Shown: piece by piece, positions 1 through 64,000 of the stretch | Layout: each line of letters opens with the position of its first letter | Numbering within the stretch: the stretch's first letter is position 1 | From: an uncultured Sphingomonadaceae bacterium | GTDB taxonomy: Bacteria; Pseudomonadota; Alphaproteobacteria; Sphingomonadales; Sphingomonadaceae | Reading direction: 5' to 3' | Length of the DNA stretch: 64,000 nt | NCBI GenBank assembly: GCA_903871605.1 | Contig: CAIQHF010000038.1 | Location: 1-64,000, forward strand | Program-made: the position numbers and the translations under genes | Notes under the pieces: model-generated | Seen by the model: the letters and a program-made list of their open reading frames with translations, nothing else | Databases searched by the model: none | What the model was told of the DNA's origin: nothing

Positions 1-1
1 G

Positions 2-289
2 CAGGCGCTCAACATCCAGCAGGTCAACGGTGCGGTCGTCGACATGGACAAGATGACGCAGCAGAATGCGGCGATGGTCGAGCAGAGCACGGCGGCGGCG
101 CGCAGCCTCGCCAGCGAAGCCGACGATCTGACCGAGCTGGTTCAGCGCTTCCGCACCGGCGAGACCGCGCATGCCGCGCCGCAGGCGGCCGCCCGGCGCC
201 ACGCGGCGCCACCGCGGAAGCCGGCGCTGGTGCATGGCAATCTCGCGCTCGCCGGTGTCGAGGAGGATCAGGACTGGACCCGCTTTTGA
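2..289 (+). CDS. Methyl-accepting chemotaxis protein, C-terminal end (partial)
   Basis: Last 95 codons of a chemoreceptor gene that starts before the window. The stretch QQNAAMVEQSTAA is typical of the cytoplasmic coiled-coil signalling and methylation region of methyl-accepting chemotaxis proteins. An Ala/Arg/His-rich flexible tail follows. The protein ends in DWTRF, which fits the xWxxF C-terminal pentapeptide that tethers CheR/CheB in many receptors, so adaptation enzymes may dock here (inference). The ligand-binding and membrane parts are outside the window, so the stimulus is unknown. It sits 159 bp before a GGDEF-EAL gene on the same strand, with no clear terminator between. Confidence 0.9.
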   Translation, partial: QALNIQQVNGAVVDMDKMTQQNAAMVEQSTAAARSLASEADDLTELVQRFRTGETAHAAPQAAARRHAAPPRKPALVHGNLALAGVEEDQDWTRF

Positions 290-448
290 GCCGGACGGCG
301 CGCGACGGCGCCGATGACGATATCGGGCGCATGTTCGCCTAAGGTCTAATCCAAATCAATCGCACCTAGTAGTGTTGCGGTACGACAGCGCACGCCACCC
401 TTAACCTTCCCTAGTCAAATTGCCCTCGGCAGCCGCTGGGGTGGGACG

Positions 449-2422
449 ATGATCGGTAGGGCAATTCGCTGGCTTTCCAATCCGGGCGACGATCCTGCGC
501 TGGCCGTCGCGCAGGTTCGGCAGATGCAGCGTCAGATCCCGCTGCTCTACGGTTTGCTGCTGCTCAACGCGTCCGCGATCGCGATCACGCATTTCCGCTC
601 GGCGCCGAAACTGCTGACGCTCAGCCTGCCCGCGATCCTGCTGCTCGCGAGCATCGTGCGCATGGCCCACTGGGTGCAGGTGAGGGGGAGCGTCCCAACG
701 CCCGCCGAGGCCAAGCGCCAGCTCCAGACGACGACGATGCTCGCCGGCGTGCTGGCATCGGGCTATGTTCTGTGGGCGCTCCTGCTCGCCCCTTATGGCG
801 GCGCGTTCGAGCAGGCGCACGTGGCGCTGTTCATCTCGACCACGGTGATCGGCTGCATCTTCTGCCTGATGCACGCGCCGCAGGCAGCGACGCTCGTCGC
901 CGTCAGCGTCATTCCGCCCTATTTCTTCTTCTTCCTATTCTTTCACGAAAGCTCGTTCGCGCCGCTCGCGCTGAACGTCACCTTCGTCCTGATCGTCTTG
1001 TTGCGCGTGCTTTTCCGCAGCTTCGACAGCTTCCGCCGGTTGGTGCACTCGCAGGGCGAATTGTCGCTGCAGACGCAACAGATGGCGGAGCTCGCCCAGC
1101 AGAACCGCGCGCTCGCGATGACCGACAGCCTGACGAGCCTGCCCAATCGACGTTTTTTCTGCCGCGAGCTCGAATTGCTCGCCGGGCGCCGCGAGCATGG
1201 CTGTCGACCGTTCACCGTGATGCTGATCGACCTCGACTGCTTCAAGCCGATCAACGACACGCATGGACATCAGACCGGCGACCAGGTCCTGATCGAGATC
1301 GCCGGACGCCTACAGGAAGCGGCCGAGCCCGGGCGCGTCTGCCGGCTTGGCGGCGACGAGTTCGGCGTGCTGCTCGAAATGGCGCCGGCAGATGCCGAGC
1401 GGATCGCGCGGCGTGTCGTGCGCGCCGTCGGCGTGCCGCTGATCGTCGACGATCTCCGCCTGACGCTGGCGGCGTCGATCGGCCTCGCTGGCTTCCCGCA
1501 TGCGGGCGGTCGCGCGTCCGATCTGTTCGATCGCGCCGATTACGCGCTGTATCACAGCAAAAGAAGCGACCGCGGCGGCATCTCCGTCTTCACCCCCGAG
1601 ATGGAGGTCGCAATCCGTGCTGACCGGCGGATCGAATCCGCGCTACTCAGCGCGGACCTCGAGCAGGAGCTCGATATCAAGCTGCAACCGATCATCGATC
1701 TGAGCACTGGTCGCGTGCATGCGGCAGAAGTGCTGGTCAGGTGGACGAGCCCGATCATCGGATCGGTGCCCCCCGACCAGTTCATCCCGATCGCGGAGCG
1801 GACGAGCATCATCCATACGATCACGCTGATCGTCCTCGACCGGGCGCTGCAATTCGCCGCCGACGCCGCGCCCGACGTGGCACTCTCGATCAACATGTCG
1901 ACCTGCGATCTGAGCTCGGTCGATACGATCGACAAGATGATCGGGATGATCGATCGCGCCGGCCTGGCAAGCGGCCGGATCTGGTTCGAGGTGACCGAGA
2001 CCGCAGCGATGCGCAATTTCGATGCGGCGATCGTCGCACTCGAGCGACTGCGCGCGACGGGCGCCAGGATCGCGCTCGACGACTTCGGGACGGGTCATTC
2101 GAGCCTGAGCGCGATGCACCGGCTTCCGCTCGACACGATCAAGGTCGATCGCAGCTTCATATTGGCGCTGGACGATCCGTCGAGCCGGTCGATCGCCGAG
2201 GCGATCGTCGGCCTGTGCCGGACGCTGGGCATGGATTGCGTGGCGGAGGGCGTCGAAAGCAAGCGCCAGCTGGCGCGCCTGCAGGAGATGCGATGCGATC
2301 TGGCGCAGGGCTATTTGTTCGCCCAGCCGCTCGACCGCGCCAAGTTCCGCGCGCTTGTCGCTGAACAATCGCCCTGCTGGGTCGCCGTCGACGAGCCGCG
2401 CGCGCGGCTCAACGCGGCCTGA
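449..2422 (+). CDS. Membrane-bound GGDEF-EAL bifunctional c-di-GMP protein
   Basis: 657-residue c-di-GMP enzyme. Residues about 25-190 are hydrophobic, with roughly six membrane helices resembling a MASE-type sensor, followed by a Gln-rich linker. The GGDEF domain has an intact signature at residues 301-305 (RLGGDEFG), so diguanylate cyclase activity is possible. The product-inhibition RxxD site is not seen at its usual place just upstream (AEPG instead). The EAL domain starts as EVL at 427-429 and keeps DDFGTG (from 544), KVDRSF, AEGVES and QGYLFAQP, so phosphodiesterase activity is also possible. Which activity dominates cannot be told from sequence. The start is the ATG preceded by GGGGTGGGA. 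Confidence 0.93.
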   Translation: MIGRAIRWLSNPGDDPALAVAQVRQMQRQIPLLYGLLLLNASAIAITHFRSAPKLLTLSLPAILLLASIVRMAHWVQVRGSVPTPAEAKRQLQTTTMLAGVLASGYVLWALLLAPYGGAFEQAHVALFISTTVIGCIFCLMHAPQAATLVAVSVIPPYFFFFLFFHESSFAPLALNVTFVLIVLLRVLFRSFDSFRRLVHSQGELSLQTQQMAELAQQNRALAMTDSLTSLPNRRFFCRELELLAGRREHGCRPFTVMLIDLDCFKPINDTHGHQTGDQVLIEIAGRLQEAAEPGRVCRLGGDEFGVLLEMAPADAERIARRVVRAVGVPLIVDDLRLTLAASIGLAGFPHAGGRASDLFDRADYALYHSKRSDRGGISVFTPEMEVAIRADRRIESALLSADLEQELDIKLQPIIDLSTGRVHAAEVLVRWTSPIIGSVPPDQFIPIAERTSIIHTITLIVLDRALQFAADAAPDVALSINMSTCDLSSVDTIDKMIGMIDRAGLASGRIWFEVTETAAMRNFDAAIVALERLRATGARIALDDFGTGHSSLSAMHRLPLDTIKVDRSFILALDDPSSRSIAEAIVGLCRTLGMDCVAEGVESKRQLARLQEMRCDLAQGYLFAQPLDRAKFRALVAEQSPCWVAVDEPRARLNAA

Positions 2423-2648
2423 TCGGGCGGCCGCGAGGACCGGACATCGGCTCTGCCGTTGCGTGGCCGAAGCTGCGCTGAAGCCGTTCGCCGGTCAGCC
2501 TGGCGCCGGTGATCCGGATGTCATATTTGAGCGTCAGAGGATACGCGACAGCGAGAGCGGCCCATCAAGCATGTGACCTCGAACGGCGACAATTCCGCGC
2601 GATGCCGCGATCCGCTGCTCGCCTGTCATTTCCACGATTCCGGCGCCG

Positions 2649-3008
2649 CTATTTCCTCAGGCTTGCAAGATAGGCGATGATCGCTGCGCGTTCCGCCGCG
2701 TCCGATACCGAGATCGGCATTTTGGTGCCGGGCACCAGCGCCATCGGGCCAACCAGGAATCTGTCGAGCGTTGCCCTGTTCCAGCGCAACCCCGACGCCC
2801 GGAGTGCGGGCGAATAGCCGTAATCGGTCGATGCCGCCCTGCGGCCGACGACGCCGAAGAGATTGGGCCCGATCCCCGTGGGCCGGTCGGCGGTGTCGGT
2901 GTGGCACATCGAGCAACGCTGTCTGAACAGCGAAGCGCCATCCGGCGGCTGCGCCGTGGCGGGTGTCGCGATCGTCGCGGCAAGCATGAGGACGAACGCC
3001 GTCCGCAT
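2649..3008 (-). CDS. Small c-type cytochrome (class I)
   Basis: 119-residue periplasmic monohaem cytochrome c. A signal peptide of about 20 residues ends at ATAQ. The haem site is CSMCH (C32, C35, H36) and the distal ligand is probably M97 in PGTKMP; the IGPNLFGVVGR stretch is typical of the cytochrome c2/c552 group. The ATG at 3008 is chosen because GGAGGAG lies about ten bases upstream. The reading frame stays open for about 280 bp further upstream, where it encodes a PQQ-propeller-like blade (separate entry). It lies downstream of the P450 gene on the same strand, but 292 bp away, so it may be a separate unit. The redox partner is unknown. Confidence 0.85.
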   Translation of the reverse strand: MRTAFVLMLAATIATPATAQPPDGASLFRQRCSMCHTDTADRPTGIGPNLFGVVGRRAASTDYGYSPALRASGLRWNRATLDRFLVGPMALVPGTKMPISVSDAAERAAIIAYLASLRK

Positions 3009-3300
3009 CAATGTCGCACTCCTCCGCAATTGCTTTCTTGACACAGCATCGACGGCATAGACGGAGCCGCTGCTATCGGCGACGAATAGCTCCATGGGTA
3101 TCATCCGCGACCCTCCTTCGGCTCGGCAAATGAGCGGTCCGCGATGTTCGCCGCCGCGGACTCCGTCATCGTGGGCCTCGCAGGCGTTGCGGTCCATCGA
3201 CGACCAGCCGCCGACCGACCCCGCCTCGTGCCCGTCGATCGGGGCGTATCGCTCGCCGGTGGGAGCGATCGACCGGCCGGATGCGAACATCCTGTGGTCG
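3009..3300 (-). other. Gap with possible relic of a PQQ-type beta-propeller blade
   Basis: This 292 bp gap between the P450 stop and the cytochrome c start contains no convincing intact gene. On the minus strand, in frame with the cytochrome, about 3035-3120 encodes ELFVADSSGSVYAVDA, which resembles a blade motif of PQQ-dependent dehydrogenases (xVYAlDAxTGK). It runs without a stop into the cytochrome. It could be a remnant of a quinoprotein dehydrogenase gene once upstream of its cytochrome, or chance. Confidence 0.35.
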
Positions 3301-4524
3301 TTACCAGCTCAGCGGCACCGCCTTGGGGCCGACGACACCACCCGGCCAATAGCTGATCTCGGTCCCGGGGGTCAGCGTGAATTCGGGGATGCGGCGTAGG
3401 AACTCCTGGATGCACACCTTGATCTCGAGCCGCGCGAGGTGCGCGCCCATGCAGCTGTGGACGCCGCCCGCGAAGGCGAGCGTCGGCTTGCGCGGGCGAT
3501 GGAAATCGACCCGCTCGGGGTTCGGGAAGATGTCCGGGTCGTAGTTGCACGCCGGCAGGATGCTGGTGACGCGGTCGCCCTTCCGCATCAGAATGCCGCG
3601 GAGCTCGAAATCCTGGGTCAGCGTTCGGCCCGAGAAGGTGACGGTGAAGACGCGGAGCAGTTCCTCGACGACGTTGTTGATATTGTCGGGCTCGGCGATG
3701 ATCTCGTGGCGGCGGTCGGGATTCTGGGCGAGCCAGACGAAAATGTTGTTGAGCGTCGCGAATACCGTATCGAGCCCGGCGATGAACAGGAAGAAGACGA
3801 ATCCGAAGATCTCCTTCGCCGACATCGCCTCCCCGCCAGGACGGCCGTGGACGATGGCGCTGACCGCGCCGCCGTCAGGGTGTGCCGCCTTGTCCTTGAT
3901 GACCGCCTGCAGATAGGCTGTCACCTCGCCCATCACCTGACCGGCGAGCGCATGGTCCTGCGCGTGGAGCAAGCCCATCGCCCAGCGGACGAATTCGTCC
4001 ATCATGCTGCGCGGCAGGCCCATGATGTCTAGGAACACGCCGACCGGGAGCGGTCGGCCGAAATCCTTGGCGAACTCGCAGTGGCGCTTGTCGATGAATC
4101 CGTCGATCAGCTCGTTGGCGAGCCGGCGGATCGCGCCCTCGAGCGTGCCGATCGTCTTGGGCGACACCAGCGGATCGACGATCGCGCGATATTTGCGATG
4201 CTCGGGCGGCTCGATCTCGAGCGGGATGATCCGCCAATAATCGTCGGGATCGCGCGGGAAGGGGCCGGTGCCCGCGGCCGTGAAATATTCGGGATGGCGC
4301 AGCACGAAGAAGGCGTCGTCATATTTGATCAGGTTCCAGGCGGCATGGCTGTGCTCGCTCGTGTCGAAGAAGATCGGCGGCGCCTTGCCGTGCAGCCCGG
4401 CCATGAATGCGTGCGGAGCGGCGAGGAAGTCCGACCCCTCGGTGATCCCGGCATGGTAATAGAGCGCGGGCGGGACGTGCGCGGGGATCTGTATTCCAGT
4501 TGTGCTCGCTACGGTGGCTGGCAT
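3301..4524 (-). CDS. Cytochrome P450, CYP101-like
   Basis: 407-residue soluble class I P450. The haem-thiolate loop is FAGGVHSCMG with C358 as axial ligand, the I-helix oxygen site is AGLDT (249-253) and the K-helix ExxR is E288-R291. The C-terminal stretch (RIPEFTLTPG, then PKAVPLSW) closely recalls P450cam, as does IPLEIEPPEHR near residue 100. By hand alignment the camphor-binding Tyr96 of P450cam corresponds to Trp97 here, so a different, probably terpenoid-like hydrophobic substrate is likely (inference). The ATG at 4524 has GAGGAGA upstream; a TTG 39 bp earlier is less likely. Its ferredoxin gene lies 35 bp upstream; no ferredoxin reductase gene is nearby. Confidence 0.93.
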   Translation of the reverse strand: MPATVASTTGIQIPAHVPPALYYHAGITEGSDFLAAPHAFMAGLHGKAPPIFFDTSEHSHAAWNLIKYDDAFFVLRHPEYFTAAGTGPFPRDPDDYWRIIPLEIEPPEHRKYRAIVDPLVSPKTIGTLEGAIRRLANELIDGFIDKRHCEFAKDFGRPLPVGVFLDIMGLPRSMMDEFVRWAMGLLHAQDHALAGQVMGEVTAYLQAVIKDKAAHPDGGAVSAIVHGRPGGEAMSAKEIFGFVFFLFIAGLDTVFATLNNIFVWLAQNPDRRHEIIAEPDNINNVVEELLRVFTVTFSGRTLTQDFELRGILMRKGDRVTSILPACNYDPDIFPNPERVDFHRPRKPTLAFAGGVHSCMGAHLARLEIKVCIQEFLRRIPEFTLTPGTEISYWPGGVVGPKAVPLSW

Positions 4525-4559
4525 GGTCGCTCTCTCCTCGGTCCGCGGCATTGAGCCGT

Positions 4560-4883
4560 TCAATATTGGGCTTCGGGAAGATGGACGACGAGCCCGTCGA
4601 GCGTGTCGTCGACGGTGATCTGGCAGCTCAGCCGGCTGGTCGGCCGACGTTCGGCGGCGACGGCATCGAGCATTTCATCCTCGGTCGCCGACGGCGATCC
4701 GACGCGGCCGATCCAGGCCTCGTCGACATAGCAATGGCAGGTCGCGCAGGCGAGACCGCCGCCGCACTCCGCGGCAATTCCCTCGATCATATTGTTGATC
4801 GCGCCTTGCATGACGCTGTCGCCGGTCGGCACGTCGACGGCGTGCCGCGCGCCGGCTTGGTCGACATAGGTGATGACAGCCAT
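4560..4883 (-). CDS. [2Fe-2S] ferredoxin, putidaredoxin/adrenodoxin type
   Basis: 107-residue electron carrier for the P450 encoded just downstream. The cluster ligands follow the vertebrate-type pattern C-x5-C-x2-C (C40, C46, C49) with the fourth at C87 (RLSCQI). Length and the C-terminal VVHLPEAQY match putidaredoxin-like proteins. The ATG at 4883 has GAAGAGGA upstream; the open frame continues further but the added residues look unlike ferredoxin. The gene is first in a ferredoxin-P450 unit and diverges from a TetR regulator, the usual arrangement for local control. The FAD reductase that feeds it must be encoded elsewhere. Confidence 0.93.
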   Translation of the reverse strand: MAVITYVDQAGARHAVDVPTGDSVMQGAINNMIEGIAAECGGGLACATCHCYVDEAWIGRVGSPSATEDEMLDAVAAERRPTSRLSCQITVDDTLDGLVVHLPEAQY

Positions 4884-4907
4884 TGCGCATCCTCTTCGCA
4901 CCGCCGA

Positions 4908-4918
4908 GAACGGCGTTC
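4908..4918. promoter_or_regulatory. Possible TetR operator (11 bp palindrome)
   Basis: GAAC-GGC-GTTC is a perfect inverted repeat in the short gap between the ferredoxin start and the divergent TetR gene, 25 bp upstream of the ferredoxin ATG. The position suits a TetR-family repressor, but the palindrome is short and no second copy was found. Confidence 0.3.
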
Positions 4919-4963
4919 CCAGGTGGCGGCTTAGCAGCGTGCGAGATAGCGAGGAAGAAGATT

Positions 4964-5662
4964 GTGCGCGCAGCAAACGGAATTGACACGCTGATGGACG
5001 ATGATCACCCGGGCGTTGCGCCACCGCCGTTACCGCGAGCGCCAGACGACGAGCGCACCCGCCAGATCATCGATGCCGCCTATGCGCTGCTCGGCGAGTC
5101 GGGGCTCGAGGGTCTGACCATCCGTGCCGTGCTCGGGCGGACCGGGCTCGCACGGCGCGCCTTCTACGAGCGCTTTGCCGTCAAGGACGAACTGGTGCTC
5201 GCCTTGTTCGAGCACGTCATCCATCTCGCCGCCGCCCATTATGCGATCGAGGTCCAGCGATGGGCCGACCCGCTCGATCAATTGCGGACCGTGATCAACG
5301 CAATCGCGCTCGGCGGCCTCGTCGACGACGACGCGGGGATCGAGCCCAACAATCGCCACGCCGTGGCGATGAGCCGCGAGCATCTTCGCCTCGCCGAGAC
5401 CCGCCCGGCCGATCTGCAGCGTGCGCTGAGGCCCCTGCTCGATCTGATCGCTCAACTGCTGGCGGACGGAATGGCGGCCGGGACGATCCGCGTCTCGTCA
5501 CCGCACCGCATGGCATCGCTCGTCTATAATCTGGTCGCGACCACCGTCCATGCCGAATTCCTCTCCGAAGACAGTGGTGCGGACCGTGCGAGGCGCAGCG
5601 AACTCGCCGAGGACGTCTGGCAATTTTGCCGGCTGGGCATATCGGCGCAGAGCGCTCGATAG
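4964..5662 (+). CDS. TetR/AcrR family transcriptional regulator
   Basis: About 232 residues. The N-terminal TetR helix-turn-helix is seen as RQIIDAAYALLGESGLEGLT followed by GLARRAFYERFAVKDEL; the C-terminal all-helical ligand domain is not assignable to a subgroup. I chose the GTG at 4964 because AGGAAGAAG lies just upstream. The ATG at 4994 in the same frame is an alternative but has no clear ribosome site. It diverges from the ferredoxin-P450 unit, so control of those genes, perhaps with the P450 substrate as inducer, is the simplest reading (inference). It could also act on the molybdenum hydroxylase operon downstream. Confidence 0.88.
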   Translation: MRAANGIDTLMDDDHPGVAPPPLPRAPDDERTRQIIDAAYALLGESGLEGLTIRAVLGRTGLARRAFYERFAVKDELVLALFEHVIHLAAAHYAIEVQRWADPLDQLRTVINAIALGGLVDDDAGIEPNNRHAVAMSREHLRLAETRPADLQRALRPLLDLIAQLLADGMAAGTIRVSSPHRMASLVYNLVATTVHAEFLSEDSGADRARRSELAEDVWQFCRLGISAQSAR

Positions 5663-5791
5663 GCGAAGATCGCCCGGCGTCGTCATGGTCACCGGAGGCC
5701 GCCACGCCCATCGGGCAGTCGACCGAAGGCCACGTCGCGCGAACCGCGCGCATATTGGCACCAACGCGTCGGCCGCGCATTGTCCCGCGTC

Positions 5792-6715
5792 ATGACCGAC
5801 AACGACTCCGTGCTCGCCGCATTCCGCCTTTGGCAAGGCGCCCCGATGGCGCTCGCCACCGTCGTCTCGACCTGGGGTTCGGCGCCGCGCCCGCGCGGCA
5901 GCCACATGCTGGTCCACGCCGATGGCCGCATGGAAGGCTCGGTATCGGGCGGCTGCGTCGAGGGCGACGTGCTGGCGCTCGCCGCCGAGGTGATCGCCAG
6001 CGGCCGGTCCGAGCGGCGCCGATATGGTGTCGCCGACGGCGCCGCATGGGAGGTGGGGCTGCCCTGCGGCGGCACGATCGAGGTGCTGGTCCAGCCCGTC
6101 GGCGACGATGGTTTTCCAGGCGGCTTGTTCGACGCCATCGATACGGCGAGGAACGAAGGACGCGGCGTAACCGTCCATACCGATCTCGAGACGGGTCGGA
6201 GCGGCCTTGCCCCCATCGTTGGCGGAACGGATTTCGCCAACCACTATTCCGCGTCGCGGCAACTCCTCATCGTCGGCGCCGTCCAGATCGCCCAGGCGCT
6301 GGCGAAGATCGCCGCGACGCTGGGCGTCAGCACGACGGTGATCGATCCGCGCGGGCGGTTCCTGACGCCGGAGCGCTTCCCACAGGTCCGACTGGACGAT
6401 CGCTGGCCCGACGAGGCGGTCTCGAGCTATCGCCCGGGCGCCTCGACCGCGGTGATCACGCTCAGCCACGATCCCAAGATCGACGATCCCGCGCTCATCG
6501 CCGCGCTTGCCGCGCCGACGGGCTATATCGCGGCGCTGGGCTCGCGGCGAAGCCACGCGGCGCGTCTCGACCGCCTGGCCGCGCAGGGGATCGCCGCTGC
6601 CGACCTCGCGCGGATCGAAGGACCGGCAGGAATCGACATCGGCGCGCTGGGTGCAGCCGAGATCGCGTTGTCGGTCGCCGCGGGGATGGTCAGGGCACTG
6701 CATGATCGCGCCTGA
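5792..6715 (+). CDS. XdhC/CoxI family molybdenum cofactor sulfuration chaperone
   Basis: 307-residue XdhC-like protein. The N-terminal XdhC_CoxI domain shows GSAPRPRGSHMLV and GSVSGGCVEGDV, then GLPCGGTIEV; the C-terminal Rossmann half ends with YIAALGSRRSHAARLDRL, typical of the family. Such proteins bind molybdenum cofactor, help add its terminal sulfido ligand and insert it into xanthine oxidase-family enzymes; PaoD plays this role for E. coli PaoABC. It is first in an operon with a MobA-like transferase and three hydroxylase subunits, which fixes the client as the enzyme encoded downstream. The ATG at 5792 is preferred to an in-frame TTG 12 bp earlier. Confidence 0.9.
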   Translation: MTDNDSVLAAFRLWQGAPMALATVVSTWGSAPRPRGSHMLVHADGRMEGSVSGGCVEGDVLALAAEVIASGRSERRRYGVADGAAWEVGLPCGGTIEVLVQPVGDDGFPGGLFDAIDTARNEGRGVTVHTDLETGRSGLAPIVGGTDFANHYSASRQLLIVGAVQIAQALAKIAATLGVSTTVIDPRGRFLTPERFPQVRLDDRWPDEAVSSYRPGASTAVITLSHDPKIDDPALIAALAAPTGYIAALGSRRSHAARLDRLAAQGIAAADLARIEGPAGIDIGALGAAEIALSVAAGMVRALHDRA

Positions 6716-7313
6716 CGTGGTCGCGGTGATCCTGCTGGCGGCAGGGGCCTCGCGCCGTTTCGGCTCGCGCGACAAATTGGCGGAGCCGCTGGGCGATCTG
6801 CCGCTTGGGCTCCATGCCGCGACGATGCTCGACGCGCTGCCGTTCGCGGCCAAGATCGCCGTGACACGCGCGGGCGGCCCGGATTTCGCGTCGGCCGGGT
6901 TCACACCCGTAGTCAATCCCGATCCGGACGCCGGCCAGTCCGGGTCGATCCGCCTGGGTCTCGCCGAGGCGCTCCGCGCGGAGCCGCGCGCGGTGCTCGT
7001 CGCGTTGGCGGATATGCCGTTCGTGACCGTCGCGCACGTCGAGGCATTGCTGGCCTGTCTCGATGAGTGGCACCCCGTCGTCGGTTCGACCGATGCGGTG
7101 CAGGCCGGCCCGCCGGTGATCTTCGGGGCTTCGCAGTTCGCCAGGCTTCGTTCGCTGACCGGCGATGCCGGCGCGCGCGCGCTGCTCGGCGACGCGGCGC
7201 TGATCGCGGCACCAGCCGCGGAACTCGCCGACATCGACACACCCGACGACCTGCCGGCCGGCACCCGATGTCGGCACCGTCGGCGAGATCTCCCGGTCGC
7301 GGGAAACCATTAA
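6702..7313 (+). CDS. MobA/MocA-like molybdenum cofactor nucleotidyltransferase
   Basis: 203-residue NTP transferase of the MobA superfamily. The N-terminal nucleotide-binding motif is LLAAGASRRFGSRDKL, with further family signatures in GQSGSIRLG and ALADMPF. The family joins CMP or GMP to molybdopterin; the client enzyme is of the xanthine oxidase family, which in bacteria often uses the cytosine dinucleotide form, so a MocA-like CTP-specific role is likely (inference). The start overlaps the end of the XdhC gene by 14 bp, implying translational coupling. The last residues (RCRHRRRDLPVAGNH) are unusual and probably unstructured. Confidence 0.88.
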   Translation: MIAPDVVAVILLAAGASRRFGSRDKLAEPLGDLPLGLHAATMLDALPFAAKIAVTRAGGPDFASAGFTPVVNPDPDAGQSGSIRLGLAEALRAEPRAVLVALADMPFVTVAHVEALLACLDEWHPVVGSTDAVQAGPPVIFGASQFARLRSLTGDAGARALLGDAALIAAPAAELADIDTPDDLPAGTRCRHRRRDLPVAGNH

Positions 7314-7355
7314 CCTACCGCGCGTTCTACCCTGATGCAGCAAGGGGATAGGTCC

Positions 7356-7907
7356 ATGCACTTCACGATCAATGGGCGTGGCTTCGATGCGGACGTCGAC
7401 ATCCGCACGTCGATCCTCGATCTGTGTCGCGAGCATCTCGGGCTGACCGGCGCGAAGAAGGGCTGCGATCACGGCCAGTGCGGCGCCTGCACGATGCTGA
7501 TCAACGGCAGGCGCGTGAACAGCTGCCTGACGCTCGCCGTGATGCACCAGGACGACGAGATCGTGACGATAGAGGGGCTCGGGCAGGTCGATGATCTGCA
7601 TCCGCTCCAGCAGGCCTTCGTCCGCCACGACGGATACCAATGCGGCTATTGCACGCCTGGCCAGATCTGTTCGGCCGCGGGCATGCTCGATGAGATCACG
7701 CGGGGCTGGCCGAGCCATGTCAGCGATGATCTGGCGAAACCGAGCCTCGACGACGATGAAATCGCCGAACGGATGAGCGGCAATCTCTGCCGCTGCGCCG
7801 CCTACCCGAACATCGTCGATGCCATCCGCGAGGTCGGCAGCGCCGCGCCTGCGGGGCGCACGGCCGATGCGAAGGATGCGGCGATGGCGGAGGAGATCGT
7901 CGCATGA
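7356..7907 (+). CDS. Molybdenum hydroxylase, [2Fe-2S] subunit (PaoA-like)
   Basis: 183-residue small subunit carrying two [2Fe-2S] clusters. The plant-ferredoxin-type site is C37, C42, C45 and C57 ([10 protein letters not shown]); the second, helical site is C96/C99 (QCGYCTPGQ) and C145/C147 (NLCRCAAY). Unlike E. coli PaoA there is no twin-arginine leader at the start, so a cytoplasmic enzyme is expected. The ATG at 7356 follows AGGGGATAGG; an ATG 21 bp earlier lacks a ribosome site. Electrons run from the Mo subunit through these clusters to the FAD subunit, whose gene overlaps this one by 4 bp. Confidence 0.92.
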
Positions 7908-8884
7908 AGAGCTTTGCCTACGAACGGGCCGAGACGCCGGAGGCCGCGGTTCGCGACATCGATGGTGCGACGGCGAGATTCATCGCCGGGGGCACCAACC
8001 TGCTCGACCTAATGAAGCTCCAGGTCGAGACGCCGACCAAGCTGGTCGACATCAGCCGGCTCGATCTCGCTTCGATCGATAGGCGCGACGATGGCGGGCT
8101 GACGATCGGCGCGCTCGTGCCGAACAGCGATCTCGCCGCCGACCCGCAGGTCATCGCCGGCTATGAGGTGCTCAGCCGCGCGCTGCTCGCCGGCGCGTCG
8201 GGGCAGTTGCGCAACAAGGCATCGACCGGCGGCAACCTGCTCCAGCGGACGCGCTGTTATTATTTCTATGATACCGCCTCGCGCTGCAACAAGCGGTCGC
8301 CGGGCAGCGGCTGCGACGCGATCGGGGGCGTCAACCGCATCCTCGCCGTGCTGGGTACCAGCCCGCACTGCATCGCGACGCATCCAAGCGACATGGCCGT
8401 CGCGATGCGCGCGCTCGACGCGACGATCCTGACACTCAAGCCCGACGGCGATCGACGCCGGATATCGATCCACGCTCTGTATCGTCTGCCCGGCGACACC
8501 CCGCATATCGAGACGGTGCTCGAGCCAGGCGAGTTGATCACGCACGTCGAATTGCCCAAGCCCGTCGCCGGCAGGCAGGTCTATCGCAAGGTGCGCGACC
8601 GGGCGTCCTATGCCTTCGCGCTGGTATCGGTCGCAGCGATCGTCGCGGTGGAGGAGGGCAGGATCGCCAGCGCATCGCTCGCCTTTGGCGGCCTTGGTCC
8701 GATGCCGTGGAGGAACGCGGCGGTCGAGGCGGCCCTGGTGGGACAGGCGCCGAGCGCCGACGCGTTCGCGGCGGCGGCCGATGCGCTCGTCGCGGATGCC
8801 AGAGGCTATGGCGCGAACGATTTCAAGATCCCGCTGGCGCGACGGACGTTGATCGCGACGCTACGCGATCTGACGGGAGCATGA
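7904..8884 (+). CDS. Molybdenum hydroxylase, FAD subunit with extra [4Fe-4S] site (PaoB-like)
   Basis: 326-residue FAD-binding medium subunit of a xanthine oxidase-family enzyme. The FAD loop is [13 protein letters not shown] and [10 protein letters not shown]. After it comes an insertion with C118, C128, C137 and C156 ([10 protein letters not shown] and [11 protein letters not shown]), the arrangement that holds a [4Fe-4S] cluster in PaoB and 4-hydroxybenzoyl-CoA reductase-type subunits. This marks it as the PaoABC type rather than ordinary xanthine dehydrogenase. The ATGA overlap with the upstream gene and a second ATGA overlap with the Mo subunit show a tightly coupled operon. Confidence 0.92.
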
Positions 8885-11118
8885 GTATGTTCGGTTTCGG
8901 CACCACCAACAGCCTGACGATGGACAAGCCGCATCCCGAAAGCCTGCTCGACAGCGCGGTCCAGGGATCGATCGGCCGTCCGTTCGATCGCATCGACGGC
9001 CCCAGCAAGGTTTCGGGCACCGCGACCTATGCGGCCGAATATCCCGTCGACAATCTGGCTTACGGATTTCTCGTCGGCGCGCGGATCGGCGCCGGTACGC
9101 TCATCTCGATCGACGCGGACGCGGTGCGTTCGATGCCCGGCGTGATCGACGTCGTGACCGACCTCGATCGCTTCATCCGCGTCGCGGGGCAGGGCGGCGA
9201 GACGCAGCCGCCGACGCAGGGCGTGAGGGACATAGCATTCATGGGCGAGATCGTCGCGATCGTGGTCGCCGAAAGCTATGAGGCGGCACGCGATGCGGCG
9301 CTGCGGCTGCCGGTGACGTACGAAGCGGGCGAGGGCGCCTATGCCTTCGCGGCCGCCCGCGCCAAGTCCTATGTGCCGCCCGATGGCGTCACACCGGCCC
9401 ATTTCAACCAGGGCGATGTCGACGCGGCGATGGCGGAGGCACCCGTGACGATCGACGCGACCTACGTCACGCCAAGCCAGAATTCGGCGGCGATGGAGCC
9501 GCATGCCTCGATCGCGGTCTGGGAGGATGACGGCTCGCTGACGCTCTACGGCGCCTATCAGATGCCGTCGACCGACGCGTCGCAACTCGCCAAATGTCTG
9601 GGCCTTTCGGCCAAGAAAGTGCGCATTGTCTCGCGCTATATCGGCGGCGGATTCGGCTCGAAGCTCGGCATCGCGCCCGAAAGCGTCGCAGCCGCCATCG
9701 CGGCGAAGCAGATCGGCCGGCCGGTCAAGGCGGTGATGGCACGACAGCAGGTGTTCGAGGCGACCGTGCGGCGCTCCAATACCGAACAGCGCGTTCGATT
9801 GGCCGCGACGCGCGACGGCAAGCTGACGGCAATCGGCCAGGAAAGTCTCGTCTCTAATCAGCCAGGCGAGGATTTTTTCGAGCCCGTCGGCATCGGTACG
9901 CACATGATCTATTCCGGCGAGAACCGGCTGATCACGCATGACCAGGTGCCGCTCAACCTCGTCCTGTCGGGATCGATGCGCGCGCCGGGGGAGGCGGTCG
10001 GCATGATCGGGCTCGAGTGCGCGATGGACGAGCTTGCGGAGAGGCTCGGGATGGATCCGATCGTGCTGCGCAAGACCAACGACGCGTCGGTCGACCCGGA
10101 AAAGGGCGTGCCCTTCTCCTCGCGCAGCCTGAGCCGGGCGCTCGACGAGGGTGCCCGACGGTTCGGCTGGGCGCGGCGCGCAGGACCGGGCGAAGCACGT
10201 GACGGGGAGTGGTTGATCGGGATGGGCGTCGCATCGGCGGTTCGCGGCAACATGCTGATGGAGTCCTCGGCGAAGGTCGAGCTCCGTCCCGACGGGACCG
10301 CGACGATTTCGTCGTCGATGACAGACATCGGCACCGGCAGCTACACGATCCTGGCGCAGATCGCGTCGGAGATCCTCGGATTGCCGGTCGATCGCATCAC
10401 TGTGGCGCTCGGCGACACCAACGACCCGCCTGCTGCGGGTTCCGGTGGGTCCTGGGGGGCAGGCTCGGCGGGTTCGGCGGTCTATCTCGCCTGCGAAATG
10501 CTGCGCGGCAAACTCGCCAAGGCGATGCGCGTCGAGGATTCCGCGCTGACTCTCAAGGATGGAATGGCGATCGGCAACAACCGCTCGTCGCCGATCGGCG
10601 AGATCGTCGGCGACGGGCTCGAGGCGATCGGCCATATCAAGCCGGGCAAGCAGGAGAAGGCTACCACCCAGGCATCCTTCGGTGCGCATTTTGCCGAGGT
10701 CGGCGTCAACCGCGTCACGGGGGAAGTGCGCGTCCGGCGCATGCTCGGCGTCTTCGCCGCAGGGCGCGTGCTCAACGCCAAGACGGCGCGGTCGCAATGT
10801 CTGGGCGGCATGACGTTCGGGATCGGCGCGGCGCTGACCGAGGAGCTGCTGCACGATCCGCGCAACGGCAAGCTCGTCAACCGCGATCTTGCCGAATATC
10901 ATGTGCCGGTGAACGCGGACGTTCCGCAGCTCGAGGTGCACTTCCTCAGCGAGCGCGACGTCCATGCCAATCCGATCCATGCCAAGGGGATCGGCGAGCT
11001 TGGTATTTCGGGCGCCGCTGCCGCGATCGCCAACGCGATCTACAACGCCTGTAAGGTTCGGGTCCGCTCGTTTCCGGTGACGCTCGACAAGCTCCTGCCA
11101 GGATTGCCGGACCTCTGA
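8881..11118 (+). CDS. Molybdenum hydroxylase, molybdopterin-binding subunit (PaoC-like)
   Basis: 745-residue catalytic subunit of a xanthine oxidase-family enzyme. The N-terminal part shows [18 protein letters not shown], followed by the cofactor-binding stretches [10 protein letters not shown] and [10 protein letters not shown]. The C-terminal catalytic Glu is E706 in [15 protein letters not shown]. PaoABC oxidises aromatic aldehydes to acids; close relatives also hydroxylate N-heterocycles such as isoquinoline, so the substrate is open. The ATG at 8881 overlaps the FAD-subunit stop. It ends the XdhC-to-Mo-subunit operon and is followed by a strong inverted repeat. Confidence 0.93.
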
Positions 11119-11128
11119 GCTGCCGCCG

Positions 11129-11162
11129 CGTGGACCGCGCTCAGATGCCGGTGCGGTCCACG
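11129..11162 (+). terminator. Stem-loop after molybdenum hydroxylase operon
   Basis: A perfect 10 bp inverted repeat (CGTGGACCGC / GCGGTCCACG) with a 14-base loop starts 11 bp after the Mo-subunit stop. There is no T-run after it, so it may be a weak or factor-assisted terminator or an RNA-stabilising hairpin. Confidence 0.45.
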
Positions 11163-11196
11163 GCGATCAACCAGGCCGAAGGCGGTAATCTGCCGA

Positions 11197-11250
11197 GACA
11201 AACGGCTTTTCCGAGCCCGTAGTTCGCGAGCGATGTCTGCGCCGTTTGTC
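11197..11250. repeat. 10 bp perfect inverted repeat, unexplained
   Basis: GACAAACGGC (11197-11206) and GCCGTTTGTC (11241-11250) form a perfect inverted repeat around a 34-base loop, inside the 267 bp gap before the PilZ gene. With the hairpin at 11129-11162 it makes this gap rich in potential RNA structure. No coding sequence was recognised in 11119-11385. Confidence 0.4.
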
Positions 11251-11385
11251 CGTCGCGGCAGGCGCTGCGCGATGCGTATTCCTACCTATCCATCCTCGTC
11301 AGACGGATTCACCTTATCCCAGCATAGAGGCCGGGACATGGGCTTCGTTGCCGGGTGGTGAGGCCCGGCCAATTCGGGTTGATGG

Positions 11386-11886
11386 ATGAAGGCACGCGAA
11401 CCTCGTACCAGCATGGTGCTGCCGGCCCGTATCCGATGGGACGGGCGCTGGGTGACAGCGACGGTGCGGAACCTGTCGCCACACGGATTGATGCTGTGCG
11501 CGACGCCGACACCGCCGGTGGGCTGCTATATCGAGGTGCAGATTCTCTCCGAGTTCATCACGGCGCGGTCGGTGTGGTGCGACCAGCATCGGTGCGGGCT
11601 GAGGTCGCGCGAGCGCCTTGACGTTAACCGCGTGCTGTCACGGAGCGACGGCATGGTCGCCAATGCGGGCGTCCTCGCGCTGGACCGGGCGACCGACCAG
11701 CGCCGCGAGTTCAAGATCAACAGGGGCGACCGCGAGGAGCAGAGCAGGCAGATTTCGTCCGCCATCCAATATCTGACGGCGCTTGCGGTTGCGGTTTCGG
11801 CGGCGGGAAGCCTGGGCTGGGAAGTGTATCAGACCTTGTCGGCGCCGATCACTGCGGTCGGCGCCCAACTCTCCAAACCGTTGTGA
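11386..11886 (+). CDS. PilZ-domain protein, putative c-di-GMP effector
   Basis: 166 residues. Residues 1-85 resemble a PilZ domain: an Arg-containing N-terminus (REPRTSMVLPARI) and the NLSPHGLML stretch that matches the (D/N)xSxxG part of the c-di-GMP site. The first half-motif is not a textbook RxxxR, so binding is uncertain. Residues after about 110 form a charged linker and then a hydrophobic, membrane-like helix (YLTALAVAVSAAGSLGW), suggesting membrane attachment. It stands 88 bp before a CHASE4/degenerate-GGDEF gene on the same strand, which supports a shared c-di-GMP function. Confidence 0.75.
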   Translation: MKAREPRTSMVLPARIRWDGRWVTATVRNLSPHGLMLCATPTPPVGCYIEVQILSEFITARSVWCDQHRCGLRSRERLDVNRVLSRSDGMVANAGVLALDRATDQRREFKINRGDREEQSRQISSAIQYLTALAVAVSAAGSLGWEVYQTLSAPITAVGAQLSKPL

Positions 11887-11974
11887 AGTAGCGATGATGT
11901 GCTTTTTCGGATCAACCCATCGTTCACTCCGGCCGCAGCTGACGCGTGCCGACCTTCGCCCTCGGAGCCGTTGA

Positions 11975-13417
11975 ATGCGATCGAAACCCGTCTCCATGCT
12001 CCCCAATGTGGGGTCCGCGCATCCGCTGAGCGGCGTCCGGATCGCCGGCCGGGACTTTTTCTGGCCGCTCGCGATCATCGGCGGGCTGACGCTGCTGATC
12101 CTCACCGTCGGGACGCATTTCGCGGTCCAGGCGTTCAATCGGTCGAGCGAGATCCGCGAGCAAATTCTCGCGGTCAACGGGATCGATCAGCGGATCGACG
12201 AGGTTGCCCACATGGTGGTCCCCCAGGTCGACTGGGACGAAGCCGTCGCCAAGCTCGACGTCGCCTTCGATCCCAAATGGGCGGCCGACAATATCGGCAA
12301 GTTCCTCTATCAGACCGACGGCTTTGACCGCAGCTTCGTGCTCGACGCGTCGGATCGCCCGATCTCGGCCGCGGAGCAAGGCTCGGCCGCGCCGCTCGCC
12401 AGCTACAACGGCTTTGCGCCGCTTGTCGGCTCGGTGATCGCGAAGGTGCGCGGCCTCGAGCTGGCGCGCCCGCCATTTCCCGCCGTGCCATCCGGCACGA
12501 TGGTCTCGCATCCTATCCAGGCGAGCGTGCTCAAAACCGTTGGGGGAAGGATCGCGATCCTGACGGCGACGCTCGTGCAACCCGATTTCGGCCGGGCGCT
12601 GCCGCGGGGCGCGCGTTCGCCGATCGTCATAACCGAGATGATCGTCGATCCGGCGTTTCTCGAGCTGTTCTCCAGGCGGTTTCTTCTCGAGCATCTGCAC
12701 GTCCGCATGCCGGGAGAGCACCACGTCGCCGGCGAATCCGAGATCGCGACGCGGGACGACCAGGGCAGGCTCCTCGGCTACCTGGCGTGGCGGCCGCTCA
12801 ATCCGGGGTATCTGATGTTGCGCAACTTCCTGCCGCCGGTGTCGTTCGTCGGCGCAGCGCTCATCCTCGTCGCCCTTTTCCAACTGCGCCGTGTGCAGAA
12901 CGTCGCCGCTGAGCTGATCAGGCGCGAGGCGCACAGCCGGGCGGTCGCGTTCCACGATCCGCTGACCCGGATGCCCAACGAGGCCTTCTTCCGCGAGGCG
13001 ATCGCAGCGCGCTATGGCGATTCGGAGGATGCGGTCCCGGCATCGATCGTCCATCTGGTTGACGTCCGGAATCTCGCGCCGACATGCGCGAGCCTGAGCG
13101 ACGACGGCGCCGACGAACTGGTCGACGAGCTCGCGCTGCGCCTGTGCGAGCTGTGCCCCGACGATGGCGTTCTGGCCAGGATTTCCGCCGAGCAATTCGG
13201 CTTTCTGCTGCGCTGGTCCTCGCACAAGGAGACCGCGCGCTTCGTGGCGCGGATATCGGAGGCGGTCGCCAAGCCCATCGCCGTCGATGACATCAGCGTG
13301 CGGTTGGGATGTTCGATCGGCAGCGCGCAGCTTGCCTCGGGCAAGGATGCGCGCGACATCCTGCGCGCCGCGACGCGCAACCTCTACCGCACGATCGAGA
13401 TGGCGCGCGTGATGTGA
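11975..13417 (+). CDS. CHASE4 sensor protein with degenerate GGDEF domain
   Basis: 480 residues. One membrane helix near 27-50 and another near 290-310 bracket a periplasmic region that looks like CHASE4 (EVAHMVVPQVDWDEAV is characteristic). The cytoplasmic part aligns with GGDEF (HDPLTRMPNEAFF at its start, RISAEQFGFLL where RxGGDEF should be). The metal- and GTP-binding Gly-Gly-Asp is lost, so cyclase activity is unlikely; it may bind GTP or c-di-GMP as a sensor or act through dimerisation (inference). No EAL domain is present. The ATG at 11975 has GGAG upstream. It converges with the LysR gene. Confidence 0.82.
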   Translation: MRSKPVSMLPNVGSAHPLSGVRIAGRDFFWPLAIIGGLTLLILTVGTHFAVQAFNRSSEIREQILAVNGIDQRIDEVAHMVVPQVDWDEAVAKLDVAFDPKWAADNIGKFLYQTDGFDRSFVLDASDRPISAAEQGSAAPLASYNGFAPLVGSVIAKVRGLELARPPFPAVPSGTMVSHPIQASVLKTVGGRIAILTATLVQPDFGRALPRGARSPIVITEMIVDPAFLELFSRRFLLEHLHVRMPGEHHVAGESEIATRDDQGRLLGYLAWRPLNPGYLMLRNFLPPVSFVGAALILVALFQLRRVQNVAAELIRREAHSRAVAFHDPLTRMPNEAFFREAIAARYGDSEDAVPASIVHLVDVRNLAPTCASLSDDGADELVDELALRLCELCPDDGVLARISAEQFGFLLRWSSHKETARFVARISEAVAKPIAVDDISVRLGCSIGSAQLASGKDARDILRAATRNLYRTIEMARVM

Positions 13418-13463
13418 CGCCACCGACGCGTTGGCGGCGGGCGGGGCGGTCGCTCAGGCGACG

Positions 13464-14402
13464 TCAGGCGGCCAGCTGCGCCGCCAGGCGATCGGCGAAG
13501 CGCGCGATCAGCCAGCTCCGCACCATCCCGATCGTCGGATCGGCCAGATCCTCGGGCCGAAGCTTGAGATAGTATCCGAAGCCGTCGTTGATCACCGCGT
13601 TATAGGGCGCGCACAGTCGGCCCGATGCGATTTCCGGCGCGAACATGTCGATGTCGGCGAGCGCCACGCCGTCGGAGTGCATCGCATAATGGACCGCAAG
13701 CGAATTGGCATCGAAGGCGAGCCCGCGATCGACGTCGAGCGCGATCCGGCACTGGTTGGCATAGGTGCTCCACAGCAACCCGCGCGGCTGACCCTCCAGC
13801 TTGACGTGAAGCAGGTCGTTGTCGGCGAGGAACCGCGCGAGCGGCTTGCCGCGGTGGCGCTCGGCGACGGCGGGTGAGCAGACCGGCGCGACGCGCACCA
13901 TCCACAGCAGATCGGTCACGCGATCGTCGATATTGGGGCGGTCGAACACGATCGCCATGTCGGTCTCATGGCCGGGCAGGCCGATCGTGTGCGAGCTGGA
14001 AATGTCGATGCGGATGCCGGGATGCTCGGCATGGAAGGCCTGGAGCATCGGCATCACCACCTGCTGCAGCAGCGACGGTGGCACATGGATGCGGATCGGG
14101 CGGCCCGCCTGCGGATCGAGGCAGATCGCATTGATCGTCTGTTCGATGCGATCGAACGACTTGCTGACCTCGGGCAGCAGCGCCTGGCCGGCCGCGGTGA
14201 GCGCCAGCGTCGGGCCCGAGCGATCGAACAGCTTTTGGCCGAGCAGATCCTCGAGGCTGATGATGTGCCGGCTGACCGCGCTCTGCGAGACGTTGAGCGC
14301 CTGCGCGCCGGCGGTAAAGCTCAGTCGCTGCCCGACGGCGTCGAAGGCGCGGAGCGCATTGAGCGGAAGCCATCGGCGGTTGACGGGCTGCGTCCTGGCC
14401 AT
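13464..14402 (-). CDS. LysR family transcriptional regulator (GcvA-like)
   Basis: 312-residue LysR-type regulator. The winged helix-turn-helix lies at residues 14-70 (LRAFDAVGQRLSFTAGAQAL, NVSQSAVSRHI). The rest is the periplasmic-binding-like effector domain. The WLPLNALRAFDA start is typical of the GcvA subgroup, which often controls amino-acid or amine catabolism. It diverges from the Rieske-sarcosine oxidase operon across a 192 bp gap, so it is the likely activator of that operon, with the N-methylated substrate or a product as inducer (inference). A T-N11-A palindrome lies 19 bp upstream of its start. Confidence 0.92.
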   Translation of the reverse strand: MARTQPVNRRWLPLNALRAFDAVGQRLSFTAGAQALNVSQSAVSRHIISLEDLLGQKLFDRSGPTLALTAAGQALLPEVSKSFDRIEQTINAICLDPQAGRPIRIHVPPSLLQQVVMPMLQAFHAEHPGIRIDISSSHTIGLPGHETDMAIVFDRPNIDDRVTDLLWMVRVAPVCSPAVAERHRGKPLARFLADNDLLHVKLEGQPRGLLWSTYANQCRIALDVDRGLAFDANSLAVHYAMHSDGVALADIDMFAPEIASGRLCAPYNAVINDGFGYYLKLRPEDLADPTIGMVRSWLIARFADRLAAQLAA

Positions 14403-14420
14403 CGTCGTCGCCTCGCTGTG

Positions 14421-14433
14421 TGCGTTGCTCGCA
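14421..14433. promoter_or_regulatory. Candidate LysR box (T-N11-A)
   Basis: TGCG-TTGCT-CGCA is a T-N11-A inverted repeat in the gap between the LysR gene and the Rieske operon, close to the LysR start. The position would suit negative autoregulation plus activation of the divergent operon. Confidence 0.4.
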
Positions 14434-14594
14434 TACAGCGCGTTTCGAGCGCCGATGCAACCGCGCGACGGGCCCGCGCGGCGGCGGCGGCAGCGACGGC
14501 CTTCCAGATTTAGACATGCCATCATGCCCAAATGCGATTTTCGGAGGCGCGTCGGACCGTGCAAGCTGGTGCCCGGCTTTTCGAGGAGGATCGG

Positions 14595-15800
14595 GTGGAC
14601 CTGGGGCGTATCTCGGCATTGCTGCACGCGCGCCCCGCGGGCCATTCGCTCCCGCAGGGCCTCTATATCGACGACGAGGCGTTCGACTTCGACATGGCCG
14701 CGATCTTCGGCCAGACTTGGCTGTTCGCCGGGTTCGAGGCCGAGGTCCGCAACCCCGGCGACTATATCGCGCTCACCATCGGGCGCTGGCCAGTGCTGAT
14801 CGTTCGCGATCGCGACGGCGAGCTGCACGCCTTCCACAACAGCTGCCGGCATCGCGGCTCGATCCTCTGCCAGCCGGGGCGCGGCAGCGCGGCGCGTCTC
14901 GTCTGTCCCTATCATCACTGGACCTACGGGCTCGATGGACGGCTGCTCGCCGCCAGCCGGATGCCGAACGATTTCCGCAAGGCCGATCATGGCCTCAGGC
15001 CGGTGCATATCGCCGCGATCGCCGGCGCGATCCTGATATGCCTCGCCGAGACACCGCCCGATATCGAGACGATGCGGCGCGAGCTCACCCCACTGCTCGC
15101 CCCGCACGGGCTCGCCAGCGCCAAGCTCGCCGTCCAGTCGACGCTGGTCGAGAGGGCCAATTGGAAGCTGGTGATGGAGAATGGCCGCGAATGCTATCAT
15201 TGCGCGACCGGCCACCCGGAGCTGTCGCGGACCTTCCCGGCCAACGCCTCGGCCTATTTCGACCTCGACCGGGACCATTCGCAGGCGTTCGAGGCGCGCA
15301 TGGCCGCTCTCGGCGTGCCGATGGGGCCGGCGGGCGAGGATTGGTGGCAGGCGGTGCGCTTCCCGCTCAACGCGGGCATGGTGGCGATGACCAGCGACGG
15401 CCGGTTCGCGGTCGACAGGCTGATGTATGAGGCCGGCGGCGGCGATACCGGCTCGATGCGATGGGCGCTCGAACCCAATCATTTCTGCCACTCGACGGGC
15501 GACCACAGCTTCGCCTTCGTCGCGATGCCCGTGTCGGCGATGGAGACGCACGTCGTCTCCAAATGGCTGGTCCACGAGGATGCGGTGGAGGGCGTCGATT
15601 ATGATATCGCGACGCTGACCGACCTGTGGACGCGCACCAACCTGCAGGACCGCGACTTCGCCGAGAACAACCAGCTCGGTATATTGTCGCCGGGCTATGC
15701 GCCCGGGCCGTACAGCCCCGATGCCGAATCGCTGACGCTGCGCTTCGTCGACTGGTATTGCGCGACCGCCGCAGCCTATCTCGATCGCGTGTCGGCATGA
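14595..15800 (+). CDS. Rieske non-haem iron oxygenase, N-demethylase type (alpha subunit)
   Basis: 401-residue ring-hydroxylating-type oxygenase. The Rieske cluster ligands are CRH (C84, H86) and CPYHH (C104, H107). The mononuclear iron site includes H202 and H207 in NGRECYHCATGHPELS and probably the Asp in LQDRDFAENNQ. CYHC with a Glu bridge and the HPELS sequence are features of betaine-demethylating enzymes (stachydrine demethylase Stc2, glycine betaine GbcA) rather than arene dioxygenases. It should strip a methyl group from a quaternary or tertiary amine as formaldehyde. The GTG at 14595 follows GAGGAGGA; an ATG at 14532 is the alternative. No beta subunit and no classical reductase gene are adjacent. 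Confidence 0.9.
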   Translation: MDLGRISALLHARPAGHSLPQGLYIDDEAFDFDMAAIFGQTWLFAGFEAEVRNPGDYIALTIGRWPVLIVRDRDGELHAFHNSCRHRGSILCQPGRGSAARLVCPYHHWTYGLDGRLLAASRMPNDFRKADHGLRPVHIAAIAGAILICLAETPPDIETMRRELTPLLAPHGLASAKLAVQSTLVERANWKLVMENGRECYHCATGHPELSRTFPANASAYFDLDRDHSQAFEARMAALGVPMGPAGEDWWQAVRFPLNAGMVAMTSDGRFAVDRLMYEAGGGDTGSMRWALEPNHFCHSTGDHSFAFVAMPVSAMETHVVSKWLVHEDAVEGVDYDIATLTDLWTRTNLQDRDFAENNQLGILSPGYAPGPYSPDAESLTLRFVDWYCATAAAYLDRVSA

Positions 15801-17056
15801 GCGACGAGGCGCCGCCACGCTGGCATGCCGAGACGCTCGCGGTGCGTGCGGGCTATGACCCGTCGGAGGCGGCCAACGCCGCCAAGCCACCCATCTACAT
15901 GAGCTCGACCTTCGCCTATGCCTCGGCGCGGCAGGCCAAGGACATTCACGAGGCCTATTTCGACGGCACCGGCCCGGAGGTGGGCCGCACCGCGCACATC
16001 TATGCGCGGCTCGGCCATCCCAATCTCGACATGGTCGAGACGCGGCTTGCAGCGCTAGACGGCGCCGAGGCCGCGGCAGTGTTCAACAGCGGCATGGCGA
16101 CGCACAGCGCGATCGCGCTGGCGCATCTGCGGCCAGGCGACAGCATGGTGTTCAGCCGCCCGATCTATGGCGGCACCAATGGCCTCTACACCGGGCTGAT
16201 GCCCGACTTCGGTGTCCATCATGCGACCTTCACCGATGGCTGCGACCGCGACGACGTGATGGCGGCGGTCGATCGCGCGCTTGCGCTCGGGCCGCTCCGG
16301 CTGATCCTGATCGAGAGCCCCGCCAATCCGACCGCGGCGATCGTCGACGTCGCGATGATCGTCGCGATCGCCGACGCGATCGGCGCGCGCGGGGGGGCGC
16401 GCCCGTTGGTCGTGATCGACAACACGCTGCTCGGCCCGCTCATGCAGCGCCCGATCGCGCTCGGCGTCGATCTGTGCATGACGTCGCTCACCAAATATTG
16501 CGGCGGCCACAGCGATCTACTTGCGGGCGGGGTGTCGGGGCGCGCGGCGCTGGTCGGGCCGCTGCGGCTGCTGCGCACGACGCTCGGCAGCCATCTCGAT
16601 CCCTATACGAGCTGGCTGCTTCTGCGGTCGATGGAGACGGTGCACCTGCGCGCCGAGCGCGCGATGGAGAATGCGCGGCGGGTCGCCGAGTTTCTGCGCG
16701 CGCATCCCAAGGTCGCCGAGATCACCTATCTCGGATTCCTCGCCGACGGCACGCGCGAGCGCGCCGTCTATGATCGCCAGTGCAGCGCGGCGGGATCGAC
16801 CTTCTCGTTTGCGGTGAAAGGCGGCGAGGCGGAGGCATTCCGTTTCCTCGACGCGCTGCGGCTGCTGCGGTTCGCGGTCAGCCTGGGCGGATCCGAGACG
16901 CTGATCACGCATCCCGCGACGACGACGCATTATGCGCTCCAGCCGCAGGAGCGGATCGCGGGCGGCATCACCGATGCGACGCTGCGCCTGTCGGTCGGGA
17001 TCGAGCATGTCGACGATCTGATCGCCGACCTGTCGCGCGCACTGGACGCGATATGA
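15797..17056 (+). CDS. Cystathionine gamma-synthase family PLP enzyme
   Basis: 419-residue PLP enzyme of the Cys/Met metabolism family (fold type I). The internal aldimine Lys is in MTSLTKYCGGHSD, the cofactor-stacking region in FNSGMATHSA and the active-site loop in SLGGSETLITHPATTTH. Where methionine gamma-lyase carries its special Cys this protein has YGGTNG, as in cystathionine synthases and lyases, so it is not a canonical methionine gamma-lyase. The gene overlaps the Rieske gene (ATGA) and the next flavoprotein gene, so it works in the same pathway. A gamma-elimination or replacement on the demethylated amino acid is the simplest guess (inference). Confidence 0.88.
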   Translation: MSDEAPPRWHAETLAVRAGYDPSEAANAAKPPIYMSSTFAYASARQAKDIHEAYFDGTGPEVGRTAHIYARLGHPNLDMVETRLAALDGAEAAAVFNSGMATHSAIALAHLRPGDSMVFSRPIYGGTNGLYTGLMPDFGVHHATFTDGCDRDDVMAAVDRALALGPLRLILIESPANPTAAIVDVAMIVAIADAIGARGGARPLVVIDNTLLGPLMQRPIALGVDLCMTSLTKYCGGHSDLLAGGVSGRAALVGPLRLLRTTLGSHLDPYTSWLLLRSMETVHLRAERAMENARRVAEFLRAHPKVAEITYLGFLADGTRERAVYDRQCSAAGSTFSFAVKGGEAEAFRFLDALRLLRFAVSLGGSETLITHPATTTHYALQPQERIAGGITDATLRLSVGIEHVDDLIADLSRALDAI

Positions 17057-18471
17057 GGGCGGTCGACGTTCATGCCATCGACGGCAAGCTGGCCGGGCCT
17101 GACGAACGCTTCGAGGTCGTCGTCGTCGGCGCGGGCGAAGCGGGAACGGCGGCGGCGATCGCGGCGGCGGGCGAAGGCGCCTCGGTGCTGCTCGTCGACG
17201 AGAATCCGGTGCGCGGCGATCTGATCGGCACCGATGTGCCGCTTTTCCATGGCGGGCGGATGACGGCGGCGGTGCAGCAGCCCGCGCGGATGATCGACCA
17301 GCTGCTTGCGAGCAATCCGGGCATCGAGACCGCGCTGGAGGCGGGAGTCGACGTGCGGCTCGGCACCGCCGCCTGGGGGCTCTACGTCAATGGCCCCGCG
17401 ATGCGCGCGCTGCCCGCGCCGATGCTCGGCATCGCGGATGCCGAGCGCGCGACGATGATCGGCTTCGATCGGCTCGTGCTGGCGACCGGCGCGCGCGACC
17501 TGGTGCTGGGGTTCGCCGGTTGGGACCGGCCCGGCGTGATGGGCGCGCAGGGCTTTGCGGCCCTGCTGACGCGCTACGACGCCTTCGCCGGCCGCCGCGT
17601 GCTGATCGCGGGCTCGGACGCGCTCGCGCTCGACACGGCGCTGCTCGCGTTGTCGCGCGGCATCGAGGTTGCGGGGATCGTCGAGGTCGCCGAGGCCATG
17701 CGGGGCCCTGTGGCGCTCGTCGACCGCGTGCGCGCAGCGGGTGTCCCGATCTTTCCGGCGCACACAATCGTCGCGGCCGAGGGTGGGATCGATGGGATCG
17801 AGCGAGTCGACATCGCGGCGCTCGGCGCGGACACGCGGATTACGGTGCGCTGCGACACGCTGGTGCTCGCGGTCGGCGCGATCCCGGCGACCGAATTGCT
17901 GGACGCAGCCGGCGTCGCGGCGGGCGATGCCATCGCGCTGGCCGGCGACTGCGCAACCGTCGTGCGGCCGGAGCCTTGCTATGTTCAGGCCTGGTCCGCC
18001 GCGCTGGGACGCCATGCGCCGCCCGAGACGATCGTCTGCCAGTGCGAGGAGGTCAGCCGCGCCGATCTGATCGGCGTCCAGCCGCCGCGTTATCTCGATC
18101 GACCCGCGCGGATGGCGGCGCGCTCGCTGGCGACGCTGCTCGCCGACGGCGAGGCGCATCCCGATCAGATCAAGCGGCTCACCCGCGCCGGCATGGGCGC
18201 CTGCCAGGGCCGGCGGTGCCGCGAGCAGGTCGCGTGCCTGCTCGCGGAGCAGCAGGGGGTGCCGCTCGATCGGGTACCGGCCGCGAGCCTCCGCATACCG
18301 GTACGCCCGGTGCCGCTCGGCGTGCTCGCCGACTGGCATGAGCGCGCGGCGATGACCGCGGGGTGGGACGTGTGGTTCGGCATCCCGACACAGTGGACGC
18401 CCTATGCGATCATCGGCACGCCCGAGGAGGCCGAGCAGGTCGTCGGGCTCGGCGGCAACATGCATGTCTGA
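17053..18471 (+). CDS. FAD/NAD(P) oxidoreductase with BFD-type [2Fe-2S] site (HcnB/OoxA-like)
   Basis: 472-residue flavoprotein. The FAD-binding GxGxxG is VVVVGAGEAGTAAAIAAA near residue 28 and a second dinucleotide fold begins at GRRVLIAGSDALA. Near the C-terminus C329/C331 (VCQCEE) and C384/C389 (CQGRRC) form the bacterioferredoxin-associated-ferredoxin type [2Fe-2S] site. This matches the large subunit of HcnBC, opine oxidase and hydroxyproline dehydrogenase complexes. With the next gene it probably forms a heteromeric amine dehydrogenase. The separate small [2Fe-2S] subunit usual in those complexes is absent. It could also pass electrons to the Rieske enzyme (inference). Confidence 0.87.
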   Translation: MRAVDVHAIDGKLAGPDERFEVVVVGAGEAGTAAAIAAAGEGASVLLVDENPVRGDLIGTDVPLFHGGRMTAAVQQPARMIDQLLASNPGIETALEAGVDVRLGTAAWGLYVNGPAMRALPAPMLGIADAERATMIGFDRLVLATGARDLVLGFAGWDRPGVMGAQGFAALLTRYDAFAGRRVLIAGSDALALDTALLALSRGIEVAGIVEVAEAMRGPVALVDRVRAAGVPIFPAHTIVAAEGGIDGIERVDIAALGADTRITVRCDTLVLAVGAIPATELLDAAGVAAGDAIALAGDCATVVRPEPCYVQAWSAALGRHAPPETIVCQCEEVSRADLIGVQPPRYLDRPARMAARSLATLLADGEAHPDQIKRLTRAGMGACQGRRCREQVACLLAEQQGVPLDRVPAASLRIPVRPVPLGVLADWHERAAMTAGWDVWFGIPTQWTPYAIIGTPEEAEQVVGLGGNMHV

Positions 18472-19609
18472 GCCGCGTCCCAAAGGCGCATCGGTGGTGG
18501 TGATCGGCGCGGGCGTCACGGGCTTGAGCGCGGCGTGGTGGCTGGCGCGATCGGGGATCGACGTGATCGTGCTCGACAAGGGCATCGTCGGCTGGGAGGC
18601 GTCGGGGCGCAACGGCGGCGGCGCGTCGCACTATCAGAGCCCGCTGTTCGCCGAGGAGCAGCGGCTCTGGCCGCAGATGGACGAGCTGCTCGGCTATCCG
18701 ACCGAATATGTCCGCGAGCGGATCATCATCCAGCGCGATCCCGCCTTGCTCGACCATTATCGCGCGGTCGGGCGGATGTGCAGCGCGATGGGCTACCGCG
18801 TGGACGATCTGGACAGCCGGCAGGCGCAGCAGGCGGTGCCGCTCACCGACGAGACCTGCCTCGGCGGAATCCATCTGCGCTTCGGCGGCCATGCCAATCC
18901 ACAACGCACAGTTCAGGCCTATGCCTGGGCGATCCAGGATCTCGGCGGTCGCATCCTCCAGCATTGCCCCGCCCTCGCGATCGAGACCGCAGGCGGGCGC
19001 GCGGTCGCGGTCGAGACGCCGCGCGGGCGGATCGCCTGCGACGCGTTGGTCGTCGCCGCGGGGCCGCAGGCGGGGATGCTGCTCGCGCCGCTCGGCATCG
19101 ACTTCCCGATCGCGTCAGCGCGCGCGGAGATGATCGTCACCGAACCAGCACCGCTGATGGCGATCGGCGGCGTCGATGGCAACGGGCTCTACGGCCGCCA
19201 GACGTTGCGCGGCAATCTCGCCTTCGGTGGCGGCCCGCATGAATGGATCGCGACACGGCCCGACGGCCCCAGCGCGCGTCCCGTATCGCCGCTGGTCCGC
19301 AATCTGGCGCGGCGCGTGGCGGAGATGTTTCCCCGGGCGGCCCACCTCAACGTGATCCGGTCGTGGGCGGGGATCGTGGAGAACACGCCGGACGGGCGGC
19401 CGATCCTCGACCGGCTACGCGATCCTGGCAATGTCACGGTCGCGACGATGTCGGGGGTCGGCTTCGGCTTGTCGCCGGCGAGCGGTCATGCGATCCGTGA
19501 TCTCGTGGTCGACGGTGCCTGCTCCTTTGCCGACATTGCCAAGCTTGGCCTGACGCGCTTCGCCGGGCTCGCGCCCGATTGGCGCGAACGTCGCGGCTGG
19601 GCGGCATGA
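18464..19609 (+). CDS. FAD-dependent amine dehydrogenase, DAO family (HcnC/OoxB-like)
   Basis: 381-residue flavoenzyme of the D-amino acid oxidase family. The FAD motif is VVVIGAGVTGLSAAWWLARSG near the N-terminus, with EASGRNGGGASHYQSP just after and the C-terminal FAD contact in VATMSGVGFGLSPASG. It resembles the catalytic partner of HcnB/OoxA-type proteins and its gene overlaps that gene by 8 bp, so the two probably form one complex oxidising a C-N bond of a secondary amine or imino acid. The 4 bp overlap with soxB continues the coupled train. The exact substrate is not readable from sequence. Confidence 0.87.
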   Translation: MSEPRPKGASVVVIGAGVTGLSAAWWLARSGIDVIVLDKGIVGWEASGRNGGGASHYQSPLFAEEQRLWPQMDELLGYPTEYVRERIIIQRDPALLDHYRAVGRMCSAMGYRVDDLDSRQAQQAVPLTDETCLGGIHLRFGGHANPQRTVQAYAWAIQDLGGRILQHCPALAIETAGGRAVAVETPRGRIACDALVVAAGPQAGMLLAPLGIDFPIASARAEMIVTEPAPLMAIGGVDGNGLYGRQTLRGNLAFGGGPHEWIATRPDGPSARPVSPLVRNLARRVAEMFPRAAHLNVIRSWAGIVENTPDGRPILDRLRDPGNVTVATMSGVGFGLSPASGHAIRDLVVDGACSFADIAKLGLTRFAGLAPDWRERRGWAA

Positions 19610-20862
19610 CACGCTATTCGGCGCTCGCGCTGCTCCGCGCAGGGCTCACCGGCCAGCGCCACTGGCCGCGCGCGTGGCGCGATCCCTCACCCAGGCCGAA
19701 CTACGAGGTGATCGTGATCGGCGGCGGCGGCCACGGGCTCGCCACCGCTTATTATCTCGCCAAGGTCCACGGCATCCGCAATGTGGCGGTGCTCGAGCGC
19801 GGTTGGATCGGCGGCGGCAATACCGGTCGCAACACCACCATCGTGCGCTCCAACTATCGTCTTCCCGCGCTCCACAACCTGTTCGATTTCGCGCTCGGCC
19901 TGTGGGAGGGGATGAGCGACGAGCTCAATTACAATGTCATGTTTTCGCCGCGCGGCGCGCTGTTTCTCGGCCATTCGGACGCCGACATGACCGCGCTCGC
20001 GCAGCGGGGCGACGCGCTGCGCTGCGACGGGATCGACGCCGAACTGATGACCGCGAACCAGCTCCGCGAGCTCGTCCCGCTGCTCGACATGTCGCCCGCG
20101 GCGCGCTTCCCGATCCATGGCGGGCTGATGCAGCCGCGCGGCGGCACCGCGCGGCACGATGCGGTCGCCTGGGGCTATGCGCGCGCTGCCGACCGCCTTG
20201 GCGTCGACATCATCCAGAATTGCGAGGTGACCGGTTTCACCGTGGCGGGCGGCCGCGTCACCGGGGTCGAGACGACGCGCGGCGCGATCGGCGCGGGCCG
20301 CGTCGGCATCTGCGTCGCGGGCAATAGCGGTCCGGTGGCGGCGCTTGCCGGGATCAGGCTGCCAATCGAGGCGCAGACGCTGCAGGCCTTCGTCACCGAG
20401 CCGGTCAAGCCGATGATCGACACGGTGATCATGTCGCAGTCGCTACACTGCTACATCAGCCAGTCCGACAAGGGCGGGATCGTGCTCGGCGGCGATCCCG
20501 ATCAGTTTCCGAGCTATGCGCAGCGCGGCCTGCCGCCCCGGATCGCGCAGGCCGCAGCGGAAGCGATCGCGCTGGTGCCCGCCTTGTCGCGCCTGCGGAT
20601 GGTGCGCTGCTGGGCGGGCACCACCGACATGAGCTTTGACGGATCGCCGATCATCTCGGCCTTGCCGGTCGACGGGCTCTATCTCAACGGCGGCTGGTGC
20701 TATGGCGGGTTCAAGGCGACGCCGGGATCGGGCTATACCTACGCGCATCTGCTCGCGACGGGCGCGGCACACCCGCTTGCTGCTCCGTTCGCGCTCGATC
20801 GCTTCGCCACGGGCGCGACGATCGACGAAACAGGGGTCGGCTTCATGCCGCAATTCCACTGA
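19606..20862 (+). CDS. soxB: Sarcosine oxidase beta subunit
   Basis: 418-residue beta subunit of heterotetrameric sarcosine oxidase, which oxidises N-methylglycine to glycine with transfer of the methyl carbon to tetrahydrofolate. Length and the MTRYSALALLRAGLTGQRHW start are typical. The FAD motif is VIVIGGGGHGLATAYYLAK, followed by GWIGGGNTGRNTTIVRSNY. H184 in GGTARHDAVAWGY corresponds to the residue that covalently binds FMN. The C-terminal substrate-site region has NGGWCYGGFKATPGSG. Gene order B-D-A-G with 1-8 bp overlaps is the standard sox operon. Confidence 0.95.
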   Translation: MTRYSALALLRAGLTGQRHWPRAWRDPSPRPNYEVIVIGGGGHGLATAYYLAKVHGIRNVAVLERGWIGGGNTGRNTTIVRSNYRLPALHNLFDFALGLWEGMSDELNYNVMFSPRGALFLGHSDADMTALAQRGDALRCDGIDAELMTANQLRELVPLLDMSPAARFPIHGGLMQPRGGTARHDAVAWGYARAADRLGVDIIQNCEVTGFTVAGGRVTGVETTRGAIGAGRVGICVAGNSGPVAALAGIRLPIEAQTLQAFVTEPVKPMIDTVIMSQSLHCYISQSDKGGIVLGGDPDQFPSYAQRGLPPRIAQAAAEAIALVPALSRLRMVRCWAGTTDMSFDGSPIISALPVDGLYLNGGWCYGGFKATPGSGYTYAHLLATGAAHPLAAPFALDRFATGATIDETGVGFMPQFH

Positions 20863-21125
20863 TGATGCGGATCGATTGCCCCCATTGCGGTCCGCGTGCG
20901 CAGAGTGAGTTTGGCTATGAGCGCACGCTCGATTCGATCGTCACGCTCGACATGCCGGCCGACGAGGCGATGGCGCGGCTCTATGCACGCGCCAATCCGC
21001 GCGGCCTCGACGACGAACTGTGGCGGCATGGCCTGGGCTGCCGCCAGTGGATCGTGCTCCGCCGGCACCGCGTCACGCACGAGATCGTCGGCGTCGCGGC
21101 GTTCGATCCGGCGATCCTATCGTGA
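20862..21125 (+). CDS. soxD: Sarcosine oxidase delta subunit
   Basis: 87-residue small subunit of tetrameric sarcosine oxidase. It keeps the zinc-site residues of the family, CPHC (C6, C9) and H56/C60 in WRHGLGCRQW, with the RAQSEFGYERTL stretch between. The ATG at 20862 overlaps the soxB stop by one base; ATG 20865 is equally possible. SoxD is a structural zinc protein in the complex. Its presence shows the four-subunit enzyme type rather than a monomeric sarcosine oxidase. Confidence 0.93.
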   Translation: MMRIDCPHCGPRAQSEFGYERTLDSIVTLDMPADEAMARLYARANPRGLDDELWRHGLGCRQWIVLRRHRVTHEIVGVAAFDPAILS

Positions 21126-23902
21126 ACGGGCCCGGCCGGATCGGTCGCGACGAAACCGCCACGCTGCGCTTCACCTTCGACGGCCGGTCGCTGTGTGCGC
21201 GCCCCGGCGATACGCTCGCGGCGGCGCTGTTGGCGAACGGCGTTGGCCTGGTCGCGCGCAGCTTCAAATATCATCGCCCGCGCGGGATCATGGCGGCGGG
21301 GGTCGAGGAGCCCAATGCACTGGTGACCGTGGGCGAGGGCGGACGCACCGAACCCAATACGCGCGCGACCGACGTCTTCGTCTATGAAGGGATGGTCGCG
21401 CGCAGTCAGAATCGCTGGCCGAGCCTGGCGTTCGATCTCGGCGCAGTGAACGCGCTCGCCGCGCCCGTCCTCGCCGCGGGCTTCTACTACAAGACCTTCT
21501 TCGGGCCACCCGCGCGGTGGATGGTCTACGAGAAGCTGATCCGGCGGGCCGCGGGGCTCGGCAAACCGCCGACGCTCGCCGATCCCGACCGCCACCAGCA
21601 TCGCGCCGCCTTTTGCGACGTGCTCGTCGTCGGCGGAGGTCCCGCCGGGCTGGCGGCGGCGGACGATGCGGCGCGAGGCGGTGCGCGCGTGATCCTCGTC
21701 GAGCAGGATCGCGCGCTGGGAGGCTGCGCGCTCCGCGGCGACGGCGAGATGCCGACGTCAGACGCGGCGTTGCGCGCCGCCGGCGTGCGCATCCTGACAC
21801 GGACGACCGCGTCGGGCGTGTGGGACCATGGCTTCGTGACGCTGGCCGAACGGCTGGTCGAGCCCGGCGAGGCGCCGCCGCCCGGCCAGCCGGCGCAGCG
21901 CCTCTGGCACGTTCGCGCCGAGCGGATCGTGCTCGCGACCGGCGCGATCGAGCGACCAGTGACCTTTGCGGGCAATGATCGCCCCGGCGTGATGCTGTCG
22001 CAGGCGGTCCGGACCTATATCCGCCGCTTCGACGTGCTCCCCGGCCGGCGCGTCGTGATCGCAACCAATAATGACGATGCCTATCGTACCGCCGAGGCGG
22101 TTGCGGCAGCGGGCGGCGAGGTCGTCGCGATCCTCGATTCGCGTCCGGACTTCACCGAGGTTGCGCGGGCCGCGAAGGAGCGCTTTCGCGTGCACACCAA
22201 CGCCTTTCCCCATTCGACGAAGGGCCGCAGCGGCCGACTTCGTTCGATCGGTGCCGACATCTGGACCGAGCGGCATAGCTTCGACGCCGATCTGCTCGCG
22301 ATGTCGGGCGGCTTCACCCCGGTGGTCCATCTGCACAGCCAGGCCGGAGGCAAGCTCGATTGGCGGGCCGACATCCAGGCGTTCGTGCCGGGGGCGTCCG
22401 CGCAGGCGATCACCAGCGTTGGCGGTGCGGCAGGGGAGGTGGCGCCGATCGGCACGAATGCCGTGCACCTGCCCCATCCCAAGCACAGCTTCGTCGACTT
22501 CCAGAACGACGTTACCGCTGCCGACATCGATCTTGCCTGGCAGGAGGGCTATCGCTCGGTCGAGCATCTCAAACGCTATACCACGCTCGGCATGGCAACC
22601 GACCAGGGCAAGACGAGCAACATGGCGGCGCTGGCGCGGCTCGCATCGGTGGCTGGCGTCGATATCCCGCAGGCCGGGCTCACCACCTTCCGCGCGCCCT
22701 TCACGCCGCTGGCGCTGGGTGCGTTGGCTGGCCCCGATGGCGGCGGCCATGCCGCGCCGCGCCGCCGGCTCGCACTCCACGATCGTCACGCGGCGCTGGC
22801 GCCCGTCTGGCAGCCGCTCGGCTATTGGGACCGCCCGCGCGCCTATCCGGCGGCCGGCGAGAGCCTGAACGACGCCGCGATCCGCGAGGCGCGTGCGGTG
22901 CGCACCAGCGCGGGCATCATCGACGTCTCGACGCTCGCCAAGTTCGCTGTGTCGGGCCCCGACGCCGCCGCGCTGCTCGAGATGGTCTGCGCGACCGGCG
23001 TCGCCAAGCTCGGCGTCGGGCGCGGGCGCTACACCTTCATGCTGCGTGACGACGGCATGGTGATGGACGACGGAACCGTCTGGCGGCTCGACGAGACACG
23101 CTGGCTGCTCACCAGCTCGACCGGCGGCGCCGACCGGATGGAGGCGCATCTGAGCTATGTCCACCGCGTGCTCGCACCGCATCTTCGCGTCTCGGTGGTG
23201 GCACAACAGGAGCATTTCGCAGGGATCGCGCTGGCCGGGCCGCTCGCCCCCACCATTCTGGCAGGGCTCACCGGCCAGGCGCCGCCCGCGCATATGGGGC
23301 TCGCCGAGGCATCGATCGCGGCGGTCCGCGTGCTCATCCTGGCGGCGAGCTATAGCGGCGAGCGCGCCTTCGAAATCTATGCGCCGGGCGCTATCGCCGG
23401 CCCGGTGTGGGATGCGCTCGATCGTGCGACCTGCGCGCAAGGCGGCTGCCCCTACGGGCTCGAGGCGCTCGAATTTCTGCGGATCGAGAAGGGCCATGTC
23501 GTGATCGGCGCGGAGGCGGACGGGCGGACGACGCCGCACGATCTCGGGCTTGGACGGATGCTGCGCAAGGCGGGCGGCTATGTCGGCGCGCAGGCGCTCG
23601 GGCGCCCGGCCTTGTCCGCGCCCGACCGGCTGCAACTGGTCGGGTTGGAAACGGCCGAGGCCTCGCTCCCCGAAGGCGCGATGCTGGTCGCGCGGGCCGG
23701 TGCGCCGGTCGAGGGCCACGTCACCTCGGCGGCACAGCGCGTGCTCGGCCAAGGGGGTATCGCGCTCGGTCTGCTTGCGGGCGGCAGGGCAAGGCTCGGC
23801 GACCGTCTGATCGCCGCCTCGCCAACGCGGGGCCGGCATGTCGCGGTCACCGTCACCCAGCCGCTCTTCTACGATCCGGAAGGCGAGCGCTATCGTGACT
23901 GA
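21122..23902 (+). CDS. soxA: Sarcosine oxidase alpha subunit
   Basis: 926-residue alpha subunit. The N-terminal region (RFTFDGRSLCARPGDTLAAA, SFKYHRPRG) is the ferredoxin-like Fer2_4 domain without a cluster. Next comes the NAD-binding flavoprotein-like domain (VLVVGGGPAGLAAADDAA, then IVLATGAIERPVTFAGNDRP). From about residue 580 the C-terminus is the aminomethyltransferase-like domain that binds tetrahydrofolate and makes 5,10-methylene-THF. Translation starts at a GTG overlapping the soxD stop (GTGA). Size is normal for the family. This folate link explains the nearby purU. Confidence 0.94.
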   Translation: MNGPGRIGRDETATLRFTFDGRSLCARPGDTLAAALLANGVGLVARSFKYHRPRGIMAAGVEEPNALVTVGEGGRTEPNTRATDVFVYEGMVARSQNRWPSLAFDLGAVNALAAPVLAAGFYYKTFFGPPARWMVYEKLIRRAAGLGKPPTLADPDRHQHRAAFCDVLVVGGGPAGLAAADDAARGGARVILVEQDRALGGCALRGDGEMPTSDAALRAAGVRILTRTTASGVWDHGFVTLAERLVEPGEAPPPGQPAQRLWHVRAERIVLATGAIERPVTFAGNDRPGVMLSQAVRTYIRRFDVLPGRRVVIATNNDDAYRTAEAVAAAGGEVVAILDSRPDFTEVARAAKERFRVHTNAFPHSTKGRSGRLRSIGADIWTERHSFDADLLAMSGGFTPVVHLHSQAGGKLDWRADIQAFVPGASAQAITSVGGAAGEVAPIGTNAVHLPHPKHSFVDFQNDVTAADIDLAWQEGYRSVEHLKRYTTLGMATDQGKTSNMAALARLASVAGVDIPQAGLTTFRAPFTPLALGALAGPDGGGHAAPRRRLALHDRHAALAPVWQPLGYWDRPRAYPAAGESLNDAAIREARAVRTSAGIIDVSTLAKFAVSGPDAAALLEMVCATGVAKLGVGRGRYTFMLRDDGMVMDDGTVWRLDETRWLLTSSTGGADRMEAHLSYVHRVLAPHLRVSVVAQQEHFAGIALAGPLAPTILAGLTGQAPPAHMGLAEASIAAVRVLILAASYSGERAFEIYAPGAIAGPVWDALDRATCAQGGCPYGLEALEFLRIEKGHVVIGAEADGRTTPHDLGLGRMLRKAGGYVGAQALGRPALSAPDRLQLVGLETAEASLPEGAMLVARAGAPVEGHVTSAAQRVLGQGGIALGLLAGGRARLGDRLIAASPTRGRHVAVTVTQPLFYDPEGERYRD

Positions 23903-24383
23903 TCGCGACGTCTCCGTATCGATGGAACCGGCCGGCGAGGTGATCGCGCTCGATCTGTGGAGCGGCGCCGATGCGCCCGACCTATGCGGAAAGATCGCGC
24001 TGCTTCGCGTCGAGCCCCGCCGCTGGTGGCTTTTGGACGCCCGGGAGGCCGATCTGACGGCGATGATCGGCGCGCGCGGAGCTTGGGCGCCGATCGGCGG
24101 CGGCCTTGTTCGTGCGACGCTCACCGGGCCGGGCTGGCGCTCGCTGCTGATGGTCGCCGGGCTGTTCGACGCGGAGGATCCCGCGTTCGGCACCGGCGCG
24201 GTCGCCGCGACGGTGATCCATCACGTTCCGGTCCGGATTGCGGTCGTCGGCGAGACGTCGTGCGACGTTTATTGCGCAGCGAGCTACGCGCCGACGCTCG
24301 CCGGATTATGGGGCAGCGTCATCGGTCGTGAGCGCGTCTCGCTATCGCGCGAGCTGCCGTCCGCGACGATCGGATCGGAATGA
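23895..24383 (+). CDS. soxG: Sarcosine oxidase gamma subunit
   Basis: 162-residue gamma subunit, the least conserved and here somewhat short member of the sarcosine oxidase tetramer. Recognisable family features are LLRVEPRRWWLLD, GGGLVRATLTGPGWRSLL and PVRIAVVGETSCDVYCAASYA near the C-terminus, the truncated aminomethyltransferase-like fold. The GTG at 23895 overlaps soxA by 8 bp; an ATG at 23922 is an alternative. It is assigned partly by operon position. Confidence 0.85.
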   Translation: MTDRDVSVSMEPAGEVIALDLWSGADAPDLCGKIALLRVEPRRWWLLDAREADLTAMIGARGAWAPIGGGLVRATLTGPGWRSLLMVAGLFDAEDPAFGTGAVAATVIHHVPVRIAVVGETSCDVYCAASYAPTLAGLWGSVIGRERVSLSRELPSATIGSE

Positions 24384-25729
24384 CACCGCCCGCGGCGACA
24401 TGCTCCGATCCTGTCGCCGCCGCGGTTGCCGCCGATGCCGCCCCACCGCGTCTCGAGAGGGCGCGCTGGTATGTCGTGGCGGTGCTCGCGCTGGTCTATG
24501 CGCTCAATATCGCCGATCGCTATGTCGTCTCGACCGTGCTCGAGCCGATCCGGCTCGAATTCCATCTGAGCGACACCGGAGTCGGCTGGCTGACGGGCGT
24601 GTCGCTGGCGCTGTTCTACATCCTGGTCGGCATCCCGATCTCGCAGCTCGCAGACCGCTCGAACCGGCGCAACATCGTCGCGGCGGCGATGATCCTGTGG
24701 TCGCTGATGACCGCGGTCCTCGGCCTCACGCAGAGCTTCTGGCAGTTCATGCTCGTGCGGATCGGCGTCGGGGTCGGCGAGGCCGGCGGCACCCCGCCGT
24801 CGACCTCGATCATCGCCGACTATTTTCCCAAGGATCGCCGCGCCTTCGCGCTCACGCTGTTCGCGCTGGGCTCGCCGCTCGGCGCGTGGCTGGGATCGAA
24901 TGTCGCGGGGCAGATCGTCGGCTATTTCCATAGCTGGCGATCCGCCTTCCTCGTGCTCGGTGCGCCCGGCGTGCTGCTCGGCATCCTCATCCTGCTCACC
25001 ATCCGCGAGCCGCGCCGCGGCCGCTTCGAGACGATCGCGCCCATCGCGACCCGGCAGGCGCCGCTCGGCGATACGCTGCGATTTCTGTGGAGGAGCCGCT
25101 CGGCGTGGCACGTCAATGCGGCGGGGACGATCATCTGCCTGTGGGGGTGGGGGCTGATGTACTGGACGCAGACCTTCCTGCAGCGTGCCTATGGGCTGAC
25201 CACCGCCGAGGCCGGCGCGCGGCTGGGAAGTATCTATCTGTGGGCGGGGATCGCGGCGACGCTGGCGACGGGCGCGATCCTCGCATTGCCGGCGATGCGC
25301 GAGCCGCGCCGCATCGCCTGGTTCCTCGCCGCGGTGGTGGCCTGCTCGACGCTGCCGTCCTTCGCGATATTCTGGACCCACTCGCTGCGCGTCGCGACCG
25401 CGATGCTGTGGATCGTGGTGCCGGCGGTCTATCTCTATACCGGCCCGACGATGGCGCTGCTGCTCAACTTCCTGCCGCCGGCGATGCGCGCGCAGGGCAT
25501 GGCGATCAGCCTGCTCAGCGCCAATGTCGCCAATCTGATCGTCGCGCCGCTCGCGGTGGGCTGGATCAGCGACACGCTCGCGGGCCCGCTTCACAGCAAT
25601 GCCGAGTCACTGCGCTATGCGCTGCTGGCATTGTCGCTGACCGGCTTCTGGGCCGCCTATCACTATCTGGCGAGCATCCGCAGCTATGCTGCCGACGATC
25701 TTGCGATGCGTGCCGCCGAGGCGGGGTAG
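24380..25729 (+). CDS. MFS transporter, spinster-type
   Basis: 449 residues with about twelve membrane helices. The loop 2-3 signature is SQLADRSNRRNIV and the N-terminal half contains NIADRYVVSTVLEPI and GVGEAGGTPPSTSIIADYFP, typical of the spinster-like bacterial MFS clade. The first 28 residues are Ala/Pro-rich and cytoplasmic. Its start overlaps the soxG stop (ATGA), so it is the last gene of the operon and the likely uptake carrier for the operon's substrate (inference); family members are poor guides to substrate. Confidence 0.9.
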   Translation: MTPPAATCSDPVAAAVAADAAPPRLERARWYVVAVLALVYALNIADRYVVSTVLEPIRLEFHLSDTGVGWLTGVSLALFYILVGIPISQLADRSNRRNIVAAAMILWSLMTAVLGLTQSFWQFMLVRIGVGVGEAGGTPPSTSIIADYFPKDRRAFALTLFALGSPLGAWLGSNVAGQIVGYFHSWRSAFLVLGAPGVLLGILILLTIREPRRGRFETIAPIATRQAPLGDTLRFLWRSRSAWHVNAAGTIICLWGWGLMYWTQTFLQRAYGLTTAEAGARLGSIYLWAGIAATLATGAILALPAMREPRRIAWFLAAVVACSTLPSFAIFWTHSLRVATAMLWIVVPAVYLYTGPTMALLLNFLPPAMRAQGMAISLLSANVANLIVAPLAVGWISDTLAGPLHSNAESLRYALLALSLTGFWAAYHYLASIRSYAADDLAMRAAEAG

Positions 25730-25758
25730 CGAAGGCTCGGGATTCCCGGCGGCGCCGG

Positions 25759-26619
25759 TCAGCGGAAGACGATCGTCCGGTTGCCGCTGAGCAGCACGCG
25801 ATGCTCGAGATGCGCCTGCACCGCGCGGCCCAGCACGCGGCTTTCGGTATCCTGCCCCTGCGCGATCAGGTCCTCGACGCTGTCGGCATGATCGACGATC
25901 GAGACGTCCTGCGCGATGATCGGACCCTCGTCGAGATCGGGCGTGACGTAGTGCGCGGTCGCGCCCACCATCTTGACGCCGCGATCATAGGCGCGGTGAT
26001 AGGGGTTGGCGCCCTTGAAGCCGGGCAGGAAACTGTGGTGGATGTTGATCACGCGCCCGTCGAGCCGGCGGCACAGCGTGTCTGAGAGCACCTGCATGTA
26101 GCGCGCGAGGATGATCAGATCGACCTGCTGCGCCTCGACCAGCGCGAGCAGCGCCTGTTCCTGCTCGCGCTTGTTCTCGGGCGTGATCGGGAGATGATGA
26201 TAGGGGATGCCCTCATGTTCGACGCGGCGCTGCCAGGTCAGGTGGTTCGAGACCACGCTCGTCACGGTCATCGGCAGGCGGCCGGTCGCGGTGCGATAGA
26301 GGAGATCGTTGAGGCAGTGGCCGCCTTTCGACACCATGATGATCGCGCGTGCCTTGGTCGCGGTGTCGTGCAGCTTCCAGTCGAGCCGCCACGCCGTGGC
26401 GACCGGCGCGAACGCCTCGCCGAACGCCTCGGGGGTCAGGCGGTCGGGCGCGGTGAACTTGACGCGCATGAAGAAGCGGCCCGTGCTGGCATCGCCATGT
26501 TGCGCGTTCTCGACGATGTTGCAGTCCTGCGAGACGAGCGAGTTGGCGACCGCGGCGACGATGCCCTTGCGGTCCTCGCAGGCGAACAGGAGAACGAATT
26601 GGCGGCTGTCTTTCGTCAT
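25759..26619 (-). CDS. purU: Formyltetrahydrofolate deformylase
   Basis: 286-residue PurU: releases formate and tetrahydrofolate from 10-formyl-THF. Residues 6-80 form the N-terminal ACT domain (LLFACEDRKGIVAAVANSL). The C-terminal formyltransferase-fold domain holds NIHHSFLPGFKGANPYHRAY and the catalytic Asp in YVTPDLDEGPIIAQ. It converges on the sarcosine oxidase operon with only 29 bp between. PurU is often found with sarcosine and glycine betaine genes because it drains methylene/formyl-THF made by sarcosine oxidase and restores free folate. Confidence 0.96.
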   Translation of the reverse strand: MTKDSRQFVLLFACEDRKGIVAAVANSLVSQDCNIVENAQHGDASTGRFFMRVKFTAPDRLTPEAFGEAFAPVATAWRLDWKLHDTATKARAIIMVSKGGHCLNDLLYRTATGRLPMTVTSVVSNHLTWQRRVEHEGIPYHHLPITPENKREQEQALLALVEAQQVDLIILARYMQVLSDTLCRRLDGRVINIHHSFLPGFKGANPYHRAYDRGVKMVGATAHYVTPDLDEGPIIAQDVSIVDHADSVEDLIAQGQDTESRVLGRAVQAHLEHRVLLSGNRTIVFR

Positions 26620-26719
26620 GACTGCGGGGTAGCCGCTGGCGGCTGAGCAGGCGAGCCGCGCGAGGACCGATTAGTATCTCTAATCCCCGCGTGCAGCGCG
26701 GCGACGGCCATCCCGGCGG

Positions 26720-28732
26720 CTAGTCCCGGTAGCGATCCACCGCATCGCCCAACGCCGCGCGAAGCGGCTCGAGCCAGCGTTCGTATTTCTTCCACTGGTC
26801 GAGCCCGTCGCGGAAGATCGGCTGGCGGACCTGTTCGGAACTCGGCGTGCGCACGCTGCGCCGGCTTTTGTGAAACGCGACGCAGCCGGGTTCGAAGGCG
26901 AGGCCGACATGGTCGAGGACGCGGCGCACGCTGCCCTCCAGATCGCCCACGACATCCTCGTGATGGACGCGCAGCACGCGGCCGGGGAGCGCCCGGTCCC
27001 AATGTGCCATGACATCGAGATAGGTGCGGTAGTAGCGCGCGATTTCCTCGATGCCGTAGGAGAATTCCTGGCCGTTGGCGAAGAGTTGCTTGAGGTTGCT
27101 GAAGCAGCACGACATCGGCTCGCGCCGCGCATCGATGATCCGGGCGTTGGGCAGCATCAGGTGGATCAGCCCGACGTGGCGGAAATTGTTGGGCATCTTG
27201 TCGATGAAATAGGGCCTGTCGGTGCGATAGACGCGTGTATCCGCCAGGTAGCGCTCGCCGAGCGCGCGGAAATCGGCCTGCGGCATATCCGCCAGCACGC
27301 CGGGGTAACGCGGGTGGTCGAGATCGGGATCGCGGCCCTGCAATTCCTGCACGATGCGTTGGATGTCGGGCAGCTCCTGCGTGCCCTCGACCTGCGAGTG
27401 CGAGGCGAGGATCTGTTCGAGCAGCGTCGAGCCCGACCGCGGCAGGCCGACGATGAAGATCGGGTCCGGCGCGGGATCGCCCCAGCCGGCGCGGCGCGCG
27501 AAGAATTCGGGCGTGCAGACCGCGATCTGTTGCGCGGTATTGGTTTCGAACACTTTGGCGCGATAGCGGCCTTCGCCGCGCTTGAGCGCATTTCCGCGAT
27601 CATAATATTGCCAGGATTCGGCGGTCTCGTCGCGATCCTCCAGCGCCTTGGCGAGCGCGAAGCAGAGATGGATGCGATCCTCCAGCACCGGCGGCGGCTT
27701 GGCCTCCTCGGCGCGCATCCGCACGATCTCGTCGTCGGTGAAGCGATAGGTCTTGAGGTTGGCAAGGCTCCAATAGGCGTCGCCGAAATCGGGACGACCG
27801 GCAGCGGCGGCGCGATAGGCGTCGATCGCGTCGGGTAGCTGCCCGATCGTCTTGAGCGCGTGACCGAGCCAGAGATGGACATCGGGCATGTCGGGCGCCT
27901 CCGCGAGCATCGCGCGGTAGAGCGTTATCGCCTCGGCATGCTCGCCGAGGCCGACCGCGGTGGTGGCGGCGAGCGCGCGATAGTCGGCATGGTGCGCGTC
28001 GATCGCGAGCAGCGTTGCGAGCTGCGCGCGGGCCTGGGCATATTTGTGCCGTGCGACGAGGCAGCGGGCATAATCGTAGCGCGCCGCATGATGGTCGGGG
28101 GCGATCGTCACCACCGCCTCGAGCAACAGCTCGGCATCGTCGAGCACGTCGTGCGCCATGCCGATCTTGGCGAGCAGCCGCATCGCCTCGGGGTGATTGC
28201 CATGCTGGACGAGATAGGCGCGGACGATCTGCTCCGCGGGCGCCAGGTCGCCGTCCGAGAAGAGCGACGTCGCGGCTACCACTTCGGGCGGCAGCGACGC
28301 GAGCACGGCGCGATGCCCCGCTGCCATCGCGGCATTGTCGGCATCGCCCGTGAGGCGATAGACGCCCTCGAGCATCCGCCAGCTCATCGGCAGCGCGGGG
28401 TTGATGTTGACCGCGCGGAGCAGCGCGTCGATCGCGGCGGGCGCGTCCTTGCGCGCGACATGGCAGAGCCCGCGTTCCTGGTGCATCAGGCTGAAACCCG
28501 GCTGGAGCGCGGCGAGCGTCTCGAGTGTCGCCAGCGATTCCGCGATCCGGCCGAGATGGCGCTGGCTGGTCGCGGCGAGCAGCAGCAGGTCGCGATTCTC
28601 GGGGAAGTCGGCAAGCAGGCCGCGCAGCTTCGCCAGCACCTCCTCGTGGCGGCCGTCGTTCGCCAGTCGGCGCAGGCGGCCGAGCTCCTGCTCGAGCGGC
28701 AGCGCGGGGCGGAGAAGGGTCTGGGTGGTCAT
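26720..28732 (-). CDS. TPR-containing sulfotransferase family protein
   Basis: 670 residues. The first about 390 are alpha-helical TPR-like repeats (for example AIDALLRAVNINPALPMSWR, AITLYRAMLAEAPDMPDVHL). The C-terminal part is a sulfotransferase domain with the 5'-phosphosulfate-binding loop PIFIVGLPRSGSTLLEQIL at 427-442 and the later ARREPMSCCFS region for the 3'-phosphate. The sulfate acceptor is unknown. It follows a TonB receptor gene on the same strand, with a terminator-like hairpin between; TonB receptor/TPR-sulfotransferase pairs recur in sphingomonads. No signal peptide is seen, so it is cytoplasmic. Confidence 0.88.
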   Translation of the reverse strand: MTTQTLLRPALPLEQELGRLRRLANDGRHEEVLAKLRGLLADFPENRDLLLLAATSQRHLGRIAESLATLETLAALQPGFSLMHQERGLCHVARKDAPAAIDALLRAVNINPALPMSWRMLEGVYRLTGDADNAAMAAGHRAVLASLPPEVVAATSLFSDGDLAPAEQIVRAYLVQHGNHPEAMRLLAKIGMAHDVLDDAELLLEAVVTIAPDHHAARYDYARCLVARHKYAQARAQLATLLAIDAHHADYRALAATTAVGLGEHAEAITLYRAMLAEAPDMPDVHLWLGHALKTIGQLPDAIDAYRAAAAGRPDFGDAYWSLANLKTYRFTDDEIVRMRAEEAKPPPVLEDRIHLCFALAKALEDRDETAESWQYYDRGNALKRGEGRYRAKVFETNTAQQIAVCTPEFFARRAGWGDPAPDPIFIVGLPRSGSTLLEQILASHSQVEGTQELPDIQRIVQELQGRDPDLDHPRYPGVLADMPQADFRALGERYLADTRVYRTDRPYFIDKMPNNFRHVGLIHLMLPNARIIDARREPMSCCFSNLKQLFANGQEFSYGIEEIARYYRTYLDVMAHWDRALPGRVLRVHHEDVVGDLEGSVRRVLDHVGLAFEPGCVAFHKSRRSVRTPSSEQVRQPIFRDGLDQWKKYERWLEPLRAALGDAVDRYRD

Positions 28733-28750
28733 GACGGCGCGTCCGGGCCA

Positions 28751-28788
28751 GAAGAAGCAACGGGCGGCACCGTGGAGGAGCCGCCCGT
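28751..28788 (-). terminator. Intrinsic-type terminator after TonB receptor gene
   Basis: On the minus strand a perfect 9 bp stem (ACGGGCGGC / GCCGCCCGT, 28760-28768 and 28780-28788) with an 11-base loop is followed by TTGCTTCTTC. It lies between the TonB receptor stop and the sulfotransferase start, so it may reduce read-through into the latter. Confidence 0.6.
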
Positions 28789-28838
28789 CACAATCCAGTG
28801 CTATCGAGCCGCGATGACGGTCGGGCGACCGATCGCGA

Positions 28839-31469
28839 TCAGAAGTCGACGGTCACCTTGAGGCCGTAGGTCGTCGGTCGCAGCACCACCTCGGATTTGA
28901 TGAACTGCGCCGAGGAGGTGAAGGTGCTCGCGTGGCTGTCGAACAGATTCTCGCCGAAGATCGAGGCGGTCCATTTGTCGCGCTTGATGCCGATCTGGGC
29001 ATCGACCTGCGCATAGGCGGGCATGCGGTAACGCAGCAGCGTCGTGCCGGGGACGACGATGCCGTCGCCCGACGGGTAGGTCGATGGCTGGTTGTAGGTC
29101 GCACCGGTATAGGAGACGCCGCCCGACGCCCAATAGCCGAGTTCGGCGGGCCCCGCCCAATCATAGCGGAGACGCAGATCGGCCTGGAAATGCGGCGCAT
29201 AGGGGAGGCTGGAGCCGATCGCTCCGAACGGCGCCTGCACAGGGATCTCGACGCCGCTCTTATAGTAGGAGGTGATGCACTTGCCATATGTTACCGATGC
29301 GGGCTGATCCGAGATCAGGCAGGGTGACGTCACCTGCTTGCTGTCATTGTAGGTGGCACCGCCCTGGACGCTGAGGCCGCGATACGGCCGCGCGACGAGC
29401 TGCGCCTCGATGCCCTTGACGTGGAAATTGGCACCGTTGGTGACATAGGCGGTGTTGCCGAAGCCGCCGGCGGGGTTGAAGAAGCCGATCTGGACGTTTT
29501 CCCAGACCATGTAATAGGCCGAAAGATTGAGCTGGACCTTGTGGTCGAACAGGTCGGTCTTGAGCCCGATCTCCCAGTTGGTCAACGTATCGGGCTTGTA
29601 GCCGTTGGGGCGGTTGAGCTGCGGAACACCATTCTCATCGGGCAGGATCAGGCGGTCGGTGCGGTTGAAGCCGCCCGGCCGGAAGCCCTGGCTGAACGTG
29701 GCGTAGATCGTGGTGTAATTAGAGGGCTTCCAGGTCAGTGACCCGCGGCTCTTGAAGCCGTGATAGACGACATGATCGTTCTTGCCATCGATATTGACGT
29801 CGCCCGGCCCCGTCGACGGGCAGATCAGCACCTCGGCGCAGACATAGGAGGTCTCATACTGAGAGCCCGTCTCGAATTCCTTATAGTGATAATAGCGCGT
29901 GCCGCCGGTCAGCGTCAGGTTGGGCAGGATGTCGAGATCGACCGAGCCGAAGAAGGCATATTGGTCGTAGCCGCGCTGCGTATCCTCGCCGAACGCGGTG
30001 TCGCTCGCCTGGGCGCCCGGATGGTTTGCTGTCGATGCCGGATTGGTCGTCACCAGGCCGACGCACGGGGTGTCTGTGCTGATCAGCGATGTCGTGCAGA
30101 CCGGGATCGACTTATAGTTGAAGTTCATATTGTCGTAGATGCGGAACTTCTCGTAATAGGCGCCTGCGATCACGCGGATCCGCTTGTCGTCGGGAGTCGA
30201 CACGCGGAATTCATGCGTCATGTGCGTATTGCGCACCGAATCGTGCCAGTAGGAATAGGGTGCATAGCAATAGGGCGTGCTGCCGGTCGCCCAGGGCAGG
30301 CCGCCGCCGGTGCATTGATAATATTCACCGAAAGCGCGCGAATAGTTGGTATAATCCTGCTGCGTCTCGAGGTGACGCGTCATGTAGGCGCCCGTATAGA
30401 CCACCTTGAGGAAGTCGCCGATCTTGCCGTTGAGCGTCCAAGCGGTGTTCCAGTATTTGTCCTTGTTATAGCTCGGCTCGAACACGGTGGTCTGCAACGA
30501 ACCCAGCTTCTGGAAATCGTCGCTATAGGGCTGCGTGTTGAACGTGCCCTGCGCGTCGAGCTTCTGATAGCTCTCCGAAACCAGCAGATCCCAATCGTCG
30601 GCGATCTGCAGCTTGGCCGAGAGACGCCCGCCGGTATAGTCGACCGGGTTGAAATTATTCTTGGCCAGCGCGTTATTATTGTACTGGCCGTCGCTTGCCT
30701 GTTGCGCGGGCGGCAGCGCGTGGCCGCCATTGTTGAAATAATAATTATAGTGATCGACATCGGAGCGGGTGAAGGTGCCCTTCACATTGTCGATATAGCC
30801 ACCGCGGTGATCGTCGTAGATGACCGCGCGGACCGCGAGGCGATCCTGGATGATCGGGATGTTGATCGTCGCGTTGAACGAGCCGTTGGGCGCGCCGCCG
30901 ACGGTGCCGCCCGCGCTGCCCTCGATATGCCCGCCGAAATCGTGGAGGTTGGGCTTGTTGGTGATGTAGCGCACCGCGCCGGCTTCCGCGCCGCCGCCGA
31001 ACAGCGTGCCCTGCGGCCCCTCGAGCACCTCGACGCGCTCCATATCGGCCATGTAGACGTCGGCGTTGCGCCCCGGGAATTGCATCGACTGGTCGTCGAG
31101 ATACAGCGCGACGTTGGGGAAGTAGCCCGTCGTCGCCGCCGACTGCGTACCGGCAAAGCCCGTCGACAGCCCGCGCAGGAAGATAGCGCCCGCGCCCGGG
31201 CCGTTGTTGCCATAGGTGACGTTGGGGGTGAATTTGAGCAGGTCGGTGAAGTTGACGACGTTGAGATCGGACAGCGTCTTGCCGGTGAACGCCTGGATGG
31301 TCAGCGGGACCTTTTGCAGGCTTTCGTTGCGGCGCGTCGCGGTCACGATGATCTCGCCCGGATAGGCAACCGCGGTATCGGCAGGCGCGGGGGCCGGAGC
31401 CTCCGCCATGGCGCTGCCGGTGCCCAGGAGCGCCACGACGGCACACGACATCAGATACTGCGATTTCAT
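28839..31469 (-). CDS. TonB-dependent outer-membrane receptor
   Basis: 876 residues. A signal peptide ends near SAMAEA; the plug domain starts with GEIIVTATRRNESLQKVPLT, which includes the usual position of the TonB box region, and continues with FLRGLSTG and RVEVLEGPQGTLFGGGAEAG. The remainder is a 22-strand-type barrel with the late-barrel motif FSQGFRPGGFNRTDR and a C-terminal strand ending in Phe (LKVTVDF). The ligand is unknown; it belongs to the large iron/nutrient receptor group common in sphingomonads. It diverges from the HutH-like gene across a 328 bp regulatory gap. Confidence 0.93.
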   Translation of the reverse strand: MKSQYLMSCAVVALLGTGSAMAEAPAPAPADTAVAYPGEIIVTATRRNESLQKVPLTIQAFTGKTLSDLNVVNFTDLLKFTPNVTYGNNGPGAGAIFLRGLSTGFAGTQSAATTGYFPNVALYLDDQSMQFPGRNADVYMADMERVEVLEGPQGTLFGGGAEAGAVRYITNKPNLHDFGGHIEGSAGGTVGGAPNGSFNATINIPIIQDRLAVRAVIYDDHRGGYIDNVKGTFTRSDVDHYNYYFNNGGHALPPAQQASDGQYNNNALAKNNFNPVDYTGGRLSAKLQIADDWDLLVSESYQKLDAQGTFNTQPYSDDFQKLGSLQTTVFEPSYNKDKYWNTAWTLNGKIGDFLKVVYTGAYMTRHLETQQDYTNYSRAFGEYYQCTGGGLPWATGSTPYCYAPYSYWHDSVRNTHMTHEFRVSTPDDKRIRVIAGAYYEKFRIYDNMNFNYKSIPVCTTSLISTDTPCVGLVTTNPASTANHPGAQASDTAFGEDTQRGYDQYAFFGSVDLDILPNLTLTGGTRYYHYKEFETGSQYETSYVCAEVLICPSTGPGDVNIDGKNDHVVYHGFKSRGSLTWKPSNYTTIYATFSQGFRPGGFNRTDRLILPDENGVPQLNRPNGYKPDTLTNWEIGLKTDLFDHKVQLNLSAYYMVWENVQIGFFNPAGGFGNTAYVTNGANFHVKGIEAQLVARPYRGLSVQGGATYNDSKQVTSPCLISDQPASVTYGKCITSYYKSGVEIPVQAPFGAIGSSLPYAPHFQADLRLRYDWAGPAELGYWASGGVSYTGATYNQPSTYPSGDGIVVPGTTLLRYRMPAYAQVDAQIGIKRDKWTASIFGENLFDSHASTFTSSAQFIKSEVVLRPTTYGLKVTVDF

Positions 31470-31797
31470 CTTCTTCCCCCCGGAACAGATCGACTTGCTT
31501 CACGCGTCTGGATCGTCGGCCCCCGCCGACCCGTCGCTTGGGCGACTGGTATCCTTGCCATGCTTATCGGAAGGCTTTCCCCCGGTCCATGCTGCGTCGC
31601 AACGCCGTATAATATTATGGCGACCATAAGTGAAGCGTATGACATGACCGAAAACGACACGATGGCGCAACTTTCGAACCGGGCGCGCGCGGGCGATCCT
31701 GCGCTGCAATATCGCCGTCCGGATGATCGCTACTGTGGTGGTGGCGTACGTCGGGCGCGGCGCGGATCGGCGCGAGCCGCGCCGGGGAAAGGCTAAA
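31470..31797. other. Divergent regulatory gap, TonB receptor / HutH-like gene
   Basis: A 328 bp gap without a gene that I can support. It is locally AT-rich around 31600-31660 and holds a TATAAT box and a 15 bp palindrome (separate entry). Short in-frame extension of the HutH-like gene to 31723 is possible but lacks protein-family support. Confidence 0.6.
31608..31629. promoter_or_regulatory. Promoter -10 with overlapping operator palindrome
   Basis: TATAAT at 31608-31613 (plus strand) is followed at once by the perfect palindrome TTATGG-CGA-CCATAA (31615-31629). A repressor bound there would cover a promoter in either direction. No good -35 was found 16-18 bp upstream, so the promoter may need an activator. 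The regulator is not identifiable; no gene in the immediate gap encodes one. Confidence 0.5.
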
Positions 31798-33315
31798 ATG
31801 AACGGTTCTGAGGCGGTTTTGCTCGATCGGCCCGCTGGCTGGCGCGAGATCGTGGCGATCGCCAGCGGCGCGCCGCCCGCGCTCTCGTCCGACGCCATGG
31901 CGCGGCTCGATCGCAGTCGCGAATGGCGCGACGCGATCGTGGCGCGCGCGCGTCCCGCCTATGGGATCAATACAGGCGTCGGCGCGCTGTGCGACGCGGT
32001 AGTCGGCTTCGACCGGCAGCAGGCGCTGTCCCGCAATATCGTGATGAGCCACGCCAGCGGGATCGGCGCGCCGCTGCCGGACGCCGAAACGCGCGCGATC
32101 ATCGCTGCGCAGATCAGCAATTTCCTCCACGGCGTCTCGGGAGTCCGTCCCGCGATCGTCGAGGCGCTTTGTGCATTGCTCGCCGCCGATTGCCTGCCGG
32201 TCGTGCCGTCGCGCGGCTCGGTCGGCTATCTCAGCCATGCGGCAGCGATCGGCCTCGTGCTGATCGGCGCGGGCAGCGCCGTGCAGCGCGGGGAGACGCT
32301 CAGCGGTGCCGAGGCGATGGCGCGGATCGGCACCGCGCCGTTCGTGCTGGAGGCGAAGGAGGGGTTGAGCCTGGTCAGCGGGACGCCCTGCGCGACCGGG
32401 CTTGCCTGCCTTGCGCTCGATCGTACCGAACGGCTGCTCGACTGGGCGGACGCGGCGGCGGCGATGAGCTACGAAAATCTCGGCGGCCAGGCGGACGCGT
32501 TCGCCGCGGAGACGCTGGCGTTGCGCCGATCGGCGGGGCTCGCGCGGACCGGCGCTGCGTTGCGCGCCTATCTCGATGGCAGCGCGATGCTCGCGGCGCG
32601 CGCCGGTTCGCGAGTCCAGGATCCGCTCAGCCTGCGCGCCATCCCGCAATTTCACGGCGCGGCGCGCGACGTGCTCGGCGATGTCGAGGCGGTCGTCGTC
32701 AACGAACTCGCCAGCGCCACCGACAACCCCGCGCTTGCCGGCCCTCTCGCCGCGCCGCGTGTGCTGATGGGCGCGCAGGCGGTCGGCATCGGGCTGGCGC
32801 TGGCGATGGATCAACTCGGCGTCGTGGTCGCGCAACTTGCGATGATCGCGGAGCGTCGGATCGATCGCCTGGTCAATCCGCTGGTGAGCGGCCTGCCGGC
32901 TTTTCTCGCCGTCGATGGCGGGGCCTGCTCCGGCTTCATGATCGCGCAATATGTCGCGGCCTCGCTGGTCGCGGAGAATCGCCGCCTGGCGTCGCCCGCG
33001 AGCCTCGACGGTGGGGTGACCTCGGGGTTGCAGGAGGATATCCTCGCGCACGCGACGCCGGCGGCCGCCAAGGTACTGGCGATCCTCGACAATCTTGCGC
33101 AGCTGTTGGCGATCGAACTACTGTGCGCGGCGCAGGCCTATGACCTGCAGCGCGCCCGGGGTGGGAGCGCGGCGCGCACCGAGGCGATCCGCACGCAGAT
33201 CCGCGAGGTGATCCCGATCTACGCCGACGACCGGCCGCTCAATGAGGATTTTGCGGCGATGCGGGCGGTCATGCAGGCGCCTCCGCGCGGTCGGCCGGAC
33301 GAGGTCGCCGCATGA
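31798..33315 (+). CDS. HutH-family protein lacking the MIO tripeptide
   Basis: 505-residue member of the aromatic amino acid ammonia-lyase fold. Conserved features present: AYGINTGVGAL (Tyr of the lid loop), MSHASGIG, SLRAIPQFHGA, ASATDNPAL and SLDGGVTSGLQED. The MIO cofactor of true histidine ammonia-lyases forms from Ala-Ser-Gly in GSVGASGDLAPL; here the sequence at 140-150 is GSVGYLSHAAA, exactly three residues shorter and without Ala-Ser-Gly. The following LVNGTQ motif is LVSGTP. So lyase chemistry of the usual kind is doubtful. It overlaps hutD by 4 bp. The ATG at 31798 has GGGGAAAGG upstream. Confidence 0.85.
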   Translation: MNGSEAVLLDRPAGWREIVAIASGAPPALSSDAMARLDRSREWRDAIVARARPAYGINTGVGALCDAVVGFDRQQALSRNIVMSHASGIGAPLPDAETRAIIAAQISNFLHGVSGVRPAIVEALCALLAADCLPVVPSRGSVGYLSHAAAIGLVLIGAGSAVQRGETLSGAEAMARIGTAPFVLEAKEGLSLVSGTPCATGLACLALDRTERLLDWADAAAAMSYENLGGQADAFAAETLALRRSAGLARTGAALRAYLDGSAMLAARAGSRVQDPLSLRAIPQFHGAARDVLGDVEAVVVNELASATDNPALAGPLAAPRVLMGAQAVGIGLALAMDQLGVVVAQLAMIAERRIDRLVNPLVSGLPAFLAVDGGACSGFMIAQYVAASLVAENRRLASPASLDGGVTSGLQEDILAHATPAAAKVLAILDNLAQLLAIELLCAAQAYDLQRARGGSAARTEAIRTQIREVIPIYADDRPLNEDFAAMRAVMQAPPRGRPDEVAA

Positions 33316-33881
33316 AGCTGCTCGGCGCCCACGATCATCGCCGCATGGCCTGGAGGAACGGCGGCGGCGAGACGCTCGAGGTCGCGATCTTTCCGGCCGA
33401 CGCCGGTATCGACGCGTTCGGCTGGCGGGTCAGCATGGCGATCGTCGCGCAGGACGGTGCCTTCTCCATCTTCGCCGGCGCTGACCGCACGCTCGTCCTG
33501 CTCGACGGCGACGGCATCACGCTCGAGGTCGCCGGCCGGGATGCGGTCACGCTCTCGGTCGACAGCCCGCCTTTTGCCTTTCCGGCCGACGTCGCGACGA
33601 TCGCGCGATTGCGCGGCGGTACGATCACCGATCTCAACGTGATGACCGCGCGCGGCCGCTATGTCCATGTCGTCGAGCGATGCGTCGGGCCGCGGATGCT
33701 CGTTGCCGGTCCGTCGGAAACGCTGTTGCTGCTCGGCGTTGGCGCGACGGTCGAGGCAAGCGGCGAGCGTGCCGCGCTCGGCGCGGGCGACCTTGTTCGC
33801 CTCGCGCCCGACGAGCGCGCGCATGTCTCGCCCGCGGCCGGCGCGACGTGGCTTCTGATCGCGATCCGGCCGGCGGGCTGA
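33312..33881 (+). CDS. hutD: HutD family protein
   Basis: 189-residue cupin-like protein of the HutD/Ves family. Family stretches are MAWRNGGGETLEVAIFP, FGWRVSMAIVAQDGAFSIF and RTLVLLDGDGI. HutD is found with histidine utilisation genes and has been proposed to bind urocanate or a related metabolite as a governor of the pathway. Here it is coupled (ATGA) to an unusual HutH-like protein, with no hutU, hutI or hutG nearby, so its ligand may be different (inference). Confidence 0.88.
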   Translation: MKLLGAHDHRRMAWRNGGGETLEVAIFPADAGIDAFGWRVSMAIVAQDGAFSIFAGADRTLVLLDGDGITLEVAGRDAVTLSVDSPPFAFPADVATIARLRGGTITDLNVMTARGRYVHVVERCVGPRMLVAGPSETLLLLGVGATVEASGERAALGAGDLVRLAPDERAHVSPAAGATWLLIAIRPAG

Positions 33882-33883
33882 TC

Positions 33884-34828
33884 TCAGCGTTCGCGTACGT
33901 GGGGATGTGCCACGGGTTCTTTGGCGCGCAAGCCATAGTCGCGCATCACGGCCCGATAGCTCGCAAATACATAGCCGTCGTTGATCGCCCGCCAGTCCGC
34001 GCGCTGCGACCGATAGGCGGTAGGCAACGCGTACCAGGGCAGCCCGGGCAGCTTGTGGTGGACGAGATGGAGGTTGTTGTTGAGGAACAGCAATGACAGC
34101 CAGGATCGCTCGACGATCACCGTCCTGTGGTCGGGATGCGCCGCCCACCGGTGCTCGCAAAACGACCGGATCGCGAGCAGCGACAGGCCGAGATAGGCGG
34201 CGACGAGATAGGCCCAGACGGGCATGGCGAACACGAGGCGGACGATCGTCATCACCGCGAGCAGTCCGATAGCGTGCAATCCCCACGCCAGTCGGTTCGC
34301 ACGCGCGTCGCGGTCACCGGCGGTGAACATGGCTCTGATCTCGCCGCGCAGGAAGCGTATCGCTCCGATCGCCGGACCGATCGCCACCCTTGCCAGCAGG
34401 CGGTTATTCCACCCGAGCACCACCCGCAGCGCCGACGGCAGACTCTGATAGTCGCGGCGCGACAGATAATAGCTCTCTGGATCGTCATAGGGATCGGTCA
34501 GCCGGTCATCGGCGTGGTGGCGGAGATGGAGGTCGCAGTAGCGGCGAAAGGGCACGAGCAGCCCCAGCGGGAGAAACACCAATGCCTCGTTCCATCCCGC
34601 ATGCGAGGTCGGGTGACGATGGACCGCCTCGTGCTGGAGCGACGAGTGCAGCGCGATCGCGAGCGCGAGCAGCCCGACCGACACGGGCGCCGCGACCGCA
34701 TAAAGCATGCCCGCTGCGAACCACACCGCGTAGCAGCCGACGATCAGCGCCAGCGTGCGCCACTCGAGCGATCCCCGCCGCGCCGGCAGGCGGACGCGTA
34801 TATAATTCTTGTCCACTCCGTGTCTCAT
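33884..34828 (-). CDS. Membrane fatty acid desaturase family protein
   Basis: 314 residues with four or more membrane helices and the three histidine boxes of the desaturase/hydroxylase family: H61SSLQHE, H101LRHH and H254LVHH. These bind a di-iron centre that inserts a double bond or hydroxyl into a lipid chain, or acts on a carotenoid-like substrate; the exact substrate cannot be read. It converges on hutD with a 2 bp gap and diverges from the XRE regulator. An ATG at 34828 gives the best family length. Confidence 0.88.
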   Translation of the reverse strand: MRHGVDKNYIRVRLPARRGSLEWRTLALIVGCYAVWFAAGMLYAVAAPVSVGLLALAIALHSSLQHEAVHRHPTSHAGWNEALVFLPLGLLVPFRRYCDLHLRHHADDRLTDPYDDPESYYLSRRDYQSLPSALRVVLGWNNRLLARVAIGPAIGAIRFLRGEIRAMFTAGDRDARANRLAWGLHAIGLLAVMTIVRLVFAMPVWAYLVAAYLGLSLLAIRSFCEHRWAAHPDHRTVIVERSWLSLLFLNNNLHLVHHKLPGLPWYALPTAYRSQRADWRAINDGYVFASYRAVMRDYGLRAKEPVAHPHVRER

Positions 34829-34941
34829 CGTCTGCCCATCCCCCGTCACTCCCTCGTCGGCGCCAATGTCCTGTGCGCGACTAGACAATGCAATGCGGCA
34901 ATGGTGACGAAACGTTGAGAATGCGCACGATATCTGATATT

Positions 34942-34959
34942 CGGTGATCAAAGTCACCG
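34942..34959. promoter_or_regulatory. Candidate XRE operator (18 bp palindrome)
   Basis: CGGTGA-N6-TCACCG is a perfect inverted repeat ending 10 bp before the XRE start, with a GATATC palindrome at 34929-34934 just upstream. The placement over the leader of the regulator gene suggests autoregulation and perhaps control of the divergent desaturase. Confidence 0.45.
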
Positions 34960-34969
34960 GCAGTGAAGA

Positions 34970-35803
34970 ATGGATAAACGACGTCTCGCCGACATCTTCC
35001 ACGACCGGCTTCGATCCCTGTTCGAGCGATCGCGGCAGAGCCAGTCGGCGTTCGCCGGGGCGATCGGGATCGATCGCTCGGCGCTGTCGCTGCTGCTCTC
35101 GGGCAAGACGACGCGCCTGCCGCGCGTCGAGACGCTGCTGACGATCGCCGAGCGTCATTCGGTCACGCTCGATTGGCTGCTCGGCGTGTCGCAGGATGAG
35201 GGCATGACCGGCGCGATGCTGTCGAGCGGCGAGATCGAGACCACCGAAGAGGATGGTGCCAGCCTGTTGATGCGCTGGCACGCCGAGGCTGCGGGCAGCA
35301 AGATCCGCTATGTGCCCGCGCGGATCCCCGATCTGCTGCGGACCACCGACGTGATCGCCTACGAGGCATCGGCTTCGCATCAGAGCGCGATGGCGCAGGT
35401 CGAGGATGCCGTGTTCCGGCTCGACTACAACCGCGCCGCCGGCACCGACATGGAATCGTGCATGCCGCTCCAGACGCTCGAGCAGTTCGCCGCGGGGACG
35501 GGGATTTGGAGCGACCTGCCCAAGCCCGCCCGCCAGGCACAGATCGTCCACATGGCCAATCTGATCGACGAGCTTTATCCGTCCTTCCGACTCTTCCTGT
35601 TCGACGGACGCGAACGCTTCTCGATCCCCTATACGATCTTCGGATCGACGCGCGTCGCCGTGTTCGCCGGGCAGATGTATCTCGTGCTCAACAGCGCCGA
35701 GACGATTCGCACGATGCAGATGCAGTTCGAGGGGCTGATCCGCCACACGCGCGTGCATGCACACGAAGCGGCGGATTTCGTGCGGTCGCTCCATGTCCGC
35801 TGA
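34970..35803 (+). CDS. XRE-family helix-turn-helix regulator with unknown effector domain
   Basis: 277 residues. The lambda-repressor-like DNA-binding domain fills residues 10-75 (SQSAFAGAIGIDRSALSLLL, then VETLLTIAERHSVTLDWLLG). The remaining about 200 residues are not a family I can name; they are mixed alpha/beta, with RFSIPYTIFGSTRVAVFAGQ and a helical C-terminus, and probably sense a ligand. It overlaps the PhnD-like gene by 11 bp, so the two are translated together. An 18 bp palindrome lies just upstream of its start. Confidence 0.82.
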   Translation: MDKRRLADIFHDRLRSLFERSRQSQSAFAGAIGIDRSALSLLLSGKTTRLPRVETLLTIAERHSVTLDWLLGVSQDEGMTGAMLSSGEIETTEEDGASLLMRWHAEAAGSKIRYVPARIPDLLRTTDVIAYEASASHQSAMAQVEDAVFRLDYNRAAGTDMESCMPLQTLEQFAAGTGIWSDLPKPARQAQIVHMANLIDELYPSFRLFLFDGRERFSIPYTIFGSTRVAVFAGQMYLVLNSAETIRTMQMQFEGLIRHTRVHAHEAADFVRSLHVR

Positions 35804-36629
35804 GGCGCCGCGCCGTGCGGGGAGGATCGCCAGCCTCGCCATGTACCGCGATCCGCCCGAGATTGCCGCTGCGACGCGCGCGCTATGGGCCGCGCTGGGC
35901 GACCGCCTGCGCGACGCCGGTCTCGTCGAGGCGCCCGCGCGGCTCGACGAGACGATCGCGCACGACGCCGCGTGGCTCGATCCACGGCTGCTGCTCGCGC
36001 AGACCTGCGGATACCCCTTCGTCACGCGCCTGCGCGGCCGCGTCCGGCTTGTCGCGACGCCGGTCTATGCGCACGCGGGCTGCGACGGCGTGCTGGTGGG
36101 CAGCTTTGTCGTCGTGCACGAACGGTCTTCCGCGCGCGGCATCGTCGATCTGCGCGGCGCGACCGTCGCGGTCAACGACCCACATAGCAATTCGGGGATG
36201 AACCTGCTGCGCCGCCTCGTCGCGCCGCATGCGGTTGCCGGGCGCTTCTTCGGGCGCGTGATCGCAAGCGGCAGCCATGTCGCGAGCCTCGCGCTGGTCG
36301 CAGGCGGGCAGGCGGCGACGGCGGCGATCGACTGCGTCACCTACGGCAACCTGGCGCGCTTCGCGCCGGAGCAGCTCGCCGGAATCCGCATTCTCGCCAC
36401 GACCGCCAAGACGCCGGGACTGCCGCTGATCACGCGCGCCGCTGCCGGCGAGCGGGAGGTGACGATGCTGCGGGATGGCTTGACCGATATGTTGGCCGAT
36501 CCGTCGACCGCGCGGCTGCGCGATACGCTCGGGCTTCGCGGGATCGAGATACTGTCCGACGACGCATATGAGATCGTGCTCGAGATCGAGCGCGATGCAG
36601 CGGCGCTCGGCTTTCCGGTTATCGCGTGA
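35793..36629 (+). CDS. PhnD-like substrate-binding protein without signal peptide
   Basis: 278-residue protein of the phosphate/phosphonate-binding (PhnD, periplasmic binding protein type 2) family. Characteristic stretches are YPFVTRLRGRVRLVATPVYA, IVDLRGATVAVNDPHSNSGMNLLR and GGQAATAAIDCVTYG. The N-terminus (MSAEAPRRAGRIASLAMYRD) is not a secretion signal, and no ABC permease or ATPase is adjacent, so a cytoplasmic binding or sensing role is more likely than transport. It is coupled to the XRE regulator upstream and may modulate it (inference). Confidence 0.75.
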   Translation: MSAEAPRRAGRIASLAMYRDPPEIAAATRALWAALGDRLRDAGLVEAPARLDETIAHDAAWLDPRLLLAQTCGYPFVTRLRGRVRLVATPVYAHAGCDGVLVGSFVVVHERSSARGIVDLRGATVAVNDPHSNSGMNLLRRLVAPHAVAGRFFGRVIASGSHVASLALVAGGQAATAAIDCVTYGNLARFAPEQLAGIRILATTAKTPGLPLITRAAAGEREVTMLRDGLTDMLADPSTARLRDTLGLRGIEILSDDAYEIVLEIERDAAALGFPVIA

Positions 36630-36660
36630 GCCCGCTGCGGGCCGTTCCATATTCGTGCGC

Positions 36661-36687
36661 TCTTGCAAGATATGAAAACGGGTTTCA
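36661..36687. promoter_or_regulatory. Paired palindromes upstream of SGNH esterase gene
   Basis: TCTTGCAAGA (36661-36670) is a perfect 10 bp palindrome; TGAAA-N5-TTTCA (36673-36687) is a second one, embedded in GATATG...TTTCAC. The latter uses the same half-sites as the motif seen before three other units of this locus but with five extra bases between them. Confidence 0.35.
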
Positions 36688-36749
36688 CTGGCGTTGCGGA
36701 TCATGCGGGACGACCAGGGCGTCGCCGCGCACGCGTCTGGAGTATCGCG

Positions 36750-37574
36750 ATGTCAGCCAGGTTTTCGATCGCCGCCGCCGCCGCCGCCGCCGGTCTGATG
36801 TTCGCGGCACACGGCGCGCCGCCGCATTATCGAAGCTCGCCCGAGCGGCACAAAGTCGCCGAGCGCGACTGGGGGCCGTGGCTCGGGCCGTTCCGTGCGC
36901 AACTCGTGCCCAGCCTGATGCAGGATTTCGGCGAGCGTTATATCTATGCCAAGGCGGACGCCGCGATCGGACTGCCCCGCCCGGGCGAGCTCCGCGTCGT
37001 GTTTCTCGGTGACTCGATCACCGATCGGTGGGACCTGGGCCACGCCTTCCCCGGCAAACCCTATGTCAATCGGGGGATCGGCAGCCAGGTGACTGCGCAG
37101 ATGGTGCTGCGCTTCCATCAGGACGTCGTCGCCTTGCACCCGGACGCGGTCGTGATCCTCGCCGGGGTCAACGACGTCCAGGGCGTGCTCCAGCAGGACA
37201 GCGAAGCGCAGATCGAGGCGAATTACGAGGCGATGGCCGATATTGCGGATCGCCACGGGATCAGGCCGGTCTTCGCCTCGATCCTGCCGGTCAGCACCTA
37301 TCCGCCGGGTGCATCGGCGGTGAACGACGAACGGCATCCCGACGAGTTGCGCCGTCTCAATGCCTGGCTGCGCCGATTCTGCGCGACGCGTGGCTATCAA
37401 TATGCCGATTATTACAGCGTGCTCGTCGATACGGCCGGGCAGATGCGCCGCGGCCTGACCGACGATGGCGTCCATCCGCTTGACGCCGGCTATAAGCTGA
37501 TGGCGCCCGTTGTCGACGCCGCGATCGGGCGGACGCTTCGCGGACCTGTCCGGCGCGCCGCGCCCCGACGCTAG
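36750..37574 (+). CDS. SGNH/GDSL hydrolase, putative carbohydrate acetylesterase
   Basis: 274 residues with an Ala-rich signal peptide ending near HGAPP, so periplasmic. Block I is VVFLGDSITDRW (catalytic Ser), block III GVNDVQG (Asn) and block V DDGVHPLDAGY (Asp-x-x-His). It is a clear paralogue of the esterase at 53692-54504: both share RGI-Q-TAQM-RF--DV-ALHP. Both border the fucose/xyloglucan-type locus, so removal of acetyl groups from the oligosaccharide is the best guess. The ATG at 36750 has GGAG upstream. It converges with the IclR gene (4 bp overlap). Confidence 0.85.
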   Translation: MSARFSIAAAAAAAGLMFAAHGAPPHYRSSPERHKVAERDWGPWLGPFRAQLVPSLMQDFGERYIYAKADAAIGLPRPGELRVVFLGDSITDRWDLGHAFPGKPYVNRGIGSQVTAQMVLRFHQDVVALHPDAVVILAGVNDVQGVLQQDSEAQIEANYEAMADIADRHGIRPVFASILPVSTYPPGASAVNDERHPDELRRLNAWLRRFCATRGYQYADYYSVLVDTAGQMRRGLTDDGVHPLDAGYKLMAPVVDAAIGRTLRGPVRRAAPRR

Positions 37575-38323
37575 GGCGCGACGACCAGCGCGCTCGATAT
37601 GCCGCGGGTCGCCTCCTGGAGCGCGAGCAGCGCATCGTCGCGTCCTAGCGTCGCGCCGGGACCGTCGACGAAGGGAACGGTGAGCGCCGCCAATGCCGAG
37701 CCGTTCTGGATGATCGGCGCCGAGAGATCGGTGATCGCGGTGAGCATCGGGCTCGACATCGTGATGAAGCCGGCCTTCGTCACCTTCGCCAGCACGCCGA
37801 GTAGCGCCTTGCGGTCGAAATCGAGATTCGCCGCCTCGGTGGCCTGCAGCATGTCGCTGCGCTGCGCCTCGGTCTGGAACGCCATCAGCACATGCCCCGA
37901 TGCCGAATGGATCAGCGGGCGCCGATAGCCCATGCGGATCGCGAAGCCGAGCAGACCGGGCGCCTCGACATTCGCGACGACGACCATCTCGGCGCCCGAC
38001 GCCATGGCGAGATGGCAGCTCTGCCGGGTGTGCGCGGCCAATTCGCGCATCGCGGGCAACGCATAGCTGAGCAGGTCGCGGATCGGCGGCTGTGCCATGC
38101 CCAGCGAGAACAGCCGGTTGGTGACGCGATACCCCTCGCCCGAGCGCGCGATATAGCCATATTCCTCGAGCACCTGGATCATCCGGAAGATCTCGCTGAC
38201 CGAGCGGCCGAGCGCTGCCGAGATATCCACCGTCGGCATCGGGGTGGGCGAGGGCGCCAGAAGCTCGAGGATCTCGAGACCCTTTTGGAGCGCCGGCGCT
38301 CGATATTTCCGCGTTGCAGGCAT
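37571..38323 (-). CDS. IclR family transcriptional regulator
   Basis: 250 residues. The N-terminal winged helix-turn-helix is at about 13-75 (ALQKGLEILELLAPSPTPMP, SVSEIFRMIQVLEEYGYI) and the C-terminal effector domain includes LAMASGAEMVVVANVEAPG and YRRPLIHSASGHVLMAF. Start at the ATG at 38323. It faces away from the large TonB receptor gene across a 279 bp AT-rich gap. An IclR regulator also controls the L-fucose genes of Campylobacter jejuni, so this is the prime candidate for controlling the locus (inference). Confidence 0.93.
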   Translation of the reverse strand: MPATRKYRAPALQKGLEILELLAPSPTPMPTVDISAALGRSVSEIFRMIQVLEEYGYIARSGEGYRVTNRLFSLGMAQPPIRDLLSYALPAMRELAAHTRQSCHLAMASGAEMVVVANVEAPGLLGFAIRMGYRRPLIHSASGHVLMAFQTEAQRSDMLQATEAANLDFDRKALLGVLAKVTKAGFITMSSPMLTAITDLSAPIIQNGSALAALTVPFVDGPGATLGRDDALLALQEATRGISSALVVAP

Positions 38324-38406
38324 GTGTGTCCGCTGGTGCCCCCTATTTTCCGCCGTTGCGTACGCAGTTCCGTCCGACGATTCAACGCGCTTCAAAAAAC
38401 CACATC

Positions 38407-38430
38407 TAAAATACAATTTTATATTTCACA
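38407..38430. promoter_or_regulatory. AT-rich operator region between IclR and TonB receptor genes
   Basis: TAAAAT-ACA-ATTTTA (38407-38421) is a 15 bp palindrome in an AT-rich patch (38391-38434) of an otherwise GC-rich window. Overlapping it, 38413-38430 ends in ATTTCACA and resembles the two GATAT-N4-TTTCACC sites at 50171 and 53586. Likely the promoter and operator region of the receptor and of iclR. Nothing else was recognised in the 38324-38602 gap. Confidence 0.45.
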
Positions 38431-38602
38431 TTCCGGACTCCGCTGCTAAAGGCGTCGGCAAGGCCCTGCATACGGTGCAAAGAGGCTGCTGGAGGGGAGA
38501 TCGGGCGGGCCAAGCCCCCTTTTCCGCCGATGGCAGCGCTATCGCATCCGGGTGCAAAGGAGACGCGCTCTAGCGTCCCGGGTCCGATGGAGGGGACTAC
38601 AC

Positions 38603-41428
38603 ATGCTCAAGACAAACCTGCTCGGCTCGGCGCGCACGCCGCTGCTTCTGACTTGTTCGGTTTCGGCCCTGTTCGCGACGATGGGCGCGACCGCCGCTTT
38701 TGCGCAGGACGCGACCCCGGCCGCGCAGACCATGAGCGGCACGACCGCGCCGAGCGGCGATCAGGACCAGACCGCCGCGGCGCAGCCCGATGCCGGGCAG
38801 GCGATCGTCGTCACGGGCGTTCGCGCAAGCCTTCAGTCCGCCGAAAATATCAAGCGCAATTCGCCGCAGATCGTCGATTCGATCGTCGCCGAGGACATTG
38901 GCAAGCTCCCCGACCGCAACATCGCCGAGGCGCTGCAGCGCATTTCGGGCATCCAGATCCAGCGCCAATATGGCGAGGGCAGCTCGGTCCAGATCCGCGG
39001 CCTCACCCAGGTTCGCACCGAGCTCAACGGGCGCGACATCTTCACGGCCGGCACCGGCGGCGGCGACAGCACCAGCCCTCCCGGCACGTTGAGCCTCGAG
39101 GACGTGCCCTCGGAACTGCTCGCGGGAATCGACGTCTATAAAAATCCGTCGTCGGACCTCATCGAGGACCAGCTCAGCGGCACGATCAACCTGCGCACGC
39201 GCAAACCATTCGATTTCAGCGGTTTCAAGATCTCGGCCGCGGTCGAGAACACCTATTATGACCTCGTCAAGACGAGCAAGCCGTCGGGCTCGCTGCTGAT
39301 CAGCGACCGCTGGAACACGCCGATCGGCGAGATCGGCGTACTCGTCAGCGCCTCCTATCAGCGGACCGCCTTCCGCCAGGACACCGTCTCGACCGAGCCG
39401 TTCAACACGCTCGACACCAGCCTCAACGCCGACGGCACGCCGCATGCGCCGGCGGACTATGCCGCCGCGCAGACGCTCGGGCGGCTCGGCCAGACGACCA
39501 CGCTGGCGCACGGCACCGGCATCGGCGAAGTCTATGGCGATCGGCGCCGCTTCGGGCTCGATGCTTCGGTCCAGTGGCGGCCGAGCGACACGCTCGAATT
39601 CACCGGCGAGGTGTTCCGCAACAAGTATAAGTTCCGTTTCGACGATTACAGCTATTTCGCCGAGCCGGCCGGCGCGCAGATGTCGCCGCTTCCCGGCGCC
39701 GCCTTCACCTTCGCCCCGAACGGCGACGTGGAGACCGGCACCTATCAGAACATCGCGCTCGCCGCGAACACCAGCCTCGAGACCCGCCAGTCGACCACGA
39801 CCGACTATTCGCTCAACGGCAAGTGGAAGGCGACCGACCACCTGACCGTCACCGCGGACGCGCAATATGTCGACTCGACGACCAAGGACGTGCGCTCGAT
39901 CATCGGCCTCAACGGCGTCGGCGACGGCACGCTGGTGCAGGATGTCACCGGCTCGATCCCGGCCTCGACGATCAGCACGCCGGAAGGTCTGCTCAACCCG
40001 GCAAGCTACAATGCCGCTTTCTATCTGGATGACCTCAACCACGCCAAGGCCAAGGACAAGTCGGGCCGGATCGATGCCGAATATCGCTTCGACGACGGCA
40101 TCCTGCAGTCGGTCAAGGCGGGTTTCCGCTATTCCGATCGGACCAACGTCTATAGCGATACCGGCTATCGCTACGTGCAGCTGTCGGGCGTTCCGACCGA
40201 TCTCGAGACGGTGAGCCTGACCGACTTCTTCCGCGGCGACGCGACGTTCCCGACCGAGGGGCTGTTCTTCTCTCGCGACACGACGCTCAACTATGATGCG
40301 ACGCGTGCCGCGCTCGGCATCTCGACGCCGGCGCAATATCTGCCGAGCGGGACCAGCGCACAGTCGCAGAAGACCTATGCCGGCTATGTCGCGGCATTCT
40401 TCAAGGCGGATCAGCTGCCGGTGCCGATCGACGGCAATGTCGGCGTCCGTTTCGTCCGGACGCAGGAATCGAGCTCGGGCTACTATCAGCAGACCGACCT
40501 GATCACGCAGCCCGACGGACAGCAGAGCACGGGCAACACCACGTCTAGCCTGGTCGCGTTCGGCAAGAGCTACAATTCGTGGTTGCCGAGCCTCAACCTG
40601 CGCGCGCACCTGACCGACAAGCTTCAGCTGCGTTTCGCTGCATCGAAGAACATCTCGCGCCCGACGCTGAACCAGCTCAACCCGGCGCTGTCGATCACCG
40701 AGCCGGGCAAAGCCCAGATCAATCAGGAGCATGATACGAGCGGCGGCAACCCGTTCCTCAAGCCGATGAAATCGACCAATCTCGACGTTTCGGCGGAATG
40801 GTATTTCTCGCGCACCGGATCTTTGACGGTTGCGGGCTTCTACAAGGACATCAAGGACTACATTCAGACGGGCATCTCGAACCGTGACGTCACCTTTACC
40901 GACGGCGTGACGGCGACGTACAATGTCACGTCTTACAACAATGTCGAAAACGCCAAGGTGAAGGGCGTCGAGGCAGCCTACCAGCAGTTCTTCGACTTCT
41001 TGCCCGGCCCGTTGAGCGGTCTCGGCATGCAGGCCAACTTCACCTTCGTGGATTCAAAGGCGCCAAGTCCCGCGACCGAGGGGCCGGTGCACGAGGTGTC
41101 GCTGGAGGGCCTGTCCAAATATAATTACAACATCGTTGGCATCTACGAGAAGGGCAAGCTCTCGGCGCGCGTTGCCTATAATTGGCGCAGCAAGTTCCTG
41201 CTGACGACGTCGGGCAATGGCTCGGGCAATCTGCCGGTGTTCGAGAAGCCGTTCGGCCAGCTCGATGCCTCGGTCACCTTCGACGTGACGCCGCACTTCT
41301 CGTTGACGCTCCAAGGCGTCAACCTGACGAGCACGATGACCTCGACCTATTACGGCATCGAGACCCGTCCGCGCGATGCGATCGTCAATGATCGCCAGAT
41401 CAGCGGCATCGCCCGGGTCACCTTCTAA
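38603..41428 (+). CDS. TonB-dependent receptor, carbohydrate-type
   Basis: 941 residues. Signal peptide ends at AAFAQDA; the plug begins with QAIVVTGVRASLQSAENIKR, followed by EALQRISGIQIQR and LSGTINLRTRKPFD, the pattern of the Xanthomonas/Caulobacter-type sugar receptors. The last barrel strand ends ISGIARVTF. The ATG at 38603 has GGAGGGG upstream. It is the only outer-membrane importer in the 36.7-58.4 kb locus, so it should take up the oligosaccharide that the periplasmic glycosidases trim. A strong terminator follows the gene, separating it from the fucose pathway genes. Confidence 0.94.
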   Translation: MLKTNLLGSARTPLLLTCSVSALFATMGATAAFAQDATPAAQTMSGTTAPSGDQDQTAAAQPDAGQAIVVTGVRASLQSAENIKRNSPQIVDSIVAEDIGKLPDRNIAEALQRISGIQIQRQYGEGSSVQIRGLTQVRTELNGRDIFTAGTGGGDSTSPPGTLSLEDVPSELLAGIDVYKNPSSDLIEDQLSGTINLRTRKPFDFSGFKISAAVENTYYDLVKTSKPSGSLLISDRWNTPIGEIGVLVSASYQRTAFRQDTVSTEPFNTLDTSLNADGTPHAPADYAAAQTLGRLGQTTTLAHGTGIGEVYGDRRRFGLDASVQWRPSDTLEFTGEVFRNKYKFRFDDYSYFAEPAGAQMSPLPGAAFTFAPNGDVETGTYQNIALAANTSLETRQSTTTDYSLNGKWKATDHLTVTADAQYVDSTTKDVRSIIGLNGVGDGTLVQDVTGSIPASTISTPEGLLNPASYNAAFYLDDLNHAKAKDKSGRIDAEYRFDDGILQSVKAGFRYSDRTNVYSDTGYRYVQLSGVPTDLETVSLTDFFRGDATFPTEGLFFSRDTTLNYDATRAALGISTPAQYLPSGTSAQSQKTYAGYVAAFFKADQLPVPIDGNVGVRFVRTQESSSGYYQQTDLITQPDGQQSTGNTTSSLVAFGKSYNSWLPSLNLRAHLTDKLQLRFAASKNISRPTLNQLNPALSITEPGKAQINQEHDTSGGNPFLKPMKSTNLDVSAEWYFSRTGSLTVAGFYKDIKDYIQTGISNRDVTFTDGVTATYNVTSYNNVENAKVKGVEAAYQQFFDFLPGPLSGLGMQANFTFVDSKAPSPATEGPVHEVSLEGLSKYNYNIVGIYEKGKLSARVAYNWRSKFLLTTSGNGSGNLPVFEKPFGQLDASVTFDVTPHFSLTLQGVNLTSTMTSTYYGIETRPRDAIVNDRQISGIARVTF

Positions 41429-41480
41429 GCCGACGATGCGGATCGAGGTCGCGTCATCCCCCATCCGTCTCTCCCCCCTG

Positions 41481-41511
41481 TGGCCGGAGCGTTCGCGCTC
41501 CGGCCAGTTTT
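41481..41511 (+). terminator. Intrinsic terminator with TTCG tetraloop
   Basis: A perfect 11 bp stem (TGGCCGGAGCG / CGCTCCGGCCA) closed by a TTCG tetraloop is followed by GTTTTG. It lies 52 bp after the TonB receptor stop and before the permease gene. Confidence 0.88.
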
Positions 41512-41569
41512 GTCGCTAGACGGCGGGCAGGATGTTCCGCGCGGTGCGGACCGGATGAGAGGCGTCGAC

Positions 41570-42799
41570 ATGGCCGAGCGCGACATGGTCAGGCCCAGCC
41601 GGGCGGTGACGATCCTGGCGACGGGACTGTTCTTCCTGTGGGGTGTGGCGAACAATCTCAACGACGTGCTGATCGCGCATTTCCGCGCGCTGTTCAGCCT
41701 GGGCGATCTCCAGTCGGGGCTGGTGCAGTCTGCCTTCTATCTTGGCTATTTCTGCTTCGCGATCCCCGCCTCGATCGTGATGCGTCGCTTCGGCTATCGC
41801 AGCGCCGTGCTGACCGGGCTGCTGCTGTTCGGCGCCGGTGCTCTGTTGTTCTGGCCCGCCTCGATGACGCTCAGCTACGGCTTCTTCCTGTTTGCGCTGT
41901 TCGTGATCGCGAGCGGCCTCGCCTTTCTCGAGACCGCCGCCAATCCGATGATCGCAGCCTTGGGCGCGCCCGAGACCGCCGAGCGCCGGCTGACGCTCGC
42001 GCAGGCGTTCAATCCGCTGGGCTCGATCGCCGGGGTGGGGCTGGGGCTCATGCTGATCCTGTCGGATGCGACGCGGAGCACCGCCGAGCAGGCGGCCGCG
42101 GTACGCCTGCCTTATCTGCTGATCGCCGCCACCGTGCTGGGCTGGGCCGCGCTGATCTTCTTCATCCGCTTTCCCGCGGTCGCGACGCGTGGCTCGGCGG
42201 CGGCGGAGCGCGTTCCCGGCGCCTATCGCGCGCTGCTCGGCCGCCCGCGCTATCTCGCCGGCGTCGCCGCGCAATTCTTCTATGTCGGCGCGCAGGTCGG
42301 CATCTGGAGCTTCCTGATCCGCTACACGACCGCCGTGCTCCCCACCCTCGGCGTGCGCCATGCGGCCTGGCTGCTCACCGCATCGCTCGTGCTGTTCATG
42401 GTCGGGCGCTTCATCGGTGCCGCGCTGATGGCGCGAATGTCGGGCGCGAAACTGATGCTGGCGTTCGGGCTGATCGACCTGATGCTGTGCCTGGTCGCGG
42501 TCGTCTCCGGCGGATGGCTCGGCGTCGCCGCGCTGGTCGCGTCGAGCGCATTCATGTCGATCATGTACCCGCTGATCTTCGTGCTTGCGCTGCGCGGTCT
42601 CGGACCGCTGACCAAGCCGGGCGCGTCGATGATCGTGATGGCGATCATCGGCGGCGCGATCCTTACCGCGCTGATGGGGCTGATCTCGGATTATTGCGGC
42701 ACCATCCGCGCGGCGATGCTGGTGCCGGCCGGCTGTTTCCTCGTCATCGCGCTGTTCGCCCGCGCGCATCTGCGCGATGGCGTGGAGACGGCGGCATGA
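41570..42799 (+). CDS. fucP: L-fucose:H+ symporter family permease (FHS family MFS)
   Basis: 409 residues with about twelve membrane helices. The FucP-family signatures are FFLWGVANNLNDVLIAHFR in helix 1 and QSGLVQSAFYLGYFCFAIPA in helix 2; the Asn and Asp of ANNLND lie where FucP has key substrate and proton residues. LETAANPMIAALG is also conserved. It moves L-fucose released in the periplasm into the cytoplasm. The ATG at 41570 follows GAGAGG; an ATG at 41555 is possible. It is the first gene of a train whose next genes overlap by 4-8 bp. Confidence 0.93.
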   Translation: MAERDMVRPSRAVTILATGLFFLWGVANNLNDVLIAHFRALFSLGDLQSGLVQSAFYLGYFCFAIPASIVMRRFGYRSAVLTGLLLFGAGALLFWPASMTLSYGFFLFALFVIASGLAFLETAANPMIAALGAPETAERRLTLAQAFNPLGSIAGVGLGLMLILSDATRSTAEQAAAVRLPYLLIAATVLGWAALIFFIRFPAVATRGSAAAERVPGAYRALLGRPRYLAGVAAQFFYVGAQVGIWSFLIRYTTAVLPTLGVRHAAWLLTASLVLFMVGRFIGAALMARMSGAKLMLAFGLIDLMLCLVAVVSGGWLGVAALVASSAFMSIMYPLIFVLALRGLGPLTKPGASMIVMAIIGGAILTALMGLISDYCGTIRAAMLVPAGCFLVIALFARAHLRDGVETAA

Positions 42800-43602
42800 T
42801 CGACGCGCATGTCCATCTCTGGCAACTCGGCGCACAGGATTGCATCTGGCCGACCGCCGCCGACGGTGTCCTTTTCCGCGACTTCGCTATGGCGGAGCTG
42901 GTTGCGACGCTCGACGACGCCGGCGTCGACCGTGCCGTGCTCGTGCAAAGCCAGGAGAGCCCGCGCGATACCGCCTGGTTGCTCGATCTTGCCGCCTCGA
43001 CGCACCGGATCGCGGGGGTCGTCGGCTGGGCCGACCTGTGCGACGCGCGCGCCGTCACGACCCTGTCTGGCGATCCTCTGCTCAAGGGCCTGCGGCCGAT
43101 GGTGCAGGCGCGCGCGGCGAACTGGTACGACGATCCGGCGCTGCGTGGCGGGTTTACGGCAATGGCGGAGTGCGGGCTGGTGCTCGACGCGCTGATCCGC
43201 CCGGCGCACCTGCCCGCGCTCGCGCGTCTGGCCGAGCGCCATCCCGATCTCGTCATCGTGATCGACCATGCCGCCAAACCCGAGGGGGGGCAGCGCGGGC
43301 TTGCGGCGTGGAGGGCGGCGATCGCGCCGCTTGCCGGCTGTCGCAACGTCCACGTCAAGCTCTCGGGCTTGCTTACCGAGATGTCGCGGCCGGACGTCGC
43401 GCGCGCCCTGGAGACCCTGCTCGAGCTGTTCGGCGCGGAACGGCTGCTGTGGGGAAGCGATTGGCCGGTGGTCACCGCGACCGAGACCTATCGGGCTTGG
43501 CTCGATCTCGCATCGGCGCTGGTTCCCGAGCAGCATCACCTCGCCGTTTTCGGGGGCAATGCCGCGCGGATCTACGCGATTGCGGACATCGGACATGGTT
43601 GA
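42796..43602 (+). CDS. Amidohydrolase family L-fuconolactonase
   Basis: 268-residue TIM-barrel amidohydrolase of the amidohydrolase-2 type. The N-terminal metal or phosphate-site motif is DAHVHLW and the C-terminal motif is LLWGSDWPVV; IVIDHAAKP supplies the central His. This group includes L-fuconolactone and L-rhamnono-lactone hydrolases. In this operon it should open L-fucono-lactone to L-fuconate, after the aldo/keto reductase step. It overlaps fucP by 4 bp and the reductase by 8 bp. Confidence 0.88.
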   Translation: MIDAHVHLWQLGAQDCIWPTAADGVLFRDFAMAELVATLDDAGVDRAVLVQSQESPRDTAWLLDLAASTHRIAGVVGWADLCDARAVTTLSGDPLLKGLRPMVQARAANWYDDPALRGGFTAMAECGLVLDALIRPAHLPALARLAERHPDLVIVIDHAAKPEGGQRGLAAWRAAIAPLAGCRNVHVKLSGLLTEMSRPDVARALETLLELFGAERLLWGSDWPVVTATETYRAWLDLASALVPEQHHLAVFGGNAARIYAIADIGHG

Positions 43603-44548
43603 TCTCCCGCGCCTCGGCATGGGGACGGCCGCGATCGGCAATCTCTACCGGTCGATGACCGACGCGGAGGCCGACGCCACGGTCTGCGCTGCGCTCGATG
43701 CGGGCATCCGCTTTTTCGACACGGCGCCGCATTATGGTTTCGGGCTTGCCGAGGAGCGGCTCGGGCGGGCGCTCGGTGCGCGTGCCGACGTGCTGGTATC
43801 GACCAAGGTCGGCCGCCTCTTGGTGCCGACCGACGACGGCCGCCGCGAGCGCCACGGTTTCGTCGATGCACGCGCCTATGAACCGATCTTCGATTATTCG
43901 TCGGACGCGGTGCTGCGCTCGCTCGACGAGAGTCTCGGGCGGCTCGGCCGCGAGCGGGTCGATATGCTGCTCGCCCACGATATCGGCGAGCTGACGCACG
44001 GCGCCCAGCATGACGCAACGCTGCGGACCTTCCTCGACCAGGGCTATCCCGCGATGCGCCGGCTGCGCGATGCCGGCGCGGTCGGCGCGATCGGGATCGG
44101 CGTCAACGAGGTCGCGGTCTGCCTCGAACTGCTCGCGCGGATCGAGATAGACGTCATCCTGCTGGCGGGGCGCTACACGCTGCTCGATCGCAGCGCAGCC
44201 GACGCGCTTCTGCCCCTGTGTGTGGCGAAGGGGGTTCGGCTGATCGTCGGCGGCCCCTATAATAGCGGCATCCTCGCGCAGCCGCTCGCCGATGGCGGCG
44301 AGCGCCGTTTCGACTATGCGCCGGCCGGCGCCGCTACGCTGTCGCGCGCGCGCACGCTCGAGGCGGCGCTCGCGCGGTTCGGCGTGCCGCTGCCGGTCGC
44401 CGCACTGCAATTCCCGTTGCGCCATCCCGCGGTCGCGAGCGTGATCCCAGGCATGGCGAGCCCGGCCGAGGTCGCCGACAATGTCGGGCGGCTCGCCGCC
44501 ATCGTGCCGGACGATGCCTGGGCGGCGCTCGAGGACGTGGCGGCATGA
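43595..44548 (+). CDS. Aldo/keto reductase, putative L-fucose dehydrogenase
   Basis: 317-residue AKR. The catalytic tetrad can be assigned: Asp and Tyr in FFDTAPHYGFG, Lys in VSTKVGRL and His in MLLAHDI; GRYTLLDR and SVIPGMASP are typical of the pyridoxal 4-dehydrogenase / L-fucose dehydrogenase / D-threo-aldose dehydrogenase group. It should oxidise L-fucose (or a related aldose such as L-galactose) at C1 to the lactone with NAD(P)+. Its place between lactonase and dehydratase genes supports this. Specificity is inferred from context. Confidence 0.87.
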   Translation: MVDLPRLGMGTAAIGNLYRSMTDAEADATVCAALDAGIRFFDTAPHYGFGLAEERLGRALGARADVLVSTKVGRLLVPTDDGRRERHGFVDARAYEPIFDYSSDAVLRSLDESLGRLGRERVDMLLAHDIGELTHGAQHDATLRTFLDQGYPAMRRLRDAGAVGAIGIGVNEVAVCLELLARIEIDVILLAGRYTLLDRSAADALLPLCVAKGVRLIVGGPYNSGILAQPLADGGERRFDYAPAGAATLSRARTLEAALARFGVPLPVAALQFPLRHPAVASVIPGMASPAEVADNVGRLAAIVPDDAWAALEDVAA

Positions 44549-44850
44549 CCGGCACGAGCCGCCTGATCCTGCTGCACGAGGACGACAATGTCTTCGTCGT
44601 CGTCGCGCCGATCGAGGCGGGCGACATTCTCACCATCGGCGGCGGCACCTTGCCTGCGCGCGAGGGGATAACCGTCGGCCACAAGATTGCGCGCCACGCG
44701 CTCGCGCCGGGCGACAAGGTGATCAAATATGGCGCGCCGATTGGATCGATGACGGGCCATGCGCAAGCCGGGGACTGGATCCACATGCACAATATGAAGA
44801 GCGACTATATCGCCGCGCATTCGCGCTCGGCGGGCGAGGGCGCGGCATGA
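44545..44850 (+). CDS. UxaA-type dehydratase, small SAF-domain subunit
   Basis: 101 residues, equal to the N-terminal SAF domain of altronate dehydratase UxaA (LHEDDNVFVVVAPIEAGD, ITVGHKIARHALAPGDKVIK, and GDWIHMHNMKS at the end). The catalytic part is encoded by the next gene, which overlaps by 4 bp. The same two-piece uxaA arrangement exists in the Campylobacter jejuni fucose locus. With its partner it probably dehydrates L-fuconate to 2-keto-3-deoxy-L-fuconate. Clean start, stop and overlap argue against a frameshifted single gene. Confidence 0.88.
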   Translation: MTGTSRLILLHEDDNVFVVVAPIEAGDILTIGGGTLPAREGITVGHKIARHALAPGDKVIKYGAPIGSMTGHAQAGDWIHMHNMKSDYIAAHSRSAGEGAA

Positions 44851-46058
44851 TATCGGGCTTTCTGCGCCAGGATGGCCGCAAGGGCATCCGCAACGTGACC
44901 GTCGTCGCCTATCTCGTCGAGTGCGCGCACCATGTCGCGCGCCGGATCGTCGACAAGGCGGACGATCCCGACGTGCATCTGATCGGCTTCCCCGGCTGCT
45001 ATCCCAATGCCTATGCCAAGCGCGTGATGGAGGCGATCGCGACGCATCCCAATATCGGCGGCGTGGTGTTGGTGTCGCTGGGTTGCGAGAGCTTCGATCG
45101 TGCGGGGGTGGCCGAGGCGGTTCGCGCGAGCGGCCGCCCGGTCGAGCTGCTGGTGATCCAGGAGGTCGGCGGCACCGCCGCGACGATCGCGGGCGGCCTC
45201 GCTGCGGTCGAGCGCGTGCGCACGATCGCGGCGACCGCGCCGCGCGCGGAGATGGCGATCGACGAGCTCGTCATCGCGACGATCTGCGGCGGATCCGACG
45301 GCACCAGCGGGATCACCGCCAATCCCGCGGTCGGCCGCGCTTTCGATCGCTTCGTAGCAGCGGGTGCCACCTGCATCTTCGAGGAAACGGGCGAGCTGGT
45401 CGGCTGCGAGACGATCATGGCGGACCGCGCGGTGACCGCCGAACTCGGCCGCGAGATCGAGGCCTGCGTCAAGAAGGCGGAGGCCTATTATACCGTGATG
45501 GGCTTCGGAAGCTTCGCGCCCGGCAATGCCGAGGGCGGCCTCACGACGCAGGAAGAGAAATCGATGGGGGCCTATTCCAAATCGGGTTCGTCGCCGATCA
45601 GCGGGATCATCAAGCCGGGCGACGTGCCGCCGACGGGCGGGCTGTTCCTGCTCGACGTCGTGCCCGACGGCGAGCCACGCTTCGGTTTCCCCAACATCTC
45701 GGACAATGCCGAGATCGTCGAGCTGATCGCATGCGGCGCGCACCTGACGCTGTTCACGACCGGACGCGGCTCGGTGGTCGGCTCGGCGGTGTCCCCTGTG
45801 ATCAAGATCTGCGCCAATCCCGAGACGGCGCGCCATCTCGCCGCCGACATGGACATCGACGCCGGGCGTATCCTCGAGGACAAGGCGACGCTCCAACAGG
45901 TCGGCGACGAGATATATGATCGCGTCGTCGCGGTGGCTGCCGGCGCGCGCAGCGTGTCGGAAGAGCTCGGGCATCACGAATTCATCCTGACCTACAAGGC
46001 ATTCGATCCGATCGGGCCTGCCTGCCTGCCGGTGCGCGCAAAAGGAGTGGTGGCATGA
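44847..46058 (+). CDS. UxaA-type dehydratase, large subunit (putative L-fuconate dehydratase)
   Basis: 403 residues matching the catalytic part of altronate/galactarate dehydratases. Family stretches: FLRQDGRKGIRNVTVV at the start, GVVLVSLGCESFD, ICGGSDGTSGITANPAVG and FTTGRGSVVGSAVSPVIKIC. These enzymes need a metal and remove water from sugar acids. No other sugar-acid dehydratase (enolase or IlvD type) is present, so this pair fills the fuconate dehydratase step by exclusion (inference). It overlaps the small subunit gene and the SDR gene by 4 bp each. Confidence 0.9.
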   Translation: MISGFLRQDGRKGIRNVTVVAYLVECAHHVARRIVDKADDPDVHLIGFPGCYPNAYAKRVMEAIATHPNIGGVVLVSLGCESFDRAGVAEAVRASGRPVELLVIQEVGGTAATIAGGLAAVERVRTIAATAPRAEMAIDELVIATICGGSDGTSGITANPAVGRAFDRFVAAGATCIFEETGELVGCETIMADRAVTAELGREIEACVKKAEAYYTVMGFGSFAPGNAEGGLTTQEEKSMGAYSKSGSSPISGIIKPGDVPPTGGLFLLDVVPDGEPRFGFPNISDNAEIVELIACGAHLTLFTTGRGSVVGSAVSPVIKICANPETARHLAADMDIDAGRILEDKATLQQVGDEIYDRVVAVAAGARSVSEELGHHEFILTYKAFDPIGPACLPVRAKGVVA

Positions 46059-46786
46059 GTGGACGGCTCAGCGGCAAGACCGCGCTGATAACCGCAGCGG
46101 GGCAGGGGATCGGCCGCGCGTCCGCCGAATTGTTCGCGGCGGAGGGCGCGCGCGTGATCGCGACCGACCTGCGCGTCGAGCTGCTTCAGGGGCTGGGCGG
46201 CTGCGACTGTCGCGCACTCGACGTCACCGATGCCGGCGCCATCACCGCGCTCGCTGAAGAGCTCGGTGCGATCGATGTGCTCCATAACGTCGCCGGCTTC
46301 GTCCACGCAGGTACGATCCTGGACTGCGACGAGACCGCATGGCGTTTCTCGATCGAGCTCAACATGACCGCCATGTATCGGACGATCCGTGCCTTCCTGC
46401 CGGCGATGCTGGCCGCGGGGGGTGGCGCGATCGTCAATATCTCGTCGATCGCCAGTTCGGTGAAGGGCATCCCCAACCGCTTCGCCTATGGCGCGACCAA
46501 GGCGGGGGTGATCGGGTTGACGAAGGCTGTCGCGGCGGATTTCGTCGCGCAGGGTATACGTTGCAACGCGATCTGCCCCGGCACGGTCGAATCGCCGTCG
46601 CTCCAGCAGCGGCTGCGCGACACGGGCGATTATGAAGCCGCCTACCGGCAGTTCACCGCGCGCCAGCCGATGGGGCGGCTCGGCCGGCCCGAGGAGGTCG
46701 CGCAGCTCGCTCTCTATCTCGCGAGCGATGAATCCGCCTTCACCACCGGCGCGGTCCATGTGATCGACGGCGGCTGGGTCAACTAA
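46055..46786 (+). CDS. SDR oxidoreductase, putative 2-keto-3-deoxy-L-fuconate dehydrogenase
   Basis: 243-residue classical short-chain dehydrogenase. The NAD-binding motif is TAAGQGIGRASAE, Asp in ATDLRVE suggests NAD+ preference, and the catalytic Ser and Tyr-Lys are in NISSIASSVKG and YGATKAG. The sequence around SSIASSVKGIPNRFAY is typical of KDF/KDR dehydrogenases that oxidise 2-keto-3-deoxy-L-fuconate at C4. Its place between dehydratase and FAH-family hydrolase fits that step. In C. jejuni the SDR is instead the fucose dehydrogenase, so the two roles of the SDR and AKR here could be swapped. Confidence 0.87.
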   Translation: MSGRLSGKTALITAAGQGIGRASAELFAAEGARVIATDLRVELLQGLGGCDCRALDVTDAGAITALAEELGAIDVLHNVAGFVHAGTILDCDETAWRFSIELNMTAMYRTIRAFLPAMLAAGGGAIVNISSIASSVKGIPNRFAYGATKAGVIGLTKAVAADFVAQGIRCNAICPGTVESPSLQQRLRDTGDYEAAYRQFTARQPMGRLGRPEEVAQLALYLASDESAFTTGAVHVIDGGWVN

Positions 46787-46797
46787 AGGACGTATCG

Positions 46798-47646
46798 ATG
46801 AAGCTTGTCCGTTATGGCGCCGTCGGCAACGAGCGCCCCGGCCTGATCGACGCCGCCGGGCGCCTGCGCGATCTCTCGGCGCATGTCGACGATATCGCGG
46901 GCGCCGTTCTGCTCCCCGACGGTCTCGCTCGGCTTGCCGCGATCGATCCCGAGGGTCTGCCGCTGGTCGAGGGCGATCCGCGGTTTGGCCCCTGCGTCGG
47001 CCAGGTCGGCAAGTTTCTTTGCATCGGGCTCAACTATTCGGACCATGCCGCCGAGACCGGCGCCGCCGTTCCGCCCGAACCGATCCTGTTCACCAAGGCG
47101 ACCAGCGCGATCATCGGGCCCAATGACGAGGTTCGCATCCCGCGCGGATCGACCAAGACCGACTGGGAAGTCGAGCTCGGTATCGTCATCGGCGCGCCCG
47201 CCAAATATGTCGCCGAAGCCGACGCGGAGGCACATATTGCGGGCTATTGCCTGATCAACGACGTTTCCGAGCGCGCCTATCAACTCGAGCGGCACGGCAC
47301 GTGGGACAAGGGCAAGGGCTGCGACACCTTCGGTCCGATCGGGCCGTGGCTGGCGACGCGCGACGAGATCGCGGACCCCTGCGATCTGGCGATGTGGCTG
47401 GAGGTCAACGGCCATCGCTATCAGGACGGCACCACCGCGACGATGGTTTACAGACCCGCCTTCCTGGTCAGCTATCTGAGCCAGTTCATGTCGCTGCAGC
47501 CCGGCGACGTCATCTCGACGGGGACGCCGCCCGGCGTCGGCATGGGCCAGAAGCCTGATCCGATCTATCTCAAGGCGGGCGACGTGATGACGCTCGGCAT
47601 CGAAGGGCTCGGTACGCAGCGGCAGCAGGTCGGCGCCGATGGCTGA
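46798..47646 (+). CDS. FAH family hydrolase, putative 2,4-diketo-3-deoxy-L-fuconate hydrolase
   Basis: 282-residue fumarylacetoacetate hydrolase-family enzyme. The family core is CIGLNYSDHAAETG, TDWEVELGIVIG (metal-binding acidic residues) and VYRPAFLVSYLSQFMSLQPGDVISTGTPPGVG. In the hydrolytic L-fucose route such enzymes split 2,4-diketo-3-deoxy-L-fuconate into pyruvate and L-lactate. The nearby L-lactate dehydrogenase gene supports that end. The start is the ATG 12 bp after the SDR stop, with AAAGGA before it. Confidence 0.9.
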   Translation: MKLVRYGAVGNERPGLIDAAGRLRDLSAHVDDIAGAVLLPDGLARLAAIDPEGLPLVEGDPRFGPCVGQVGKFLCIGLNYSDHAAETGAAVPPEPILFTKATSAIIGPNDEVRIPRGSTKTDWEVELGIVIGAPAKYVAEADAEAHIAGYCLINDVSERAYQLERHGTWDKGKGCDTFGPIGPWLATRDEIADPCDLAMWLEVNGHRYQDGTTATMVYRPAFLVSYLSQFMSLQPGDVISTGTPPGVGMGQKPDPIYLKAGDVMTLGIEGLGTQRQQVGADG

Positions 47647-47995
47647 GACGCAGCGGCATGTCCTGCTGCTGGATCTCGTCGATGATCCGCAAGCGATCGC
47701 GCGTTACGAGGCCTGGCACGCGGCGGGCGCGCTGCCGCCGGCGATCGCACGCAGTATCCGCGATGCCGCGATCGTCGCGATGGAGATTTACCGCGCCGGC
47801 ACGCGGCTGGTGATGCTGATGGAGACGGCGCCGGGCTTCGATCCAGCCGTCAAGGCGGCGACCGATGCTGCCGATCTCGATGTCCAGGCCTGGGAAGCGC
47901 TGATGGCAACCATGCAGCGGCCGATTCCGGCGGCCGGCGCCGGCGAGAAATGGGCGGCGGCGACGCGCATCTTCTCGCTTGCGGAACAGGCCTGA
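47639..47995 (+). CDS. L-rhamnose/L-fucose mutarotase family protein
   Basis: 118-residue small ferredoxin-fold protein of the rhamnose mutarotase family (RHVLLLDLVDDPQAIARYEAWH at the start; AGTRLVMLMETAPGF; WEALMATMQRPIP with the catalytic region). It interconverts alpha and beta anomers of 6-deoxy-hexoses and so speeds entry of L-fucose into the dehydrogenase. It overlaps the hydrolase gene by 8 bp and ends the fucose-catabolic train that began with fucP. Confidence 0.9.
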   Translation: MAETQRHVLLLDLVDDPQAIARYEAWHAAGALPPAIARSIRDAAIVAMEIYRAGTRLVMLMETAPGFDPAVKAATDAADLDVQAWEALMATMQRPIPAAGAGEKWAAATRIFSLAEQA

Positions 47996-48010
47996 ACCGG
48001 AGCGCAGACG

Positions 48011-48988
48011 ATGATCGACACCAGCCGCCGCCAGCTGCTCGCGATGACCGGAATGGCCGCTTCCCTGCCTTTTGTCGGCGCAAGCGCCGGCGCGTCCGCG
48101 ATCGATCCTGAGGCGCTGCCGCTGTGGCCGGCCGGGCCGCCCGATCGGCTTGCCGCGCCGCTGACCGAGACGTTCGCCGATCAATCGCACGATCCCGCGC
48201 ACCGCGATCGCTTCGTCACGGGCGTCGGTCGGCCGCGACTGATCGTCTGTCGCCCGGCCAAGCCCAATGGCGCGGCGGTGCTGCTGATGCCGGGCGGTGG
48301 CTATCAGTTCCTGTCCTACGACAATGAGGGCGTCTCGCAGGCGCGCTGGCTCAACGCGCTCGGCGTCACCGCCTTCATCCTGCTCTATCGCCTGCCGTCA
48401 GAGGGATGGGCGGATCGCGCGAATGTCCCGCTCGAGGATGCGCAGCGCGCGATGCGGCTGATCCGCGCCAATGCCGATCGCTACGGCATCGATCCACACA
48501 AGGTATCGGCGATCGGCTTCTCCGCGGGCGGGCATCTCGCCGGGTCGCTGGCGACGCGTCATGCCGAACGTCTCTATATGCCCGTCGATGCGGCGGATGC
48601 GTTGCCGGCAAGGCCCGATCTTGTCGGCTTGCTCTATCCCGTGGTGAGCCTGTCGGCCGCGTTCACCCACGGCGGGTCGCGCGATGCGCTGCTCGGTGCC
48701 GATGCGCCCGACGTGGAACGCAAGCGCTATTCGGTCGAGTTGGGGGTCGATGCGCGGACGCCGCCCTGCTTCCTCGTCCATGCAGGCGACGACGGCTTGG
48801 TGCCGACGATGAACAGCATCAGCCTCTACACCGCGCTGCAGGCCAAGGCGCGACCGGCCGAGCTGCACATCTTCAGCGAGGGCGGCCATGGCTTCGGCGT
48901 GCGGCTGGGGCCCGACAAGCCCGCGTCGGCATGGCCCGCGCTGTTCCGCTCGTTCGCGGCGAGCCAGGGTGTGATGCCGCGCAGCTGA
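48011..48988 (+). CDS. Tat-exported alpha/beta hydrolase, putative sugar esterase
   Basis: 325 residues. The N-terminus SRRQLLAMTGMAASLPFVGA is a twin-arginine leader, so the enzyme is folded before export to the periplasm. The fold is shown by LLMPGGGYQFLSYDNEG (oxyanion hole), the nucleophile elbow GFSAGGHLA, the Asp region VHAGDDGLVP and the His in GGHGFG. The group contains acetylxylan-type and other sugar deacetylases (BD-FAE-like). It lies 15 bp after the mutarotase gene. Removal of acyl groups from the imported oligosaccharide is inferred from context. Confidence 0.85.
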   Translation: MIDTSRRQLLAMTGMAASLPFVGASAGASAIDPEALPLWPAGPPDRLAAPLTETFADQSHDPAHRDRFVTGVGRPRLIVCRPAKPNGAAVLLMPGGGYQFLSYDNEGVSQARWLNALGVTAFILLYRLPSEGWADRANVPLEDAQRAMRLIRANADRYGIDPHKVSAIGFSAGGHLAGSLATRHAERLYMPVDAADALPARPDLVGLLYPVVSLSAAFTHGGSRDALLGADAPDVERKRYSVELGVDARTPPCFLVHAGDDGLVPTMNSISLYTALQAKARPAELHIFSEGGHGFGVRLGPDKPASAWPALFRSFAASQGVMPRS

Positions 48989-48995
48989 TCGGATC

Positions 48996-50141
48996 CTATT
49001 CGACCAACATGCTGCGATCGATCGCGGCGATTCTTGTCCGCCCGGTGAGCGCCATCGCGACGCGCATCTCGGCCTCGACCAGCCGTAGCACATGCGCGAC
49101 GCCGGCCTCTCCGCCGCCGGCCAGCGCATAGACCCAGGCGCGGCCGAGCAGCACACCCTGCGCCCCCAGTGCGAGCATCCGCACGACGTCGAGCCCCGAT
49201 CGCACGCCGCCATCGGCAAGCACGGTCAGGCGATCGCGCACCGCCTCGGCGATCGGTGGCAGCGCGCGCGCGGTCGAGGGCACGCCGTCGAGCTGGCGGC
49301 CGCCATGGTTGGAGACGACGATCCCGTCCGCGCCGAGATCGGCTGCGGCACGCGCGTCATCAACGTCCAATATGCCCTTGATGATCAGCGGACCGTCCCA
49401 ATGGTCGCGGATGAAGTCGAGATCCTTCCAGGTCACGCTCGGGTCGAAATTGTTGCGCATCCAGGCGAAGAAATCCTCGAGCCCGTTCTGTCTGCCGAGC
49501 ACCGGCGCGACATTGCCGAGCTGATGCGGGCGGCCACGGATGCCGACATCCCACGCCCAGCGCGGGTGCGTCAGCCCTTGCCAGAAACGCCGTAGGTCGC
49601 CGCCGAGCCCGGGCGCGCCGGCCAGCCCCGAATGATAGTCGCGGTAGCGCGAACCCGGCACCGGCATGTCGACCGTGAATATCAGCGCCGAGCAGCCGAG
49701 CCGTTTCGCGTGGCCGAGCAATGTGCGCATGAAGCCGCGGTCGCGGATCATGTAGAGCTGGAACCAGAAGGGCTTGGTCGTGCCGGCCGCGACCTCGTCG
49801 AGCGGGCAGGCGGAGACTGTGGAGAGGCAGAAGGGGATGCCGGCCGCCTCGGCGGCGCGCGCCGCCTGGACCTCTCCGCGCCGGGCATTCATCCCCGCCA
49901 GCCCGATCGGCGCGAGCCCCACGGGTAGCGCCTGCGTGTGGCCGAAAAGCCGGGTGGAAAGGTCGATCGCCGAGACGTCGGTCAATATGCGCTGGCGCAG
50001 CGCGATCGTCGGCAGGTCCGCCACGTTGCGCCGTAGCGTCGTCTCGGAATAGGAACCGCCATCGATATATTCGAACAGGAATGGCGGCAGCCGCCGTCGC
50101 GCGAGCTCGCGATAATCCAGTGCGGATGCGGCCGTCCTCAT
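48996..50141 (-). CDS. lldD: FMN-dependent L-lactate dehydrogenase / alpha-hydroxy acid oxidase
   Basis: 381 residues of the LldD/glycolate oxidase family. Family features are [13 protein letters not shown] near the N-terminus, [18 protein letters not shown], the FMN-binding Lys in PLIIKGIL and the catalytic His and Arg in [10 protein letters not shown]. It would oxidise L-lactate to pyruvate and pass electrons to the quinone pool. L-lactate is the predicted end-product of the fucose hydrolase encoded upstream, which explains why the gene sits inside this locus. It converges with the alpha/beta hydrolase gene and diverges from the GH35-like gene. Confidence 0.93.
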
Positions 50142-50170
50142 TGCAACTCCCCGACGATGCGTTTTTATTA

Positions 50171-50188
50171 GCGATATGAGATTTCACC
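50171..50188. promoter_or_regulatory. Operator-like motif, copy 1 (GCGATAT-N4-TTTCACC)
   Basis: In the 106 bp gap between lldD and the GH35-like gene, GCGATATGAGATTTCACC shares 13 of 18 positions with the motif at 53586-53603 (opposite strand). Both lie in divergent gaps of the same locus, so they are probably binding sites for one regulator, perhaps the IclR protein. Confidence 0.5.
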
Positions 50189-50247
50189 CATTGACGAGAG
50201 TGGGCGCCGCTGTCGATGGTAGATCAACAAGCCGACGGTGGGGAGCG

Positions 50248-51861
50248 ATGATGAAAGCGATATCGAGGGGCTTGGCCTATGCCCTGCTGGCGAGCGCAGC
50301 GCCGGTTATCGCGGCGGCCGACATGCCGCGCCTGGTCACGGACCATGGTCGGCACGCGCTGCTCGTCGATGGCGCGCCTTTTCTGATGCTCGGCGCGCAG
50401 GTGAACAACAGCAGCGCCTGGCCCGCGGCGCTTCCGAAGATATGGCCAACGATCGACCGGCTCGACGCCAATACGCTCGAGGTGCCGATCGCGTGGGAGC
50501 AGATCGAGCCCAGGGAAGGCCAGTTCGATTTTTCCTTCCTCGATCAGTTGCTCGCCGAGGCGAAGGCGCACGACGTCCGTCTCGTGTTGCTGTGGTTCGG
50601 CACCTGGAAGAATACCGCGCCGGGCTATGCGCCGTCCTGGGTCAAGCTCGACAATAAGCGTTTCCCGCGGATGATCGATGACAAGGGGCAGGCGGCCTAT
50701 GCGCTGTCGCCCTTCGCGCAGACCACGCTAGATGCCGACCGGGCCGCGTTCGTGCGGCTGATGACGCATCTGAAGGGTGCCGATCCAGATCATCGCGTGA
50801 TCATGATGCAGGTCGAGAACGAGACCGGCACCTATGGCGTGCCGCGCGATCATTCGCCGGCGGCAGAGCGCGCTTTCGAGGCGCCTGTTCCCGCCGAGAT
50901 CGTCCGCAGGCTAGGCGTTCATGGCGGCAGCTGGGCGAGCGTGTTCGGGGCGGATGCCGACGAGCAATTCCACGCATGGGCGATCGCCCGCTATGTCGAT
51001 GCGGTCGCGGCGGCGGGCAAGGCGGTGATGCCGTTGCCGATGTACGTCAATGCGGCGCTCGCCGATCCCTTCAAGACGCAGGACCCGAAGAGCTACGCGG
51101 CTGGCGGCCCGACGCACCAGGTGCTCGCCATGTGGAAGGCGGCCGCGCCGCATATCGATGCGATCGGCCCCGACATCTACAAGTCGGACTTCGCGATCTA
51201 CATGAAATATCTCGATCTCTACGGCCGACCGGACAATGCGCTGTTCGTTCCCGAAACGGGCAATGCCACGGCATATGCCCGGCATTTCTTCGCCGTCGTC
51301 GGCCGCGGCGGGATCGGATTCTCGCCGTTCGGCATGGACCAGACCGGCTATTTCAACTTTCCGCTGGGTGCCGCCAAGCTCGATGCCGAGACGATCGAGG
51401 CGTTCGCCGCCAACTATCGCTTGTTCCGGCCGATGCAGCGCGTCTGGGCGAAGCTCGCCTATCAAGGCCACGTCTGGGGCGTCTCCGAACCGACCGCGCC
51501 CGAGGCCGAGCACAGGCAGGTCATGGCGCTCGGCCGCTGGCGCGCGACCGCGACCTTCGGGCAGGGGCAGTTCGGCATCGATCCGCCGACGGGCAATCCG
51601 ACCCCCTCGGGTGGGGTGGCGATTGCCGAGCTCGGTCCGGACGAATATCTGGTGACCGGCTATCATGCCCGCGTCACCTTTGACCTGCCCGCGCCCAAAG
51701 CCGGCGAGCATATGATCATCGACCGCGTTGAGGAGGGACATTTCGACACGCAGGGGCAATGGGTGTTCGAACGCGTGTGGAATGGCGACCAGACCGATTA
51801 CGGGCTCAATTTCACCTCGGTGCCGCAGCTGTTGAAGGTGAAGCTCGCGACCTATCGGTAA
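50248..51861 (+). CDS. GH35-like beta-galactosidase (DUF5597 type)
   Basis: 537 residues with a signal peptide (LLASAAPVIAAADM). The TIM barrel resembles GH35/GH42 beta-galactosidases: GAQVNNSSAWP, NTLEVPIAWEQIEPREGQFD, the acid/base E190 in MQVENETGTYG and the nucleophile E336 in LFVPETGNA. The C-terminal about 110 residues form the beta-sandwich seen as DUF5597. In xyloglucan loci this class removes galactose from side chains. ATG 50248 (or 50251) follows GGTGGGGAGC. Confidence 0.88.
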   Translation: MMKAISRGLAYALLASAAPVIAAADMPRLVTDHGRHALLVDGAPFLMLGAQVNNSSAWPAALPKIWPTIDRLDANTLEVPIAWEQIEPREGQFDFSFLDQLLAEAKAHDVRLVLLWFGTWKNTAPGYAPSWVKLDNKRFPRMIDDKGQAAYALSPFAQTTLDADRAAFVRLMTHLKGADPDHRVIMMQVENETGTYGVPRDHSPAAERAFEAPVPAEIVRRLGVHGGSWASVFGADADEQFHAWAIARYVDAVAAAGKAVMPLPMYVNAALADPFKTQDPKSYAAGGPTHQVLAMWKAAAPHIDAIGPDIYKSDFAIYMKYLDLYGRPDNALFVPETGNATAYARHFFAVVGRGGIGFSPFGMDQTGYFNFPLGAAKLDAETIEAFAANYRLFRPMQRVWAKLAYQGHVWGVSEPTAPEAEHRQVMALGRWRATATFGQGQFGIDPPTGNPTPSGGVAIAELGPDEYLVTGYHARVTFDLPAPKAGEHMIIDRVEEGHFDTQGQWVFERVWNGDQTDYGLNFTSVPQLLKVKLATYR

Positions 51862-51898
51862 GCCAGCGCCGTCTCCCCGTCGGGGATGGGCTGCGCGG

Positions 51899-53536
51899 TC
51901 AGGCCAGCCCGCGTCCTTCGATCCGCAGCCCCGGTACGAACCGGTCCGCGCGTAGAGCCGGCAGCGTCAGCCGCAGCGCGTCGTCGTCCTGCACGAACGG
52001 CACCGTGTCGCCGCCATTGAGCGTGATCCGCTCGATCGCCCCGCGTGCGACGCGTCGGCCGAGACAGGCGATGCGCAGTTCGCCCTCGGGAATGTCGAGC
52101 AGGAACAGGTTGAGCCCGCCGGCGCTCGCGGTGATCCGCACGTCCTGCGCGGTATAGGGCTTCATCGCGGCTTCGCTCTGCATGCCCGTCGGCGGCACGT
52201 TGGGCCCTTCGCCGAATACGCGCCACGGGCGCGTGCCGTAGATGCCGTCGCCGTTGATCGCGAACCAGCGCGCGAGATCGGCGAGGATGGCGAGTTCGTC
52301 CGCGTCATGCGTGCCGTCGGCGCGCAGCGGCACCGACAGCAGCAGATTGCCGTTCTTCGAGACGACGTCGCACAGTCGCTGCACTACCGCCTTGGCCGGC
52401 TTGTAGCCATGGCGCTCGGCGAGCGGCCGGTCGTAGAACCAGCTGCCGATGCAGGTGTCGGTCTGCCAGGGATGCGGGCGGATGTCGGCGGCGAAGCCGC
52501 GCTCGACATCCTCGGTGATGCCGTAAAGCTGATAGGGAGACAACTGCTTGGCGGTCAGCACGACATCGGGCGTGCCGTGCCATTCGATCGCCTGGTTATA
52601 ATAATCGGCGGCCGCCTCGATCCCGGCCTGGCCGAGCGGCAGGCCATAATCGTCGAAATAGACCAGGTCGGGGCGATATTTGGCGACGAGGTCCTTCTGC
52701 CGCGCCAGCCACTGCGCAGCGTAAGCCTCTCCACGCCGGCCGGGCGGCCGCGATTCCAGCCAGACGCCATCATGCGCGTCGTGCCAGGCGTTCATCGCCT
52801 TGATCGAGCCGATGCCATCGGGCGGGGCGAAATAGGGGCCATTGTACAGGTCCTGCGGGTCGAGCCCCTCCCACCAGGTGCCGGTGCCGTCCTCGCGGCG
52901 CAAAGTCGCCGCGTCGTAGCGCTTGCCCTTCAGCGGGCCCTCGGCGTCATAGCCATAGGCGGTCTGATACCAATGCCAGCTGTGCGAGCTGTGGTTGGAG
53001 ACGCCGAAGCGGAGCCCCGCGCGCCGCGCCGCCTTCTCCCAGCCGCCGACGATGTCGCGCTTCGGTCCGACGCGCAGCGTGTTCCAGCCGTGATGCGTGC
53101 TGTCGAAGGTGTCGAGATTGTCGTGGTGGCAGGCGAGGCTGGTGAAATAGCGCGCACCGGCCCGCTTGTAGAGGCCGATCAGCGCCTCGGGCTCCCAATG
53201 CTCGGCCTTCCACAGATTCTCGATCTCGAGGAAGCCGGTCTTGCTGGGATGGCCATAATGCTCGAGATGGTGACGGTAGAAGGGATCGCCCTGCACATAC
53301 ATCAGCCTGCCGTACCAGTCGCCGAAGGCGGGGACGGCCTGCGCGCCCCAATGCGCCCAGATTCCGAACTTGGCGTCGCGGAACCAGTCCGGCATGCGCC
53401 ACGCCGCGGCGAGCGACCTCCAATCCGCGGAAACGGGTTCGGCGGCGGTCGCACCAGCCATGGGCTGCGAGGCGCCGGCGCGCATCGCGAGAGTCGAGGC
53501 GAGTCCGGTCCCGATGAAGCGGCGGCGTGTGAACAT
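51899..53536 (-). CDS. GH29 alpha-L-fucosidase
   Basis: 545 residues. The N-terminus TRRRFIGTGLASTLAMRAGA is a twin-arginine leader, giving a periplasmic enzyme. The catalytic barrel has MPDWFRDAKFGIWAHWG, SLACHHDNLDTFDSTHHGWN and the nucleophile D295 in PDLVYFDDYG, all hallmarks of GH29; NGNLLLSVPLRADG follows. The last about 80 residues form a beta domain. It frees L-fucose for FucP. Start ATG 53536 has GAGGGG upstream; the longer frame adds residues unlike a leader. Many plant-xyloglucan fucosidases are GH95, so the linkage specificity here needs testing. Confidence 0.95.
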   Translation of the reverse strand: MFTRRRFIGTGLASTLAMRAGASQPMAGATAAEPVSADWRSLAAAWRMPDWFRDAKFGIWAHWGAQAVPAFGDWYGRLMYVQGDPFYRHHLEHYGHPSKTGFLEIENLWKAEHWEPEALIGLYKRAGARYFTSLACHHDNLDTFDSTHHGWNTLRVGPKRDIVGGWEKAARRAGLRFGVSNHSSHSWHWYQTAYGYDAEGPLKGKRYDAATLRREDGTGTWWEGLDPQDLYNGPYFAPPDGIGSIKAMNAWHDAHDGVWLESRPPGRRGEAYAAQWLARQKDLVAKYRPDLVYFDDYGLPLGQAGIEAAADYYNQAIEWHGTPDVVLTAKQLSPYQLYGITEDVERGFAADIRPHPWQTDTCIGSWFYDRPLAERHGYKPAKAVVQRLCDVVSKNGNLLLSVPLRADGTHDADELAILADLARWFAINGDGIYGTRPWRVFGEGPNVPPTGMQSEAAMKPYTAQDVRITASAGGLNLFLLDIPEGELRIACLGRRVARGAIERITLNGGDTVPFVQDDDALRLTLPALRADRFVPGLRIEGRGLA

Positions 53537-53585
53537 GGATCCCCTCGATACTGCGCTCTTGGCAGATGCTCTTTTCTCTAGCATA

Positions 53586-53603
53586 GGTGAAACAGAATAT
53601 CAC
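53586..53603. promoter_or_regulatory. Operator-like motif, copy 2
   Basis: Read on the minus strand this is GTGATATTCTGTTTCACC, matching the site at 50171-50188. It lies in the divergent gap between the GH29 fucosidase and the SGNH esterase/GH31 genes, 50 bp upstream of the fucosidase start. Confidence 0.5.
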
Positions 53604-53691
53604 ATATGGATTCCGATGGATTGGCGGATCGGTATCTATGGCGACAATGATAACCCGCGGCGCGCGGACGAGGGCGAGGAAATAAGCGACG

Positions 53692-54504
53692 ATGAGGATG
53701 GCCTTAATCCGTCCAATGCTGAGCGTGGCGGCGGCGCTGGCATATGGCGGAGCCGCCGGGGCGCAGACCAGCGTCGATGGCGATCCCGCCGCGGGCGATC
53801 CGATCGGCATCGTCGCGGATCCCTGTCCCGTCCATCCGCAACCGACCACGTCCGCCGGCTGGCATCTGTGGAACCTCCACATGCTGACGCGCGACTATGG
53901 GCAGCTCTGCCGTTACCATGCCGCCGATGCGGCGCTGCAATCCTCCGGGGCGCCGGTGCGCGTGGTGTTCTTCGGCGACTCGATCACCGACAATTGGCTC
54001 AAGGGCGATCCGTCGCTGTTCACCGACGGCGTCGTCGACCGCGGCATCAGCGGGCAGACGACTGCGCAGATGCTCGTCCGCTTCCGCGAGGACGTGATCG
54101 CGCTCCATCCACAAGCGGTCCACATCATGGCGGCGACCAACGATATCGCCGGCAACACCGGCGCATCCACGCTCGAGATCGTCGAGGGCAATATCGAGAC
54201 GATGGCCGAGTTGGCGCACGCGCATGGCATTCGCGTGATGCTGGCATCGACGCTACCTGCCGCGGCGTTTCCGTGGAGTCCCGACAAGCGGCCGGCGCCG
54301 ACCATCGTCGCGCTCAACCGCTGGCTGCGTGGCTATGCTGCGCACAATGGTTATGCCTTTGTCGATTATTACGCAGCCCTCGCCGACGGGGCCGGGGGCA
54401 TGAGGCCGGGTCTATCGAGCGACGGCGTCCATCCGACTCCGGCGGGCTATGCCGTGATGCGGCCGATCGCGGCAGCGGCGATCGCCGTCGCGACCAAGCG
54501 GTGA
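53692..54504 (+). CDS. SGNH/GDSL hydrolase, putative carbohydrate acetylesterase
   Basis: 270 residues with a signal peptide ending at GAAGAQT. Block I is VVFFGDSITDNW, block III ATNDIAGN and block V SDGVHPTPAGY. It is a paralogue of the protein at 36750-37574. It heads a likely operon with the GH31 alpha-xylosidase (11 bp gap), which supports deacetylation of xyloglucan-type oligosaccharides before the glycosidases act. ATG 53692 (or 53698) follows GAGGAAATAAG. Confidence 0.87.
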   Translation: MRMALIRPMLSVAAALAYGGAAGAQTSVDGDPAAGDPIGIVADPCPVHPQPTTSAGWHLWNLHMLTRDYGQLCRYHAADAALQSSGAPVRVVFFGDSITDNWLKGDPSLFTDGVVDRGISGQTTAQMLVRFREDVIALHPQAVHIMAATNDIAGNTGASTLEIVEGNIETMAELAHAHGIRVMLASTLPAAAFPWSPDKRPAPTIVALNRWLRGYAAHNGYAFVDYYAALADGAGGMRPGLSSDGVHPTPAGYAVMRPIAAAAIAVATKR

Positions 54505-54515
54505 GGCTTAGGGCA

Positions 54516-56822
54516 ATGAACATGATCCGGTTGGCTGGCGTCTCATTGCTGTGCGGTGTCGCGATGTCGGCGGTCGCGGGACCGGCTTCGGCCGCTCCGA
54601 TCGACCGCTACGGCGCGTTCGTCTCGGTCGAGCCCTATGCGCCCAATATCGTGCGCGTGACGATCGCCACCGAGGCCGATCGTTCGGCAGCGTCGCCGGG
54701 CTACGGGGTTTTGGCCAGGCCCGACCAGGCCGGCTGGGCGCACCGCACGGATGCGAGCGGCGACGTGTTCAGCTCGTCGGCGCTCAACGTCACCGTCGCA
54801 GCCGGCGATCGGCCCAAGCCGCCGACGCAGATGGAACGCTATTTCGCGCCCGCGTTGCCGCCGGTATCGGTCACTGTCCGCGGCGCCGACGGCAAGCCGA
54901 TCGTCGTCATGACCGGCTGGGAGATGGCGCCGCATACGGTCAACGGCGAGAAGACCTTCCGCGTCGGCGCGAGCTTCTCGACCGACCCCAGCGAGCATTT
55001 CTACGGACTCGGGCAGAATCAGGAGGGCATCCTCGATCTGCGCGGCCGCACGATCGACTGCCGCCACAATTATGATGCGCCCGCCGGGGAGACGGTATGC
55101 GTGCCGTTCATGGTCTCGAACCATGGCTATGCCGTGCTGTGGGACAATCCATCGACCACCACCGTGTCGCCCGGCCTCAACGGGCGCACGCACTGGACCT
55201 CCGAGGTCGGCGAGCGCGTCTCCTTTTTCGTCGTCACCGGTCCCACCACCGACACGCTCTATGCCGGTTACGCCAAGCTGACCGGCGACACGCCGCTGCC
55301 GCCTAAGGCCGCCTTCGGGCTCATCCAGAGCAAGGCGCGCTACGAGAGCCAGTCCGAGTTGATGAACATCGCGCAGGGCTATCGGTCGCGCGGGCTGCCG
55401 CTCGACGTGATGGTGCTCGACTGGTTCTACTGGACGCGGATGGGGCAGATCGACATCGATCGCACCGCCTTTCCCGATCCCAAGGGCATGAACGACACGC
55501 TGCACGCGATGGGCCTGCACAGCATCGTTTCGGTCTGGCCGCGCTTCGAGAAGGAGTCGCGCTACTTCGACACTCTCGCCGCCAGGGGCTGGCTGCTTCA
55601 CGATAAGGACGGCAATCCGGTCGACGGGCTCGCGGTCCGCTCGGATCGTGCGGGCGGCCTGATCGACAGCACCAATCCCGACGCACGCGCCTGGTATTGG
55701 GGCAAGATCCGCGACAATATCGCCAGCCAGGGCTTCGACTGGTTCTGGCTCGACGAGACCGAGCCCGATCTGGTGCCCGACGGCAGCTTCTATGCAATCG
55801 GCTCGGGCGATCGCTATCACAACGTCTTCCCGCTGCTGCACACGTCGAGCGTCTCGGAAGGTTCGGCGCGCGACCGGCCGGGCTTCCGCAACCTGATCCT
55901 GTGCCGCGCCGCCTATCTCGGGTCGCAGCGCAACGGCTGCCTGTTCTGGTCGTCGGACGTCCAGGCGAGCTGGGAGGCGCTGCGCCGGCAGGTGCCCGCC
56001 GGGCTCGGCTTCACCGCATCGGGGCTCGCTTATTGGGGCAGCGACACCGGCGGCTGGCAGACCCCGCAGGCCGATACGCCCGAGCATCCGCCGCTGCTCG
56101 ATCCGACGGGGGCGACCGCGATGACGCCGGGCGATCCCGACTATCCCGAGCTGTTCACGCGCTGGTTCGAATATAATGCGCTGACCCCGACGCTGCGCAT
56201 CCACGGCCAGCGCCCGGCGACCGAGCTCTGGTCCTATGGTGCCGCGGCGACGCCGATCCTCGAGAGCTTCCTGCGGCTGCGCTATGCGCTGATCCCCTAT
56301 CTCTATGCCGCGGGCCACGAGACGAGCCGCACCGGCGCGCCGTTCATGCGCGCGCTGTTCATGGACTTCGGGCAGGATCCCAATGTCGCTGCGATCGGCG
56401 ACGAATATATGCTGGGCAAGGCGTTGCTCGTCGCTCCGGTCACCGAGCAGGGGGCGACCAGCCGCCGCGTCTATCTGCCCGCCGGCACCGACTGGTATGA
56501 CTGGTGGACCAACCAGAAGCTCGCCGGCGGCCAGTGGATCACCGCAGCCGCCCCGATCGATCGCCTGCCGCTCTATGTCCGTGCCGGATCGATCGTGCCG
56601 CTCGGTGCGCAGGTGCCCAGCACCATGACACGCCAGCCGCTCGAGCAGATCCGCGTCTATCCGGGTGCGGATGCCACCGCCGCGCTCTATGACGACGACG
56701 GCGTGACAACCAAGCCGGGGCGGACGGCGACGCTGCGCTGGAACGAGGCGACGCGACGGCTATCGGCCGACGGGGCACTGCCGACCGGACAGGATGTAAC
56801 GACGCTGCTCAAGGTGATGTGA
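54516..56822 (+). CDS. GH31 family alpha-xylosidase/alpha-glucosidase
   Basis: 768 residues with a signal peptide ending at ASAAPI. The GH31 barrel begins near 280 (SKARYESQSELMNIAQGYRS, VMVLDWFYW). The nucleophile is D413 in WFWLDETEPD and the acid/base is probably D481 in CLFWSSDVQASWEAL; GSDTGGWQ and the C-terminal beta domains follow. The Phe/Tyr-rich DWFYW site and the neighbours suggest alpha-xylosidase (YicI/XylQ-like) activity on xyloglucan oligosaccharides over alpha-glucosidase, but both are possible. ATG 54516 is preceded by GAGGCTTAGGG. Confidence 0.92.
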   Translation: MNMIRLAGVSLLCGVAMSAVAGPASAAPIDRYGAFVSVEPYAPNIVRVTIATEADRSAASPGYGVLARPDQAGWAHRTDASGDVFSSSALNVTVAAGDRPKPPTQMERYFAPALPPVSVTVRGADGKPIVVMTGWEMAPHTVNGEKTFRVGASFSTDPSEHFYGLGQNQEGILDLRGRTIDCRHNYDAPAGETVCVPFMVSNHGYAVLWDNPSTTTVSPGLNGRTHWTSEVGERVSFFVVTGPTTDTLYAGYAKLTGDTPLPPKAAFGLIQSKARYESQSELMNIAQGYRSRGLPLDVMVLDWFYWTRMGQIDIDRTAFPDPKGMNDTLHAMGLHSIVSVWPRFEKESRYFDTLAARGWLLHDKDGNPVDGLAVRSDRAGGLIDSTNPDARAWYWGKIRDNIASQGFDWFWLDETEPDLVPDGSFYAIGSGDRYHNVFPLLHTSSVSEGSARDRPGFRNLILCRAAYLGSQRNGCLFWSSDVQASWEALRRQVPAGLGFTASGLAYWGSDTGGWQTPQADTPEHPPLLDPTGATAMTPGDPDYPELFTRWFEYNALTPTLRIHGQRPATELWSYGAAATPILESFLRLRYALIPYLYAAGHETSRTGAPFMRALFMDFGQDPNVAAIGDEYMLGKALLVAPVTEQGATSRRVYLPAGTDWYDWWTNQKLAGGQWITAAAPIDRLPLYVRAGSIVPLGAQVPSTMTRQPLEQIRVYPGADATAALYDDDGVTTKPGRTATLRWNEATRRLSADGALPTGQDVTTLLKVM

Positions 56823-56928
56823 GCGGCGGCGCGTCTTCGGAAATATCGAATGTCTTGATCTCGGGCACCGCTTGCGGCCAAAACGACAGCGCAGGACAAA
56901 TAAGAAACCGCATTGGCAGGAGAAGATC

Positions 56929-58374
56929 GTGGCGGGATTTAATCGTCGGGAATTGGGGCTCGGGCTCGGCGTCAGCGCGGCAGCGCTGGCGACCGTCGGA
57001 CGGGCCACGCCTGCGGCGGCGGCGGCAATGCCCGCGGCGCCCGATCCCCGCTTCCCGCAGGACTTCGTCTGGGGTTGCGCGACCGCGTCCTATCAGATCG
57101 AAGGCGCGGTCCATGAGGACGGGCGGGGGCTGACCAATTGGGATGTCTTCTCGCATACCGCCGGCAAGATTGCCGATGGCAAGACCGGCGACGTCGCCTG
57201 CGACAGCTATCACCGCTACAAGGAGGACACCCAGCTCCTCAAGGGGATCGGCGCGCGCGCCTATCGGATGTCGATCGCCTGGTCGCGGATTTTTCCCGAG
57301 GGGCGCGGTCAGCCTAACCAGAAGGGGCTCGACCATTATCGCCGCGTGATCGACGATCTGCTCGAAAACGGCATCCAGCCCTATGTGACGCTGTTCCATT
57401 GGGATCTGCCCGAGGCGCTGCCCGGCGGCTGGCAGTCGCGCGACACCGCCTATGCCTTCGCCGATTATGCGGGCTATGTCGCGGGCAGGCTGTCCGATCG
57501 CGTGCATCACTTCATGACGGTCAACGAGCTGCGCTGCTTCACCGATCTCGGGCACAGCCAGGGCATCCATGCGCCCGGCCTGCACCTGCCGCCCGCGCAG
57601 GTGAACCAGATCCGCCATCACGGCGTGCTCGCGCACGGCCTGGGCGTGCAGGCGATCCGCGCGCATGCGCGCCCCGGCACGCAGGTCGGCCTCGCCGACA
57701 ACACGACCTTCTTCGTGCCGGTGATCGAGACGCCCGAGCATATCGCCGCCGCCAAGAAGGCGACGCGCGAGGAGAACGCCATGTTCCTGACCGCGATCAT
57801 GGAAGGGCGCTACACCGACACCTATCTCGCGACGCAGCGCGCCGACGCGCCCAAGATCCAAGCCGGCGACATGAAGGCGATCGGCAGTCCGCTCGATTTC
57901 GTCGCGCTCAACGTCTATTCGCCCGTCTATGTTCGCGCCGATGCCTCGCCCAAGGGCTATCTGGCGCTGCCGCATCTGCCGCAGTCGCCGCGAATGGCGT
58001 CGCCGTGGCTCTATGTCGGCCCGGAGGTCGCCTATTGGGCGGTACGCACGGTCAGCGAGCTGTGGAAGCCCAAGGCGCTATACATCTCGGAAAATGGCTG
58101 CTCGGCCGACGACGTCCTCGTCGACGGCCGTGTCGATGACGCCGACCGGATCATGTATCTGCGCAACTATATCGGGCAATTCCACCGTGCGGCGAGCGAG
58201 GGCTATCCGCTCAAGGGCTATTTCCTGTGGAGCCTGATGGACAATTTCGAATGGGCGGACGGCTATACCAAGCGCTTCGGCGTCCACTATGTCGACTTCG
58301 AGACGGGCAAGCGAATGCCCAAGCTCAGCGCCGCCTGGTACCGCGAGCTTGTCGCGCGCAACGCGCTCGTCTGA
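56929..58374 (+). CDS. GH1 beta-glucosidase, Tat-exported
   Basis: 481 residues. FNRRELGLGLGVSAAALATV is a twin-arginine leader, so it acts in the periplasm. GH1 signatures include FVWGCATASYQIEGA at the start of the barrel and YRMSIAWSRIFPEG. The acid/base is E200 in TVNELR, where the usual motif is NEP, and the nucleophile is E388 in YISENG. WSLMDNFEWADGY closes the family pattern. It would split the beta-glucan backbone of debranched oligosaccharides. The GTG at 56929 follows CAGGAGAAG; no ATG gives a sensible leader. It converges with the acyl-CoA dehydrogenase operon. Confidence 0.93.
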   Translation: MAGFNRRELGLGLGVSAAALATVGRATPAAAAAMPAAPDPRFPQDFVWGCATASYQIEGAVHEDGRGLTNWDVFSHTAGKIADGKTGDVACDSYHRYKEDTQLLKGIGARAYRMSIAWSRIFPEGRGQPNQKGLDHYRRVIDDLLENGIQPYVTLFHWDLPEALPGGWQSRDTAYAFADYAGYVAGRLSDRVHHFMTVNELRCFTDLGHSQGIHAPGLHLPPAQVNQIRHHGVLAHGLGVQAIRAHARPGTQVGLADNTTFFVPVIETPEHIAAAKKATREENAMFLTAIMEGRYTDTYLATQRADAPKIQAGDMKAIGSPLDFVALNVYSPVYVRADASPKGYLALPHLPQSPRMASPWLYVGPEVAYWAVRTVSELWKPKALYISENGCSADDVLVDGRVDDADRIMYLRNYIGQFHRAASEGYPLKGYFLWSLMDNFEWADGYTKRFGVHYVDFETGKRMPKLSAAWYRELVARNALV

Positions 58375-58383
58375 CGCCCGGGC

Positions 58384-59508
58384 TCAGCGGGGGCCGCGCG
58401 GCAGGCCGAGCACGCGCTCGCCGATGATGTTGCGCTGAATCTCGGCGGTGCCCCCCGCGATCGTCTCGGAGAAGGCGTCGAGATAGTCGTGTGCCCAGCC
58501 GTGATCGCCGATCGTTTCGGGCGCGGCGATCCCGTAGAGCTCGATCGCGGCGGCACCGACGCGCTGCGCCAGCTCGGCGAAATAGAGGCGGATGATCGAG
58601 CCTTCCGGCCCCGGCACCCCGCTCGCCGCCTCGACCGCGAAACGATAGGCCATCGCGCGCATCGCCGCCGCCTCGGCGCGCAGCCGGGCGATCCGTGCGC
58701 GTAGAGCGGGGCGGCCCGGCGGGCAGGCGGCGACCAGTTCTTCGACCTGCAGCACCAGCCGCAACTGCAGTGCCAGCGCCGCGGTGCCGCGCTCGAAGCT
58801 GAGCGTCGACATCGCGGTCGCCCAACCATTGTTCACGCCACCGACGACGTTGGCCAGCGGCACCCGGACATTGTCGTAGAAGACCTCGCAATATTTGGTC
58901 GGTCCCGCCATTGTCGCGATCGGACGTACGGTGATCCCCGGCGCGTCCATCGGACAGATCACCCACGAGATGCCGGCATGCGGCTTGCCCTCTGTGCCGG
59001 TGCGGACGAGAAGCTCCTGCCAGTCGGCGATGTCGGCAAAGCTCGACCAGATCTTCTGCCCGTCGATCACCAGTTCGTCGCCCTCGATCCGCGCCCTGGT
59101 GCGCAGGCTGGCGAGATCGGAGCCCGTGCCGGGCTCCGAAAAACCCTGGCACCAGATCACTTCGCCCGCCAGGATCTTCGGCAGGTGGAACGCCTTCTGC
59201 TGCTCGGTCCCGCACGCGATCAGCGTCGGGCCGGCATGGTTCATGCCGACGAACGAGGCGTCGAGCGGGGTCGGGCCGTCGGCGAGCGCATATTCCTCGC
59301 ACCAGACGATCTGCTCGGTGACGCTGAGGCCGCGGCCGCCATAGGCCTCGGGCCAGGTGATCCCGGTCCAGCCACCCGAGGCGAGCCGCTGCTGCCAGGC
59401 CAGCACATAGGCGCGCGAGGCAGGGCCGTCGGGCGGGCTCCTGTCGGCGGGCACGTTGGCGGCGAGCCAGGCGCGGGCCTCGGCGCGGAAGATTTCGATG
59501 TCGGTCAT
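58384..59508 (-). CDS. Acyl-CoA dehydrogenase (FadE-like)
   Basis: 374 residues. The FAD and substrate region has WCQGFSEPGTGSDLASLRTR and the C-terminus GGTAEIQRNIIGERVLGLPR, the standard acyl-CoA dehydrogenase signatures. It is last in the minus-strand operon. Its start overlaps the stop of the shorter homologue upstream by 4 bp; paired genes like this form alpha2-beta2 acyl-CoA dehydrogenases in actinobacterial steroid side-chain degradation, so the two may be one enzyme (inference). The substrate is unknown; electrons go to ETF. Confidence 0.92.
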   Translation of the reverse strand: MTDIEIFRAEARAWLAANVPADRSPPDGPASRAYVLAWQQRLASGGWTGITWPEAYGGRGLSVTEQIVWCEEYALADGPTPLDASFVGMNHAGPTLIACGTEQQKAFHLPKILAGEVIWCQGFSEPGTGSDLASLRTRARIEGDELVIDGQKIWSSFADIADWQELLVRTGTEGKPHAGISWVICPMDAPGITVRPIATMAGPTKYCEVFYDNVRVPLANVVGGVNNGWATAMSTLSFERGTAALALQLRLVLQVEELVAACPPGRPALRARIARLRAEAAAMRAMAYRFAVEAASGVPGPEGSIIRLYFAELAQRVGAAAIELYGIAAPETIGDHGWAHDYLDAFSETIAGGTAEIQRNIIGERVLGLPRGPR

Positions 59509-60419
59509 GCCCAGGCCGCCTGTGCTGCGGCGCGCGCCTGCGCGCTGCTGCCACCGAGTTCGCCGAGCAGCGCGCGCAGCCGGTAGCTCCAATGGTGCAG
59601 CGGATATTCGAGCGTCAGCCCCATCGCGCCCGAGAATTGATGGAGGTCGTAGGTGAATTGCGGGATGCGGTCCTGCGCGAAGGCGCAGGCGGTCGCGCAA
59701 TCGGCCGCGTCGTCGGTATAGGCGGCGTGGAAGGCCAGCCACTTGGTCGAGTGGACCGTCTCGGCCGCCATCGCGAGTCGGTGCTGCACCGCCTGCTGCG
59801 CGCCGAGCGGCTTGCCGAAGGCGGTACGCGTCTTGACGTGATCGAGCACCACGTCGAGCGCCGCCTGCATGCAGCCCGCCGCCTCGGCCGCGATCGCCAG
59901 CCGCCAGCGCCGTGCGAGTATCGTCGCGGCCTCGGCGCCGAGCCTAGTTGTCCTGGCCGCGGCGGGGTCCTTGAGCTTGCCATAAGGATAGGCAAACAGC
60001 GTCTCGACGTTGTCGACGCCGTCCTCCGGCACCTCGACCAGCCTAACGTCGTCGGCGTCGAGCACGAGCAGCAGCTTCGCCATCGGCAGATAGCGCGCGG
60101 CGGCGTCGATCCGCGTCGCGAGCGCGATCGGGCGGAGGCCGGGATCGATGCCGAGCGCGGGCGCGATCAGGATCGTCGCCGCCGCCTCGACGCTGCGCGG
60201 GTAGCGCGCCACTGCCTCGACGATCAGCGCGCCGTCGAGCGGCCCGAACCCGTCCTCGCGCGCGATGTCGAGGAAGCCGCTCTCCGCGAGCGCCGTATCG
60301 ACGTCGGGCGCGTAGAAGGCGAAGCCCGCGGTGTGCGGCGGCTGGCGATCGAACGCGTCGAGCAGCTTGGCGACGCCGTCAACGATGCTCTCCTGGTCCT
60401 CGGAAAGTTCGAAATTCAT
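59505..60419 (-). CDS. Acyl-CoA dehydrogenase-like protein, short divergent subunit
   Basis: 304 residues, about 70 shorter than ordinary acyl-CoA dehydrogenases. The N-terminal helix pattern (MNFELSEDQESIVDGVAKLL) and C-terminal bundle (VKTRTAFGKPLGAQQAVQHR) are clear, but the middle FAD-binding W-Q-x-S-E-P region is missing. The C-terminus YPLHHWSYRLRALLGELGG lacks the EIQRNIIAERVLG motif. It probably needs the neighbouring full-length subunit to bind FAD. The ATG at 60419 starts where homology starts. Confidence 0.87.
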   Translation of the reverse strand: MNFELSEDQESIVDGVAKLLDAFDRQPPHTAGFAFYAPDVDTALAESGFLDIAREDGFGPLDGALIVEAVARYPRSVEAAATILIAPALGIDPGLRPIALATRIDAAARYLPMAKLLLVLDADDVRLVEVPEDGVDNVETLFAYPYGKLKDPAAARTTRLGAEAATILARRWRLAIAAEAAGCMQAALDVVLDHVKTRTAFGKPLGAQQAVQHRLAMAAETVHSTKWLAFHAAYTDDAADCATACAFAQDRIPQFTYDLHQFSGAMGLTLEYPLHHWSYRLRALLGELGGSSAQARAAAQAAWA

Positions 60420-60454
60420 CGCCCGATTTGCCCTAGCGCGCTTGCCATCCAATT

Positions 60455-60544
60455 CCCCGTTCGTGCCGAGCGCAGTCGAGGCACAGGTTCCGGGCGAGGA
60501 CGCTTGCCGAAGGTCCCTCGACTGCGCTCGGGACGAACGGGGGC
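60455..60544. repeat. Large inverted repeat with CGAGCGCAGTCGAG arms (REP-like)
   Basis: Arms of about 28 bp (left 60455-60483, core CGAGCGCAGTCGAG; right 60516-60544, core CTCGACTGCGCTCG) with one mismatch flank a 32-base spacer. The element fills most of the 148 bp gap between two acyl-CoA dehydrogenase genes. It resembles dispersed extragenic palindromes seen in sphingomonad genomes (from memory). It could act as a transcript-processing or attenuation hairpin. Only one copy is in this window. Confidence 0.7.
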
Positions 60545-60567
60545 GGGGCGGGCGCACATCGATATCA

Positions 60568-61722
60568 TCACGCCCTCGGCAGTTCGAGGAAGCGCGAAGC
60601 GGCGAGGTTGAGCTGGATTTCGGCGGCGCCCGAGGCAACACCGGCGGCGATCGCGCGCTGGTGATGCGCCTGCTGCATCGGATCGGCCCCGAGCAGCCCA
60701 TCAGGAAGATATTCGGTGAGGAAATTGTTCACGCCATTGTCGGCCTGCACCACGGCCCAGCGCGCGACATTGCCGAACGCGTCGGGCGGGTGTCCATGCG
60801 CGCGCTGGTCGACGACCCGGTAGACCATCAGCCGCGCCGCCTCGGTGAGCGCCAGCGCGCGGCCGGCGCGATCCTGCACCACCGGATCGTCCCACCGCCC
60901 CTCGGCCTTGAGCCGGGCGACCGCGCGATCGAGGATGCGGCGCGAGAAGGCGTAGCGCGGGATGCCGGTGCGCTCGTTCTGCAGCGCGAAGTTGATGATC
61001 TCCCACGCCTGGCCCTCGGCGCCGAGCCGGTCCGCATTCGAGACGAAGACGTTGTCGAAGAATACCTCGTGGATATCGCCCTCGCCGATGATCGCGGGGA
61101 TCTGGCGGACGGTGATGCCGGGCGCGGCCATATCGGCGAGCAGGATGACGATCCCCGCCTTGCCGGTCGGCGCCCCTTCTTGCGTGGGGACGCGCGCGAG
61201 CAGGAAGCAGCGGTTGGCGAGCCCCGCATAGCTCGTCCAGATCTTCTGGCCGGTAACACGGTAGCCGCCGTCGACCGGTGTCGCCATCGTCCGCAGCGCG
61301 GCGAGGTCAGAACCGGCCTGCGGTTCGGAGAAGCCCTGGCACCACAGCGCCGAGCCCGCGACGATCGGGGGCAGGAATTTGGCGAGCTGCGCCGGCGTGC
61401 CGTATTTCATCAGCACCGGGCCGACCCAGTTGACGTTCATATATTGCCCGCCGCGCGGCTCGCCCGCCGACCACAGCTCCTCGCCCAGCACATAGTGGTT
61501 CCAGGTCGACATCGCCTCGCCGCCATGTTCGACCGGCCAGTGCGGGATCAGCAGGCCTTCGTCGGCGAGAAGCTTGCAGAAGCCCCTGGCGAAGTCGGTC
61601 TGCGCGGCGCTGCCGGGGCCATGCAGCGCGATCTGCTCCCAATCGTCGGGTAGCGTGCGTGCCAGCAGGTCACGGATCCGGGCCTTATAGGCCTGCTGCT
61701 CCTCGCTCCAGCCGAACTCCAT
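60568..61722 (-). CDS. Acyl-CoA dehydrogenase
   Basis: 384 residues with intact signatures: LWCQGFSEPQAGSDLAALRT (FAD/substrate), GQKIWTSYAGLAN, and a C-terminal ASGAAEIQLNLAASRFLELPR. The FGWSEEQQAYKARIRDLLAR start is typical of the FadE group acting on branched or cyclic acyl-CoAs. It lies 3 bp downstream of the acyl-CoA ligase gene, so the ligase product is its likely substrate. It is separated from the next two dehydrogenase genes by the palindromic repeat at 60455-60544. Confidence 0.92.
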   Translation of the reverse strand: MEFGWSEEQQAYKARIRDLLARTLPDDWEQIALHGPGSAAQTDFARGFCKLLADEGLLIPHWPVEHGGEAMSTWNHYVLGEELWSAGEPRGGQYMNVNWVGPVLMKYGTPAQLAKFLPPIVAGSALWCQGFSEPQAGSDLAALRTMATPVDGGYRVTGQKIWTSYAGLANRCFLLARVPTQEGAPTGKAGIVILLADMAAPGITVRQIPAIIGEGDIHEVFFDNVFVSNADRLGAEGQAWEIINFALQNERTGIPRYAFSRRILDRAVARLKAEGRWDDPVVQDRAGRALALTEAARLMVYRVVDQRAHGHPPDAFGNVARWAVVQADNGVNNFLTEYLPDGLLGADPMQQAHHQRAIAAGVASGAAEIQLNLAASRFLELPRA

Positions 61723-61725
61723 GGC

Positions 61726-63357
61726 TCAGGCCTCCTGATTGGCGTTCGCGAGCAGGGCGTCGCGGACCTGGTGCTTCATCACCTTGCCCGCGGCATTGCG
61801 CGGCAGGCTGTCCCACAGCACGACCCGCTCGGGGATTTTGAACCGCGCCAAACGCCGGGCATCGAGGAACGTCCTGAGCGCGGCGATGTCCGGCGTGGCG
61901 CCATGGCGCGCGACGATGACGGCGCATGCGCGCTCGCCGGTTTTCGGATCGGGTAGGCCGACGATCGTCACCTCGGCGATGTCGGGATGCTGGACGAGCA
62001 GGTCTTCGATCTCCTTGGGCGCGATATTCTCGCCGTTGCGGATGATGATGTCCTTGGCGCGGCCGGTGACGACGAGATAATCGTCGTCGACGCGCCGCGC
62101 GAGATCGCCCATCCGGAAGAAGCCGTCGATGTCGAACGCGCCCTGCTCATGCTCCTCGGCCAGGTAGCCGACCAGCATCTGCGGCCCCCGCGCGTGGACC
62201 TCGCCCTCGTCGCCGATCCGGCCGTGCGCGTCGACCAGCCTGACCTCGGCGATCCCGATCCGGCCGTCGGTGCCGGCGGCATGGTCGAGATCGCCGGGCG
62301 CCATCGATCCCACCGTGACGACGGGGACCTCGGTCGATCCATAGACACGGCTGACCACGGCATTTTCGAAATAGCCATTGGCCTCTTGGATCAGCGTCGG
62401 GGGCACCGAGGCGCCGCCGCAGATGAACAGCTTGAGCGTGGGCAGTCGCGTTCCAGCCTCGCGCGCGGCGCCGAGCAGGCCGTCGAGGAACGGCGTCGCG
62501 CCCGCCATGTGCGTGCAGCGCTCGCGCTGGATGGCCGCGACCGCCGCGCGCGCATCCCAATGGTCCTGAAGCACCGCGCGCGTGCCGAACAGCCACGGCA
62601 TCTCGAAGGCGTAGATCGATCCGCCGATGTGGCTGATCGGCGACGGCACGAAGAAGGCGTCGCCGACGTCGGCATGCCAATGCTCGTGGAGCTGCGTCAC
62701 CAGCGCATGGAGCGAGTTATGGCTGTGCAGCACCCCTTTGGGGCGCCCTGTCGTGCCCGACGTGTACATCAGCATCTTGACGCTGTCGGGGTCGGTCCCG
62801 GCAAGCGGCGCCACGCCAGGGTCGGCGAGCAGCGTCGCATAGGCGGTGAAGCCAGCGGCATCGCCGCGCAGCACGACGACCTCGGGGGGCGCCTCGAGCC
62901 CGGCGTTCACGCGTCGCAGCATCGCCGGATAGTCATGGGCCCGGAACTGCGCGGGAACGAAGATGATCCGGCTCCGGCTGTCGCGCAGCTGGAAGCCGAG
63001 CTCATGGTCGCGGAGCGCCGGCACGATCGGATGCGCGACCAGCCTGGCGATCGTCGCGGCGAGATAGATCACCGCCGCCTCGTGCCAGTTCGGCAACATG
63101 AAGGAGAGCGTGTCGCCCGGCTTCAGGCCGCGCGCGATCAGTGCCTGCGCGACCGCGCTCGCCTCGGCGTGGAGCGTCGCCGCATCGATCCGTCGTTCGC
63201 CGTCGACCAGCAGGATCGTGTCGGGTTCGGTTCGTGCGCGTCGTGCGGCGACCTCGGCGACCGTTTCGGCGCTCCATAACCCGCGCGCCCAGGCGTCGGC
63301 CGCACGCGCCGCATCCCAGCGGATCGACCAGCCGTCGAGGATACGCCGCTCGGTCAT
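61726..63357 (-). CDS. AMP-dependent acyl-CoA synthetase
   Basis: 543-residue ANL-superfamily ligase that activates a carboxylic acid to its CoA thioester through an acyl-adenylate. The P-loop is LMYTSGTTGRPKGV, the adenylate motif YGSTEVP and the hinge/A8 region GRAKDIIIRNGENI; the A10 Lys is in LPRNAAGKVMKHQ. It lies 3 bp after the SDR gene and directly before three acyl-CoA dehydrogenase genes, so it probably starts the pathway. Medium- to long-chain or cyclic acids are possible substrates; the sequence does not decide. Confidence 0.93.
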   Translation of the reverse strand: MTERRILDGWSIRWDAARAADAWARGLWSAETVAEVAARRARTEPDTILLVDGERRIDAATLHAEASAVAQALIARGLKPGDTLSFMLPNWHEAAVIYLAATIARLVAHPIVPALRDHELGFQLRDSRSRIIFVPAQFRAHDYPAMLRRVNAGLEAPPEVVVLRGDAAGFTAYATLLADPGVAPLAGTDPDSVKMLMYTSGTTGRPKGVLHSHNSLHALVTQLHEHWHADVGDAFFVPSPISHIGGSIYAFEMPWLFGTRAVLQDHWDARAAVAAIQRERCTHMAGATPFLDGLLGAAREAGTRLPTLKLFICGGASVPPTLIQEANGYFENAVVSRVYGSTEVPVVTVGSMAPGDLDHAAGTDGRIGIAEVRLVDAHGRIGDEGEVHARGPQMLVGYLAEEHEQGAFDIDGFFRMGDLARRVDDDYLVVTGRAKDIIIRNGENIAPKEIEDLLVQHPDIAEVTIVGLPDPKTGERACAVIVARHGATPDIAALRTFLDARRLARFKIPERVVLWDSLPRNAAGKVMKHQVRDALLANANQEA

Positions 63358-63360
63358 CGG

Positions 63361-64000
63361 CTATTGGCTGTCCACCGGCACCGCGGTGACCGCATGCGGC
63401 GCCAGATATTTGGTCGACGACCAGCCGCCGTCGACGACGAGCACCTGACCGGTGATGAAGCGCGCCTCGTCGGAGAGGAGGAAGGCGATCGCCTGTGCCG
63501 CATCCTCGGCGGTGCCGGTGCGGTTGAGCGGGGTCATGTCGAAGTTCATCCGGCGGAACACCGCATTGTCCCATGCATAGGCGGTCATCGGCGTCTCGAG
63601 CACGCCCGGGGCCACGACGTTGGTGCGGATGCCGCGCGGGCCATATTGCGCGGCCATGTGCTTGGAGAGGCCGATCAGCCCGGTCTTGGCGGCCGAATAG
63701 GCGCCGCCGCGCAGCCCGCCGATCACCGCGAAGGTGGAGGCGACGTTCACGATCGCGCCGCCGTCACCCATCGCCGACAGCGCCTCGCGGCAGAAGCGGA
63801 AGGGCGCGCGCAGATGCACGCCGAGGAAGTAGTCGAGCACCTCGTCGCTGGTCTCGTCGACGGGAAAAGGTTTGCCCACGCCGGCGTTGTTGACGAGGTA
63901 ATCGAGCCGCCCGAAATTATCGATCGCCGCCTTCACCGCCTGCGCAGGCGCGTCGTCGGCGGAAATATCGGCGGTGACGATCGCGACCTCGGCAATGCCG
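63361..64000 (-). CDS. Short-chain dehydrogenase/reductase (N-terminus outside window)
   Basis: The C-terminal about 212 residues of a classical SDR; the gene begins beyond 64000 and the frame is open to the edge (AEVAIVTADIS is the strand near the Asp that contacts the cofactor). Visible features: LVNNAGVGKPF, catalytic Ser in VNVASTFAVIGG, Tyr-Lys in YSAAKTGLIG and the C-terminal VLVVDGGWS. It is the most upstream gene seen of the ligase/acyl-CoA dehydrogenase operon and may oxidise a hydroxyl on the ring or side chain of the substrate. Confidence 0.9.
   Translation of the reverse strand, partial: GIAEVAIVTADISADDAPAQAVKAAIDNFGRLDYLVNNAGVGKPFPVDETSDEVLDYFLGVHLRAPFRFCREALSAMGDGGAIVNVASTFAVIGGLRGGAYSAAKTGLIGLSKHMAAQYGPRGIRTNVVAPGVLETPMTAYAWDNAVFRRMNFDMTPLNRTGTAEDAAQAIAFLLSDEARFITGQVLVVDGGWSSTKYLAPHAVTAVPVDSQ

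Follow-up and report, generated by a model that had tools for sequence, protein, structure and literature searches.

The window, a stretch of 64,000 nucleotides from an uncultured Sphingomonadaceae bacterium, holds a gene for a HutH-like protein whose loop lacks the MIO-forming Ala-Ser-Gly, and this gene overlaps a hutD gene by 4 nt. The frame of the lyase gene is open from the ATG at 31798 to a stop codon ending at 33315 (505 aa), with an AAAGG upstream by our own reading and an alternative ATG at 31723; the hutD ATG lies at 33312. The gene is thus intact and coupled to hutD, as an earlier note on this DNA had described it. The protein scores 473.8 bits against Lyase_aromatic (PF00221), above the gathering score, and has the fold of that family, and the product of the overlapping gene scores 159.2 bits against HutD (PF05962; gathering 25). 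The features considered here are the following.

31798..33315, plus strand: MIO-less HutH-like protein (GYL type), a predicted trimethylamine-lyase of a histidine betaine
32215..32238, plus strand: GSVGYLSH codons, the MIO loop minus three residues
33312..33881, plus strand: HutD, the only PF05962 match of the genome
28839..31469, minus strand: TonB-dependent receptor, with relatives in the clusters of Novosphingobium Chol11 (55%) and of G001, a genome of the window's genus (63%)
26720..28732, minus strand: TPR-sulfotransferase, with relatives in the clusters of Chol11 (60%) and G001 (62%)
25759..26619, minus strand: formyl-THF deformylase PurU, over the TIGR00655 cut-off, a circumstantial member
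33884..34885, minus strand: fatty-acid-desaturase-family protein, start uncertain
34970..35803, plus strand: XRE-type regulator, 89% identical to the regulator of the Chol11 cluster
35757..36629, plus strand: PhnD-like binding-protein-fold protein, its start by eye unlike a signal peptide
19579..24383, plus strand: sarcosine-oxidase-type genes, circumstantial (soxB passes its cut-off, soxA falls a little short, and soxD and soxG match weakly)

Elsewhere in the window, positions 38552-53584 form an apparent L-fucose catabolic island with a TonB receptor-like gene, a FucP-type symporter, an aldo-keto reductase, an altronate-type dehydratase, an SDR, an FAA hydrolase and an alpha-L-fucosidase, and positions 5780-11118 encode an XdhC-type protein together with FAD-binding and MoCo-binding molybdenum hydroxylase subunits.

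Alignment with the P. putida HAL showed that residues 142-145 (Ala-Ser-Gly-Asp) correspond to a single Tyr in the window protein, an in-frame deletion that leaves Tyr at HAL 142, a gap at 143-145 and no MIO-forming Ala-Ser-Gly. The loop is therefore exactly three residues shorter, as previously claimed, but its codons lie at 32215-32238 and not at 32209-32235. Ala-Ser-Gly does occur elsewhere in the window protein, at residues 22-24 and 86-88; 40/63 GYL rows contain no such tripeptide anywhere, and residues 86-88 are Ala-Cys-Gly in Chol11. The change of LVNGTQ to LVSGTP is likewise confirmed by the alignment, with Pro in 58/63 GYL rows and Ser in 3/63. Tyr53, His83, Arg283 and Glu414 are present in the window protein and in 63/63 GYL rows, in line with the retention of active-site motifs described before, but two pocket changes had been missed: Tyr280 is Leu in 63/63 GYL rows, the window protein included, and Phe329 is Ala in the window protein and in 61/63 GYL rows. 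Tyr280 is present in 61/62 MIO rows, and the remaining row is a mutant entry, 1gkj (Y280F). At two further pocket positions the window copy departs from the majority of its homologues (Asn195 to Ser, His328 to Gln). Its TIGR01225 score of 427.5 bits lies below the HutH equivalog cut-off of 539.15. From the alignment with the 63 GYL rows, copies of the window (L002, L083) were removed, as were rows identical to or contained in others.

The earlier note had left out ergothionase, a MIO-free member of the fold with a known reaction. By our own description of the 12 ergothionase-type rows compared, the loop deletion is one residue in 12/12, against three in the window protein, and Lys stands at HAL 386 in 11/12 rows, against 0/31 GYL rows and Tyr in the window protein. 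Leu or Ile occupies the Tyr280 position in 11/12 of these rows.

Because alignment rows were classed by the loop itself or by origin, loop counts within them are true by construction, and the independent count is that of the named loci: the shortened loop is found in 52/52 homologue loci at 49-73% identity, and the MIO is kept in 28/28 more distant loci (35-45% identity). The same gap in all 52 loci excludes the sequencing error that had been considered. Moreover, dN/dS between the window gene and its nearest relative, that of Chol11, is 0.25. With the loop common to 52/52 loci and this ratio, the window gene is under purifying selection and is neither an error nor a relic.

The homologues at 59-73% identity come from Novosphingobium Chol11, Rhizobiaceae and Aurantimonadaceae; a Roseibium homologue is 50% identical, and Burkholderia homologues (~62%) are plasmid-borne. 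Plasmid records matching at E<=1e-85 number 176, counted by similarity with loops not read individually; in the 60 plasmid rows listed, the annotated lyase gene under the match, where present, is named histidine ammonia-lyase. At E<=1e-90 the gene is present in 1/397 genomes of the family, namely its own, and in 9/385 genomes of the class, its own counted, and nine genomes of the same genus gave no match above 39% identity. From these counts the gene was likely acquired by transfer; the argument is one of distribution, since GC does not stand out (lyase gene 0.711, window 0.674, the genome's own hut region 0.695).

In a tree built with the loop columns left out, which also left out 15 rows, 22 GYL rows group together (SH-aLRT 99), and the window protein pairs with that of Chol11 (100). 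With the loop columns included, 30 GYL rows group with support 100. A branch with SH-aLRT 99 sets off thirteen ergothionase-type rows, and the window protein is not among these. As to a single or an independent loss of the MIO, the AU test allowed both a joint clade of GYL with ergothionase (p 0.62) and one of GYL with MIO (p 0.61), in a tree whose two outgroup rows lie apart from each other, and fold comparison gave no separation between HAL and ergothionase. Near the GYL gene of Aureimonas endophytica lies a second, long-branched MIO-less HutH relative (L047:18734-20125, minus strand) with GSVGYLIATSH and, where LINGTQ is expected, LISNACE. It joins GYL weakly (support 84 with the loop columns, 78 without) and possibly has another activity.

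The window gene is an extra paralogue in its genome, since one further PF00221 match there, on contig C12, is a normal HutH with an intact MIO motif (607.9 bits; TIGR01225 660.8 bits) in a hutF / hutI-hutH-hutG-hutU cluster. The absence of hutU, hutI and hutG reported previously thus holds beside the window gene but not for the genome. HutU matches once in the genome, with 80% identity to the canonical reference, and EgtD, the enzyme that makes hercynine, also has a match there, above its cut-off. The eight other GYL-carrying genomes covered by the EgtD search had no match and would therefore scavenge hercynine.

Gene context was compared in the 52 named GYL loci, with flanks of up to 10 kb, some ended by contig ends. 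A gene like hutC, whose product senses urocanate, is present in 47/52 loci, a betaine-type binding protein in 40/52 and hutF in 30/52. The MIO-less clade does not always neighbour hutD, a point the earlier note had wished to check: hutD is found in 28/52 loci, and in 11/52 its start lies no more than 200 nt downstream. PF05962 matched nothing in the assemblies of Chol11 and Roseibium, both of which carry a GYL protein, and HutD looks like a general member of the Hut regulon. A MIO hutH also lies within 13/52 loci, which makes redundancy of the two unlikely. The 28 MIO loci, mostly from other phyla and rhizobial references, are a poor control for context, and a matched control was assembled from 13 GYL-carrying genomes, the window's own included, which gave 14 canonical hutH loci. 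A betaine-type binding protein occurs at 0/14 of these loci, whose flanks are ~8 kb or less and which leave out two genomes with GYL and hutH in one cluster (G788 and G790). The cluster of the window itself showed no betaine ABC transporter, and among the genes considered none was recognised as coding for a TMA-degrading enzyme.

A common arrangement in Ensifer is hutC / hutF - betaine ABC - GYL - hutD; in Rhizobium and relatives it is hutF - (betaine ABC) - GYL - hutI - hutH - hutG - hutU - hutD, and in two Aureimonas records hutC / hutF - GYL - hutI - hutG - hutU - hutD. On plasmids of the R. leguminosarum group, hutC neighbours a polar-amino-acid-type ABC transporter, and GYL comes next. 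Around the Aminobacter and Erwinia copies, neither hut genes nor OpuAC-type genes are annotated; on the Aminobacter plasmids L155, L158 and L196, the GYL-type relative without annotated hut neighbours is itself annotated as histidine ammonia-lyase. Canonical HutH is kept in 14/15 GYL genomes searched, Chol11 being the exception. Five rhizobial genomes hold, besides GYL, a further paralogue best matched by ergothionase, which clusters with an amidohydrolase in 5/5 and with a HutU-like gene in 4/5.

In Chol11, the GYL protein is the sole PF00221 match in the assembly, and its cluster comprises hutF and a hutI-hutG-hutU row in which hutG follows hutI without an intervening hutH. These hut genes and GYL adjoin genes related to the PhnD-like, XRE, desaturase, TonB and sulfotransferase genes of the window, and a choline-sulfatase lies nearby. 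The G001 cluster carries an ergothionase-type HutH relative amid relatives of the window's TonB receptor (63%), sulfotransferase (62%), desaturase (40%) and PhnD-like gene (43%), as well as a glycine-betaine-type transporter made up of a fused OpuAC-permease and a betaine-type ATPase, and an ornithine-cyclodeaminase-family gene; despite the ergothionase-type enzyme, G001 has only one HutU match. Two different MIO-free enzymes therefore sit among related partner genes.

In Chol11, in G001 and on two Rhizobium plasmids, relatives of the window's desaturase gene lie next to MIO-less lyases, and desaturase and PhnD-like genes also pair without any PF00221 gene. Seven relatives of the PhnD-like protein (35757-36629) likewise have, by eye, no signal-peptide-like start. 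A desaturase-family gene often lies beside the gene for this protein, which may be a cytosolic binding-protein-fold enzyme. In L170:8004-16679 and L096:6056-13752, PhnD-like, desaturase and GYL genes are followed by a molybdenum-hydroxylase-like set, with an N-carbamoyl-amino-acid hydrolase on the opposite strand of L170, a possible hydantoin branch after the lyase. Ergothionase-type lyases with a GSIGAGDL loop occur at L168:3127-8834 (Sinorhizobium B11) and L169:3140-8840 (Rhizobium acidisoli), where two LLM flavin oxidoreductases, an ornithine-cyclodeaminase-family gene and a PhnD-like gene accompany them; the set follows an ABC transporter, which in L169 is annotated as of the glycine betaine type. 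Upstream of the GYL row in Agrobacterium tumefaciens Ach5 pAt (L094, L191) are Zn-hydrolase and GST genes.

Purifying selection, fixed pocket changes outside the loop and gene context together provide good support for a protein that kept its fold and changed its activity. From these directly seen features and the loss of the MIO, we infer the reaction, the substrate and the roles of the neighbouring genes. The reading we favour, with slightly better than even confidence and by analogy, is that the window protein, with its HutH fold, would act as a MIO-free lyase and take trimethylamine off a trimethylated histidine (histidine betaine), most likely hercynine. Judging from the chemistry, ammonium would be too poor a leaving group for histidine to dispense with the MIO, and trimethylammonium would leave without it, yielding urocanate that ordinary HutU, HutI and HutF/HutG would degrade. 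Gene context makes a urocanate-yielding lyase likely: urocanate as product and hercynine as the most likely substrate are suggested because GYL sits with canonical Hut genes and the ergothionase-like paralogue with an amidohydrolase and a HutU-like gene. The TonB receptor would serve uptake, HutD would act as a Hut-regulon accessory, and sarcosine oxidase and PurU might handle the methyl groups, a circumstantial assignment. The betaine-type binding proteins found beside GYL but not beside canonical hutH, and the ergothionase-type enzyme amid related partners in G001, speak for this reading. Weighing against it are the cluster's lack of a visible betaine ABC transporter, the two off-consensus pocket residues, the Aminobacter and Erwinia copies outside any annotated hut context, and the desaturase and PhnD-like pairs that lack a PF00221 gene. 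Catalysis would differ in detail from that of ergothionase because GYL rows do not carry the ergothionase-type Lys at HAL 386.

The same chemistry could instead be applied to ergothioneine or its sulfonate, with thiourocanate or sulfo-urocanate as the product in place of urocanate, which we consider rather unlikely. It would suit the Agrobacterium pAt row, a candidate ergothioneine sulfonate pathway in which GYL stands with a HutU-like gene, a molybdopterin S/N-oxide reductase, an amidohydrolase and a betaine ABC transporter; a study of ergothioneine sulfonate catabolism in A. radiobacter exists, by its title, and the equivalent enzyme of G001 is of the ergothionase type. However, GYL lacks the ergothionase-type lysine, and the five rhizobial genomes devote a separate ergothionase-like paralogue to a cluster with an amidohydrolase and a HutU-like gene. 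The near-canonical single HutU of the window's own genome also points away from these substrates, though weakly, as G001 has one too. Loss of the cofactor, the 4-nt overlap here and the close downstream hutD in 11/52 loci would fit a non-catalytic protein, a histidine or urocanate sensor working with HutD. This binding role, proposed earlier alongside a new activity, is the weaker half of that proposal, given that hutD occurs in 28/52 loci and that Chol11 and Roseibium have GYL without a HutD match; with the four catalytic residues kept in 63/63 rows and GYL the only candidate found for making urocanate in Chol11, we judge it improbable.

The sole-source argument concerns Chol11 only, because the other 14 of 15 GYL genomes keep canonical HutH, and the Chol11 record carries the title of a MAG, in which the missing hutH could be a gap. 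Having hutI, hutG, hutU and hutF but no MIO HutH that could be found, Chol11 is also what would speak for a GYL clade that deaminates L-histidine without a MIO, in Chol11 as the sole such enzyme. If true, a reaction believed to require the MIO electrophile would here run without the cofactor, but this is very unlikely: changing the MIO serine to alanine lowered HAL and PAL activity over a thousandfold (PMC3903478), MIO HutH is retained in those 14 genomes, and betaine transporters accompany GYL and not canonical hutH. Finally, a decaying paralogue without function would account for the rarity of the gene in its family (1/397 genomes) and for its two off-consensus pocket residues, but the dN/dS of 0.25, the intact frame, the hutD overlap and the neighbours in common with Chol11 make it extremely unlikely.

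Should the favoured reading, elimination from a histidine betaine, be true, the GYL protein would be a second kind of MIO-free trimethylamine-lyase, one through which histidine betaines would enter the Hut pathway and which is encoded by a gene group on many plasmids and chromosomes. It would provide rhizobia and some sphingomonads with a route from hercynine to glutamate, account for the presence of a betaine transporter next to Hut genes and constitute a further source of trimethylamine. The GYL protein would also offer a test of how one fold performs such an elimination with and without a built-in cofactor.

Among the matches listed in an open-literature search, neither a hercynine lyase nor a MIO-less HutH clade appeared. 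Yan et al. (2022) reportedly described the ergothioneine sulfonate catabolic pathway of Agrobacterium radiobacter. Judged from the Agrobacterium pAt gene row, that pathway possibly uses a GYL-type lyase, and its lyase may belong to the GYL clade; the pAt row has HutU-like and molybdoenzyme partners, whereas none were seen beside the window gene. In comparison with HutH (TIGR01225), which has Ala-Ser-Gly, Tyr280 and Phe329, the window protein has no Ala-Ser-Gly in the loop, carries Leu280 and Ala329 and scores below the equivalog cut-off, with Tyr53, His83, Arg283 and Glu414 in common. Ergothionase releases trimethylamine from ergothioneine, without a MIO as stated in PMC13405746. The structure compared, the ergothioneine trimethylamine-lyase of Treponema denticola (PDB 6s7j), is 27% identical to the window protein and shares with it the lack of the MIO serine. 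Loop deletion, active-site lysine and clade all differ, however: ergothionase has a loop one residue short and Lys at HAL 386, the window protein a loop three residues short without that Lys, and ergothionase-type rows lie on a separate branch from the GYL clade. By sequence, therefore, the window protein is not ergothionase proper. Lacking the MIO, Tyr280 and equivalog-level score of HutH as well as the loop, lysine and tree position of the ergothionase type, it is by analogy probably ergothionase-like in its working.
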